From: Nautilus pompilius
Taxonomy: Eukaryota; Mollusca; Cephalopoda; Nautilida; Nautilidae
NCBI GenBank assembly: GCA_018389105.1
Contig: JACATO010000692.1
Span: 598,501-662,500 of the forward strand
Length of the DNA stretch: 64,000 bases
Reading direction: 5' to 3'
Part shown: positions 1 through 64,000 of the stretch, piece by piece
Position numbering within the stretch: the stretch's first letter is position 1
Layout: every line of letters starts with the position of its first letter
The notes under the pieces: model-generated
What the model was told of the DNA's origin: nothing
The model's database searches: none
Seen by the model: only the letters and a program-made list of their open reading frames with translations
Translations under genes and position numbers: made by a program

Positions 1-690
1 GATGATGGAGAGAGAGAGAGAGAGCGCGCGAGAATATCAATTACCAATTTACGTCTCTTTCTACCTGTTCTCTCTGGATGTCCGGATTGCAAGCGGGTGA
101 AGTCGTCTCCATCTCGAGATGGCTTTCAAAGCTTTGCTATCTTTTGTTTCTATCTTACTTTGTGCAAAAATAGATGCACTATTACTAAATTTAAGAGTAG
201 AGATTTAGGAGACAACGAAAAGGTTATTCTATGCTGTCGTCTATCCCTAGTCACTAATACCACTGGGTTCATAATTACAAATTAGTTCAGATTCCAGTAC
301 TGTTAGATATTGGGGATCTGGAGTGAGGGTCCGGTAATAGGATTGTTAATAAATTGTAAAGGTTCTGACAAGCGAAGTTAACAGAGATGGCGTTGATCAA
401 CTTACGAATCCCAATGATGGCTTCTCATCTGGAGTGGAGAAATCTTCTTGTATCTGCTAAACTAAACTAAATTAGTTTTAATGTTACAATGGCGGATCAC
501 TAAAGACGAAATCCAAAGTAAAACAATTTCCAAAGATAAATTTTAAATGTTCTGAGATAGTCCATCAAGTGCGTTTGTTTTCAAACCAGAATAGGAGTAC
601 AGTACCCCGGTTTGTAAGCAAACAATAGAATATATATAAATATATTGTAGTAGAAGCTTTTAAACAAGTTTTATCAGAGGTGAGTACAAA

Positions 691-726
<36 letters not shown>

Positions 727-1109
727 GCCAAGTTTTATGAATTACGTTAACTCAATAACGATGATATATTTCCTCTGTTTTTCTTTTATCTATATGATAC
801 CGTTCCAGCGTATAAAAAAGTAATATCGGAGAAGTTTCCTCTTGATTACATGTATTAAAGAGCAAGTCGTCCCGAGGTCATGATGTTAATAAAAACCGAA
901 AACAACGTTTGTCGGTCGGTCGTATTGATGAACGTTGACGATCCATTTTAAGTAGAGAGAGAGGCTGATTGATGATGGTCATGACAAAAGCTGAGAAAAG
1001 TAACTGGGTTCGTCACGTCTGCCGAGATTCCTAGGAAATAAACTAGAGTACGCAAAGTAAACTAGAGTATGCAAAGATTTATTTTACAACTGATTCATTA
1101 TACAAATAA
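1..1109. other. non-coding stretch, simple repeats only
   Basis: I see no gene here. The stretch has a short GA run near 8-25 and an ATT trinucleotide run at 691-726. Two near-identical 18-base phrases containing 'aaactagagta' lie side by side around 1040-1075. The short open frames have no recognisable domain. Confidence 0.6.
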
Positions 1110-3387
1110 TTACAAAACGAAATTCAGTCTGCGTCTTTTCTTGGACAAGTCATCGATAACAAGTTCTGTATCAATTGTAATGTCACGGTTGATCGTCAAA
1201 TGAGCCAATCCAATCAATCGGTCTTGTTCCATAGTGCTCCGTAGATGGGTGAGCAGCCGCCCAAGTGTTGAAAACGAACGTTCACTTGTTGCTGTAGTGA
1301 CTGGCAATGTTGCAAATAAGCACAGCAGTTTGTGGATGTTCGGGAAAGAGAAGGAATCACAGACACACATAGTGCCTCCATGACATTTTCTGACAGTTCA
1401 GTCTTTAAAACACTGGCCCACTTTGATGTCCATCTCTCGTACTCTCCTTTCAAGACTGGCATAGAGGTGTCAATGTCACAGCTGTAAAGGTCAAATTCCT
1501 CTTGGAGAGCAGTGAAGCTGCCCGAAGTAAGGAAAGCAGGGATCAAATGTTGCATCAAACAGTGTCGTTCCATAGGATCAAATCGCACCTCCATCTGGTG
1601 AATCATGTTCTCCAAGTATGGAAGGTAGATGGTTCTTCTGTAGAATTCCTCTGAACTAGATGCGTCGTGATTTTCTCGATGAACTTGGCGCCCAGTGCGT
1701 CTCGGAAGTTTGATATCAACATCCAGTTGATCATCTGTGGTCATAACTGAATTAGTAAAAAGAGAATGCAATTCTGCTTCTGCATTTTCTCTTTTGTTTC
1801 TCAAAACATTCTAAACCTCGTCCACATTGACATGCACTTTAAAAGATCAATATCTGGACTTTGCAGAGCCTTAGACAATGGCAAAAACAAGGCTGCCATT
1901 TCGTTCATGACATGAATGGCAATGATAAATTCTGTGTTGCATATTGCTCGCAGCATTGACGTAGAAATTCCAGCCGCAATCACCACCCTGCTGAGAAATA
2001 TCCTCCAAAGCTCGAACAACAGGCTCCAACAATTCTGTGCGCTTGCAATACTGTTGTTCGTTTTGCTGAGATATGAAAGAAAGTGGTCCTTAAATTGCCA
2101 TTACAGTTGTGAATTGACGCGATTGGACATGCTGCTTGTGTAGCAAGGTTCAAAGACTGTTGCAATGCACATAAGATGCTGCAGGAATTACCTTCTCCTA
2201 TGCCTGTACACCTTTCCATTGGCCACTCAGGGTGCTTGCACCATCATACCCCTGACCACGGGTAAGACCAATATCCAGACCAACTTGCCTCAACATATTC
2301 AAAGCTGTGGTGGTGATACCCTTGGCAATCAAGTCTCCACTAACATCACAAAATCATAGAAATCTTTCAGAGACTTTGTTCTCCTTGATATATCTCACAG
2401 AGATAGAACACTGCTCCCTTGTTGCCATATCTGTTGTGTCATCCAAAAGCAGACTGAAGAATTTTGTAGCTCTTATTTCTTCGACAAGTGTTTGCACAAT
2501 GACAGTACCACACACATTGATGATTTCGTTCTGTCTGCCAACTGAGATAGGTTGGATTCGCGTTTGCCGTGTCAAGGTGGCGTTGAAGTGCAGCGTCACC
2601 AGCATCAATCCTGAATTTTAGTAATGCTCTGAAAATCCCGTCATTGTACTGAGGCATCTCCATTTTGCGTGGTCCATGATCTCTGTGCCCCTTTAATGCA
2701 AGTCCCTGTTGTCCACAAAATATGACTGTTTTTATTACTGGTCGAGTCTTGCCCCTGTTTTCTTCAACTTGAAGCTGACGTGACAATCCAACAATCTGAT
2801 AATAACTTTCTCTTTCTCCGTATACCTCACAAAGAACTCATTAGCTTATTTACGACTCGCAATATGATAGTCCTGTCCCGCATGCTTCTCAAAGACTTTT
2901 CTAGCATCTTTGTATCGACACAGTGGTTCCTTTACAAATTTTCGGAACTTTTGGTTTCTAACATTCTCCGGACCAAATAATGCCCAATATTTGCAGTAGA
3001 CACCATGCTGACTTGGGTTTTACACGAGAAAATCCCAGGTGTTTAGCCAGTGGCATTGAAAGGATCTGCTATGCCCACACTGCACAACACTTGGAAATTT
3101 GTAGTCTGCAGAAGACATCCATAGACTTTTCAGTACTTATATCGTTTTTCATCAGTGATAGTTGAACCTATAGATGCTCCTATATCATTTGGCAAAGGCT
3201 GAAGAGGATCAGTTGGTATAAGTGGTTCCGGGTCATCAGAAAGTACACGTAGTACTTCTGCTGATTCACCAGATGTTGCCTTCATCGTAGCTGCTTCACC
3301 CTTCGGTCTCTCTACAAAATATGACTCAATACCCAATTGAGAAGAACTTGATGGTTTGTCACGTATGTTAGACATGGCTGAAAACAA
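1110..3387 (-). pseudogene. hAT transposase relic (ZMYM1-like, DUF4371 type)
   Basis: Decayed transposase of the hAT superfamily, of the type found in ZMYM1-like proteins. Pieces on the minus strand lie in the right order but in different frames. The N-terminus (3387-3130, starting MFSAMSNIRD) is followed by a DUF4371 part (2786-2354) with NRGKTRPVIKT, LALKGHRD and the catalytic-domain-like LLLDDTTDMATREQC. The C-terminus (1804-1110) ends in the hAT dimerisation region, seen as FPNIHKLLCLFATLPVTTA and then SERSFSTLGRLLTHLRSTM. Frameshifts are visible, for example between the frames ending near 1214 and starting near 1370, so it cannot make a full protein. I could not find terminal inverted repeats with confidence. 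The family is secure and the exact subfamily is not. Confidence 0.85.
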
Positions 3388-3711
3388 AACAATTTACCTG
3401 AAACCTCAAATTGACTGGTAAAATGACGTAGCTAGGGCAAACAAACATGCACAGCACACCAGTGTAGAGGACTGTATGTAGCATAAGGCACCACCAACAC
3501 AGACACCGGTGACTGCTTTGAAATCAATACACGGTGAAGTATGACTTACGGCCTATTCACACTGCCGTGAATTTTGTGCAGTTTACGATGCACAAAAAAA
3601 TGCCTACTACACAAAAAGTCAGTCAAAAAATTGTCAGAAATATTTTCGGGGGGGGACAGGTCCCCCGAGTAACCTAAGGCCCATCCAAACAACCTTAAAA
3701 AAACTGCCTGT

Positions 3712-3712
<1 letters not shown>

Positions 3713-3784
<72 letters not shown>
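3713..3784. repeat. (AG)n microsatellite
   Basis: A pure AG run of about 36 units lies between the hAT relic and the MITE that follows. Confidence 0.95.
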
Positions 3785-3787
<3 letters not shown>

Positions 3788-3859
3788 CCGCTAAAAATAT
3801 ATATCGACATCAAAATCTTTATTATTCTGTATGTAATAGTGGCGCCATAGCACTCAGGT

Positions 3860-4154
3860 CAAGGCCGGATTAAGGAATAAGCTAGGTAAGCTATAGCTTA
3901 GAAACCTCAACTCACAAAAGCTCTAATTCAAAAGGCACATTTTTAAAAAAATTTATGACAAATTTATTGATGATGGCCACATCGAAAAATTGTTTAAATA
4001 ATTTTAAAAAATAAAATTATATACATTATGTTTCAAAATAGATTGTCAATCATAATAAATTAGCATTTATAGCATTTTTGGGGTCTGAGGCTGTGGGGGC
4101 CTCCAAAAGCAAAATTCAGCTTAGGTTCTGAATTCCTTAATCCGGTCGGCCTTG
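3860..4154. mobile_element. hAT-like MITE, about 295 bp
   Basis: The two ends are inverted copies of each other: CAAGGCCGGATTAAGGAAT at 3860 and its complement, with a 4-base insertion, ending at 4154. The interior is AT-rich and has no coding capacity. The TIR style matches non-autonomous hAT elements. The flanking 8-mers (actcaggt and tctcttgt) agree at only 5 of 8 positions, so the target duplication is degenerate or absent. I infer an old non-autonomous DNA transposon. Confidence 0.7.
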
Positions 4155-4521
4155 TCTCTTGTTGATAAAACCCCAGAGCTTTATGGTGTTCGGTTGTGCT
4201 TCGCCGCCGCGGAAGACGGCGTCTATTGTTCTGTTTTTTTTACTCTTCAGAAAAGCTTAAAAGCGGAAGTTGGTCTCGATATGAGAATGTCTAATTAATT
4301 ATTTCCTGTATATGTATGATGGTTTGCATTGACCGCTTTCACCCGCCGAAATCAAATCACAAAGCTTTGCTGACTACATTATTGATAATTATGCATCAGA
4401 GTCAGTATTATATACGTATATCAAAGTTGTGTCTGCTATTCATCATTTGCGGAATTGTTGTTTTATTGGCAGCACCTGTTGTATCCGTGATGCGCTCCTT
4501 CGGTAATCTTCATTTGCAGTG

Positions 4522-5508
4522 CAGCAATAACCGGTTACTGCGCTTCTCGATTTAGTGCGGTTGGCAGTTTGACACCGAAAATTCGAATACTGCGTATAAG
4601 AATTAGATTTAACGCGGTACCGTTCGTTGTTCGTTGTCCGTCCGTACGTACGTACGTACGAGACATCAGCACGCACTCGATCAGCGCTTCAGTATCCCTG
4701 TCGCCTTCATACAGTGCACGGTGTTTCACTATTATTTCACATACGTTCGTGCATCGTTCTCAAACCCTCAGTTTATTATCAAGAGTTCTAAAGGAGCGAG
4801 TACCGCGAGCAGAAGTGGTGGAAGTGCGACGAGGAAGACAAAAGTTATTGGATCGGAAGAAAAATTAACAATAATCGCAGGGGCCGTAACAGAAATTACT
4901 CGGGTTGGTTTAAGCATGGGAATGTCTGAAATAGACGATGGCAATGTCAGAGAATTGCTTGACTCGCACGATGTGGATCTTAACGATGGAGACCCTTTAA
5001 ATTCAGAACAGCGACGAGCATACGATGAGGACGGTAGCCAAGATGGAACAGATGAAACTGAGACGCAAACGAAATAATTCTCAATTAAGGAACTCGATGC
5101 TATTTTTAGAACTTTTGAAGATGGAGAGCAGATGATAATGGATGCAGATCCGAGTGTAGAAAGAGCGACGCAAGTCAGAAGACAAGTTGAAAATGCACTC
5201 AGTTGTTATAGGGTCATGTACACAGAGAAGAAGAAAGCATCATCGAAACAGACATCCCTTTTACAATATTTTCATAAATAATAAAAACATTTAATTTTTT
5301 TGCAGATGCTGATGCAAGTCAATAGACTAGTAAAGCACAATACTGCGTCCAATTCGTTCGTTTCCTTCTTTATTTATATCGATTTTCATACGTTTTTTTT
5401 TTAAAAGAATTTTCGAATTTTTCAAAAGTCTAGACATCAATCGATGATTTTACATGGATTTATATATATATATAGCACGAATTAACCGCAGTAACCGGAG
5501 TATCGCTG
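4522..5508 (+). mobile_element. internally deleted Tigger/pogo transposon, 987 bp
   Basis: The TIRs start CAGCAATAACCGGTTACTG at 4522 and, read inward from 5508 on the minus strand, CAGCGATACTCCGGTTACTG. The flanking dinucleotide is TA on the right and TG on the left, consistent with a decayed TA target site. Inside is a transposase remnant (see the entry at 4634). CAG-type ends, a TA target and TIGD1-like coding together point to a Tigger element. At under 1 kb it is far shorter than the usual 2.4 kb. Confidence 0.75.
4634..5281 (+). pseudogene. TIGD1-like transposase remnant with internal deletion and stop
   Basis: The C-terminal part is recognisable as Tigger/TIGD1. It has an MSEIDDGNVRELLDSH segment, then FRTFEDGEQMIMDADPSVE and RRQVENALSCYRVMYTEKKK, ending in SLLQYFHK with a stop at 5279-5281. 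A TAA at 5075-5077 interrupts the same frame, which reads on without a shift. Just upstream, a short KTKVIGSEEKLTII phrase resembles the very start of the CENP-B-type HTH of TIGD1 proteins. If so, the DDE catalytic core is deleted, joining the first HTH helix to the tail. Upstream of about 4790 I recognise nothing in the frame. Confidence 0.75.
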
Positions 5509-8500
5509 TATCGGAACCGAGCAAATCATCGCAAAACTCGCGGAACATTTCCTCTCCGTCAATCACGTTACTTCAACGAGTAAATGCAGCAAAAACTCGG
5601 GGACTGTGATGGGGTTCAAGGAGGAAAAAATTATGAGACAAGAAAGAGAGAGGAAGAAGAAAATATAAAGAATAAACGTTACAATGTCTGAAACATGCTG
5701 CTCAAACCGATTTATATTTTATTAAAACTTCTGCATAAACAAGATATTTTAATTTATTGTTTATCTAATTTTATGTTATAGGAAATTCCAAACACTTTTT
5801 CAAAAGGAAACGGAAGCGATGAGATGAGTCTAATTGTCTTCTCCATTCTAGCACCATAATCGACAAAAATATTAAGTGACAACAGCGAAGCTTTTATATT
5901 AGAATTTAAAATTGATCAACCTGAATTCATTCACTGAATGGGTTTTCTCTGTGTGTATTTGACGATACGGCCCATTTTGTAGTATCACTGGTACCGGTAT
6001 TGTCAACAGCATCTTAGTGACGAGTATGGGACACTTGGCCGGCCGGTTGCGCTTCAAAGTCAAATCTTCGACCTTCTATATTTACCAGAGCCGCGATCTG
6101 AGTCCGCTGATGAAGCAGAGACTACTCCACCTGTAAATATGATGAATCAAAGTGGCTGTAGATTTTAGATCTTTAAGAGCAAAATTCCTAAAACAGTCTC
6201 GATCAAATGCGTAAATAAAGCGATTTATGCTCACAAAAGGTATTTTTCGACTTTGAAATTTAATTGAATTTTGAAGTTAATGGCACCAGAGACCTCGAAT
6301 TTGCTCAGAAAATGTCGAAAAGTAGAATAGTAAATTAATAATTCAGTCTTACAAATAAAAATTGCAATATGGAATTATAACAAAATCGAATAACATATAA
6401 TTCAAATAATAATGAAGGGATGAAAAAGCATAAAATAGATGCAAAATATATATGTATTAATTCTAAAATATTATATTATTGCTCAAGTAAAAGCTCTGAA
6501 GATGTAACACCCTATAAACAGAACAGTCCGGAACCCCCTGAGTCTCTTTATTAAATGGTTATCACGAGCGAGGAATTGGGTCTCCTTTCTCCGTAACATC
6601 TGAAAATAAATCTTAAAATTTAAGGAAATAAGGTATTGCAAAGATAACATAAACATATAATAATTAATGAGTGTCCGCCTATAGATTTTAAAAAAAGGGG
6701 GGGGGAGCAGTATAGGCCGTCATTGCTGCAGCTGTTTTTGTTGTCGATGTTGTCGTTTTCCACACAATTATTTTATGATGAGATGTTTAGCTTTACATTA
6801 CCACGACTATTAATGACATAATACTTATTGTTCCTTTCCTAAAGTGTAGTGCGGAACCACTTCGTGAATCACGAGTTGTCTTCTCCTTGCTCTTTTGCTT
6901 ACACCAGCCTGGCAGTCATTCGTTGGCCGCGTCATGACATACGCTATAAAATGTTCTAAAAATAAAGCAGCCCAGTATCAGAGTTACGTCCCTTTACCTA
7001 CAGTATCATATCTAAACGCACTGTTCAAACTTCGACGTGCCAGCGGTAATCTTGTCTTGTTTAGCGGAATAATTATCAATATTTAAATGTGTTATTTGCA
7101 TTTTTGTAGTCATGAAGTCTGCACCACTAGAACATCAAAGAGAAGTATGAAGCAGTTAGTTAACTTTACACTGCAGCCGCAAGAATAATTTTGATGACCT
7201 TCATGTTCTACGACCGCTGTAGTGTTCATCCTACTACAAAAAACACAAATGCCATGAGCGGTCTGTTTCGAATGATTCCTTCCCGATTTGGTTCTTTCGA
7301 TCACGGTAGATTTTGCACCGACACCTGAAACCAAGTGCGAAACTTTGCACCTTAGCCATTCCGCTGAACTAAGGTGAAAACGTCAAACTATTTAGTGTTG
7401 GTTGCCACACTCATGCCTACATTTCACCCTGCCAAGCGAATTCCGGATCATCCATTATGTAATCCGGAATAAGCAGCTAAACGGCGCATGTAATCAGTTT
7501 TCCAGCCATAAACTAAAGGTTATTTTACGATTCCTCTCGATACGGTGTCAACATATCGTGCGTGGAGTTCACCTGTCCACCGAGGTATTATCTACGTTTC
7601 TGCCCGTTGAACAACAACGAAGACGAGAAGCTTCAGAATTTCTGGGCACTCACGCACCTTATTATTCGTTTGTTGTTGTTTTTTTTTTCTTAATGCGTAA
7701 AGCGATGTCACTTTTTCCAAAAATAATGCTTGGATACCCGGTAATCGGACACCCCAAGTCCGTCTCGTGTTGAGTGGCGCTAGTACACTTCAGCCCCGTT
7801 GTCGTGCCTTTCAGCTCCGTGTCCTCAGCAGCCATTTCGCAACAGACCGTGAACGTCAGCCGGCTTCGATCGGCCTCTTCGCGCTTGAATTACTAATGCA
7901 TCGATTTCCAAGATGCTCGCTGAAGGGAAAGGAAAGTAGTCTCCGGTTTATGAAGTAGACCAAACGAGACGGTAACTTCTCCTGGGATTAACGCGTGTGT
8001 CCTTAGTTCTGAATATAACGTTACGGTGCGAGAAATGCAACTCTGGTTGACTTATTCATCAGCTGTTCTGAATGTTTTACTCATGCGAAATAATTCCAAA
8101 GAGATCATTTCAGCTAATAAACTGATGGCCTTTTAATCGGGTGAAACAATAACATCCGGTCCTTTCTGTTTAACTCTGTCTTCTTGTTCGCGTTCATATA
8201 CCGCATCCTTTCAAATTAAGCTTGAAAAGGCATTGGCGAGTAGGAACTTTTAATTCTCATTCTCGTGGATATTTAGCAGGAGAGTTTGTTGCTGTTGTTT
8301 TAAAACAAAACTATCGACTCTCTTTATAGTCGTAAGGAAAGGGTGTTCTGTGTACCCTTTCTGCCGTCAGTTAAAGTTTCTGTTGTTTTTTAATTCTTTC
8401 CAATTTTTTCCCCGTTTTTGTTTCATTAACTCGCCGTCTAAAATATCCCACATTTTGATTGCGTGAGAACGATTCTCGGCATTTCTCTCCCCGATCTTAT

Positions 8501-8808
8501 GGCGGCATTTCTTTCGCTCTCTAAATCCCTCTTTTGATTTTGTAGCGGGCATACTTTCGGTGCTAGTGATGCGTGTCGTTCCCAACACAGAACCCCGCTT
8601 AGATACTGTTCTTGTTTCTGACCTGACCGCAGCTAAGCCGGTGGCGCGTCAACCCGACCGATAAATATCACGGCGAGTCACCGGACAAAAACGAGAGTCT
8701 AGCGTTCACGGGTGTGACTTCTGATAGACTTCTGCTATCGCATAAATTGCAAACTCAGAGGCCTCGTGATGCGAGTGAATACATTCCACCACAACTGCGT
8801 TTATTTAC
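5509..8808. other. non-coding stretch, no gene recognised
   Basis: This is AT-rich to mixed sequence. Short open frames of 60-120 codons (for example 7402-7773) show no domain, no codon pattern and no homology I recognise. There is a TA run near 5460 and a G run near 6700. No transposon ends could be paired here. Confidence 0.5.
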
Positions 8809-8846
8809 AGAGAGAGAGAGAGAGAGAGAGAGATGGAATAGATGGG

Positions 8847-8878
<32 letters not shown>

Positions 8879-9081
8879 GAGAGGAGGATGGATAGATATG
8901 GATAGATGCTGGATAGATGGGGAGAGAGAGAGAGAAATAGAGAGAGAGAGGTGGAGAGAGAGGTGGATGGGATGGGTAGATGGGGAGAGAGAGAGAGGAG
9001 AGAGGTGATGGATAGATGGGGAGAAGAGAGGAGAGAGGAGAGGAGAGAGGAGAGAGAGGAGAGAGAGAGAGCAGAGAAGGA
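8809..9081. repeat. (GA)n array with GATGGATAGATGG interruptions
   Basis: GA dinucleotide tracts are interrupted by GGATAGATGGGGAGA-type phrases (near 8832, 8909, 8974 and 9010). Open frames on both strands through it (Arg/Glu-rich on plus, Ser/Leu-rich on minus) come from the repeat and are not genes. Confidence 0.9.
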
Positions 9082-9967
9082 GTAGACTTCGAAAAATGCA
9101 AATACGTGCTTGTCATACAGATAGCTGGATAAATGCGTGTTATAGCACGTACCCAGCTCACCTAGCGTGACGCCAGTCCGGAACTCCGGCCCCTCGTGCA
9201 TGTTATTGGCGGACTTGAGATATCTGGGGCTGCTGTGCTGAAAAGATTTCATTCTCGCAGGTGTACTGGCATTGAAACTTAGGGAAAAAAACAACAAATA
9301 TCCAGACTCTTCCGATTACGAGCAGGTGGAGGGAGTCAGAATACCCGTAAACTAGCCATTCTCTTGCTCGTATTTTATCAGAACGTTTCCTATCAAATAT
9401 TAATAGGTTGTTTTAACATTTCAGTAAGGAATGTGCTAATTGTTGGGAATAGAAGATACTTATTAGGAAATTGTTCGGTAAAAATGAGAAGCGAGATTTT
9501 TTGTTTGTTTTTTTTTTTGTTAGCGCGTTACCTGAAATTAGTTTATAGGCTTTAGCAGCGATAGAAGCGGATCGGGTATCAAGGTAAATAAGGATTACGG
9601 CTGATAAGGATAAGCAATCCTGTAAGAATAAAAACTAGCGCGTTACATTAGTTATGCGGCAACAAAAATACCGTCTGGTTTCAAGAGGGCTGCTGTAAAA
9701 CTATGCCACCCGAGTACCAGTAGCCGAATGATGTCTCCGGTTAGTAGCAAGAAAAGTGTCGACTGAGACTTTACGCATTCTGAAACAGAGAGAATCCCAC
9801 ACACACACACCAACACACCTGACCTGGTCTCGTCTTCTGAACACTGATGGTTTTCCATAGGTATGAGAGAGAAAGAAAGATTAGCTATGAGCTCTTTTTA
9901 CCCAACTTTACTGTTGTTGCATATGTTCATAGCTGGAATGGAATTATTGCTCAATTTACACAGAAAA

Positions 9968-9971
9968 GAGC

Positions 9972-10013
<42 letters not shown>

Positions 10014-10619
10014 CGAGCCTGAAGAGTAGAGCGGGAGGAGAGAGAGAGAGAGAGAGAGATGACGTCAGTACAGAGAGGGAGGGAGGGAGGAGAACGAGAG
10101 GAGATGACGGTAGAGAGAGAGGAGAGAGAGAGAGAGAGGGAGATGACGTCAGTACAGAGAGGGAGGGAGGGAGAGAAAGAGAGGAGATATGACGTCAGTT
10201 ATTAGGGAGAGAGAAGAGAGAGAGGGAGGCGAGGGAGCAGTACAGAGAGAGAGGGAGGGAGCGGAGAGAGAGAGAGAGAGGACGTCAGTACAGAGAAGGG
10301 AGGGAGGGAGGGAGGAGAGAGGAGAGAGGAGAAGAAGAGAGATGACGGTCAGTACAGGCGGAGGGAGGGAGGAGAGAGAAGAGAGTGACGTTCGATTAGG
10401 TAGTGAGGAGGGAGGGAGGGGAGGGAGAGAGAGAGATATGACGTCAGTACAGAGAGGGAGGGAGGGAGAGAAGAGAGAGATATGACGTCAGTATAGAGAG
10501 GGCGGGGAGAGAGAGAGCGAGAGAGGGATATGACGTCAGTACAGAGAGGGAGGGAGGGAGGAGAGAGAGAGAGAGATGACGTCAGTACAGAGAGGGAGGG
10601 AGGGAGGGAGAGAGAGAGA
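9968..10619 (+). repeat. CRE-containing minisatellite array A
   Basis: GA-rich array in which the phrase TGACGTCAGTACAGAGAG recurs, followed by GGGAGGGAGGGAG tracts. Exact TGACGTCA copies start at 10060, 10144, 10190, 10439, 10483, 10531 and 10577. Damaged copies lie near 10281, 10345 and 10386. Unit length is irregular, roughly 40-90 bases. TGACGTCA is the full palindromic CREB/ATF site and GTAC follows two bases later. The Arg/Glu-rich open frames are repeat artefacts. Confidence 0.9.
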
Positions 10620-11837
10620 ATTCTGCCACAGGGTTTGCTGAAAACACAAGAATTCAGCCGTATCGTTCAGAGCAGAGGCTGGGCTGAATGGAACTATTCT
10701 GCTGCTTCACGATAGTTGAAAGCTATCGCTCATCTCCCAGAAGAATACTTGCAACTCCTCCAAATGGCATACACGCACCCTGATGAAGACTTAGGTGAGT
10801 GTCCTTGTCGAATGTCGGATCGATATCCAGCTTTTCCGAAAAAGTCTTTTTAACAATTGCACCGCTATCTCAGAAATTATTTTAAAAAATAAAAGCATTT
10901 TTTCTTTTCTTTTTTTTTTTGCTGACAGCCGGCGCTGTACCTGGCGCGATTCTGTCACCGAAAGAATTTCTCTCCACGCCTTTCATTCGACTGGTGAACA
11001 ACAGTTTATAAATTCTTTACTTTACAAATTTGCTTACAATTTTTCTTCTTCTTTGTTTTTTTTTCCGTTGTAATCGCCACTTATTTAGCTGTATACCGAT
11101 TATCCATAAAAAGTATGTTATTCTGCCGTTAGATTGTTCATGGAATAATGAATTCAATTGCTACCAGTTTTATTTACCACTCAAGACAGAGCGGGCCCTA
11201 TGAAGGGGTACTACTTCGAACGTAGAGAGCTAAAACCAAAATGTATTAGGATAGAAAATGATTCCTCGTTTTTACATAACTTTTCGGATTAAAGAAATAT
11301 AAATATATATATATATATATATCAAATCGCTTTTCTATTGTCAGTTCCTACCGCGACATCTGTAGTGCTGACGTCAAATCGACATATTCTTAGTCGCAGA
11401 CGTTTTTTTTGTTTTCTAATCATAATGAGTTAATTCCCCTTTCCCGTTTTTTCTTCTCTTCTTCTTCTTCTTCTTCTTCTTTTCTAGTAGTTTTGGCAGA
11501 TCGTAAGTTCTAGAACAAACTTCTTTAAAGAGAAAAAATCTGATTTACTCGGCTGGAGATTTTCACCTCCCGTCTACAATGAAAGAGACAAAGAGAAAAA
11601 TAGGGAGAGCCGACGCGTTTCCCCCTTCTGTATTTTTTTTTAAAGAGCTCGTTGAAGCCATTGCGCCTCCCTTTGGAGTATTGGCAGGAGGCGATCTCGG
11701 TTGACATCGCGTCCCGAGACGAGATCGATCGAGAGTAGACCGTCAGGTGACGACTGACGCCAGTCTAGTTTGGTAAAGCAACTCCACCACTTACTTAAGA
11801 ACCCGGCTTGGCTCGTAAGCTGCCCATCATCTAGGAC
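10620..11837. other. non-coding stretch, no gene recognised
   Basis: AT-rich DNA with a TA run near 11300, a TCT run near 11455-11480 and poly-T tracts. A single isolated TGACGTCA lies at 11369. No coding or transposon structure was found. Confidence 0.5.
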
Positions 11838-14377
11838 CAGTGCTCTTCAAACTTTTTTTGTCGCGACCCCTTTTTGGAAAAATTTTTTTTCGTGACCCAC
11901 CAAAATTTTTTATAAATAAAAAAAATAAGTTAATGCAGCGAAAAAGTTTATTGCTTCGAAAAATCAACATAAGCTAAAAATGAAATAAAATATATTTTAC
12001 TTTTTTTTTATTTATTTATAAAAGAATTCACAGAAAAAAGCACGATAGAAATAAGCATATGTACGGAAAAATAAGGGGTTATGAAAGATAATAGCAGTTA
12101 AAATCATATATCATTATTAAGATTATATCATTTCATTTGAATCAATGGATTGATGCGATTGCATTTTTTTGCATAAAAGATCAAATCTAGGCTCTAACTT
12201 TGTCAAAGCTGGTCTTAGTACGGTTTCGAGACATTTCAAATTTGCTCGATGTTTTTTTTTAGGTTAGTTAATTGCCGAAAAAGCACTTTCGCATAAATAA
12301 GTTCGATGCAAAAGGTAGAAGAGTGTTTATTGCAAGCTGAGATAAGTTCGAATATTCTGAATCAAGACCAGACCAAAACGATATGAGACTCATTTTAGCG
12401 AACGTGATTTTTAAGAAGAATCAGAGAAAGTTCTGCCAATTCTTCCTGCGCCTTTACTGTAAGATTACTCACTTTTTCGACCTCAACATCAATGGATTTT
12501 GAATCCAAGCAAATTGGCTCATGTCTGATTCTTTGAGAAAATACTTTTTGAAATTTTCTGCTAAACTTACTAAATGAGCGATTATGACTGGTTTAAACTT
12601 TTTCAAAACTTAGTGCGTTTTTGGTTATGAACTCTTCCAAACATGGAAACATTTCGTATATGTTTCTTTTCACATTAATCAACCAAACATTAGTTTTTTT
12701 AATGAAACCTTGAATTTTCGAAGTTAATGTAAAAATATTTGTGTTTGCACCTTGCAATGATATGTTGAGTTCATTAAGCGTCAAGAATATCTGATAAATA
12801 ACAAAGTTTAGAAACCCAGTCTTCATTGTGAAAGTATCTTACCAAATCCGAGTTATTACTTGATAAAAATAACATGACTTCATTTTTTAATGTCAGTAGC
12901 CTTCTTAAAGCTCGACCTCTTGAAAGCCATCTAATATCGTGTGGAGCAGCAAAGATTCAAATTCTGAGCCCATTTCTTTGCAAAAATTCGTAAAGAGTCG
13001 AGTATTAAGAGCACGGGATTTAATGTAATTGATTATTTTCACTGAATCTTGTAGCACTTCACACACAATTCTTCGCTAATTTCTTTTGTTGCTAGCACCT
13101 CCCGATGAATCATGCAATGAGTGAAGGTTACTTCCTTTTTACAAACGGATCTGACTTTACTGTGGAAACCAACATTCTTTCCTGTCATTGCGGCTGCACC
13201 ATCTGTGCAAACTCCAACACCATCAGCCCATTTTAATCCGACTTCTTCAAAAATTCGTCTACTTTTTGAAACATTGCCCCACCTGTAGCGTGTGCTTCCA
13301 ACGGCTTGCAAAAAAGTAAATCTTCATGAAGATCATTGTGGTAGCAATACCTTACATACACTAATAATTGTGCCATGTTTGTGATATCCGTTGTCTCATC
13401 CAATTGAATTGCGAATTTGAATTTTCTTTAATTCTTTCTAGTAATTGTTCATGTAAGTCCTCGCTAATTTTCGAAATTCTTCTGCTCACTGTGGTGTCAG
13501 CCATAGGAATTTTTTTAATTCGTTTGCATTATTTGTGTCCGATGAGAATTTCGGTCATTCTGATGGCTATTGGAAGAGCAAGCTCTTCTCCAATTGTAAA
13601 CGGTTTTTTAGCCTTTGCAATCAAAAAAGATGCTTCATACGATGCCCGCAAATATTTTAAATTTGTTACAGAATGCGCTTCAATATTTTGTTGTTTTCTT
13701 GTAGATTGCAACAACCTTTCAAAATACTCCACGGGTTTGTTAACACAAGAAGGTGTTTAGTTTCGAGATGCCTTTTCAATTTTGCAGGCCTCATGCTTTC
13801 GCTTGCTAAGTGCTCACTGCAAACCACACACATTGGGCGCTGCTCATTATTTATTTCAATGAAAGTGAATCCAAATTGTAAATAAGTTTCGTTGTACTTT
13901 CTTTTTTTCACATAAAAAAGCTTATTCTCTTTTGCTTCCGCTTAGAACTTGTTACAAACCGGTTGCCATCGTACCGGCATCACTCAAATCATCAGAGGTT
14001 TTTCTCTTGTTTATCAGCCACTTATCCATCGTCGATTTATCTTAAAATAAAAAATGATGAGGAGACATGATCGTATTAAAAATTGTAATGCATAGTTTAT
14101 AAGTGAAGGTGAGAAATAAAACAAAAGAAGAGGAATCGTTAAGGTAAGTTATAATGAAATATCATATTATTTTGCTTTCTTGATGAAGTTTAACAATACC
14201 ATTTAAATTAAAACGATTGTCAATTTATATTGAAAATTGATGTGTTTGTTGTTAAATTTAGAAAAAAACAATGTTGAATATTATAAAAAAAATTCCATAA
14301 TTATAATTTTGGCGACCCCCTTTCTATGGTTACGCGACTTCCCTTGGGGGTCGCGACCCCCACTTTGAAGACCTCTG
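11838..14377 (-). mobile_element. hAT transposon (FAM200/ZBED5-like), 2540 bp, decayed
   Basis: Both ends are visible. The left TIR starts CAGTGCTCTTCAAAC at 11838 and includes GTCGCGACCCC. The right TIR, read inward from 14377, starts CAGAGGTCTTCAAAG and also reaches GTCGCGACCCC. The flanks are atctaggac on the left and atctagac on the right, an 8-bp hAT target duplication with one extra g on the left copy. These TIRs are typical of Charlie/Buster-like hAT elements. The transposase on the minus strand is broken. Confidence 0.9.
12200..13911 (-). pseudogene. BED-finger hAT transposase relic (FAM200/ZBED5/SCAND3-like)
   Basis: Minus-strand pieces in order. A BED-like zinc finger lies at 13911-13666, with C-x2-C in PMCVVCSEHL and H-x4-H in RHLETKH. 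Next comes a piece at 13732-13529 (FLIAKAKKPFTIGEE). The central transposase block is at 13311-13039, with VGVCTDGAAAMTGKNVGF followed by THCMIHREVLATKE, a hallmark of FAM200/ZBED5 proteins. A further piece lies at 12826-12593 (LNELNISLQGAN). Weak C-terminal traces continue to about 12200. The frames change several times and stops intervene, so it is dead. It lies wholly inside the TIRs at 11838 and 14377. Confidence 0.85.
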
Positions 14378-14567
14378 ATCTAGACTTCGTTCCTTTTTTT
14401 AAAACTTGTTTCAGATTTAATGCCACCACCAACCAACCAACCCTGTGGCGCGGAATGACGTTCGAATATCGCGATTACAGTGAGTCATCCTGGCGGGCGA
14501 TATATAGACGTAACGTCAGGGGCGGCTATCGGCCTGACGGAGGAAGAAGAAAGCACCATCAAGGATG

Positions 14568-14571
<4 letters not shown>

Positions 14572-14610
<39 letters not shown>
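14572..14610. repeat. (CT)n microsatellite
   Basis: A pure CT run of about 19 units lies just right of the hAT element. Confidence 0.9.
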
Positions 14611-14613
<3 letters not shown>

Positions 14614-14977
14614 TGCGCTTCAAACGATGTGATCGTCGCTATGTCCTTAGATACCTGTTATTCGAAGCTAGTCAGCAGCAAATTAAAAGTATGGAAGTGA
14701 AAACATCTGCTCCGGCAGTGGAAATTTGTACGATGTTACTAAAAAAGAGAAGACGTTACAGTACAGTATGGTCTGCATCTGCTGATGGAGATCATATTTG
14801 ATGCAAATTTAACTTTTGTATGCGGATTTCAACTGCCATTTGTTGATGTTGTGCTTAGAATGAATATAACATTTACAAATAATGTATGAAGTTCTATTTC
14901 ATTTAAATATTTGTTACCTTAATGCCAAATATTTTATTTGAATTATGGAAGTAAATATATTTCGTATTATTTTTGTA

Positions 14978-15715
<738 letters not shown>

Positions 15716-16263
15716 GTGTATGTATATGTGTGTGTTTGTGTGTGTGTGTATGTGCGTGTATGTGTGTGTGTGTTTGTTTGTTGCGTGTGTGTGTGTGTGT
15801 TGTGTGTGTATGTGCGTGGTGTGTGTGTTTGTGTGTGTGTGTATGTGCGTGTGTGTATGTGTGTGTTTGTGTGTGTGTATGTGCGTGTGTGTATGTGTGT
15901 GTTTGTGTGTGTGTATGTGCGTGTGTGTGTGTGTTTGTGTGTGTATGTGCGTGGTGTGTGTGTGTGTTTGTGTGTGTTTGTTTGTTATGTGTGTGTGTGT
16001 ATGTGCGTATGTGTGTGTATGTGTGTGTGTGTGTTGTGTGTGTGTATGTGTATGTGTGTGTGTGTTTGTGTGTGTATGTGCGTGTGCGTATGTGTGTGTT
16101 GTGTGTGTGTGTATGTGCGTGTATGTGTGTGTGTGTGTTTGTTTGTTGCGTGTGTGTGTGTGTTTGTGTGTGTATGTGCGTGGTGTGTGTGTTTGTGTGT
16201 GTGTGTATGTGCGTGTGTGTATGTGTGTGTTTGTGTGTGTGTATGTGCGTGTGTGTGTGTGTG

Positions 16264-16298
<35 letters not shown>

Positions 16299-16493
16299 TG
16301 TGTGTATGTGCGTGGTGTGTGGTGTGTGTTTGTGTGTGTGTTTGTTTGTTATGTGTGTGTGTGTATGTGCGTATGTGTGTCTATGTGTGTATGTGTGTGT
16401 ATGTGCGTGTATGTGTATGTGTGTGTTGTGTGTGTGTGTGTGTATGTGCGTGTGCGTATGTGTGTGTTTGTGTGTGTGTATGTGCGTGTGTGT
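15716..16493. repeat. long degenerate (TG)n array
   Basis: About 780 bases of TG repeat carry regular TATG, TGCG and TTTG variants that form a loose higher-order pattern of 20-40 bases. All three plus frames stay open over 250-300 codons as Cys/Val strings, which is a repeat artefact. Nearly all of it alternates purine and pyrimidine. Confidence 0.95.
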
Positions 16494-17580
16494 TACTTAA
16501 AATAAATAAAATAAGGAAATATGTTGAAGATAAATTCAGATGGTTGTCCTTTAAACGTCGAAACTTTTCTTTTCTTATATCAGACGGGGGGAGGGGCGGC
16601 CAGACGGTGCTGTGCGCGGACGGAAGAGTGTGAGAACTATTTTTGCTACAGTCAAAGTGCAAAACATCTGCGGTAAATCGATAAAAGTCACTGGATGCCG
16701 AAGACCAGTAGATAATACAGAGGTAGAGAGTACATTCACCATGACAACAGCTCAAGTTCGCCGCTGTCTCTACCGAACTACGTTTTAACTAAAAATGTTT
16801 CTCTAAAGTCGTTCCTAAGCAAATAAACCCTCGCAGCGCCGTCCATGGCTCTGGGGCGCCGCAGACAGAAGGGCCGGACGCTACGGTCAGCTGTATATTT
16901 TTACTTTTCGCTCCAGCTCACAGGATGCCTGATACTCGAGAGGCTCCACGGGGCTCAGATTTACTGTTAGTATTTCCTTTTCTTTTTTACCCGAAAATCC
17001 GGAATCACGATTCCGTGAGTTAAGTATCCGGTAAAGTTCGCTGCTGTCTTTTCTTCTTCATTTACATCCGCGCACTTTAGGAATCTGAGCGAAGAACCCC
17101 CGACCCATCCGCCGAGGGTTTTAGAAAACCTTCCCACAGTGCAACGCTACGGGAACTAGCGAACTTCTACGTTAACTCGGGCTTCGGCATCCCCGTTCCC
17201 CGGACTGTTGGCTCAGAATCCTGCACCGCACTTTTTATTTTATCAAGTCTTTTTAAAATCTCATTATAAAAGAACGTCTGTCACCGCCCACTGATTTGGA
17301 GCCCGTCTGTCGCTGGCGCTGCCAACCTTCAACAGCAAAATCACCTTTGCTTTCTTTTCTTCTGGGTGGGTGGTGGTAGATGTGTAGCGTGGTTATTCTA
17401 CGGTCTCTCTTACTGGGTTTTTAATTCATCCTTTATATTGAGTTGATAACTATACGTTCGGGAGCGAGGAGCGATAGATCAGAACTCGTGGGCTTTCGTA
17501 GCGTTGCATTGTGAGAAGGATTTCTATGTTACCGGAAGTTAGAACCAGATTCAGATTGCATACGTAGTCGCATTAACATG
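16494..17580. other. non-coding stretch, moderately GC-rich
   Basis: It contains CpG-richer stretches (16585-16620, 16835-16900, 17090-17200) but no convincing exon or gene. A 25-base phrase at 17129-17153 recurs in diverged form near 22023-22047. Confidence 0.45.
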
Positions 17581-18112
17581 CAGAGAGAGAGAGAGAGAGA
17601 GAGAGATGACGTCAGTACAGAGAGAGATATGCCGTCAGTACAGAGAGAGATATGACGTCAGTACAGATAGAAAGGAGATGGAGAGAGATGACGTTAGTAC
17701 AGAGAGAGATATGACGTCAGTACAGAGAGAAAGGAGAGATGGAGAGAGATGACGTCAGTACAGAGAGAGATATGACGTCAGTACAGAGAGAAAGGAGAGA
17801 TGGAGAGATATGACGTCAGTACAGAGAGAAAGGAGAGATGGAGAGAGATGACGTCAGGAGAGATATGACGACGTCAGTACAGAGAGCAAGAGATGGAGAG
17901 ATATGACGTCAGTACAGAGAGCGAGAGATGGAGAGAGATGACGTTAGGAGAGATATGACGACGTCAGTACAGAGAGAAAGGAGAGATGGAGAGAGATGAC
18001 GTCAGGAGAGATATGACGACGTCAGTACAGAGAGCGAGAGATGGAGAGAGATGACGTCAGTACAGAGAGAGAGATATCACGTCAGTACAGAGGTGGAGAG
18101 TTTAGGGAGAGG
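17581..18112 (+). repeat. CRE-containing minisatellite array B
   Basis: The same core phrase as array A is repeated more regularly as ATATGACGTCAGTACAGAGA followed by AAGGAGAGATGGAGAGA. Exact TGACGTCA copies start at 17607, 17653, 17712, 17750, 17773, 17811, 17849, 17903, 17997 and 18052. Variants include gccgtca, gacgtta and the expanded gacgacgtca near 17866, 17957 and 18016. Alternating short and long spacers give a higher-order unit. Confidence 0.92.
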
Positions 18113-20597
18113 GAGAACACGACACACGGTTCGCTTAACAAAATAAGCTGTTTTCTTGTTGTTATTTTGGACTGTGAAATTCTACACCTGTCTTTTCAAT
18201 GTTACTTAGTTCTACATACTGTAAAGTCCGTTTACAGTCGCCTTACCGAGTGAAAGTTCTGCATACTGTCGTAGTTTAAAGATTTACATAAAAGAAGCAA
18301 ATACGAATGACCTGTTTCAATTTGCAAATCCTCGTTATATCCAGGGGTTCAGGAAGTTTTTATGAATATCAAAACGACGCTTAGCTGGCTCTACCATGCT
18401 AAAGGCATATTCGTACATCGTAACGCGCTTCGCGTTCGCTCTGTTTAAAAACACACAGTGTCGCATTAATTTCGGCCATCAGTGTATTTAAATCGATCCG
18501 ACTCTGGCGATATTGACCTAGGAACTGGCTTGATCTCTTACTGCTTTCGTTTCAGCAGCACCGTTTTATCCGAACCAGGAGAGACTCCCGTCTATAGATC
18601 TCGTGGCGCCATGTTTCTGCTAAAAGCAGCTGATTCCGCGTGCGTGTATATCTACAGACTCGGCCAGCCACTCCGTCCCCTTTCAGTGATTTTCTGCAAG
18701 ATTAAATTTTTTTTTTTTACAAGCCTCTTAAATAACTTTTGTCAATTCTTTATTTCTCTGCTGATTTTTTTTTGTTTGTAATATATCGATCTATCATCGT
18801 CCATATTTATTTTAATATTGGATTTGAATTAGTAGAATTCGCAGACCAGTCTTCGAATCGGTGGATGCTATTTTTCTTGAGCTAAGAGATTTGCTATGGG
18901 ACACCAGTTCCTTACCTTGTAAGAAAAGAAGAAGAAGAAATTACCATCAGGGTGGAGTTTCTGAACATTCTACAAAATCTGTTTTAAAAGATTAAAATGC
19001 TTATTTATATTCGTTGATTTTATTTTTGGTGGGATTATCAAACTGATTTTAGCATTAGCAGAGAAACAGAACCAGACGTGAGCGCTTTATGGATCCTTCT
19101 GAGCCGGTAAAATACCATTTGATTTAAAACTTTCCCCTATTTTCTTTTCACGATCAAATCACTGCGATTACCAAAACGTTTAAGTGAACTTTCCTCTGAA
19201 AATACACCTCTCCCTAACATTTACTTTGTATGACCAAAACTCCTGGTCTTTTTTTAGCTGAGAACTGTGACTTGTTTTCCATTGTTATCAAATATCTTCT
19301 AAGAACTTCATCCGAAATCTTCCTGACAATAGTTTCTGCCAATTTACTAGCTAAAGTGCCACCTCAAATAAAGTTTCTTTGTTGATCCATCCTCCTTTTT
19401 TTTTTAGGAGAACAATGTTCAGTTTTCATAGTCCTTTTACTAACCCTGCCAACAGTCCTTACTTGTAAAACACCCCCTTTTTTCAACAATTTTTGAATGT
19501 GTCAGGCCAATTTCGGCATATGTAGCAATCTTCTGTCTTTCACAAGAAATTGCACACTTTCACAATTCAGGATTAATATTTTTTGCTGAAAAATTACTCC
19601 GACATTGGCTGAAGACGCTGGCGCGTGGATGGCTGTTTCTACACATGGAAAGGTTATGGGGAAATTTCTGGAAACCGTAAAAAAAAAATCTAAAATAAAG
19701 AAAATGTTCCGACAGCTTCTAAAACATAGCAGGAAAATCTGGAATCGTCTGGGATACAATGGGAAATTTCAGAATGTTCTGGTTGGTGCAAATGTTTTAC
19801 TGTTGCAAATATCAGCTATCCATTTTCAGCTCGCTGTCGCTAACTTTGTCCTTGATGACTTATTTTTAAATCAACAACCTCCACTCAACCAGCCCTCTTA
19901 AATCGAGATCCTTAATTCGTTTTTTTTTTTTTAATGAGAAAGAAATGGAAGGATTAAGGTACTAAAACCACATAACGGTCGATCTCTAGATAGCAGTACC
20001 AAGCATCTATAACAGATCTGGATTGTGTCTTGGCCACATTTCATAGACACTGCAAAATATAATATAAATCTTAGTTTCGTCACTGAATATAAAATAAGAG
20101 TTTACCAGTGCATTGCGATGATGACGAGTGAAATTCTTGTCATGATGAATTTAACATTAATCATGGGCGGCGCGGTGATCAACTGGTTAGCTCGCCGGCC
20201 TCGGCTCGGTTTTGGCTTTTTTTTGTCCTCCTTTTATACGGCCGCATAGGTTTCCTTTCAGAACTCCAAACTTTTTAATTTACCATCTAAAATGGAAGAT
20301 GTCTAAGAGAGACTTGTGGCGTCTCTGCCGAGATCATTCAGCCTATGATCGCGTCGCTAGGCAGGACATTAAGATTACCTCTGTTCAGGAACTGGCCGGA
20401 GCGACGGTCTTAGCTACAGGTCTCCGCCTACAGATGTTGATGTAGGACAGGGAGTGGGCCGAGCACAAATGAAAGTGTTCTGCGAACCGTGACGTCAGCC
20501 CGCGACAAGAACAAGAACTCAGGGAATCTTCCTCCATATTGGTTTCTACTTCTTTCTTCTTTTTCTTTACAAACAACTGAAGAATATTGTAGTCGTA
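18113..20597. other. non-coding stretch, no firm gene
   Basis: Mostly AT-rich. A 98-codon plus frame at 19605-19901 (MAEDAGAWMAVSTHGK...) has no recognised domain and no supporting splice or context signal, so I do not call it. A SINE-like head lies at 20163-20245. An isolated TGACGTCA is at 20490. Confidence 0.5.
20163..20245 (+). repeat. possible tRNA-derived SINE head
   Basis: The phrase GTGATCAACTGGTTAGCTCG looks like the D-arm and A box of a tRNA. GGCCTCGGCTCGGTTTTGG lies about where a B box should be, but it is poor. It is followed by a T run. This suggests a decayed tRNA-derived SINE or tRNA pseudogene. The call is tentative. Confidence 0.35.
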
Positions 20598-21345
20598 TGA
20601 GGAGTGTTTCAGAAAATTAAAAAAAAAATATTTACATTTAGGGTGACTAAACGGTGAACGGAAAGCAATATTGACATACGGGTAATTGCACGAGCTCTTC
20701 TTGTGCACGCGTTGTGAAAACAACATGGCCGTGCAGTAACCATTGTGTACCAGAGAAAAACATTGGTCTGTAATTCATTTTCTGTGGGCTGAAAGCGTAT
20801 CGCCGACCGAAATCCGCCGGAGGATGTTGGTGCGGTGTGAAGAAAAGTCTAAGGGTGAGTATCGCTGAGATCGTTAATGCATCCGGCACAGATACAGACA
20901 GTATCCACGAACACTGGAGCGTCCGGAAAGTATGCGCTCATTGGTTCCCAAAGCAACTGAAAGACGTCCGTAAGCAGAATCACGTGTATGTGTGCACCCA
21001 GCTTTTGCAACATTACTAGGATCGAGGTGACAAGTTTCTTCCCAGTATTATCACTGGCAATACAAAAAAAGAAAAAAAATGGATGCATCATTCCGATCTG
21101 AAAAACAAAAGTGCCACCAATGCCTAAAATATGCTTTAGTGATCATGAGGTTCAGGCGGTGCAACTGCGGTTTACTCAGCAACCAGAAAGCTTCTACCTC
21201 GATAGTATCAAGAAACCTGTGAGTAGTCGAACTGCACGTGTTTTAAAACAGGGGAACTACGTGAAGAAGTGACACGATCCAATAAACGATACCTGGTGGT
21301 TTGTTTTATTCGTGAATTACCTTTACTTTTTGAAACACCCTCGAA
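20598..21345 (+). mobile_element. internally deleted mariner transposon, about 748 bp
   Basis: The ends carry the inverted motif GAGGAGTGTTTCA (left) and GAGGGTGTTTCA (right, read on the minus strand), and TA dinucleotides flank both ends. Transposase pieces inside run in plus-strand order. A full mariner is about 1.3 kb, so roughly 40 percent has been lost from the middle. Confidence 0.8.
20767..21277 (+). pseudogene. mariner transposase remnant lacking the catalytic middle
   Basis: The N-terminal HTH is readable as VIHFLWAESVSPTEIRRRM (20767-20830). After a shift comes HWSVRKVCAHWFPKQLKDV and then QNHVYVCTQLLQHY, ending at a stop at 21017-21019. Beyond it RGDKFLPSIITG and WMHHSDLKNKS mark the region around the first catalytic Asp of mariner. 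The sequence then jumps to the C-terminus, VQLRFTQQPESFYLDSIKK, ending QGNYVKK and a stop near 21277. The region holding the second and third catalytic Asp residues is missing. The SETMAR/Mos1-like family is clear and the protein is dead. Confidence 0.82.
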
Positions 21346-21347
21346 TA

Positions 21348-22505
21348 TTTGCTGAGCCATAAGTAAACAAAGTCTGTCGATTTGCATTTGTGATCGTCCC
21401 ACACCAAGCTTCTTCAGTCAAGTGGCATTTTGCTATTTTATGTTAGAAATTTCTATATTTGTACAACTGTGAATAACTTTATTGATTAATTTAGTTTATG
21501 TGCTTTTGATCGAATTAATTGCGTTTCAACGCAGAAATTGTTTGCCGATATTATCTTTAAAAGAAAAGGAAAGTGTGCAAATACGAATTTCCCAACGTTA
21601 TCTTCAAATAATGGGAACCTTTTGTAATTAGAATAGAATAACAGTTTGTATCTAATTAGTAAAATTATTAATACTAATTTTATTATTATTATTATTATTA
21701 TTATTTTTTTTTTTTTTTTTTTTTTTTATTATTTAGATCAGCATTTTTGGACAGTTGGTTTTTTTGTTTATTTGTTTCGTTACGCCTTTTGCTGACCATA
21801 CAATACAACTCAGGAACTCAGGACAAGGGAGGTAAGCGGTTAGATTTAATTTACAATTTCGCCAAATCATCGAGCATAAAATTCTTGTAAATGGAAATAA
21901 TTTGAATAATAGAAAAACAATATAATGGCTAAAAAAAACAAACAAATAAAAAGGCATTGCATATGTTGTTCAAAATCTTAAGTTATATGGAATCTGAAGT
22001 AATCTACAGATACTGAAGGAAATCTTCCCACAATGCACCGCTACGGAAGCTGACAAACCATCCGCTTCAGTAGAACTCGGCTTAAAAACGTTCGCCACTA
22101 AACAAGACGAGATTTTTTTGGCAGATTCTGGTTATTGCAGTCGCAGCACTACTGCTCTCACTTTAGAAGACAGATGACTGGTTCCACATTTAGTTAATGA
22201 GTCAGCCTGTAGCGCCACTTTCTGAAAACGTTTTCTTAATCATCAGAGCTTATTTCAAATGCCACAAATACGGCTGGGCTAAATATTCAGAATGGCTGCG
22301 GTACTGTTCGCCAGTGTTGCTCAAGATTAACCTGCACTTTCTGTTCGAGAAAATTTGAAAATAAAGTGCAATTAATGGAATTTTTCTCCTTTGTTTTTTT
22401 CATTTCAAGGTATTTCTCTGCAACAGCTACTTTTTTCTTCTATCGGTGGCAAAAGCGCAGAAATTTTAAAGATGGAGTATGCAACCATTCAGGGACTTCT
22501 GCATC
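21348..22505. other. non-coding stretch with AT-rich simple repeat
   Basis: No gene recognised. An ATT run passes into a T run at 21674-21728. A 25-base phrase near 22023 is shared with 17129. Confidence 0.5.
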
Positions 22506-22507
22506 CA

Positions 22508-22568
<61 letters not shown>
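22508..22568. repeat. (AC)n microsatellite
   Basis: A pure AC run of about 30 units. Open frames giving Thr-His strings through it are artefacts. Confidence 0.97.
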
Positions 22569-22569
<1 letters not shown>

Positions 22570-25500
22570 ATCACTTTGAAATCTGAGATGGAAATCACAC
22601 GGTAACAAATCTGGACTCTATGCGGGGGGTTGGTAGTTAACCACTCTCCGCAATGATTTCAGCTGTTGCGTTGGCCGTAGAAGGGAAAGCCTTGTTGCAG
22701 AGCCATGTCTATCGTATGTCAAAGGTTACTAAGCAACAGATAGATCGCTGTAGCGCTGTGCATTAATGGTGTAACCAGAGACGAGAAAATCTACTTGTAT
22801 TAGATCCTTGCCTTGGTCTTACTGGCAGACGGTTGAATCTCGAATTTTCTCAGTAGCGGGTACTCTGATGTTACCACTACATGCTTGACCGCTCGGGTAC
22901 AAAAGTGAAGTGAAGAAGGACCGCGTCTTATGATGGTACGTCACAGTCTTGATCGAGGAGTCGTCGCCCTCCCTCTGGTAACGTTACAGGCGCTCAGACC
23001 GAATGGCTGCACAAATTGCCTTGTCAAATGAGAGTTCTTTTTTTACCCACCTGCCGTTTGCTTTATTGAATTTCATATGTGAATGGATTATGTTTCCCGC
23101 GCTTTGAATACTGATGCACAGTTCTGGTGCAATATCGCATAAATTAAGAAGATTGTTAGCCATCAACCGTTCATAGCGGGCAGTTTGCGACCGGCTGTAC
23201 GTGCTCATATTTATCACTTATTACCGATTCACGTTTAATTTTAAACTTCTTGTAACCCTGAGATACTTTTGTGGGACTCAACGATATGGCTTATTTCTTG
23301 TAAAATTTTATCCGTGTTGACGCTTTCGTTCGACAGAAACTTTACTACTCAACAGTGTTTATCAGCAGATGACTCGCTGTTTGCTACCATCTTGGAAGTA
23401 CCCAGAGTGCTTTGCGAAACTGTGACGTCACTTTGCACAAGAGTTGCTAATCACTGTTACTACCCGTCTAAAGGAAAATGCCAGCGATATGTCATTATTC
23501 TTTTACGATTATCTACAACGAAAAAGGGCTGGTTAACCTTAAAAGACCTTCATGTTATGAAAACATTTAAAAAACAAGCTTAATTTTTTTAGCTTGACCA
23601 CATTACACCGCAATTTTCTTGACGCCATTTTGAGTAGAGCCCCTAAGTGCCCTTTACCAAAGATCGTTTCCTGGCATTGTGTGAAATGTGTAAGATTGGT
23701 ATGTGGTACGTAGAGGGCTACCTTCAGTTATTTTTCTTTTTCTTTTTTACTTTTATTTTTCTCGCAAACCCATATTTCCTTCCCTGCCCCTTGCGTTTTT
23801 TTTTTTCATAACTCACAGATGTAACTCAGAAGGTGGGAGCGAGAGGTGGACTCATGTAGTGTGGTTCGTCGTGAAATCAAGGTACCAAAGTCGGCCGCTA
23901 GAGGTAGCTGACACATACCGGGAACGGTTAAACCTGGAGATTACTCCATCGCTTCTAACTCTTCATGAACTCCCTTCAAAGTGAAGAGCTTCTCTGCAAA
24001 GTTAACGTTAGATAATTGGTTTTGTTCGTTTGTTGTTGACAGACTCCATTTTGACTGCCAAATTTCATTAGTTTTGTTCTTTTTTAAAATACTAAATATG
24101 CTACTCTAGTTCCAGTTCAGCAATTATCAAAATGGCGGCTTTTGGACATGTATTTACAACAATAAAAATACAATGTATGCAACAGCAAGATACGGGGCGC
24201 TAAGAGCAATCTTACCTACGTCTTCTTTAATTCAGGTGTTTATATTTCATTATATTTCAACTATTTTTGTATCAAAAGTTGGTCTTTTAATTTTATTTTT
24301 ATTGTAAACGATGTAGCTAAAAAAAAAGCATCCATTTTGCTTTATTTGGTATTCTGAAAATTAAATTTTTAAAAATTTATTTGACGTCTTTTTTTTAAAT
24401 ATTGAACTTCAAGTTGGTACCAAAAGTTTATCAACCAGTAGATGGCTAGAGACATTGTACCCTTTTGTTCATCAACCATCGAAAACCCAGTTAACATCGA
24501 CTGAAAGACATTACTTGCCATTACAAGTTGATATATTTATTTATTTGTCAGTTTAAATAGTTTTTTTTATATATATATTTTAGGTACGATTTTTATTCCC
24601 TAAGCTAGATAAAGATTTAGCTACCATTCGACAACGGTTGGAAATTCCACCCTAACTCTGCGTGAGACAAACTGCTTCAAATATTCTATGCAAAATGTCT
24701 GAAAAATTACCTTACTGTTTCTTGATTTTTTTTTCGGTGTAGCGCAGTTCTGATGCAGAACATTATTTTTCAGAATAATTAGGAGGAATATACTGAAAAG
24801 GGCAAGAGATTTGCTGGGTCCGGCAAAAAATTCCACGGGGAACTGTTGCTAGTTACACCGGGAAAACAAATAATTTTTCTAACCGTATTTTAGAAAGAAA
24901 GAAAAACAACAACAATGTATTTATTTCATTCAGTTTCTATTTTGCTTTATATTCTATCTATTTATTCCAGAGGCGGACAAGTATTACCACGTGAAGAGTA
25001 GAAGATTTACGGAAATTCGTATCTCAAACCATGCATCGCCAGTCTGTTATTAACCAATGAGAATTCACCGTTTTATCAAATGCATCACTTAGTCTCTCTC
25101 CCCTTATAGGTCATTACAACTACACTCTTCCTTTCGAGTTAATACTGTTTCTTTTTTTTTTTTTCTTTTTTAAGCTTCTGGTTTGTAGATCTTTTTGTGT
25201 TTGTCGAACCTGACCGATTATCTGTACATACGCTGACTGACACCGCCCCGTGGTCTGTAGCCTTGTGTTGTCTCGATTCTGTTCCATCTCTACCCGGATA
25301 TTCCGGTATCGTTCGAAACAAAAAGAGGCTTATTGTCGTAGTCTCTTTTGGCGTGGGGCTGCCAGCTTCTCTGTAGCGGGTCACTTGGTTATTCTGTTTT
25401 AGCGATCACCTGTTAGAAAAACGCCAGGAATTTTGTTGTTGTCGTTGTCCTGATTTTAAATTTCCTCTGGTTGCATACTCTGTTGTTGTTGTTGTCGTTT

Positions 25501-25648
25501 TTTATTTCTTCATTTCTTCATTTACTGTCTGTATCTAGTACGTAACGTGCGAATATCTTGTCCACATGTTTGCTGGCTGCTTGTTTCTGTCACTCAAACT
25601 TTTCAGACTAATTTGCCTTTCTCTCCTTCTTTCATTTAATGATATATA

Positions 25649-25651
<3 letters not shown>
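22569..25651. other. non-coding stretch, no gene recognised
   Basis: Mixed AT-rich sequence. Frames of 60-104 codons (for example 23269-23583 plus and 22984-23217 minus) show no domain. An isolated TGACGTCA is at 23423, and a YY1-like AAAATGGCGGC lies near 24130 with no gene attached. Confidence 0.5.
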
Positions 25652-25708
<57 letters not shown>

Positions 25709-25712
25709 CTGA

Positions 25713-25784
<72 letters not shown>

Positions 25785-25788
25785 CTGA

Positions 25789-25854
<66 letters not shown>
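25652..25854 (-). repeat. compound (CT)n(ATC)n array C, related to the CRE arrays
   Basis: Read on the minus strand it is (GA)n, then (GAT)n, then TGATGTCAGTACAGAGAG, twice over. The phrase differs from TGACGTCAGTACAGAGAG of arrays A and B by one C-to-T change at the CpG. About ten GAT units precede each copy. The Glu/Arg/Met/Asp frame on the minus strand is a repeat artefact. Confidence 0.92.
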
Positions 25855-25857
<3 letters not shown>

Positions 25858-26527
25858 ACATTTTTTTTTAAATTTACTTATCACCTGTCTAATCAAAACT
25901 TCTTCTTTCATTCCCTCTATTCTTCTTCTTTTTTATGAATACCTCTAGGCTTGCCGGTAAAAACAAAAATTTTTTATGCGTTAAATACACGATTCTCATT
26001 CACAATGCTTTTCTCAGATCTTCCATCCACATACTACCTCTCCATCAATCCACCCAACCTTATGTTGGTCGGCAGAATATCTATATTTTGTTTCACAAAA
26101 AATACGAATTATTTTTTTTTTTAGAATCAAAAGTTTTCCATTTTTTAGTTATCCGCTGTATTTTCAAAATAAATTTTACTCTCTCTGTCTTGACTGCCTT
26201 GATACTTTAATTTCTGTTATATATGGCACTCCGCTTACTGTTTCCCCTAATCCGCAGATACACCTTGTTGACATGTAGGTAAGTATCGTCTATTAAGACT
26301 GTAGCAGACGACGACAAGTCAGTGCTTTCATGATTTTACCACCAGATATGTTTTCGCTCTCTTCATTTCTTTTTGTTACACCTGAGCTATTCGTGTTTCT
26401 TTCTCTGTAAATTGAGTTTTATTATTTGTAATTGACTCGTATGGTTTAGTTGCTGTAGCTGTATAATGTAAATAGTTTTTTTTTTTACGTCATTAAATAC
26501 TACATTCCACAGAATTATAGTGAATTT
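25855..26527. other. non-coding stretch
   Basis: AT-rich sequence between two related simple-repeat arrays. No gene or transposon recognised. Confidence 0.5.
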
Positions 26528-26880
26528 AGAGAGAGAGAGAGAGAGAGAGAGATGATGATGATGATGATGAGAGAGAGAGAGATGATGATGATGATGATGA
26601 GAGAGAGAGATGAGAGATGATGATGATGATGAGAGAGAGATGATGAGTGATGAGAGAGAGAGATGATGATGATGATGATGAGAGAGAGAGAGAGATGATG
26701 AGTGATGAGAGAGAGAGATGATGATGATGATGAGAGAGAGAGAGAGATGATGATGATGATGAGAGAGAGAGAGATGATGAGTGATGAGAGAGAGAGAGAT
26801 GATGATGATGATGAGAGAGAGAGAGAGATGATGATGATGATGAGAGAGAGAGAGATGATGAGTGATGAGAGAGAGAGAGG
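26528..26880. repeat. alternating (GA)n / (GAT)n array D
   Basis: GAGAGAGA blocks alternate with GATGATGATGATGAT blocks, with a recurring GATGATGAGTGATGAGAG phrase at about 26640, 26694, 26774 and 26863. This gives a higher-order unit of roughly 55-90 bases. Frames on both strands are artefacts. Confidence 0.92.
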
Positions 26881-27839
26881 GTATTGCACATTTAATCTAC
26901 TGTTTATTTATATTTAAATTTTAAAAAACGATGGAAAAGGCATCGTAGCATCCACAAAAGATTCGAACAAACAAACCCTGAAGTGAGTAGTTTTAGTTTA
27001 TAAACCGGGAAATTGTTATCTTTTCTAGTCTGTTAAATCTCTAACACACAGCCGTCTACTCCAGAGCTCAGTCGTTTTGTAAGTCTGATGTAAACGACGT
27101 CTTCCCTCTCGCTGTATCTCTTTTAGCAATTTATTCACCTCACCGCGCCCCTTTTCTATCGAGCCGCTGTAAAAGTAAAGAAAGAAAACAGAACGGGATT
27201 TTCAATCCTTCGGGGGCTGAGCGTGAGACACAGTATTTTGAGAAAATAGGAACTTTATATTTAGACTTCCTGTGACTTTGCTGTAGCGAAGCGATCGGTA
27301 ATTTTGTGGCGGACATATTTGCCTTGGCGTTGTCAAGTTCACGATTTCGCTGGGGGAAATAAGGGCCGGCTGTACCCCTGTATCTGTATTGTTTTCGGTT
27401 AATAGCAAAAATTTATGAAAGTGTTAAATGATGAGACTATTAATAACTTTCAAATGGGAAAGGGAAATTAATTTAACGGAAAGTTGTCATTAATACGATT
27501 ATTATTGATAGTATCGTTTTATTTTTCACTAATAGCGTTTTCTATTGTATATGTGTATAAATATATGAGAGGGAAATCAGTGGAGTCATTAATCCACTAA
27601 TCGTCTAATTACAGTTTGCTGAGTAAAATGTCAGCCGTTTTATCGATTATTCAGCCTGCTGAGAACGAAAACCGAACACCCCTCTACGACAGAATAGAAG
27701 AGCCCGCCTCCAACTGCTGATGTATAATACAACCGATCAGGGCTCTTACTTTCTTCCTTGGTTCTCCTTCTCTCTTCGCTCACTCCAAGATGACCGCTCG
27801 TGTTTACGCTCATCTTTCTATCCAGATTAAGTGCGAACA
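26881..27839. other. non-coding stretch
   Basis: No gene, paired transposon ends or regulatory cluster recognised. Confidence 0.5.
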
Positions 27840-27842
27840 GCT

Positions 27843-27880
<38 letters not shown>

Positions 27881-28061
27881 CTCTCTCTCTCATCATCATC
27901 ATCTCTCTCTCTCTCATCATCATCATCTCTCTCTCTCTCTCTCATCATCATCATCTCTCTCTCTCTCTCTCATCATCATCATCTCTCTCTCTCTCTCATC
28001 AGCATCATCTTTCTCTCTCTCTCTCTCTCTCATCATCATCATCTCTCTCCATCTCTCTCTC
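27840..28061. repeat. alternating (CT)n / (ATC)n array E
   Basis: CTCTCTCT blocks alternate with CATCATCATCAT blocks, the complement of the pattern in array D. All six frames over it stay open for more than 60 codons, giving Ser/Leu or Glu/Arg/Asp strings with no coding meaning. Confidence 0.92.
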
Positions 28062-28762
28062 GTACGAGAGACTCCCCCCTCTCCTCAGGTCCGTCTCAAA
28101 ATAGATCGTCGGCATGCATGGAAGGATCTCGAGCGGAGAGGGAGAGAAGCCCCTGTCTGTGTCCGCCGTCTGAAATCCTCGGTCCTTGCTCCAAGCGAAC
28201 AACATCTGCGAAGAAATAAACGGTTAAATAAATAATGGTTGGTTATCCCCCAGCTCATCACAAAGCCACCGACAAACACGGAGAACGGTGCCAAACGGTC
28301 CAGAATGCAGTTCTTTCAGCTAATGCTGTTTTATTTGCGCGAGTACCTATCGAGAACCTTGTCACGTTCCTCTACGATGAGGATGGAGGCGGATGGTCGT
28401 CCACCTTACCTTCCGGTACCCTCCTCAGGAGACGAAACCGGTCGGAGGACTTAACGAATGCAATTTCCGTATAAGTTTAGTAAGCGATCAGTCTCTGGCT
28501 GCCCCCCCCTTTTAATTCTTGTAATAAATGAAACTAATGAGGAAGAGAAGCAAAACACATACACGCGCACATACAAAACGACCTATGCCGTTATGGAGCA
28601 GCAGCCAGTTTCCTATCAACCGGTAATCCCTACACTTATGAACGTATGCATACAAATGGCTAACAGGCGAAGACAAAACGTGGCGATATACATCTGGTTT
28701 ACGAGGCTAAACTCGATAATCGACATAGCGAACGGGTTTGGCTACGGGAGCCGGGCATCACC

Positions 28763-28793
<31 letters not shown>

Positions 28794-29106
28794 CCTTACT
28801 TATATTTTGATTTCTGTCGGCCAGCGCCGTGCTCGCGCAGATCTGATTTGCAATGTTGTAGGAGGCCCTGTCGTGTTCGCGGTGGTGGGGAGAGGTTTAC
28901 ATAAATGGGGGCGGAAATCGTGTTAAAGGAAATAGATTGTTTATTTAAAAAATAAAATTACGGCTTGAATTTTTCAGACGACGCAAGGGGAGATGTTTTC
29001 ATGAGAGCGGGTCTCGCTCTCCGTCTCAACGCATCGCCAATTAAGGAGGGGAGAGAGCTTTGGGGGGCGAGCGATTAAAATAGAAAAGCTCGCTTAGAAA
29101 ATTAAC
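28062..29106. other. non-coding stretch, poly-T tract
   Basis: No gene recognised. A T run of about 27 lies at 28761-28788. The moderately GC-rich open frames at 28235-28474 have no domain. Confidence 0.45.
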
Positions 29107-29121
29107 ATAATAATAATAATA

Positions 29122-29184
<63 letters not shown>
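29107..29184. repeat. (AAT)n microsatellite
   Basis: AAT units with two AAT-to-AT slips, which on the minus strand produce the Tyr/Leu/Ile string seen in translation. Confidence 0.93.
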
Positions 29185-29394
29185 GTAAGAAACGTTAAAA
29201 GGAACGAAATACACTTTTTGTCGGTAACATGAGACATAAGCGGCCTTTCTTTGGTAAGGAAGACATGGTTATTGGCGGGGAAATCCCAGCGATAACGATG
29301 ACGTAATGGTCTGGCGCGTTCAGTGTGGTGACACGAAATCTTCACGTTGAACTACGAGTTTACCTTTAAATAATATCGCTGACGCAGCACGCAC

Positions 29395-29660
29395 CCGTGG
29401 AGAGGTGTGTGTGTGTGTGTGTGCTGGATGTTTATCTATCTGTCTATCCGCGAGCCCTTGGGGGCCCCCCTCCCCCGTCTTCTCCGGATATAAGGGTGAG
29501 CTGCCGGGGTCACGTTGCTTGTCGCTTGGACGAGTGACGCGCGGTGTCATTAAGGCCGTGACGGGAGCCGAGCAGCCAGCCAGCCATCCGCCGACGTTGG
29601 GGCGCACTTACCGAAACGGACCAGGCGGACCTCGGGGTGAGCAGTAATTAATTCGCAGCA
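29395..29660. promoter_or_regulatory. CpG-rich patch, possible orphan promoter
   Basis: GC-rich segment with many CpGs, a short GT run at 29407-29423, a TATA-like GGATATAAG near 29485, and donor-like phrases on both strands (GGGGTGAGC near 29634 on plus; GGTAAGTGCG near 29610 on minus). I cannot link it to any exon. It could be a non-coding RNA promoter or chance. Confidence 0.25.
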
Positions 29661-30909
29661 TCGTCAGATGGTATTACGGAACTAGAAAGAAAAAAGCGCA
29701 CAAAGAGAACAATGTTGCTAATCGACTTCGGCATTTAAAAAAAAACAAAAAAAAAAAAAAAACAAAACAAAAAAAAAAGGGGGGAACACACAATACTCGA
29801 TAAGATTTACTCGGGGTAAACAACAGCGTGGTGTGACTGAGGTGAGCCAGGGTTCGACAAGGATAACAGAACAGCTCGAATAGCTGAGCGCCCCCCGTTC
29901 CTTGTCGGGCTCCGCAGAAAATCAGCGGAGTGGCGGAACAAATATTTGTCCGCATATTTCGGGACAGACCCGTTGACGGCAAAAGCCAGCTTTCCAGATT
30001 GAGTGGGCGGGTGGCGCAACCGTACGGCTCGGAATTCTGTGAAATATCTGATAAGTGGAAACCCTCACCGTCCTCACGTAAACCGACTCGGAAAGAAAGA
30101 GAGAAAAAGAAAAAGAAAATTGAAAATGCGGTAATTACTTTGACCGATATATTCTTGGATTAACAACACCGATTCTCAAAAGAGCGCATTAATAGGTGCG
30201 ATCTGCTGGATGTTCTATTTCCTGTTGATGGTATTTTTTTCCTTCTTTTTCTTCTTCTTCTTCTAAAGACCTGCTGATGTTACTTCTGTTTCCCGAAGCG
30301 TGATGGCTTCTAGTGGAAGCGCGGCTGCGCCGACCTGGTGTTCAGATGACGTAACACCGATATCATATTGTAGCTGGAATTTCAATAATGATTGCGGAAA
30401 GCGGAACCGCTTAAGATTGGAAAATAAGAAAGAGAGAAACGACGTAAAAACGAAGCAAATAAGTAAACAAATTATAAACCACCACAAGAGGGCCGCGCGG
30501 GCGACGATCCCTGCTGTTAGCCGGATAATTTGTTGATGTAATAACGTACAGATAGAAGAGGTTTAAAACAGATAAACTAGTTCAGACACTGAATAGCGTC
30601 TTAGAAAACAGCAAGAGAATTTTAAATGACTCCCTGTCTCAATGGAGGAAGGTGGCATGAGTGGGGGGGGTTCACTTTGTTCTTGTGTGTGTTGGCATTA
30701 GATGTGATAGTTAGGTGTCTAGGTCACTGCCACAGCGCGACTGACGCCGCCAATCACACGTTCTTCGATCCTTCTTTACTCTGATATTAGCTATAATTTC
30801 TTTTTTAATGTTTAAATAAATTTAATGAATAGTATCGGGGATAGAATTAATTAAATGTTTAATAAATTGACGAATGAGCCAGCACCCGTTTAAAAAATAT
30901 ATATATACA
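29661..30909. other. non-coding stretch, A-rich tract
   Basis: An interrupted A tract lies at about 29736-29780. The rest has no recognised gene. Confidence 0.5.
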
Positions 30910-31379
30910 CAGTCGACCCCCCTCCGTAATCGCGGCCCCGGTTATTCGCGGAATTTTCCTTAGAACCTGACTAATAATTGTTCGCGGAAACCCCCGCATA
31001 TTCGCGGAATCGCAAATATCTTCCGCGATTTTTTATGGCAATATATATTTTTTCACGCTTTTTAACGCTAAATTATTAATAACAATATAATTTACTAATT
31101 TTGTAATATAAATACTAACGTAAATTCAGCAAAATATCAATATAAAATAAACGCTATTGGCTGGAGGTTTGAAAGTAGCCAATCCGAGAGCGTTATTCAT
31201 TTCTCCTTGCTGCTGATTGGCTGCTGCCCATGAGGCACTGTCTCAGGCAGATGCAGCCCAGCATCATCCCAGTTTACCGCGTGTAGCTATCTCGAGTGCT
31301 TCGCTGAGTGCGGTTTTTCACTCTTCGCGGGTGCTCTAGGAACGTAAACCCCCCCACCGCGAATACCGGGGGACAACTG
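30910..31379. mobile_element. Tigger-type MITE, 470 bp
   Basis: The left end starts CAGTCGACCCCCCTCCG and reaches TCGCGG. The right end, read inward, starts CAGTTGTCCCCCGGTATTCG. Such 'CAGT-GACCCCCG-ATTCGCGG' ends are typical of Tigger/pogo elements. The right flank is TA and the left flank CA, a TA site with one change. Further TATTCGCGGAA-like phrases repeat inside the left end. There is no coding sequence. Confidence 0.85.
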
Positions 31380-32667
31380 TATATGTATATATAACGCAAG
31401 ACAGTCATCACGTGACCGAGGCAGGCGCAACTCTTGGGATGGATAATTGGAAAACAGGTTTAGGTATAAAATCTGTCCAAACAATTATGCCATGTTGAAA
31501 TAAAAAAAAATGCTTTATACTATAGTATAAATACTGTTTAATATTAGCCGAAAACAAAAAGTTAGGCGTCTTTAGTCGTCGCTAAATGCGACTGGAAAGT
31601 TTCGAAAGAGCCTGGGGGAGTTCAGGCGACATGTTGCTATCCGTAACAGTGTCCTCAGTCGAACTCGATAGCATCAGCTTATCATAAAAGCGACCGTGAT
31701 TCGCATAAATATTGACGACAGGAGAAATTAGCTGCTATACGATAACCAGACCCTTATACTTTGACAGGCAACGATATATTACAAGCTACTGTTTCACCGA
31801 AAAGGAATTCGTTTCTTAAAATAATAAATTATGAGATAGTTATCGGCATGCAAGATTTTAATTAGGCTTAAACCTGTCTTGTTTTCGTGTCAATCTAAAA
31901 AAAAACGTTTTAGCGGGCACCTGTACGCACGGCGAGTCTAGATCAGTTCAGGTGTTTTCCATCGCCGAAGCCGCGAGCGAACGAAAAAAACAAACAAAAA
32001 AAAAAACAGGTCATATTAGAAAACAAGTGGGTCAAGGTGAGTTATACCTGGCGCGGCCGTTACATTCTGCTGTGCACAGAGCAGAGAGCTTCCGAGCCCA
32101 ATGTAATGGTTTCTGAAGTTTTCAATTTCTTTCGGCTATAGCTAATGTAAGGAAAGAAAGAAGAAGGAAAACTGTTCGCCATTTTGGGATGCGACGTCGT
32201 GTTCAGCTCTGATCTGGTTGGCTGGGACTTCAAGCTGTGGCTGATTTGATTGGTCGAGAGGAACAGGGCAGCGACATGCTACGCGCAACTTGAAGTCGTC
32301 GCATGACTCGTGGGTGCTCGTAAAACCTCAAATAGCGAAGAGCGAAAGGGAAGAGCTGTAACTTTTCTTTAAAATAAAAAAAAAAAAAATCAGACACATA
32401 AATCAGAGGAACGGAAATGAATTCGACGTTAAGAAATGCTCCTCTCGCTGGCGACCGATAAGCGTTGTCAATAGTAACGGTATTCATCATCGGAAGACAT
32501 CACGTGATGGCGATTTTTTTAGGCTCATGGCGTGCGACGCCATCCCACACTTTGTATTGCCAGCCCGTAGCAATTCTATCAGACGTAATCAGCGCCACGT
32601 AGTTTCCTCGAAACTCTAAAGTAAAATCTCAATGTTACACTAATATTATTGTGATTTGCAGTTATCC
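31380..32667. other. non-coding stretch
   Basis: No gene or paired transposon ends recognised. Confidence 0.5.
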
Positions 32668-32675
32668 TGGGCACC

Positions 32676-33036
32676 CAGGCCCGCTTCAACCATAGGGCAA
32701 ACCGGGCACTTGCCCAGGGCCCACGATTGGGAGGGCCCCGAATAATATAATATTATTTATTTTAATTTATCAAATAACGGTATATTTTTTATTGTTTTAA
32801 TCTTGTTTTAATCAATCAATAATTTAAAAGAAAATAATATTGTAAGTTAGATTTTTATTTCCATTTCTAATTTTATTCATTTCGCATAGGTAGAGTAGAC
32901 ACAGAGATTGTGGAAACATACATTTAGCAGGAAGGTGTATGTGTAGACGGAGCTTAAAAAAGATATTAATACAGTACACATCGGGGGCCAAAATATCTGT
33001 TTGCCCCGGGCCCACTATTTCCTTGATGCGGCCCTG
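32676..33036. mobile_element. hAT MITE with perfect 8-bp target duplication, 361 bp
   Basis: The ends are CAGGCCCGCTTCAAC on the left and, read inward, CAGGGCCGCATCAAG on the right. Each is followed by GGGCAAAC and GGGCCC motifs. The flanking 8-mer TGGGCACC is identical on both sides (32668-32675 and 33037-33044). The interior is AT-rich and non-coding. The clean duplication suggests a fairly recent insertion compared with the other elements. Confidence 0.92.
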
Positions 33037-33744
33037 TGGGCACCACGGACAGAAATATCTGCAGTACACTCACAGTAAGTGTCCACAGAAGATGAAAACA
33101 AGCAAAGCTTTGGCTTTGATAATTATCTTTGCGCCCCGCACGTCGCTGTTTCCGTGACTTTTCCTCGTCGCACCGAAGGATAACTTCGTTCGTAACCGTG
33201 TACCCGTGTACCTGGATTAGCTAATCAACGGTTAATAAATCTTGCAAAAACAAAACAACAACAACGACGGCGATTTACTTCCTAAACGGTTTTCTTTTTC
33301 AGTCGTTACCCATTCGCCATGTTCTTTGCCCGTAACCATGGAGATTTTAACATTCACCATAGCCTAATTGTATCGGTTTACCAACATTGATCAATAGCGA
33401 ATTAACTATGCAAAAACAAAAAAGAGCCCAGCTCGCCTGATAAAGCGCTCCGACCCGACTCGGCTCTGTCCCTGATCAAGCCCTGGTATTAAAAAAGAGA
33501 GGGAAAAAATATCAACCGAGAGGGTATAGCCGTAAGCAGCTGTGAATCTGCGTTTCCATGGTTACGGGTGACAGAATTCCTCACCGTAAGTCTTCGGTCG
33601 GCGAGGCTTTGAGACTCCATTCCAGAAATTACAGGAGAGCGACCTCGGTGAGCAAACATCGCAACGGGAGAAAAAAAAAATACAGCAGCCTAACCGTCGT
33701 TTGTTTTCATGTATAGAAGCTTCTTTTATTTTATTTATCTTTGT

Positions 33745-33849
33745 GTTTTTTTAAAATGTCTGCAGATTTGCGGTCTCAGCCTCGCTTGGAATTCGAAACT
33801 GTTTTTTTAAAATGTCTGCAGATTTGCGGTCTCAGCCTCGCTTGGAATT
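33745..33849 (+). repeat. tandem duplication of a 49-bp unit
   Basis: Two identical 49-base copies run from 33745-33793 and 33801-33849, separated by 7 bases (cgaaact). Each starts GTTTTTTTAAAATGTC and ends CTCGCTTGGAATT. Perfect identity implies a recent local duplication. Confidence 0.95.
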
Positions 33850-35689
33850 TGGAATACACTCTATCAGCGAGATAACCGACTGATTTCTCGCGAGAATGAA
33901 TTCCTGTCAAAAAATTTATGTGAAAAAATAATTCGATAAGCGCAGTTAATTCTGAGTTATGAAGTTTATCACTTTATTATTTTAAAAATGTTTCTAGTTT
34001 GTTTTGCTTTGTTTTCCGCGCAATAATTATATTTAAAGATCACCTTGGGAAAAAAAAAATAACATCACAAATCGAAATATTTGGGCAACTTCAGCAATTT
34101 TGCATTAAATAATCAATCGATATTTAAATACAGGTTTTTCGGTTGTTGTTTTTTTCTTCTTCTTTTCTTTTTCTCTGTCTTCAACTCTTCAAAAATCGTT
34201 AAATTCAATATAAAAGTCGCCCTCGGTGGCAGCACGAACTATTCTTATTTTCTAAAGAGTTTACGGTCACCGCGCTCGAAATATCTCGAGAAAGAATAAC
34301 AGCACGAGTACGTGCGCACACCTTTAGTTTGATTGATTTATTGCCAAACAACGACAAACTGAAAGTACGAGTGAAATCATGTGCCGAGTAAGGATACTAG
34401 AATGACAGATTTAAAAGTGCTTTCTAGATTAGATAACTCGCTCTCAATAAAGAAAACCATTTTATTTCGCCTTTGGCCTGATAGTTCGTTCTAGTACATC
34501 GTCCTTCCACAGCTTTATTTTTCAGCCTTAAAAGTAATAAACCCGTCGATAATATATATATATATAATAAATTATAATGAGATAGGATGGATAACAAACT
34601 GTAAAAAGGAACATCGCTTTTAATCCACTGTTTCTCAATAAGTAGATTTTAGAAAATGCTGAGATAAACTATAATTATAATAGATAGATATTATGGTGAC
34701 CAAATAAGTCGCCTGGAATTCCGCGGAAATGAATTTACGTGTTTTCCTTTACCATGCAATTGTCACCATGAATCTTTCAGATCGCGTGCGCCAGGAGCTC
34801 TGCACTCTCTGCCTGCGCCCAACATTACGGATCCAGTATCGAAACGTTCAGTCAGCTCTGACATCGCTGTTTGGTAAACGGAAAAGTAGCATCGATTTCT
34901 GGGGTAACTTAGGCCCGCAGTGTGAACTGGTAAGTATTTTGTTTAGTGAAATAGTTCGGAAGCTATTGATTAGCAGTCGTCACACAGTACCGTGGACTGG
35001 AGTTCAGTGACGTTATTGCTACCATGTGATTTCTCTCTCGAACACCGTATAAACGCAGGTGACTACAAAAGGTCTACTGGTACGGTGAAGGTAACGTTTT
35101 TCTAATCACAGAGTCAGAGTGATGTCTGCATGTCAATGGCGAAGCAACATAAGTGGTGGACATTTAAAACGCAAGCATCAAACAGCAGCAAGCGATGTTA
35201 AGGACAATCACACGTGGTTTCCGCAGATCTAATATTATAGACGACCACTGTTACTGTTTTGACTAACACTGGTTTGGTAGATTGATCTGTTAGTTATTGC
35301 TAGACGTTATTATGTATTATAAGCTCACTGTTTCTTCAGCAGTTGTTTGCAATAGCATTAGGACTAATAATTATGCATATGGCCATTTTAAAATGCAAAA
35401 ACTCCATAAGGCATGTAGCAAACTATTTACTGGGTTAAATAAAACTATTGACGAGGTTTTGCTCTACTATATTAATTTTGTTTGTATTAATTTTCAGTTG
35501 ACCCAGACGGACCACCAGGAATTCCTTATATAGCAAAGGAGCCAGCACCAGCTGCTCAAATTGCAGTGGACTCGCATCCTACACAAAATGCTCGGTCAGG
35601 GATGTACGACCTCGCAGCCTACACCTGAGCTAAGGCTGAGACTGAAGCCAACAGCAACAGACTTACTGCTGTCAGAAAAGGACTCGGGT
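33850..35689. other. non-coding stretch
   Basis: AT-rich. The 93-codon frame at 34729-35010 and the 78-codon frame at 35297-35533 have no recognisable domain. Confidence 0.5.
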
Positions 35690-37380
35690 ATAAAGCATAA
35701 TTTCTGCTACTCGCTCAGTAAATACCCTTGCTTGGTGTACAGCCCTAACTGCGATGGTGGATCGTGCATTGATTGTGCATTAACCCTGCCCCCTCCACAC
35801 ACACACCCCAAAACTAGAAGCGCTAGTCAACAAGCCGTTCGTTCACAAGAAAGACAGAAATGGTTTCTGTGATGCAGAATCATCTTAAAACAGAATATCA
35901 CCAAAAGCAAAGTCAGATGGCAGGATTTGGTAATCAAGCTAAACAGTCCAGGCTACATCGGCCATGCATATTCGAACACAGAGAGTTTGTCTTGTCTTGT
36001 AATCGTCAGTGCTCCGCAGTGGAATGGCGGGGGGGGGAAACCGCGAATTAACTGGAATTCCAGGCAACTTTCTTGATCTATTGCGTCTACTTGCAGGGCA
36101 TGACACTGTTGTAAAAGATCGTCCGGAGCAACCATCAATCTGAAACGTACAGCACATAAGCCCTAAAACACAGAAATACAATGGGAATCTAATTTGTAGC
36201 TCTGTCATCGATGAAGTGGATCAAGTGAAGGAAGCCCGTTTGTTCACCATTTTAGCGAATGAAGTTCCTTCTCACAGTAAGGAACATTTGGCTTCTTTAC
36301 ATTCAGTTTGTGGATTTCCATTCCATCATTTGTGAAGAAACTTGTTGAGTTTACCCATCTTGAGAGAACTAGAGGAGAACATATTTAGCTTGCAATTTCG
36401 AAAGCGATTAGATTTTTAGATTGGATATTTTCCATTTTAGAGGCCAAGGGCTTGATGGTGCGAGCAACATGTCTAGCAGCAGGAAAAGGGTCAGTGGACA
36501 AGTTCAGGAAGAAGCACTGGTATCAGTGCGTATCCACTGTGCGAGGTACTCCTTGAACCCGCTACTGGTTAACTGCTGCTGAATATTCAGCGCAAGAAAC
36601 GTGATCGGTTAGCTGAAAGAAATTTGTCAGTTACGACGCCAGGAGGAAACATTTTCTAAAAGCGATTATAAACCACCGCGTCCAGAACGCCTCTCAACAC
36701 AAGACTTTGCTGTACAACCAAATGGGCTGAAAGGCAGGAAGCTCAGCAGAGCCCCTTCTATCAATATTTGTCTGCATCGCCAAGTTTCTAGAAGTTATTG
36801 CGTATGACCTACAAAGAGGACTACAAGGAGGTGACAGAAGTAATCCCGACAAAAAATTTAAAATATTAACCAGTCTATCGGCTTCAACCAAATACGATTA
36901 CATCACATTCTTTTTTCGTAGTTTATGGGATGTTAACACTCATTGGCAGCCTCTTATCACGACAAAGCTACAACAACAGCGGAGCGGTGCTGAAGATGAC
37001 TTCAGCAGAATTTTTCAACACGTAGACAGAATGGCCGAATCTGTTGGGTCAGGATCCGAAACGAAAAGGATCGCTCTTTTTCTTAACGTCAACAGCAGCA
37101 ACAGAATTCTTTTACGTTTTCACGTGTCAGTAATCTTTATCCGATGTAATGGGCAAACCCTAATCTGTTTGTTCTGCTGAGCATAGCCTGCGCAATACTC
37201 GTAACCAGATGCAACTGTGAAAGGTCCATCTCGGTCCGGAGGTTCGTGGATGAAAGTAGGAGAAATGCTGTGGGGCCTTTTCCACATTAGCGAGGCAGCG
37301 ACCAAGGAGGATAAACATCCTGGCCTAAGGTATGAGAAATGTAAGGCATCAGCTGCTTTCTTTATGATTTGCATTTACCA
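35690..37380 (+). pseudogene. second ZMYM1-like hAT transposase relic
   Basis: Plus-strand remnants lie in the order of a hAT protein with a TTF-type zinc finger. Around 35695-35780, YSLSKYPCLVYS with DGGSCIDC resembles the TTF finger. At 36061-36121, GNFLDLLRLLAGHD begins the DUF4371 region. Near 36190, VIDEVDQVKEARLFTILANE follows. At about 36439-36483, RGQGLDGASNMSSSR matches the conserved hAT RGQGYDGASNMS motif. Around 37174-37260, LLSIACAILVTRC and NCERSISVRRFVDESRRNA match the dimerisation domain. Stops and frame changes occur throughout. I found no TIRs, so the element borders are unknown. Confidence 0.8.
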
Positions 37381-38734
37381 AAATCGCCAATCGTCGGACG
37401 CCACGTGTCTCACTGTACTTGGACGTCGCAAAAAAAAAAAAAAAAACTATTTTTTTAAAAAATTCTGAATATGGGCACGCAGCCTTGTTGCTGAATCTCC
37501 ATTACTAAAATGAAGCTCAGCAATAGCTCCCGACTTACCACCAGCATACGCCCTAAAGAGAACACGTTCATGGCGTCAAAGGTCAGCAATAACTGTCTGT
37601 CAGGGTGGAATGACTTTTTGGTCGCCCTGTATAACGGAAAATTAAGCGTAAACGATCTAAAAACACACGAACAGTGGCCCTGAATGGGCTCTTTTAGTCG
37701 ACTTTTCGCGATGGCAGCTCTGAAATGCCATAATCGGAATATTTTACTTTTGTCTAACCCTTTTCAATCTGAATCCGTATTAAGCGATACGATATTCACG
37801 ACATTTTACCGCGAGCTGATCGCCCGCTTGTTGCATCTATTACAGCTTCTGTCTTATTTATTAAATTCCCATGTAAAGTGAGAAAATACAGTCAAGGCGA
37901 AGGACCGGTTAATTCTACTTAGACATAACGTGGAGGATAAATCTAAGCAGAAAGACTTTAAAATCAAATAACCAGCAAACCCCCCCAACATTAAAAAAGA
38001 AACAGAAAGAACGAGATCTGATTATTATTCTTTTTGTAAAGTATCCATTAAGATCATTCGGTTTTATCGAGTTTGATTTTCATCACCGACTATTTGAATT
38101 TGTTGCTTTCATTAAGTTATCTCGTTGGTTTAAATGCCCGATTATTGCATTTCTTTTTTAAATTCACAACATTCTCGAGTTTGCTTGTTTGTTGTTGTTG
38201 TTTATCCCCCCTCCACAGCTTCAACAACAGAGATGGCAGTATCTATAACCGGAACGGTGTTTGCCATGGCAACGTGATGTGACGTCAGCCGACTCTCATC
38301 CGCGATAGCGGTTAATGAGAAAGGAGAAAAGTGAAAATAAAATATATAGATCTTTTTATCCCAGCGTTCTATTCGCCGAATATTCGATTTGTTTCAGAAC
38401 CGATCGTTTTCCATGGAGAGAGAAGGCCAGCACCAACAGAACAGGTGGCTGGGCATTCAGAAATCTTTGAATGGAAAAGCAAACAACCACCTTGAATTCG
38501 CGTCAACTCACCAGCGCCTCCTCACAGCCGAACAGGGAAGACTGGTGTCGTTCATTAAGGTGCAAAGCATCGTGGCGCTTCGGTTGACAATAGGCCAAAA
38601 AAGATTAATAAGATGCTTTATTCGATGCTGTTCTACCCGTTAGGTTTAAAATACAAAAAAGCTGTTAGTCGCCTACCTAGACCGCACTAAGTGCAATTCT
38701 CTCACCATAGTAAGGTGGCCGTGACGTTTCCATT
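37381..38734. other. non-coding stretch
   Basis: Poly-A run near 37429-37446. An isolated TGACGTCA is at 38280. No gene recognised. Confidence 0.5.
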
Positions 38735-38800
38735 TGTGGGGCTTACTCCGGATACTCCGGTTTCCCTCCCTCCGCCGCCCTCCTCTGCCAGAGAGGTCAG
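38735..38800 (+). repeat. possible SINE-like conserved motif
   Basis: The phrase TACTCCGGATACTCCGGTTT resembles the widespread invertebrate repeat phrase with CTCCGGGTACTCCGGTTTCC. A diverged relative occurs at 60285-60310. The borders and head are not visible. Confidence 0.3.
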
Positions 38801-39811
38801 ACGCGTTATTGGGCACATCCGGATGGCGCATTTGCTAGCGGTCCGGATCCTGTTGGGCAACTGTTTCTAGAGAGAGTGTGGGGCACTTCCGCGAAACGCC
38901 GGTGTTATTCCAATCGTTGGCTGACTCAGCGATCTCCTACGTCCGGTTTTACCGCGTAGGTGTAAGACCCCCTCGGCGGTGACGACAGACCGCAATAATA
39001 ATACTTAAAAAACGGAGCCTCGGAATTATTTAAGTAAAGTTGTTGCTTTTTGCGTGTCCCCCCGCACGAAAATATCTAGCAACATCTTCCGCATTCACTC
39101 CGCCGCGATTTTCCTCCAAACGAATGAAAAACAAATCGTTTAGATAGACGAAATCCAAAATTATCTTACTTCAGCCACTTTTCTATTTATAAACCGATTA
39201 TTCTTCTAGACCTCTGCAAAGTAGATAAGCATTGTTCTTGCTATATATAACTGTAGTTATTTATTCCTTTTATAGAGCTACAACGTTTTTAAAGCCCACT
39301 ATGTTTTTAAATGCCGAATGAACAAGTACTGGGGTGACTATAGCCAATTAACATATCTCTTTTTAAGTCCGTGTAAAGAGATTGTCTGTATACGAAGAGC
39401 AGAGACGGAGCCAGTGACCGACCACTTTTGGAAGGAAGCTTCGGGCTACTTGACTGCTTGTGATACGTGTTCAGTACGGGGTAAAAACAATTCTTGCTCT
39501 GTCCGGCCAACTCAGTAGGGGTCCTTATTATGTATACACACACACAAAGGGCGCTCAAATAAAACCAGCTAAAATAGCATTTCGCTCCGGCCTTCCTAGC
39601 AGATGCGGACGCCGATAGGGGCCGCGAATGGCAGGGCGTCCGCGCTGAAATATTTCACTCTGGCTTATCAAAGTTTTTCTTTTTTTCAAAAATCATCGCG
39701 ATCTTCACTATCGCCAAATGGTAGTTTCTTAGAAGAATATTTTAAACGAACAAAAAAAGAATAATTACAATTTTAGAGCACATTACATACTGTATGTGTG
39801 GCTGGTAATTA
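38801..39811. other. non-coding stretch
   Basis: No gene recognised. Confidence 0.5.
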
Positions 39812-39812
39812 A

Positions 39813-39845
<33 letters not shown>

Positions 39846-39868
39846 GTTGTTGTTGTTGTTGTTGTTGT
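39812..39868. repeat. compound (TTA)n(TTG)n microsatellite
   Basis: About 11 TTA units pass into about 8 TTG units. Confidence 0.95.
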
Positions 39869-41510
39869 GAAAACTCTGCAGCCCGTATTATATTATTAGC
39901 TGGTTAAGAAAAGAGATACAAAGAGAAGATAATCTCCGGTACATTCGATGTGAGGGATGAGCTTTGTCCTGAAAAACGACGGGAAAAGACGCGAATTACT
40001 TTCTATCTTTACACCCATAATTAGCATATTTTTGTTATGCATTTTCCCCCCTTTATTATCACTAGATCTCAAAATACCAACTTTTTTCAGTGTAATAACA
40101 AATGAATCACGTGACCGAGGTTTTGCGAGAGAACGACGCTACATGTACAAAAATTCAAACTCAATTTTTTAACGATTTCACTGATATGTTTTTATCTATT
40201 TGTTGCCCCCCCCCTCGAATGTGAAAGGTAGTAGACGTGCAAAGCGAAAGTGTCTTGAGCGGAATCTCTTTCCTTTGGTTCTGCTGGAGATTCCACCTTG
40301 AAAACATTTTTTTAAAAAAAATTGATCGTTCGTTGATATAATCGCTGTAGATAAAAAACAAAAATGACAAAACTACTGAAAAAGAGCGTAGTAAGTTTTC
40401 CGAACAGAATCCGTTTATATTCAGCGAGTTCTGGAGTAATCAATGGCAGTAAGTTAGAGAAAGGTATCCGTTCATAGGAGAGAGAGTGAGAGAGAGAGAC
40501 AGAGAATGTCTGACTGACTACTGGGGCTTGGAATCGTTCCGCCATAGCCTCCAAGATAAGTAAAGTTCGGAATGTAAGTGGTTTGGAAAATAAAATGATT
40601 CTACCTTTTTTTCATTTAAAAAAAACAAAACAAAAAACCCCGAAAAACTTTTGGTATTAACAATCATAAAAATCAAACCAATTTAAAGCATAGAGACTTG
40701 CTCTGCTGGAACAGGACGCCGAAATACGGAATTTACCTCCCTTTTTTATTGCCGATATCGGATTGAGTTTAGGTTCTTTCTCTCTAGCTCATAATATTAA
40801 AAAAATATATATATATTTATATGATTAAATTTGAACAACAATAGTTAAAAGTCAAAACAAGACAAGATTGTTATATACCGCGAAATAACCTGCTTGTTTC
40901 ACCTTAAAGGGCAGCTTAAACGAAAGGCGCGAGACAAGAGAGCGCGACCTTGCACCGTGAACTCTTTGTTTTCTTCCACAGGCGAATCTAACTGTAGTCG
41001 CACTGCAAGATCATAATTGGATTTTTAATTACCGTAGACTCGCACAAACCATTTTAGGAAGATATCGTTGATCTCAGCGTTTTCAGTAAACTGTTCAGAG
41101 TTGTCCCGGAAACACAAAAAAAAAAAAAAAAAAAAAAATCACGCGGGAGCGCGCGAGAAATGACGTCAAAGAAACATCACGCGGCCCCTTCCTTGATTGA
41201 CTCTTTCTTTCTCTCTGTCCTCCCCACCCACTAATGTCGCAAGTGCGTATTATTTATCTTCCTGCAGGTGGCGGGTAATTTTTTTTTTAAAATTTGTCAT
41301 AATCAATTTCCATTGCTTTCGCAACAGAACTTCGATTCGGTTTCGTCAGGGTTAGGTGAGACTAATAACATCTAAGACGCGGACACAGGTATTAGAACAA
41401 GAAAGCAGAGGAAAAAACGCGAACCCACCCACGTTCGTTGTTCCCGTGGGCTGATTGAAAGTTTGTCTGGGGACTCGGAATATCGTTGTTCGTAATTTCC
41501 GTTAAAGAGT
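39869..41510. other. non-coding stretch
   Basis: AT-rich, with a poly-A run of about 25 at 41115-41139 and a TGACGTCA at 41161. No gene recognised. Confidence 0.5.
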
Positions 41511-41536
41511 AGAGAGACGGAGAGAGAGATGGAGAG

Positions 41537-41616
<80 letters not shown>

Positions 41617-41646
41617 AGAGAGAGAGAGAGATATAGAGAGAGAGAC

Positions 41647-41686
<40 letters not shown>

Positions 41687-42294
41687 GAGAGGGGAGAGGA
41701 GATATGGAGAGACACACAGAGAGAGAGACGGAAGAGAGATGGAGATATATGGAGAGACACACAGAGAGAGAGAGATATGGAGAGAGAGAGAGAGAGAGAC
41801 GGAGAGAGAGAGAGAGAGATATATGGAAAGCCACACACACAGAGGAGAGAAAGACGGAGAGATATGGAGAGACACAGAGAGAGAGAGAGAGAGAGTGAGA
41901 GAGAGAGATGGAGAGAGATAGGAGAGATGGAGAGATATGGAGAGACAGAGAGAGAGATGGAAAGAGAGAGAGAGAGAGAGATATGGAGAGACAACAGAGA
42001 GAGAGATGGAAAGAGAGAGAGAGAGAGAGAGATATGGAGAGAGAGAGAGAGGATGGAGAGATATGGAGACACACAGAAGAGAGAGACGGAGAGAGAGAGA
42101 GATATATGGAAAGACACACAGAGAGAGAGAGAGACGGAGAGATATGGAGAGACACACAGAGAGAGAGAGAGAGATATGGAGAGACACACACACAGAGAGA
42201 AGAGAGAGAGAGAGACGGAGAGATATGGAGAGACACACCAGAGAGAGATGAGAGATATGGAGACACAGAGAGAGAGACGGAGAGAGAGAGAGAA
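41511..42294. repeat. GA-rich minisatellite with ATATGGAGAGACACACAG unit
   Basis: After a pure GA run (about 41538-41608), the phrase ATATGGAGAGACACACAG recurs about 14 times, for example near 41702, 41748, 41862, 41934, 41980, 42059, 42141, 42174, 42223 and 42255. GA tracts and GACGGAGAG lie between copies. Several frames on both strands stay open for 140-290 codons. They are low-complexity Arg/Glu or Ser/Leu/Ile strings and are not called as genes. Confidence 0.92.
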
Positions 42295-43288
42295 GGTGGA
42301 ATCGTGGAATCTTTTATTCGCATTATATTTTTTTAAAAAAATAAAAGCGAAATTCAGAGCTTAAAATTTTTTTTTTTTTAATTAGAGTTTGGAAAGAGAT
42401 TTTCCCTGTGAGGTGAGGCCACTATTTTTTTTTTTTTTTAAGTTTAATGTCGCCTGGTAGATGTTGAGAATGGGAAAGATGCTGACGGTAGTTGGGGGTG
42501 ACGCGGGCGACACTGAGAAATAGCTGTATATATGCGCAAGCGGAGGAAGGAAAAAAAAAAAAAAAAAAGAAGGTCGGACAGAGAACGAAGGGGAAGTGCG
42601 AGAATTTATCTAAGCGACCGTCCGCAAATTTTCTAGGAATTTCTCCTTCCTCCTCCTCTGGCGGCGGGCGGACTACGTTTAGCGCGAAGACAACCCACGG
42701 GTGTTACCTCGATCCCGCGAACTATTTCTGGACGCGGTAGGCGGGCGGGCGGGCTGGCTAACCGACCGTTCGTTCGTGGCGTAACAGCTTCTTCGACTGC
42801 TTGTCGCCGTCGTGGCTGCGTCGTTTTCCCCCGGTCCAGACAGCATCTCGTCGTCACACCGCCGCAAAGTGCGTATTCTTATTTTCTGTGTGGTACCAAA
42901 CTGAAAACGAACTGGTTTCTCGCTCGAGCCGCTCTCCTCTCCCCCCACCAGCCATCTACCCCGCCGCGTACCTTGATCCGGGCTTCTTTCCTGCTGCTGC
43001 CGTTGTTGTTGTTGTTGTTGTTGTTTTTGTTTTTTGTTGTTGTTGTTGTTGTTGTTGTTTTTGTTTTATGGCGAAAATCAATCGGTTCTCTCTCTCTCCG
43101 CCCACAGTTGATTCTCCTCCTCCCTCGGGATCTCAGGCTAGGTGAGTTTTCGCACGAACGCCGGAGCAACCGGGTCGTTCGTTGGCGGCTGCCGCAGTTA
43201 ATCGGGGACGAGTCGCGGGAGGGGGTGAAGGGACGGACGGACGGACGGACGGACGGCGCTGTATCCCATAAGGCCATCGGCGGGCGGG

Positions 43289-43300
43289 TGCGCATGCGCG
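43289..43300 (+). promoter_or_regulatory. NRF1-like site
   Basis: TGCGCATGCGCG matches the NRF1 consensus (tandem GCGC-A/T half-sites). It lies about 160 bases before the start codon in the CpG island. Confidence 0.55.
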
Positions 43301-43457
43301 AGATCGGTGGCGGCTACGACTGGCGGCGGGCAGCGTTCGTTCGCCGGCGGAAAAAATAAAAAAAAAAAAAAAAAAGGAGAGAAAGAGGAGAAAAAAAGGA
43401 GAGGAGAGGAGGGGCGGGGACCTTTATTTCTCGCGGCCGGGTATAGAGAGAGAGAGG

Positions 43458-44126
43458 ATGTCAGACTCCCCGCACAAGGACCTGATCCTGGACACCATCG
43501 ACCGGCTGCGGAAGCGAAAGGCGCGGCCGGACCTGGAGCGGATCTGCCACATGGTGCTCCGCAGGTACGGGCTGGGCTCCGGGGAGACGGAGCGGCTGGT
43601 GGGGAAGCTGGTGGACGACGAGATCGTCTTCAAAGTGGAGTACAAGGGCAACGTGAGCTACAGGAACGCGGCGAAATGGCGGAGGAGCCGGATAGGCGGC
43701 GTGGTGATGAACTCGAGCCGGGCCAGCGAGAACCTGCGGAGCGCCATCGAGGCGCTCACCGGCGGCAACAACGACGACAACAACAACAACAACAACAAGA
43801 ACGGTGGTGGGGAGTCCAGGAGGGGCGCCAGCTCCGGCGACATCCAGAAGTGGCTCGCGGTCAACTACAAGGAGATGGCGAGGATTAACCTCCACGTGGC
43901 CCTGCAGAGGGAGGTGGACGCGAGCCGGGTGGGGCGGCTGGCGGACGGCTCGTACGTGACGCGCGAGCTGGTGGCGCCGAGGAAAGCGGCTCCTCCGAAG
44001 GAGAAGTCGGCGGACACCGCGACCGGCGGCAGACCTAAGAGTAAAGTCGGTTCCCGACAGCAGCAGGCCAAGAACAGCAGCAACACGTCGTCGTGTAAGC
44101 GCGGTCGGCCCACTTCAAAGAGAAAG
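43458..44126 (+). CDS. SAMD1: exon 1: winged helices and AT-hook
   Basis: Start ATG at 43458 has A at -3 and lies just after a GA run. [20 protein letters not shown] followed by CHMV, and later [13 protein letters not shown], are near-identical to the SAMD1 winged helix. An Asn-rich linker (residues 104-115) comes from an AAC run. The second segment, [20 protein letters not shown] then [17 protein letters not shown], resembles a winged helix and a matching region of SAMD1. GRPKSK and [10 protein letters not shown] are basic DNA-contact stretches. The exon ends in phase 0 at AAG|GTAGGT. It is GC-rich with strong G/C third positions, unlike the later AT-rich exons, because it lies in the CpG island. 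The frame reads through the donor to 44165, which would be the product if intron 1 were retained. Confidence 0.9.
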
Positions 44127-45912
44127 GTAGGTGGTACTGGCGAAGTGGGTGGGGCACTTCTCTGATCAGCTCCCCCCCCCGGTGTGAGGACGGAAAATAA
44201 ATACAACTCCTCCGAGATTTCAGACGAACCCTTAAAAGATTTAACTGACGTCCACTTAATTTTTTGTTATCCGACTTTTAAAAATATATATATAATGTGT
44301 AATAATACTTTGCATTTAATGTGGAGTCTGAGAACTTTCACTAGACTGTTGGATAAGCGAGAGAATTCTGATGGCGATTATAGGAGTTCCCGGAAATATG
44401 TTCCCAACATTTACATACCTGTTAAGGTGAGGAAAGGAAACTGCCTAAGAAGGGCGCATCATTGAGCGTGTACCTCGCTGACTTCCGGACACAGCAGAAC
44501 CAGTCGCTGCTTCCCCCCCTCCCCCCTGAAGGTAAAAGTCGGTCCTCACACCGGGCTGGCAATGAAGATCGAGAAAAGTTAATAACGAATACGGTTCACG
44601 TAACTCGCTGTTTGGTTTCCGTGTCAAGCTTTAAGACAAGAGGGGAGGAGCCCCCTTTTTTAAGTTAAAGGGATTTCGTCTCTGCTCCGTATTTTACTTT
44701 CGGTCGTTAGCTGGACTTTTAAGGAAACCGTCCGTCCGTGTCGGACGCCCGGTTGCCTGCCCGTACATGTTGTTGTGTTGTTTGTCCCCACTCAGCCATC
44801 GATCGATCGCTCCGGCCGTGAGTGAGATACTGTTATCGGCTGATTGATTTCTGGCCCGGCTCGTGCAAACTTTCGTTCGTTTGTTTGTTTGTTTAATCAG
44901 TAAGCTCCGGTCAGATGTACAGAACGAGGTAACCTTCCCCTTCGGGTGCCCGATCCCGCCCTCCCGTCACTTGGTCCTCGTCGTCGCTGCTGCTGCTGAC
45001 TCGGCTGTATTCATCATCATCATCATCATCGCTTGCTGTTTGTTCTCCGTGACCCACAAGTCGAGGTCATTTTAAAGATGGCGGCGTTGGTTGGTCGGCT
45101 GCTTACCTGAGAGAGAGAGAGAGAGAGAGGAGTTAATTTTTCTTTTAGTGCATCGAACGTATCCCCCCCCCCCCGGTTTGCTTACTAATCCCCCATCCCT
45201 CCCTCCCCCTCTCTCTCTCCATCTAAATGTCCCAACGTTGTTTTCTTTAATTCCGGTTACTCCGCACGTGCCGCGCGTAGCGACGAACGATATTCGATCT
45301 GTAGATTTTAATCGATTTTCTTTAGAATGAACAATAAAATCTTCCCTTTCCTGCTCCAAAATGTACATCACACACACACACACATCGGGCAGCAGCAGCA
45401 GCAGCATCAGCAGCAAAGACAAGACAGACAGCCCTACACTCCACGACGTGAGCGGCCCCACCGGCCGAATCCGGACTAGAACCGACCTTGCGCGCTTGCA
45501 TCATCGTTATCCGCCCGTAAAGTTAGCATCTTTATTTCTCGGCGACGACGACTGAGCGGATTACCGGCGGATTACCGGCGGGATGTGGCGGCGGCGCCAG
45601 TCAGGCGGGACAGATCACCGGCCGGCCGTACGTGACCGGCAAGGAACAGCGGCCGCTGACGTCATCAGCGCCGAGGATGACGTCGGAGACCATTCCGGAG
45701 TCAGTCTCGCCGAAACCGGATTTAGGGGATTTAGTGGCGAAAAGAGGCTAAAAAAGTACGTTTAAGAGGATCAATAATAACAATAATCCATTGTCATCCA
45801 ACTTTCGGTGTGTTGTCTTTTAGTCCCGTATATTATTGGTCTTCTCAACAGACTGACTAAGAATGAAATTCTTCCTTTTTCTCCTCCTGTTATTATAACC
45901 AACATCATTTAG

Positions 45913-45949
<37 letters not shown>

Positions 45950-48900
45950 GTAGTAGTAGTAGTAGTAGTGTTATTGTTATATTGTTGTACTTTAAAAACA
46001 AACAAACACTGCATGTCTTAATTCAAAAGTGATGAAACGGTCTCCCCTTAGTCTCCTCATCAGTCAAACGACCCCGGAGACGAACTTCTTTAGGGGATCA
46101 GAAAAAGCAGAGCAGCGAGAGAATAATTCCTTTGTTAACCTAAGATAACACGCTCCGGGCTAAACGATTAAGAGTATTTTATTGCTTCAAAGAAGAGATG
46201 CGGAAAGGAAGCAACAGAAACTTTACTTGAAAAAGGTACCTCCATCGCATTAGAACCAGGGGGGGGCAAACGATGCTAAATACCCGCAAGAGTAAACACA
46301 AACAACATTATGCTTTTAATTTGGTGATAATGGAAGCAAAAGAATCTATTAAAAGTTTCCATTGCATCAAATACATTGCTATCTACCAAAGAAATAGTAA
46401 ATAATGTTTCTAAAATTACCATTATTATTATTATTATTATTATACTTTTTTTTAGACAGCTATTGTTTTAATTGTGCAGAACTGGGCTTGCTAAAACCAA
46501 AGAAATCTCTCTTTGTAACAGTATAGGGTAAACAAATGGTTTATTTTACAGAAGTTTAAAAAGCAGCTAGGGCCAGATTTCGAGGGAGAGACCGTTCCAA
46601 CCAAGATGGGAGTTGACAAGTGTGACTTTTGTCTGCAAACAGCTGAAAATAATAAAATAGGTGAACAAGAAGAACTGCTCTTCTGTAATGACTGCCATGC
46701 TAAAGGTATGCCTTGTAAATTATTCTATTGCTAATACTTTCATGCATTTATATATTGATGTGTTAAATTTTCCATCCATGTTTATTTGGAAACAAACAAC
46801 CCCCTAATTTGGGTACCAACCCTCTTCTCTTTAAGGGCAACAAAATATATATTGTGGTCTCTCAATAATGGAATATCTAAAATTTCTATATAATATATTT
46901 ATTAGTGTGCATTGTTACTTGTATATTAACATAAGACATTTTAAAAAAGCTGTTTTATTAAGTTTATATTGGAACTTTGATTAAACAAGATATCATTTCC
47001 TTGCTTGATGACTTTTTTGCATATTTTTGGTATCTAGCTTGTTAATTTCCCCAAGTATTGAGAAGGCAAAGAATTCCATTTCTTACTTAAGTCATCCTCA
47101 ACTGTAGACTGCTCATTAGTTGGACCCTGTTCTTAACTCTTCCGCCTAGTTTATCCCAGACAAGCTCAGTAAGTATGAGTTCTGGAGATTAAGATAGACA
47201 GTTTTTTTTTTCATTTATTTGCTTTCATGATAGATGTTGTTTAGTGTGTTTGGCATCATCACCTTGTTGCATGTTAAAACCAGAGCCTGTCAGTCAGTAC
47301 TCAGTAGTGTGATGTTGCAAAATTTCATGGTACTTTTACTTTATAAGAATTTTATCACTTTTGATTACATTCCCAACCTGAGAACCACTAAGAGTCTAAA
47401 GCTTTCAGATTTTCTTCTCTACTTTTACCTGAATGCTCCCTTGCTCATGCAAGTTGGTCTTTCTTTCTTCCTCACCTAAGAAGTTTGCAAGCAGGTAACT
47501 GACCAATCAACCCAACCTCTCTCAAACACTTTTTGATGGTCATATAGAAGATGGAGCTTTGTGTATTAGAATTATGGTCAGTGGCTAAATCTGTTCTGGT
47601 AAGGAAGCAGTTTGCTCTAGGCTTTTTAATAATTGCCCTGTCATCTTTCCCCTTTCTAACAAGCTCATTTTTGTTGTGGACTATAGCTACAGCTGCCTTC
47701 TCAGTACTTACCTTACTACAGACTGAGAAGCCCCTACTTGTCGGGCTATTTTATGTTGAGAATGTTCAACTTTATTTAGTGTAATAAAAGAAATCAATTT
47801 TGCAAGTGTAATTTCTTGTTGTGAAGTCATTTCACCCAGTGACAAACAACAGGTAATTGTTCCACTTCAGAAAGCATTTAGATTTTAATTATTTATACTG
47901 ATCTTCACAAGGATTGTATGATTCAATAAATTCATGTTTTGGTTGCTAGTATGGTAAAAAATCACCAAGCTTGTGATCACTTCTTACATGAATTTGATGC
48001 AACATGTTCTGTTGTGAACATATTTTCCAACATTCATGCTAATACATGTAATTATATGCAGTAATAAATTAATTATATGTGTGGATATTTTACTGGTACA
48101 CCCACAACTATGGCTGCTAGTATATTCAAATGACACATGTAATAGACATTTGGCCCAGGTTTACTATTTTAAATAATTAATGGTTATGAATGGTGTGTTC
48201 ACTAAGGACTAAGAAGATACGGGTATAAATTTGATGGATTGCTACAGTTAGTTTGATGTTAACCCTGTAGGGCAAAACTAGGGAGAGACTTAGATGTGTA
48301 TCAGCACTGATTCAGGCAGGTAGAAGGACCGCGATATGGACTAGCTTTTCAGAAATGATCTGTAACTAGTGACTGCAGTGACAAATTTACAATCTACCTT
48401 TGTTTTTCTACCTTTAGTCAGTTGTCTTCCAGTCTCTGTGTATCAACAAAATAAACAGTTTTGTGCAGTGCCAGAATTTCCTTCAGAATGTTGTACACAT
48501 GCTGGGCCTACCCATTAGAAATACAGTAATATTCATCATTTTTATTAGTATTAATGTTTTACTGATGAGCCCTCCATTACAAATTCTGATTAAAAATTAT
48601 CAACATGTTCGTTGCTAATCTTAGGCAAGTTGATGGATCTTCAGTTTTATTTCTAACTGACAGCAGTACATTTTCAGCAGTCAGACAGCAGTCAGATGCA
48701 TTAGTGTAGTTGATTGGTTACCCAGTTTATTAAGTTTGTTCTGGCTGTCTGTCATGCTATTTGTCACCAATTTTAATGCTTGGAGTTTTGTTGGGTTAAA
48801 ATGACAAAAACCTTAAGACATTTAGTCAATTCAGAAGTTGCTAATTACTAAAAGTGTGTTAAAAGTATGATTTATATGTCATCTCCAACAGTAATAGTCA

Positions 48901-51900
48901 ATGTACACTAGATTGTTTGTCAGGTTGCTAAGCAATGAAAGACATCAATTTCTGGCAAAAGTATTGTTGCTGTTTATTTGCTACTTTGTTTGGTGATTGG
49001 TAACTAGGATTTTCATGGAGATGTCAACAAACTGAACCTCACTTGATTGGCTAAGAATTTTAATTGTAAATATGAACCTTTCAAAATGATGTAAGCTGCA
49101 CATTAATGTTCATATGTAATTGTTGCATGATACAGAAATTCAGAAATAATTTTAACTTCATTGATTCCCACCAAATTATTTATTATATCAGACAAATATG
49201 CAAGTTGAAAACAGAATTACATTGAACAATATTTAATATTTAGCATTTAAAAAAGTAAAAAGAGATATTGTTAAGTAAAACAAATAGTTATGGTGTGAAA
49301 AATGTATAAATACTGAGATAGCCAGTCTTTCTCCACACCTTTGTTTTTATTATCACTTATACAACCTGTCAAGGAAATTCTTTGTTTTTTTTTTCATTAA
49401 AAATACAGGCAACATTACATTAGATCACATGTAATAGATTTTTTTGAATTACTGAATCTTATTTCGGTAACTGGTGGTAACAGCTTAAAGTGTAATTTTT
49501 AATAAAATTAAGAACAAATTGAAAATGTGAAGCTTCCCAGTCTGACTTGATAATATATAAAACCTCCTTTGAATTATATCGACAGATTAACCACAATCAA
49601 TCATATAAGTGGCTATTTATTGGACTCTGTGAAAACTCTAGTTTTGTAGTCCATAAAATAGTGGTGATTTCTTTTAAAACCTAATTTTAAACTATTTATT
49701 TATGTAAAAAGAATAAATATTCAAAAATGATAGACACACTCTTATATGCGATGCAAGGTAAAGAACCAATCCTACATGTTTCTATTCATGGATGGCATCA
49801 GATGGGAATATGCATATTTAATAATTTGTCTGATTGCCTTTAGAATTTTTGTAAGCATGTATCAGACAACTATAAGACCAACACTGCTTTAACAGCCAAT
49901 CATCACTGTTTCTGGAAAGCTTACATTTCAGCAATGGTAATGAAAGGATTATAGCAAAAAGTTACTTTTGGAAGAACACTCACCTTATCCTCCATATTTC
50001 TACAAAAATCTACTTTTTGAATATTTTGTAGGCTTTAAATATTTCTTATTCTGCTGTTCCATTAATTGTTGCATCAGATTTCCTTACTGTACAGGTAGTT
50101 TATCCATCATTTAACTAAATGATTTATTTTTCAAAATTATAATCTATTGGTCAGAAAGATAGTTTAATACAGTAAAGAATCATGAAGCAGATATTCAGGA
50201 GATAATTGGGAAACTGATTGAGAATATAGAAATAACTGGAGGAAAATTTAAAATTTTTTTTACCTTGGTTAAACATATCTTTCTACAATGATCCTGATTA
50301 CAAACTACTATTTATTTATTCTTTCTTAGTGAAACCTGTCAACTAAGACCACTGAAAAATGTATTGAAGATGGTTTTGCATATGAGTAGCCCTTATATAC
50401 AAAACCATTTAGGTGCATAAAGGTTGCTTTTATACACAAACCTTTATGGTGCATAAAGATTTCTGGTATACATAACCAGTCAACAAGCCAAGTTTAATTT
50501 TCTCTCTTTGTGTTTAGCTCATCCATCATGCATGCAATACTCAGACGAACTAGCTAAACGAGCTCGTCGGTCACCATGGCAGTGCTTTGATTGCAAGGTG
50601 TGCAACATCTGTGAAGACTCTGGAGATGGTGTAAGTTCTTATTCTTCGTGTGTGTACATTTCATGCGTCTTAAGAGAACTGTTTGAGTCACCATTGAGGT
50701 TCATGACTGATACATGCAAGTAAACTGGAGGGAGAGTGTCATAAGTTTGCAGATTTGGAATAATATTAATTTTTTTAAATTGTCACTACCACTTTAGAGA
50801 AAAAACAATAATAATAAAGACTGAAAAATCAAATATGTTAGAAACTTTGCATTTAAACTCACATATTACACAGCTAAATTAAGATGTGCTTTCATGTGTT
50901 GTTTCTATTTACTTATAAAGTTTATCGATTTTATAGAATAAAATTCTTTTTAACATCTGAATTTTAAAAATGAATAAATAATTTTTTTGCAAGTGTTTGG
51001 AATATTTTTAACCTTTGAACCTACTGGAACAAACATAAAAAGCATAAAATTAGACAATCCTGAGGGGAACCTGTTGAAGAAAACACAAATGAAGATGATG
51101 ACTATTTGCCATCTGAACTTCTAATTATGATAATTTGATAAAATGTGGCAGAATGAAAAGTTTATAAAGCTGATGTGAAAAATGTTTCTTAAACTTTAGT
51201 TTAGTTTGAACAAGCAGCAAGAAGCCATCATTGTCCTACGCAGCCCCACTGAAGGTATATGAAATACCAATCAATTTTATTTTTAAATTGGTTTCTACTA
51301 TCACCATTGGCAACTACTGGTAGCTTATTCTATTGCTTTACAAGTTTGTTGTTTGTTTATTTTTTCTAATATCCAGATGTATTGCTGTTTTCATCATATT
51401 AATATTTAAGTGGCTGATTCAATTTAAATGATGGGATTAAACAGAATTTTACAACAGTAAAAGAATTACTAACTTGGGTAGTTACAACCTCCAGCTTTTT
51501 TTTTTATTCTGTACACACTCAGACCTTTGGTTTTTTCCTGCCCCTAATACTCAAATCTGGTAAATCAGATTCTTTTTGAAATCTTTAGCATAATTTGAAT
51601 ACTTGATTATTACCATGTTTGAATTAACAGGGATAGGGTTTAAAAGCACCTACCTACAATACTTTTGTTTTTATAAATGTCTATGAATGGACTAGCTGTA
51701 TATATATATATATACAATTTTAAGTATAAATTGAGGTTAGAAAGGAATCTATGCACTACAAATCCTCACAGACCCATGAAAATTGATAAGTAATGGTGGA
51801 TTCATGTACAGGTATGGTAGAGTACGATTATTGCATATTCATAAACTAGATGTTTTAAAAAATATTAAACATTTTTAAAAATCTTTAGTCTTTCATGGTT

Positions 51901-54900
51901 TTCCCAGTGTGGTAGATGTTTTTCCATTGGTTGGTTTATAGCTTTTTCTGGTTGCCATAGGATTTTCTTCCTTCCTTCCTTACTTCCTTCCTTTCTTTTT
52001 ATTTGAGATAATGGAGAAATTGTGACATCAGCAATTAATCTTTTCTATTCCATTGATTTCTTATTCAGTAGAGGCCAATTATGGATAATCACTGAACTTC
52101 TCCAGGTGTGGACTGAAGTTACGCATTGGTTGAAGTCTTTTGTAGTGCTAGTATCCAGGGTAAACGTGATCAGTATTCTGGCTTTGGAACCAGGACTCTA
52201 CTGGGAAAGCTCTAGCTTGTGTTACATCGAAAGGTGTTTGATCTGTACAGTCTTTTCACTTGTTGGACATCTTGTGAAGTGCTGCTGCATTCACCAGATA
52301 CTAGTGGCTAGAACACTCTTATGCATCTATAACCTGCTTGGGTGATGAGAGAAATCACTGACTCTATATTATAACATAAAGCATGGCTAAAGTCTTTTGG
52401 AGGGGCTGGTATTGACAAATGTAGGGGTATTTAGCATAAATAAAATTTTCAAAAATATTGTGGTGGAATTTTTATTTAATTTTTTAAATATTTTTAACTA
52501 CGTTATTTTTAAGGATTCCATGTTGTTCTGTGATGCTTGTGATAAGGGTTTTCACATGGACTGCCACAACCCACCACTGTCCGAGAAGCCAACAGGTGAG
52601 AATGTCAATAAAAGACAACCGCTCACAGATCTAGCCTGCTGTGAAAGTTATAGAGTTTTAAATCATGATCCCTTGCAACCTGAAATAAAGAAAATAACAG
52701 ATTTTTTTTTTTTTTTTACTTGTTCCTTACCTTTAAAATTCAAAGTGTCTGAATTAAATCTCCACAGAATCTTCAAGACACAACAATGAGAATTTTCATT
52801 TTTTTCTACTGTGGACGTTCAGATGAAACCTGGCTGAAAACAGCAGTACTATAACCACATCTGGCTGGGTTTTATTTGAATGTCCTTGGTGTTTGCTTCG
52901 TTAGTAACTGAGATTCTTCATTCCCCAACTCATACTGGTGAAACATTCTTGCACCCCTCCAACCTGTCAGCATCTTTTAACAGCATGAGGTTACTAAGCC
53001 TGGACTGCCAAGTGAGGTCTAAGCCAAAGTTTTATAGAGAAAAAATATGTGTAAACATGGCTACACGATAACTCCTGTATGCTTGAAAAGTTTTTTTCTA
53101 AATTTTAACAGTTAAACACCAGATTCATTTAAAGGTTACTTGTGATGACTTGTTTTTATGAAATCTGTAAAGAAAAAATGCAATTTTATATCTTCTTCTC
53201 TTTTTTTAAAATTCTTCAAAAACGAAAATAGATCAACAATTTAAATTGATCTTCATCCCTAATATAGAAATAGTTTACTTTATTCCTTTTTCTTAAATAG
53301 ATGCACAGTTTTAGAAATGATACAATGAATTTGGAAAACTTAAATAGAGTGGGTGTATTGAAGTTAACTAACTATTATAGAATATACTGGATAGATGGAT
53401 GACTGCACGAAATAGATTGGCTTAAAGCCACTGCACATACATGAACAGTGCAACAAAGATTTGTCACCAAAATTTGGTGGTGGTAAAATACTTTTTTTTT
53501 TAAAATTATTACAAAAATACATAATAACCTCTTAACGGCATTAGTATTGTGAAGAGCAGGTAGATTGAAGATCTTTGTAATTGGATTGTGCTGTTTGCAG
53601 GTTGTCTGCTATAACTCGTCGTCGTTCTTTGTGATTGACAAAGTGATTAAGATTTCTGTTAATTACAGGAAAATGGCTGTGTGGCTGGTGTATTTATGAA
53701 ACAAGAGAACAGCAGAATTATGATGATGTTACAATGTCACCTGCTTCAGAAAGTGCTAATGAGCTTAGTGAACAACAGAATACAGGTAAGTGGCTGGCTT
53801 GAAAAATACATTTTCACAAATTGATTCTTTATTATTTGGGTGAAAAAATATAACAGATTACTTAATGTATTTTATTTCCAAAGTATAAAACTGGTGGTGT
53901 TTGTGACCAAAGTGCAAATCAGGAAATGAGTTTATTTGGTTGTATTAATCTTTCAAAAAATTGTACAGGTAGCCAGTGGTTGACTTTTGCTCTCATAATT
54001 GGACCAGTTGAATTGATTGATTCCTGATCCTTTACATGTGTGATTATTTTTTCACATTAAAATTATAGCTGCCAAGGAGACAAACAACAATAACTAAACA
54101 GTAATCTTGAAATTTTTTTAAAAAATACATTTAATAATCTATTATTAGGATAAAATATTGTAGACACTTTAAATTTTATATTAAAAATAAATAAATAAAT
54201 ATGAATTTTGAGAAATTAAATTTATTTACTTTATTTGTACTCTCTTTGCCTGTCTCTCTGTCTGTCTAAACTCTTTCCTGGTCAGAAAATTTACAAGGTG
54301 GCTGCACAAATGCACCTACTTGTTTAAAATTCTCAAATAACACATATGTCTTAGCACACAGTTCAGTAATCCAAATTAAAAAGAAATATGTCCAGAATAT
54401 GAAAGAAGAATTTAATTTATAGTGCAGAAAGTAAAATAAAAATTTGGTGTAAAATCACCTGATTGATGTCACAGAGATACCAGTGCAAATTCAATTTCTT
54501 GTATCTCCTCACTGTCATTACTTTTGATGATAAGTCTGTCATCCTCACTCCAGTAATCCTCCATGGACAGCACAGAATTATAGTCATGTTTACTGCTATA
54601 AATGTTTTCATCCTCCCTGGTGATGTACCTCCAGGTGTTGTCAGCTTTGTCTGCCTCCCTTTTGGTCTGTGTGGCTTAGTGGTTAGACTCCTCAGGCATG
54701 TGGTGGAAGAAATCTGGTATCAGCTCAAAGAAGAAATCCACTAGCCTCAGGTCAACAGGGAAACAAATCTTCGGGCCAACACACACTCCGAAACATTGGC
54801 ATGTTGATTGGTCTCAGATGACTGAAAGTCCATTCAACAACCTTGCTCTCTTCACCACTCACCATTGTTGTCACTCTCCAGCTGTGTGATGCATTTACAA

Positions 54901-57900
54901 TGTCTCTCCATAGCTGTCCAAATAGCTAGATGATGAGGATCTCCACATCACCAGAAGGAAAGGATTCAAAGTTGGATTCCATCACAGAGCAAGTAGATAA
55001 AACAACTAGGTAATTCACTCTCACAGGAAAATGAAGCACTAAATATACATCTAAGAAGTGATAATGTGCCAGCATCCTCTCGAATGTACTCTATAGTATA
55101 GGGTGATCATTAAATAGCTTGTCAATACTCAACTGTTTTTGGTCAGTTTGCTTGGCACAGTTTTGGATGGCTTGCAGGGGAAAAGATTAAAAGTTTTCTG
55201 CAATTGTTTAATCTCTTAAAGGTTTTTTGTTTATTTCTTTCAGAAATGGCAGCTACTGAGGCAGTGATGTACTGCTTGCTCATTTTCCTGTCTTATTTTT
55301 ACGTTCGGTTGATAACTAATTTTTTGCTAATCAGTAAATCAGCAAACGTAGAGTGACAAGCAGATAATATTTTACATGTGAACCTTAATATGTGGTGCTG
55401 GTCAACTATAAAAAAAATTTGAGATGGTTCTCAGAGTGTAGATAGCTGGTGATCTTTAGATTTTTGAGAGACTAGGGGGTGAACAACCATCCTCAGGATG
55501 ATGTTCAGTCTGGAGGTGGAGTTGAGCCACCTTCCAAGACCTGACCTGAGTGGGTTATATAGATTAGCAGGTTTCAGATTGGATCTATAAAAAAACAAAC
55601 ATCCACACTGATTGGCTATTAGTTTGGGTGCTTCCTTCACCATTAGGGGCATAGAGTTTATAGGCATTTCATACACACACAATTTTTAAACTATTGCATC
55701 CACACATTGCTAGCCAACCCATTATTATTGTATAACTCAAAATATTTTCATTAATAATAAAGACACCATGTTTAAATTAATTTCATATTGCATCTGTATG
55801 TTATTTTTCTCTATTTCTTGTTTAATTTTCATCTACTAGCTTTTCTAAAGAGTAAAGGGTATTCTAGTAATTTCATTTATTAAAAAAAAATATTACTAAA
55901 ATTTTAACCATGTTTTTATGTTAAAAATATTTGTGAACAATCTGAAAAATTAGTACAGTTATCTTTTGAAGGTTAATTAATGGATATTCTTACTGCCTCT
56001 TGGTATAAACACAATCATCTTCAGTTTGTTTGTTTTCTAAATATCTGTATTTATCTGTTGGATTTTTGTTATGTTTGGTTTTAAAAAACAAATGAAAACT
56101 TCGCATTCACTTTCTCTTTCTCACAAGCAGGAACCAATAACTGGATATATAAATCTGCTCTGAACTACAGTTTAATACTTCGTCTACTTGCCGGATAAAT
56201 TCTGTGTTGAATATAACAGTTACTTGTGCTTGCCTTATTTCCTATCCAAGATGGACAAAGACTCTCTCTCTGATTTTATTTCATTTCCACACTTGATCTC
56301 TAAGGCAGAGTTTCCCAATCTAAGGTGCACCGAATTACCAAAACCATACAAAACTCACCTCTCTTTTTTTGTTGTTGTTGCTAATGATAATTAATAAAAT
56401 TAATCATATTATTTAAAATTGTAATTGTTAGTGTTCAATAACATTCTATTTCACATTAACCTATTTCATGCAAACTTTAAACAATTTTCTTTGAGTGAAC
56501 CTTCCAAGCCCCAATCCAGCCCTTCCCATTTTTTTCTTCAGGAAACCTAGGCTTTCTATTGTGGAGGTGTGCTGACTTTTGCTTTTTTGATTTGGCTGTA
56601 CAAAAAAAAAAATGGTTAGGTTAAAATTAGGTCCAATTTCAATAGGGGCTACTGTCAGGGCTTCCTTTTGAGGGACTGCATAAACTGAAGGTTACCTTTT
56701 CTCTCTCTCTCTCTCTCTCTCACTCACACACACACGCACAAGGTGTTGATAAATCATACATAGCTAACCCTCAAGGTTTTCTTATTAAATCACAAATTAC
56801 TTACATGTATGTGTGTATATATATATACAGGTTGGAAGGGGATTTCTGAGGTTGATTTTCAAGAAAAGTAAGCAATCCTTATGGCGAATTTATCAAATTT
56901 TTTTGTTTTTGTTTTTAATTTTTATTTTTGATCTGTTAATAATAAATAAACTTTTTACAAATTATTTTACTTAGTACAGTAGAACCTTTTTTATTCTGGA
57001 AATCCAAATAATAGAAACACTTAGAAAACCATCCATCATTTTGAATTGCTACCATAGTTCTGATGTCAGTAAAAACTGCACCAATCAAAGAAATGTTGCC
57101 AACACAATTGTTTTGCTTCAGTTTCCTACACAAAACTCTTTGTCATTTGCTTCCAATTGTCTCATTCACATGGTGAATGGCAAAAGAGGCAAAGCATGGG
57201 AAATTGAAGCAAACTGAGCTTGTGTCGGTGACATTTTTATTGATTGGGGCAGTTTTGTACTCTGATACCAGCAGTAGATTCATCCTAGTTGTTTACAAGC
57301 CACATGTGAGCCAAGTGGTACATTTTTCTTGATTATTTCACAGTAATGGCTGATCCAAAGTGGTGTTCTACTCCTATTACGGGTCCTAGTTAATGGTGGC
57401 AATAATAGTAGAGGCAGTAAGTGTAGTGAAAGAGTTGAGGCTAAGAAAATGAATGCTGGAAAATTAAGTGATGGTACAAAATGGCAGAGGGATGTGCTAA
57501 GCATATAGCTTAAGTGGAGTTATTGGAAAAATTCTAACAATTACTTTCCTACAATACATACAACACAATGCTTTATTATACAGTAGATATGTTTAAAGTG
57601 TATAATATCTGTGTTTATTAATCATTATTTTGGGGGAGGTTAAATTAAGCTTCATAACAATTTACATGATATCTGTTAACTGGAAACACAACTTGTGTGA
57701 TATCTATTAACTAGAAGAAGCATTTATCAAGCCAAGAGGTTCTACTCTATAACTGCTATGCTTTATTTTATATGATTTAAAGCTTTGCTACATAGATATA
57801 GATATATATCACAGTAAAATTTAAAGATATACTGATAATTGCTCTTCTGTATCCTACTAATGTCATTGGTATTCAATCCTCTGTCTACAAGGACATAGGA

Positions 57901-60900
57901 TTCTCTATCTCTCTCTCACACTCACACACACACACACACACACACATCTACCTTCTGTGGTTCTACTAGTTAGAAGATAGGAAGAGGGAGCAAGCATACT
58001 CTCTAGTCTTGGATTCAGAAATTCAGCAAAATAGGAACTTTAAAGATTGCAAGAGAAACAATTATATTCACTTTAAAAATAACTTCTTTTTTTTTCACAT
58101 CACTGGTAATGCTAAGCCTGTAACTACAATTTTAAATGTTGTTTTCTTTCTTTTAAATTAATTTTAGACTTTTAATACTCTTTGAATTAACATGTATATT
58201 TGGGTGTAGTAACTGAATTATTGTATTGTCTTAAGATAAGCAAATAATTCTTAAAATTTTTCCAGTATTGTAATAATTACTTAATGAATGTGAAACAGTG
58301 CACATATTATTTTTCATGATTGCAAAATGCTTAGCTGTAGAATTACATTTCTAAAGTGGTATAATAATGAAATAAATGTCACGTATTCCTGTAGGACTCC
58401 TGAATTAATAATTGAAGTTGGAACTGTTATCATTTTAATGGAGATGTCAGTTTGGCTTGTTATCCTTGGGTAGTAGTTTGTTATGCATTTATAGTTAAGT
58501 TCCAAGGCAGTAAGTAGTATGTTATAGTTATATAGATAATCCCTCAGCTAGTAATATGTTATATTTCTATAGTTACCCCTCAGTTCACTTTACCTTTATA
58601 ATTAACCCTGCATTAAGTTTGTTATACCTCTCTAGTTACCCCTCACTTTGACTTGTTAGCCCTTTAGGCAGGAAGTATGTTAACCCTTAACTAGTAGTAA
58701 TATGTTATATTTCTATAATTACCCCTCAGTCTGATTAGCCTCTATATTTAGTTCTTAATGTTTTATATCTCTCTCTTTATCCTCTCAGGTAGTAGTATTA
58801 GTAGTAGTATGTTATATCTATACTTAAACATCTAACTACTTTGGTGAATATATAGCATTTGGTTTCCACTGAGAAATGTTTTTAAAAAAGACAAGGTGAC
58901 ATTTGTCAGGAAAGAGTTGTCTATTTAGCCAATTTAAAAATAGACAGAAAGTAGTCTGTCTTCTTGCTCTATGGTTCACATTATGGTATTGGTAAAACAG
59001 GGTCCAATTGAAGTCTGGCTGTCTTGCCTTATTTTTTGTAATAACCAATGCAAATTACTTGTCACCCACCTTTAAAAAAAGTCAAAACTAATTTCCTTTT
59101 CAGTTTGACTGAGATCCAGAAATACTATTTTAAAAAATATGTGGCAGTGGATATCATCGTTTACACTCAGTTCCCCACCTCTAAACAGCCTCTGGAGGTG
59201 GAGATGAGAGCAAACCAACATTAAATCATTCTTTCTTTCTTCTACTTTGCTTTACTTTTTTCTTTTAGTATCATTAGTACATATATTTTATTGTCTCCTT
59301 TATTATTATTCATCATCCCTTGTGTTTACTAACAACTTCATGCTCAAATAATTTCTGGTCTTGTAATGTTGAAATATTCTGTTGTTTTTGGTGATAACTA
59401 AATTTTGGTGAAAGCTGTATGTATATTTGTTTCATTTCTTAAATTATTTTATTATGTTTTCAGATACTGGTGGAGCATCGTGCTTGCCAACGCCATGCGA
59501 TTCTCCTGTACTATCTGACTCCTGGGGTAAAGAAAAGTGAGTCCAATAGAATTTTGTCTTCTCTATTGCCAGTATTTTACTTACTTATCTTAAAAACTGA
59601 TATTTATCAATACTGCATCAGTCATTAACATGAAAACAAGCATTTATATAAACAATGGCTTTAGATTGATTCTTGTCTGGTTCCTGTCTGAGGCAGTTTC
59701 ACCAACTTACTATCATGAGCCTTTTTTATATTTTCTTTTACTTCTAATGAGAAGAGTTCTTAGTGGGTCTGCTCCTGCTGAAGTTGCCTGTATTCAACAT
59801 TTGTCTGCACAAGGATGGATAGTTGCCCTGGTAACTTCAGTTGGGATGCTGCACAGTTCTTTGAGAATTCAGCATTTCTTAGCAAGTTCACATAGATTAA
59901 GAGGAAATGAAAAACTAGAATTTAAAGCAAACTTGCACCACTTTGCTTCATTCTGAACACTTTTCTTATGGCTTCCTCAATCCTAACAGGCACTTTTTAA
60001 ATGTTCATTTTAATTTTTTTTAAACATGATTATGGTTTATTCAGAATATATAGCATGATTACACAAATCTCTTAATTTAATAACTATATGTAGTGTCTTC
60101 TTTAGTGGGTGGTGTGCATTTATGTAGATGTAAATGGTGGGTGTTGGGTCCTCTGGTAGATTACTGTCTTGCTAAAGTTGAGGGCCCAAATTCAGATCTT
60201 GGTCAGGACTGGCCCAGTTTGGTGTATTTCCATACCATGGTTTCTTCTTGCTCTTCTTCACCAGCCAGCCTTGTGGCTTTTTTCTGGGCTCTCCAGTTTC
60301 CTCACATTTGAAAAAATGAAGAGTTGTCATAGGGATTTTCTGTGGTAGGTGTTTGGTTTAGGGAGCTGAAGCCGGGGAATTTCTTCTAGTGCGTGTCTTG
60401 CATGCTGATGCGAGTATGCAGGTTTGAGGAAGGAAGAAATAGGGAGGGAAATTAGTTTTACTTGCTTTCTTCTCTTAAAAGGTGGTTTTTACTCCATCTT
60501 TGAAATTCATGTATAATAAGGGGGGTTTTTTGGTATTGGGGTATTAAGCCATTCAGAGTCCAATATAATGGTGGGGGGGCAGCTTTGGAAGATGAATAAG
60601 ACTGTCTTGAGGTAGGAACATTATGATCTACATGTTGCGAGGGAACGGAAATAAACTGATGTGTTCTTTGTTTCTCTTTTTTCTGTGACAGTCGTCTTTG
60701 TGTGACGCTTATGACTTTGCAGGAAAAGTCTGGTTTTATATGATCTGGTGAATATTTACTCATTAGCTGCTTGCCAAATGTGGGCTGCTCATATACAGCA
60801 GTACCTTTTAGCCACATTGATAGTGTATTTTCTGGGACACCAAACTGTTCAGTGATTTCTGGATTTTTCTTCTTGCCACCTTTGATGATTTCTATGGCTT

Positions 60901-62865
60901 CTTGTTTATCTCCAGTAGACTTTACATCCGACTTGCATTTCTACAGACACCGAGTTAATGAGGTCAGCAAGCAATGACTACAAAATATGTCATGTCTTTC
61001 ATGAATTTAATTCTGGAATATTTTATTATAATAGATCACACAATTATACATTGAATTCTTATTCATACACAAATCATAACAATCTGACCTGCAATTCCAA
61101 TTTTGCTTCAGCAGTTGTCGTTGAATTGTCACGTGAAAGGGTATTAAACATTTCTTTAACAATAAGCATTGTTTTCCCTCCATCTAGAGAGTAGTTGATC
61201 ACACCTAATTTGGCTTGCATATTCGTCAACTTTAAATGCGATTTCAAAGAAAATCTTTGATGTAACTGGAAGATTTGTGTTTGGGAGTTATGAAAAAGGT
61301 TTGACTTAACTGCACATTCACGATAAATGAATTTGATTAAGTTATGCAGGAATTTTTCCAGGGATTTTTTAAAAAGTTTGAGATGATAAGAGTTTATTGT
61401 ATTATTATCATCATCTTTGATGATTTTATTTTGTTTTCCACTTACAAATAATTCCGAGAGAAGAAAACTTTAATTGTGCTACTTATTATTATTATTATTA
61501 TTAGTAGTAGTAGTATTACAATAATAATTTCTAAAGCAAACTTATTCTGTTGAAGTGTATGGATGCATGATTGTTCTCACTATATACACTAAAAGTTTGC
61601 TAAGGATCAAATGATTATCAACAAGTCATAATATTACATATAATACTAGTACAATGAACTCTGGGTCCCTAACCCTTACCACCTTGAGATTCTTACCCAC
61701 AGTATTGCGTCAAGATCTGAAATGCACATGAATATACAACTCCCTGATTTTCGCGTAATTATCAGTGTGCTGCATGTTGTCATTTTTTTTTTATTTAAGA
61801 AGATCTTCATTACCAAATTGGGCACTTTTGATGCTGGTTGATATACAGAATGGCGCAGCGGTGACAAAGACAACATTGCCAACTACAGAACTTGCTGGAA
61901 ACTGCTGAACAACTCATTGTAAATAAGCTTAGTGTGAGCCAGAGCACCATTTTGCTTTTTGATTTTGCAAGCAAACAAAACTGTTTCTGGAAAAAAAACT
62001 AAGCTGAAGTCTGACCTTCAAAATGCAACATGTGTCACTGTCTTAACCCAAACTGTAATCACCCTCAGGCTAATAGTGTGCAGGTAAGAAAAGCCTGTAT
62101 CATCACGCCACTTGGCAAAGGACTAGATGCCTGTACTTTTCACAGACAAGACCAGATTTTGTCCAGGCTTTCAGAGTGTGAAGAAAGTCAAAAGAAGGTT
62201 TAAAGATACCAACATTGCTGAACATATGCACTATAGAGGTGACTCGTTAATGGTGTAGGGAGAGATTAGATGGGATGGCAAGACTGACCATCATGATTTT
62301 TCAGAGTCAAGATACAGGAATGAGATCTTTGTGTTTACTTGAGGCCATATGCTGATGTTAACCTGTCCACACTGACTGAGTTGGCCAGTATCTAGAGCAA
62401 GTTACAATCATCCATACTGAGTGGCTTATTCTTCAGACCTTAATCCAATCAAACATGTTAGGAAGATGCTTCAGGGTGCCATTACAAGACATCTTGATCT
62501 TCCACATTCCTTGCAGAAACTCTGTGTGACGCCCTTACAGAGGAATGGGTTCCCAGATACCACTTAAAGACTCATTAAGAGAATCATTAGATACCAGTGT
62601 CAAGTTGCATTTATACTAAAGGTTCTTATATAAGATAGTGATTTTTTTACCCTTAGAAATTTTTGAGTAGTGTGCATTCTGTTTTTGTTCCAGTGAACTG
62701 AATTTTAACAAAATCAAATCCAATATGGAGATTCTTTTACCGCCTTCCAAACGGATGAAATATAGTGACAGTCATTCAGCTGCTGCTGATTGGTCAGTGG
62801 ATGATGTGGCTGATTTTATTCAGTCTGCTGGCTTTTTAACAGAGGCTGAAGCATTTAAAGAGCAG
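43458..62865 (+). CDS. SAMD1: SAMD1-like protein with winged helix, double PHD finger and SAM domain (5' part, seven exons)
   Basis: Seven coding exons joined at GT/AG sites give an uninterrupted 460-codon reading that leaves the window at the right. Residues 1-75 form a SAMD1-type winged helix. Vertebrate SAMD1 uses this fold to bind unmethylated CpG islands. Residues 125-170 look like a second winged helix. Residues 214-223 ([10 protein letters not shown]) are AT-hook-like. Two PHD fingers follow: C247, C250, C268, C271, H276, C279, C297, C300, then C303, C306, C318, C321, H326, C329, C344, C347. The two-residue gap between fingers is as in the double PHD of KAT6 and DPF proteins. Residues 435-460 start a SAM domain ([16 protein letters not shown]). 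Vertebrate SAMD1 has the winged helix and SAM but no PHD; KAT6A/B has winged helices and double PHD but then a MYST acetyltransferase. I infer a nuclear chromatin reader, orthologous or close to SAMD1. The spliced joins rest on my reading and not on transcripts. Confidence 0.85.
45075..45085 (+). promoter_or_regulatory. YY1-like site
   Basis: AAGATGGCGGC is the canonical YY1 motif in its usual sense orientation. In animals this motif often sits just downstream of a transcription start, so it could mark an alternative start inside intron 1. Confidence 0.45.
45657..45685. promoter_or_regulatory. paired CRE/ATF-like sites
   Basis: A perfect TGACGTCA at 45657-45664 is followed 13 bases later by TGACGTCG at 45678-45685, within a CpG-dense stretch (about 45450-45720) of intron 1. 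Two half-turn-related sites in open CpG DNA are a plausible CREB/ATF element. Confidence 0.45.
45913..45969. repeat. compound (TTA)n(GTA)n microsatellite
   Basis: About 12 ATT units pass into about 7 AGT units, the same order as at 14980-15080. Confidence 0.95.
46552..46705 (+). CDS. SAMD1: exon 2: first half of PHD finger 1
   Basis: The acceptor is TTATTTTACAG and the donor AAAG|GTATGC. The exon enters in phase 0 and leaves with one base over. It encodes a basic KFKKQLG start and then CDFCLQT and [11 protein letters not shown], giving zinc ligands C247, C250, C268 and C271. The order and spacing match KAT6-type PHD1. Confidence 0.9.
46706..50517 (+). other. intron 2
   Basis: 3812 bases, AT-rich. 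It contains a decayed Tc1 transposon on the minus strand (46985-47770). From about 47900 to 50517 I recognise nothing beyond short A/T tracts. Confidence 0.75.
46985..47770 (-). pseudogene. Tc1-like transposase relic
   Basis: Minus-strand reading shows, in order: [12 protein letters not shown] and [18 protein letters not shown] (N-terminal DNA-binding part), [15 protein letters not shown], then [13 protein letters not shown] (matching the Tc1 QDNDPKHT block with the second catalytic Asp region), [16 protein letters not shown], and [14 protein letters not shown] near the C-terminus. Stops and shifts break the frame many times. It is an old insertion in intron 2, opposite in strand to the host gene. 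TIRs were not found. Confidence 0.78.
50518..50630 (+). CDS. SAMD1: exon 3: end of PHD finger 1, start of PHD finger 2
   Basis: The acceptor is TTGTGTTTAG and the donor GATGGT|GTAAGT. It encodes [18 protein letters not shown], then [18 protein letters not shown]. It supplies H276, C279, C297 and C300 of finger 1 and C303 and C306 of finger 2. The GTGTAAG donor allows a cut two bases earlier, but only the 50630 end keeps the phase with exon 4. Confidence 0.92.
50631..52513 (+). other. intron 3
   Basis: 1883 bases, AT-rich, with a TA run near 51700 and a TTCC run near 51970-52000. The 107-codon frame at 52022-52345 has no domain and is not called. Confidence 0.75.
52514..52595 (+). CDS. SAMD1: exon 4: core of PHD finger 2
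   Basis: The acceptor is TATTTTTAAG and the donor ACAG|GTGAGA. It encodes [20 protein letters not shown] then PLSEKPT, the diagnostic second finger of KAT6/DPF-type double PHD, with C318, C321, H326 and C329. It enters in phase 0 and leaves in phase 1. Confidence 0.93.
52596..53668 (+). other. intron 4
   Basis: 1073 bases, AT-rich, with poly-T near 52700. No nested gene or transposon recognised. Confidence 0.75.
53669..53785 (+). CDS. SAMD1: exon 5: end of PHD finger 2 and acidic linker
   Basis: The acceptor is TTAATTACAG and the donor ACAG|GTAAGT. It encodes [16 protein letters not shown] (C344 and C347, the last zinc ligands) and then a Ser/Glu/Asn-rich linker ([17 protein letters not shown]). 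Phase 1 on both sides. Confidence 0.9.
54664..54780 (+). repeat. tRNA-derived SINE candidate
   Basis: GTGTGGCTTAGTGGTTAGAC is a good RNA polymerase III A box in tRNA context (T-G-G-C-T-T-A-G-T-G-G). About 45 bases on, GGTATCAGCTC lies where a weak B box could be. The rest of the element and its end are not clear. Confidence 0.45.
56977..57747. mobile_element. pogo/Tigger-type MITE, about 771 bp
   Basis: The left end is CAGTAGAACCTTTTTTATTC. The right end, read inward, is GAGTAGAACCTCTTGG. CAGTAGAACCTC is a common pogo/Tigger TIR start. TA flanks both ends (56975-56976 and 57748-57749). I see no transposase motif inside, so I take it as non-autonomous. Confidence 0.75.
57923..57946. repeat. 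(AC)n microsatellite
   Basis: Short AC run preceded by a CT run, in intron 5. Confidence 0.9.
58440..58830 (+). repeat. degenerate minisatellite, about 60-75 bp period
   Basis: At least six diverged copies of a unit containing ATGTTATATTTCTATAGTTA followed by CCCCTCAG. The best copies are near 58549 and 58697, with weaker ones near 58475, 58522, 58628 and 58766. GTAGTAGT phrases lie between copies. Confidence 0.75.
59464..59536 (+). CDS. SAMD1: exon 6: linker between PHD and SAM
   Basis: The acceptor is TATGTTTTCAG and the donor GAAAA|GTGAGT. It encodes a Pro/Ser/Asp-rich linker, [18 protein letters not shown] then SWGKE, with no fold predicted by eye. It enters in phase 1 and leaves in phase 2. 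It is short and rests on phase agreement with both neighbours, so it is less certain than the PHD exons. Confidence 0.78.
60105..60310 (+). repeat. tRNA-derived SINE candidate
   Basis: GGGTCCTCTGGTAGATTACT resembles an A-box arm, and GGCCCAAATTCAGATC about 35 bases on resembles a B-box arm (GGTTCAAATCC type). About 100 bases later TTCTGGGCTCTCCAGTTTCC matches the conserved invertebrate SINE-like phrase also seen at 38740. Together they fit a head-plus-core SINE. The 3' tail is not defined. Confidence 0.5.
60728..60950 (-). pseudogene. Tigger-like N-terminal HTH fragment
   Basis: An open minus-strand reading gives [20 protein letters not shown], then [20 protein letters not shown]. This is a CENP-B/psq-type helix-turn-helix as in Tigger/JRK transposases. 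It continues as [20 protein letters not shown] into unrecognised sequence. The DDE domain is absent. It is a truncated relic in intron 6, antisense to the host gene. Confidence 0.7.
61483..61515. repeat. compound (TTA)n(GTA)n microsatellite
   Basis: A short example of the same compound repeat as at 14980 and 45913. Confidence 0.9.
61847..62630 (+). pseudogene. Tc1-like transposase relic
   Basis: Plus-strand traces in Tc1 order: an N-terminal trace ([17 protein letters not shown]), [20 protein letters not shown] (matching GDSLMVWGGIS), [16 protein letters not shown], then [20 protein letters not shown] (the SPDLNPIEHVW block with the last catalytic region), LPHSLQKLC, and finally [18 protein letters not shown]. 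Many stops and shifts. It lies in intron 6 in the same orientation as the gene, ending just upstream of exon 7. Confidence 0.83.
62694..62865 (+). CDS. SAMD1: exon 7: start of SAM domain
   Basis: The acceptor is TTTGTTCCAG and the donor GCAG|GTAAGA. It enters in phase 2 and leaves in phase 0. It encodes [10 protein letters not shown] (a basic, NLS-like patch) and then [20 protein letters not shown] followed by EAFKEQ, helix 1 and 2 of a SAM domain. It lines up with the start of the C-terminal SAM of vertebrate SAMD1, where a following exon carries the ID-GK-LL segment. That exon is beyond the window. Confidence 0.9.
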
Positions 62866-64000
62866 GTAAGATATTAAAATTCTGTTTGGACACTGGGAAA
62901 TGTTTTATTACTATTATTATTATTGACACTCAAAATAAATTACAGTTGCTTTGTAGAAACTTTAATTTTAAGTTTTGCTTTTAATATGGCCAACTTCGGC
63001 ATTGATAAAGGTGAGAGCTACTCTAAATTGTAATGAAAAATGCAGTTGGGCATAAATGCAGATTGTTTTGTGAGAGAGATCTGTTCCAGGTTTAGTGACA
63101 TGGTTGTCTCTGGGATGATGGGGAAAACTCAGAAAGACACTGTATTAGCCCAGCTGATGGCAAGTGTGCTTATTAAACTCTCTCACTTTCAAGACCAGTA
63201 AGAGCAGCAGCAGCAGCACCTGATGGTTTATTTGCTTGTTGTGATTAATTTGTGTGTTGGGGAGTGGGGTGTGTCCCAGTTTGAAGCTCTTCTAATATTT
63301 GGTCTTGACCAGAAGCAAGTTAGTTATTCCTTGCTACAAGTCGTCCTCACACATGAAGGCTGTTGTTGGAACGGACTGACCATTCAGAACTTGGTGTGGG
63401 AGTGTTGATGAGTTTACCATAATTCTTTTCTTTCTTGCATTTTTTAATCTGTTGGCTGGCTGACGTTTTGAGAGAGAGAGAGAGAGAGAGAGACATGCAC
63501 ACGTTGTTTTTCTCTATAGCTAGCCTGCTCTATACCAGTCCCAGTATTCAGCACTATATTGGCTACTTCAGCTCTACAGGAGCAAGCCTTTTGCTTTCAT
63601 TTAGAAACTTTAAAAATTGCCAAATAGGACAAGATACTGATGCTAATCAAAAGATGCAGCATTATACTAAGAATGCTCAAATGAAACTTAGGCAGATAAA
63701 TACCAATTACAGCAATGTCATTTTATCTGTTTTCATTTGAACATTTCTACTATTTGATTTTTCCTATATATTTGTGTTTAAAAATTTAACACTTTTACTA
63801 CGTTTTTTGTTTGTTTGTTTTTTTCTCCTCCACTTGTTCTTATAATGTAAGCTGCTGGAGTAGTTGCTATGTTTAGTAAACTTTGAAAGTAAACAAAAAT
63901 AATGGCAGAAAACAAATGTAAAATAGTGAAAATCAGAAGGAAAAAACACCTGGATATTTTGATGTGCTAATTTTCAACTAAATAAATCTCCATTTTTAAA
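62866..64000 (+). other. intron 7 (partial)
   Basis: AT-rich, with a GA run at 63471-63493. No further SAM-coding exon is visible before the window ends. Confidence 0.65.

What the first reader, a model, noticed from the sequence alone, without database searches (positions are those of the whole stretch)
43458..62865. SAMD1-type ends around a KAT6-type double PHD finger in one gene
The first winged helix and the start of the SAM domain match vertebrate SAMD1. The middle holds a complete tandem PHD module with all 16 zinc ligands, as in KAT6A/B and DPF proteins. Established knowledge: vertebrate SAMD1 is a CpG-island binder with winged helix and SAM only, while KAT6 has winged helices and a double PHD that reads acylated H3 but ends in a MYST acetyltransferase. 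A protein with all three would couple unmethylated CpG binding, H3-tail reading and SAM-based assembly. It may preserve the ancestral form from which SAMD1 (PHD lost) and KAT6 (MYST gained) modules derive, or it may be a lineage-specific fusion.
Basis: partly seen in the sequence, partly recalled or inferred. Interest (0 to 1): 0.78.

Follow-up and report, generated by a model that had tools for sequence, protein, structure and literature searches.

The report
SAMD1-type protein with double PHD fingers
This invertebrate gene makes a DNA- and histone-reading protein of an old animal family, usually mislabelled as an acetyltransferase, and the vertebrate protein SAMD1 looks like the same gene after it lost its histone-reading part.

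Summary
It is no lineage-specific fusion: 85 of 120 listed homologues have all four domains, from corals to amphioxus, mostly auto-named 'KAT6-like' or 'atherin', none of the 120 with MYST. Trees separate the family from KAT6; vertebrate SAMD1 joins it on WH1. SAMD1 has no DPF in 133 of 133 rows, while fish forms keep a reduced WH2 (26 of 28) and the exon 6 linker motif (18 of 28). So 'ancestral form of SAMD1' is supported; 'ancestor of KAT6' is not (root open; the DPF tree leans the other way). Acyl-H3 reading is doubtful: pocket residue G237 is Ala/Val/Leu in 113 of 113 family DPFs, Gly in 8 of 8 KAT6. Most likely a CpG-DNA plus H3 N-terminus reader assembled through SAM; function is inferred, not shown. 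The sequences are in databases; ten paper searches listed no description of this architecture, but two key papers were not held.

The parts
43458..44126 (+). Exon 1 (223 codons): WH1 (residues 6-74, SAMD1 type), WH2 (86-170, linker-histone-like winged helix), basic linker
46552..46705 (+). Exon 2: start of PHD1 (C247, C250, C268, C271)
   Evidence: phase and splice sites; part of the KAT6A DPF match in PDB
50518..50630 (+). Exon 3: end of PHD1 and start of PHD2 (HPSC ... CNIC)
   Evidence: phase and splice sites; with exon 4 a frame-preserving 195-nt pair
52514..52595 (+). Exon 4: core of PHD2 (CDAC ... HMDC)
   Evidence: phase and splice sites
53669..53785 (+). Exon 5: end of PHD2 (WLCGWC) and linker
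   Evidence: phase and splice sites
59464..59536 (+).
   Evidence: splice-phase scan (row 5 of 10 candidates) and tblastn with homologues
62694..62865 (+). Exon 7: linker and first 29 residues of the SAM domain; the continuation was not found in the window
   Evidence: family SAM profile 28.8 bits, 1.4e-8; SAMD1 SAM alignment; no continuation found in 62866-64000
42300..46300 (.). Promoter side, exon 1 and most of intron 1: CpG o/e 1.18, ahead of a CpG-depleted gene body (0.17)

Best explanation
The gene encodes the invertebrate (ancestral-type) orthologue of SAMD1: WH1 - WH2 - DPF - conserved linker - SAM. Supported here by sequence and predicted structure: the architecture, its spread across animals, its separation from KAT6, and vertebrate SAMD1 being this protein without the DPF. 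Inferred: WH1 binds unmethylated CpG in the SAMD1 manner (R20/K21 correspond to SAMD1 R45/K46); WH2 binds nucleosomal DNA as the H1-like WH2 of MORF does; PHD2 holds the unmodified H3 N-terminus (most A1/R2 contact residues conserved); PHD1 has a narrowed acyl pocket and should bind H3K14 acyl groups poorly, or favour small or no modification; SAM self-assembles and/or docks an L3MBTL-type SAM protein. The most likely role is a chromatin adaptor, probably repressive, that joins CpG DNA and H3-tail reading to a SAM-built complex. No enzyme domain was found in it.
For: Gene model in frame. 85 of 120 listed homologues have WH1, WH2, DPF and SAM by profile; named taxa include molluscs, brachiopod, annelids, nemertean, myriapods, chelicerates, insects, flatworm, echinoderms, hemichordates, amphioxus, corals. 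WH1 tree (45 rows): SAM-type + vertebrate SAMD1 against KAT6, 99/99, 100/97 without 5 long rows. DPF tree: 29 of 29 SAM-type rows one group, 97/90; 24 of 24, 99/97 without 5 long rows. R45-equivalent: Arg in 115 of 117 SAM-type rows (2 gaps) and 134 of 134 SAMD1 rows, Gln in 7 of 7 KAT6 rows. Vertebrate SAMD1: WH2 profile at 8 bits or more in 28 of 133 vs 0 of 2660 shuffles; linker motif 18 of 133 vs 1 of 2660. Profile-profile, vertebrate rows chosen without the WH2 profile: 94.9%, E 4.5e-8; WH2 against KAT6 92.7%; eight control pairs 0 to 5.4%. Pfam SAMD1_SHD hits the WH2 of amphioxus at 7.4e-6. H3R2-binding D282 and D285 kept in 108 and 108 of 113; G237 replaced in 113 of 113; roles of these residues from passages of PMC3902925, PMC7800603, PMC9329655. 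The chiton homologue's model matches the SAMD1 SAM (6luk, TM 0.93 on the target) and the SAMD1/L3MBTL3 SAM complex chain 8y77.
Against: No transcript for this gene, and the last SAM exon is not in the window. The WH2 profile reaches 8 bits in only 2 of the 105 non-fish SAMD1 rows and the linker motif in 0 of 105. Vertebrate SAMD1 against KAT6 WH2 directly gives only 0.2%. In the WH1 tree vertebrate SAMD1 joins cnidarians (81/77; 80/80 without long rows) rather than amphioxus, on 73 columns with long branches and a bootstrap that had not settled. The amphioxus SAMD1_SHD hit is just under Pfam's cut-off (26.3 vs 27) and the window protein itself shows no SAMD1_SHD or Linker_histone hit. Ala at 237 is small and may still leave room for acetyl; no binding was measured. 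F211 is Phe in 55 and Tyr in 44 of 113; M300 (H3 A1/T3 contact in MOZ) is Lys in 94 of 113; D276 is kept in 80. Repression is carried over from mammalian SAMD1 literature.
Confidence: 0.77

Rival explanations
1. It is a plain KAT6 gene: the MYST domain lies in exons beyond the window.
For: Automatic names of many homologues are 'histone acetyltransferase KAT6A/B-like'; WH1-WH2-DPF order is that of KAT6 (P0252).
Against: Exon 7 starts a SAM domain; 0 of 120 listed rows carry PF01853; of the 30 rows six carry PF01853 and none of those a SAM domain; WH1 has Arg, not Gln, at the R45 site; trees split the two.
Confidence: 0.02
2. Lineage-specific fusion of a SAMD1-like and a KAT6/DPF-like gene.
For: None found beyond the novelty of the combination to a reader who knows vertebrate proteins.
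Against: Same architecture in corals, ecdysozoans, lophotrochozoans, echinoderms, hemichordates and amphioxus; the SAM-type DPFs are one group.
Confidence: 0.01
3. Same protein, but the DPF reads H3K14 acylation just as KAT6/DPF2 do, so it would be an activator-side reader.
For: The chiton homologue's DPF model matches MOZ/DPF3 complexes with acylated H3; W257 and C259 in 113 of 113; D210 (98 of 113) as in DPF2.
Against: G237, called the most important pocket residue and present in all six mammalian DPF proteins (passage of PMC7800603), is Ala (95), Val (17) or Leu (1) in 113 of 113; 235-236 are mostly Ala (76) and Lys (88) instead of the Asn/Ser or Arg and Ser of KAT6 and DPF2.
Confidence: 0.3
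4. Vertebrate SAMD1 is not the DPF-less orthologue but an independent assembly of WH1 and SAM.
For: 103 of 105 non-fish SAMD1 rows show no WH2 at 8 bits and 105 of 105 no linker motif; weak place in the WH1 tree.
Confidence: 0.08
5. The SAM type arose from a KAT6-like gene that exchanged MYST for SAM, so KAT6 is the older form.
For: With human DPF2 as the only outgroup the DPF tree puts the SAM type beside the Hydra-like KAT6 rows, inside KAT6 (97/87; 97/89).
Against: KAT6 as one group is not rejected (AU p 0.0765) and on WH1 KAT6 is one group; one distant outgroup row.
Confidence: 0.35

Closest known systems
Vertebrate SAMD1 (atherin)
   Same: WH1 with the CpG-contact Arg-Lys, WH2 remnant (Pfam SAMD1_SHD), linker motif (in 18 of 28 fish rows), SAM like 6luj/6luk
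   Different: No DPF in 133 of 133 SAMD1 rows; the window protein has a complete DPF and a full WH2 fold
KAT6A/KAT6B (MOZ/MORF) N-terminus
   Same: Order WH1 - H1-like WH2 - DPF; DPF of the chiton homologue 50% identical to MOZ in the structural alignment
   Different: KAT6 goes on to MYST, not SAM; Gln instead of Arg at the R45 site (7 of 7); Gly237 kept (8 of 8); separate group on WH1
DPF1-3 and PHF10
   Same: Double PHD finger fold
   Different: No WH or SAM in those (recalled); pocket Gly kept there (PMC7800603), replaced here
Uncharacterised 'KAT6-like'/'atherin' proteins of invertebrates (e.g. Liolophura P0001, Lingula P0002, Branchiostoma P0010)
   Same: Same architecture; this is its family
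   Different: Ordinary divergence (51, 48 and 43% identity to the window protein)

Membership tests
SAMD1 | SAMD1-type winged helix (PF21524) | tested here: met
   89.7 bits vs cut-off 24.5; 6lui E 2e-19
SAMD1 | Arg-Lys of the CpG-contact loop (R45/K46, mutated in the WH mutant of PMC11343471, passage) | tested here: met
   Structural alignment model 3-73 to 6lui 28-98 puts R20/K21 at 45/46; conservation
SAMD1 | SAMD1-type SAM domain at the C-terminus | tested here: inconclusive
   Only 29 residues in the window, 1.4e-8 with the family profile; complete in homologues
SAMD1 | CpG-island binding and KDM1A/L3MBTL3 partners | not testable with these tools
   needs binding and pull-down experiments
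KAT6 (MOZ/MORF) | MYST acetyltransferase domain | tested here: not met
   None in the window or in the 120 listed rows; the window protein's own last exon is unread
KAT6 (MOZ/MORF) | falls inside KAT6 on WH1 and DPF | tested here: inconclusive
   Outside KAT6 on WH1 (99/99); on DPF the SAM type is its own group (97/90) but lies beside the Hydra-like KAT6 rows when rooted on DPF2; KAT6 as one clade not rejected (p 0.0765)
DPF (double PHD finger) domain | two PHDs in tandem with 16 zinc ligands | tested here: met
   16 of 16; PDB 5b78 4.4e-34
DPF (double PHD finger) domain | acyl-pocket Gly (G237 in MOZ) | tested here: not met
   Ala in the window; A95 V17 L1 of 113
DPF1-3/PHF10 proteins | their own N-terminal domains (Requiem/C2H2 or SAY) | tested here: not met
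   Pfam scan of the window protein lists none; the definition is recalled

The most novel reading that the evidence does not exclude
Animals ancestrally had a seventh kind of DPF protein, a CpG-DNA plus H3-tail co-reader whose acyl pocket is shut (G237 to Ala/Val) so that it recognises the unmodified H3 N-terminus, the product of KDM1A action, and builds SAM-based repressive assemblies; the vertebrate line deleted exactly this H3 reader and left SAMD1, whose 'small helical domain' is a decayed H1-like winged helix.
Probability: 0.4. Interest if true: 0.68.

Novelty: new variant of a known kind. Interest (0 to 1): 0.52.

Why it matters
It gives SAMD1, described as having orthologues in most vertebrates (passage of PMC9944271), a deep animal ancestry and a lost histone-reading domain, explains its 'small helical domain' as a decayed WH2, and corrects the frequent automatic naming of these proteins as acetyltransferases. 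The review of DPF evolution of which I saw passages counts six DPF proteins, and its text holds neither 'SAM domain' nor 'SAMD1' nor 'atherin' (PMC8538644). It also makes a testable prediction: a naturally narrowed DPF acyl pocket.

Tried and rejected
Lineage-specific fusion: rejected by distribution. Plain KAT6: rejected. Continuation of SAM in 62866-64000: nothing found. The window's own genome: the genome search did not complete, so neither the last exon nor the species' own KAT6 or DPF genes could be looked up. Two papers on the SAMD1 and KAT6A winged helices (PMC8115922, PMC9881136) are not held; whether they mention PHD-bearing invertebrate forms is unknown to me, which limits the novelty claim. 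Paper searches: no listed title or abstract start describes WH-DPF-SAM; I looked into passages of 8 papers only (PMC9908889, PMC9944271, PMC11343471, PMC3902925, PMC7800603, PMC9329655, PMC8538644, PMC11678306). No tRNA or Rfam match in the window. VIA-align rows for the exon 1 model are dominated by WH1. The linker-motif profile is short: at 3 bits 25 of 133 real and 34 of 2660 shuffled stretches pass, so 8 bits was used as the mark. A first profile-profile test used vertebrate rows picked by the WH2 profile and WH2 rows that still held WH1 columns; it was replaced.

Full report
Observation. Seven exons at 43458-44126, 46552-46705, 50518-50630, 52514-52595, 53669-53785, 59464-59536 and 62694-62865 splice in frame into 460 open codons. 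The outer coordinates of the finding are the start codon and the donor of the SAM exon. Exon 6 was not in the finding: exon 5 ends in phase 1 and the SAM exon needs phase 2, so an exon had to lie between; a phase scan listed 59464-59536 among ten candidates, and tblastn with the homologues independently hit the same place ([13 protein letters not shown]).

Family. The first search returned 424 proteins, 120 listed. By profile 85 of these 120 hold WH1, WH2, DPF and SAM, 83 of them scored in that order; the others lack one or more parts (11 WH1-WH2, 9 WH1-DPF-SAM, 9 DPF-SAM, 3 WH1-WH2-DPF, 2 WH2-DPF-SAM, 1 WH2-WH1). None of the 120 shows a MYST domain in the precomputed Pfam column. In a search for longer proteins (30 hits) six have MYST and none of those has SAM.

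Relation to KAT6 and SAMD1. The second search, with human SAMD1 ends, gave 859 proteins; all 120 listed lack PF00628, and the 118 that bear names are vertebrates. With 13 more, 133 of 133 have WH1 and SAM and none a DPF. The lists are capped, so cyclostomes, sharks and tunicates were not seen. In trees SAM-type plus vertebrate SAMD1 stand against KAT6 on WH1 (99/99; only 73 columns, long branches flagged, bootstrap not settled) and all 29 SAM-type DPFs form one group (97/90). Dropping five long rows from each gave 100/97 and 99/97. Hydra has a KAT6, and the corals Montipora and Xenia the SAM type, so the two families had parted before cnidarians and bilaterians did. The root is open: on the DPF, with human DPF2 as the only outgroup, the SAM type lies beside the Hydra-like KAT6 rows and inside KAT6 (97/87; 97/89 without long rows), which would make KAT6 the older form; KAT6 as one clade is not rejected (p 0.0765). 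'KAT6 derives from this' is therefore not shown and, if anything, the DPF tree leans the other way.

What vertebrates lost. The stretch between WH1 and SAM of SAMD1 matches the WH2 profile at 8 bits or more in 28 of 133 rows, against 0 of 2660 shuffled stretches; the linker motif in 18 of 133 against 1 of 2660. Of 28 fish rows (lungfish included) 26 pass on WH2 and 18 on the linker; of the other 105 rows 2 (both turtles) and 0 (sorted by the names, 2 of the 105 unnamed). Seventeen rows have both. A profile-profile comparison of WH2 (101 rows) with 90 SAMD1 rows picked by similarity to the Pfam SAMD1_SHD stretch of one fish, not by the WH2 profile, gives 94.9% and 4.5e-8; WH2 against KAT6 gives 92.7% and 4.3e-7; eight control pairs give 0 to 5.4%; vertebrate SAMD1 against KAT6 directly gives 0.2%. 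SAMD1_SHD hits the WH2 of amphioxus (7.4e-6, just under cut-off). The simplest history is loss of the DPF block alone.

A possible route for the loss. Exons 3 and 4 together are 195 nt, a frame-preserving pair that holds most of the DPF core. A predicted oyster isoform (P0108) skips exactly the matching stretch. That isoform also has a different end in the SAM domain and is only a database prediction.

Function, inferred. R20/K21 equal SAMD1 R45/K46 by the structural alignment; R45A/K46A is the WH mutant named in PMC11343471 (passage). Arg stands there in 115 of 117 SAM-type rows (2 gaps) and 134 of 134 SAMD1 rows, Gln in 7 of 7 KAT6 rows. For the DPF, PMC3902925 (passages) assigns H3R2 to D282/D285 and H3A1 to M300, P301, W305 and G303; the Asps are kept in 108 and 108 of 113, P301 in 107, W305 in 109, G303 in 105, but M300 is Lys in 94. 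G237, which two reviews call critical for the acyl pocket (passages of PMC7800603 and PMC9329655) and which is filled by Phe/Tyr in classical PHDs, is Ala, Val or Leu in all 113. I therefore expect H3 N-terminus binding with weak or no gain from K14 acylation. SAMD1 recruits L3MBTL3 and KDM1A (passages of PMC11343471); a reader of unmodified H3K4 would suit a KDM1A partner, but this last link is speculation.

Setting. CpG observed/expected is 0.99 over 1-41000, 1.18 over 42300-46300 and 0.17 over 46500-64000, with TpG 1.25 and CpA 1.30 in the last: the signature of germline gene-body methylation, with a step right before exon 2. If unmethylated CpG is the default outside gene bodies in this genome, WH1 cannot mark 'islands' as in mammals; what it selects is open.

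Organism. The best hit of the whole protein and the nearest DPF (67%) are from the chiton Liolophura, though the highest WH1 identity is to a tick (70%); a mollusc or other lophotrochozoan is likely, not established.

Novelty. The proteins sit in public databases under misleading names. In ten paper searches I saw no account of a WH-DPF-SAM protein; the two most relevant papers were not held. Hence 'new variant of a known kind'.

Noticed in passing
window 46300-64000 versus 1-46300: Sharp drop of CpG o/e from about 1.0-1.2 to 0.17 with raised TpG/CpA, starting just before exon 2: looks like historical gene-body methylation.
   Followed up: partly
P0108 versus P0046 (Ostrea edulis isoforms X5 and X3): A predicted oyster isoform skips exactly the part of the DPF that the window's exons 3+4 encode (195 nt, in frame), and differs after ...EQ in the SAM domain.
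   Followed up: partly
window 62200-62580 +: Stretch with a PDLNPIKH-like motif just ahead of the SAM exon, resembling a decayed Tc1/mariner transposase (motif recalled, no database hit sought).
   Followed up: no
window 60461-60940 -: 160-codon open frame between exons 6 and 7 with a helix-turn-helix-transposase look (recalled); no Pfam match.
   Followed up: partly
window 41506-42293: About 790 bases of (AG)n-type repeat some 1.2 kb upstream of the start codon; further AG-rich arrays, several with a TGACGTCAGTACAG core, lie at 8.8-28 kb.
   Followed up: no
window 13669-13941 -: Open frame with a weak Spin-doc zinc-finger match (4.5e-4, under cut-off), and further open frames at 1217-2837 and 13042-13323 on the same strand, possibly transposon remnants (guess).
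   Followed up: no
Insect members P0111 (beetle) and P0243 (planthopper): Their DPF is very divergent (end branches of 4.1 and 2.2 changes per site) while WH1 stays recognisable: the DPF may be decaying in insects as well.
   Followed up: no
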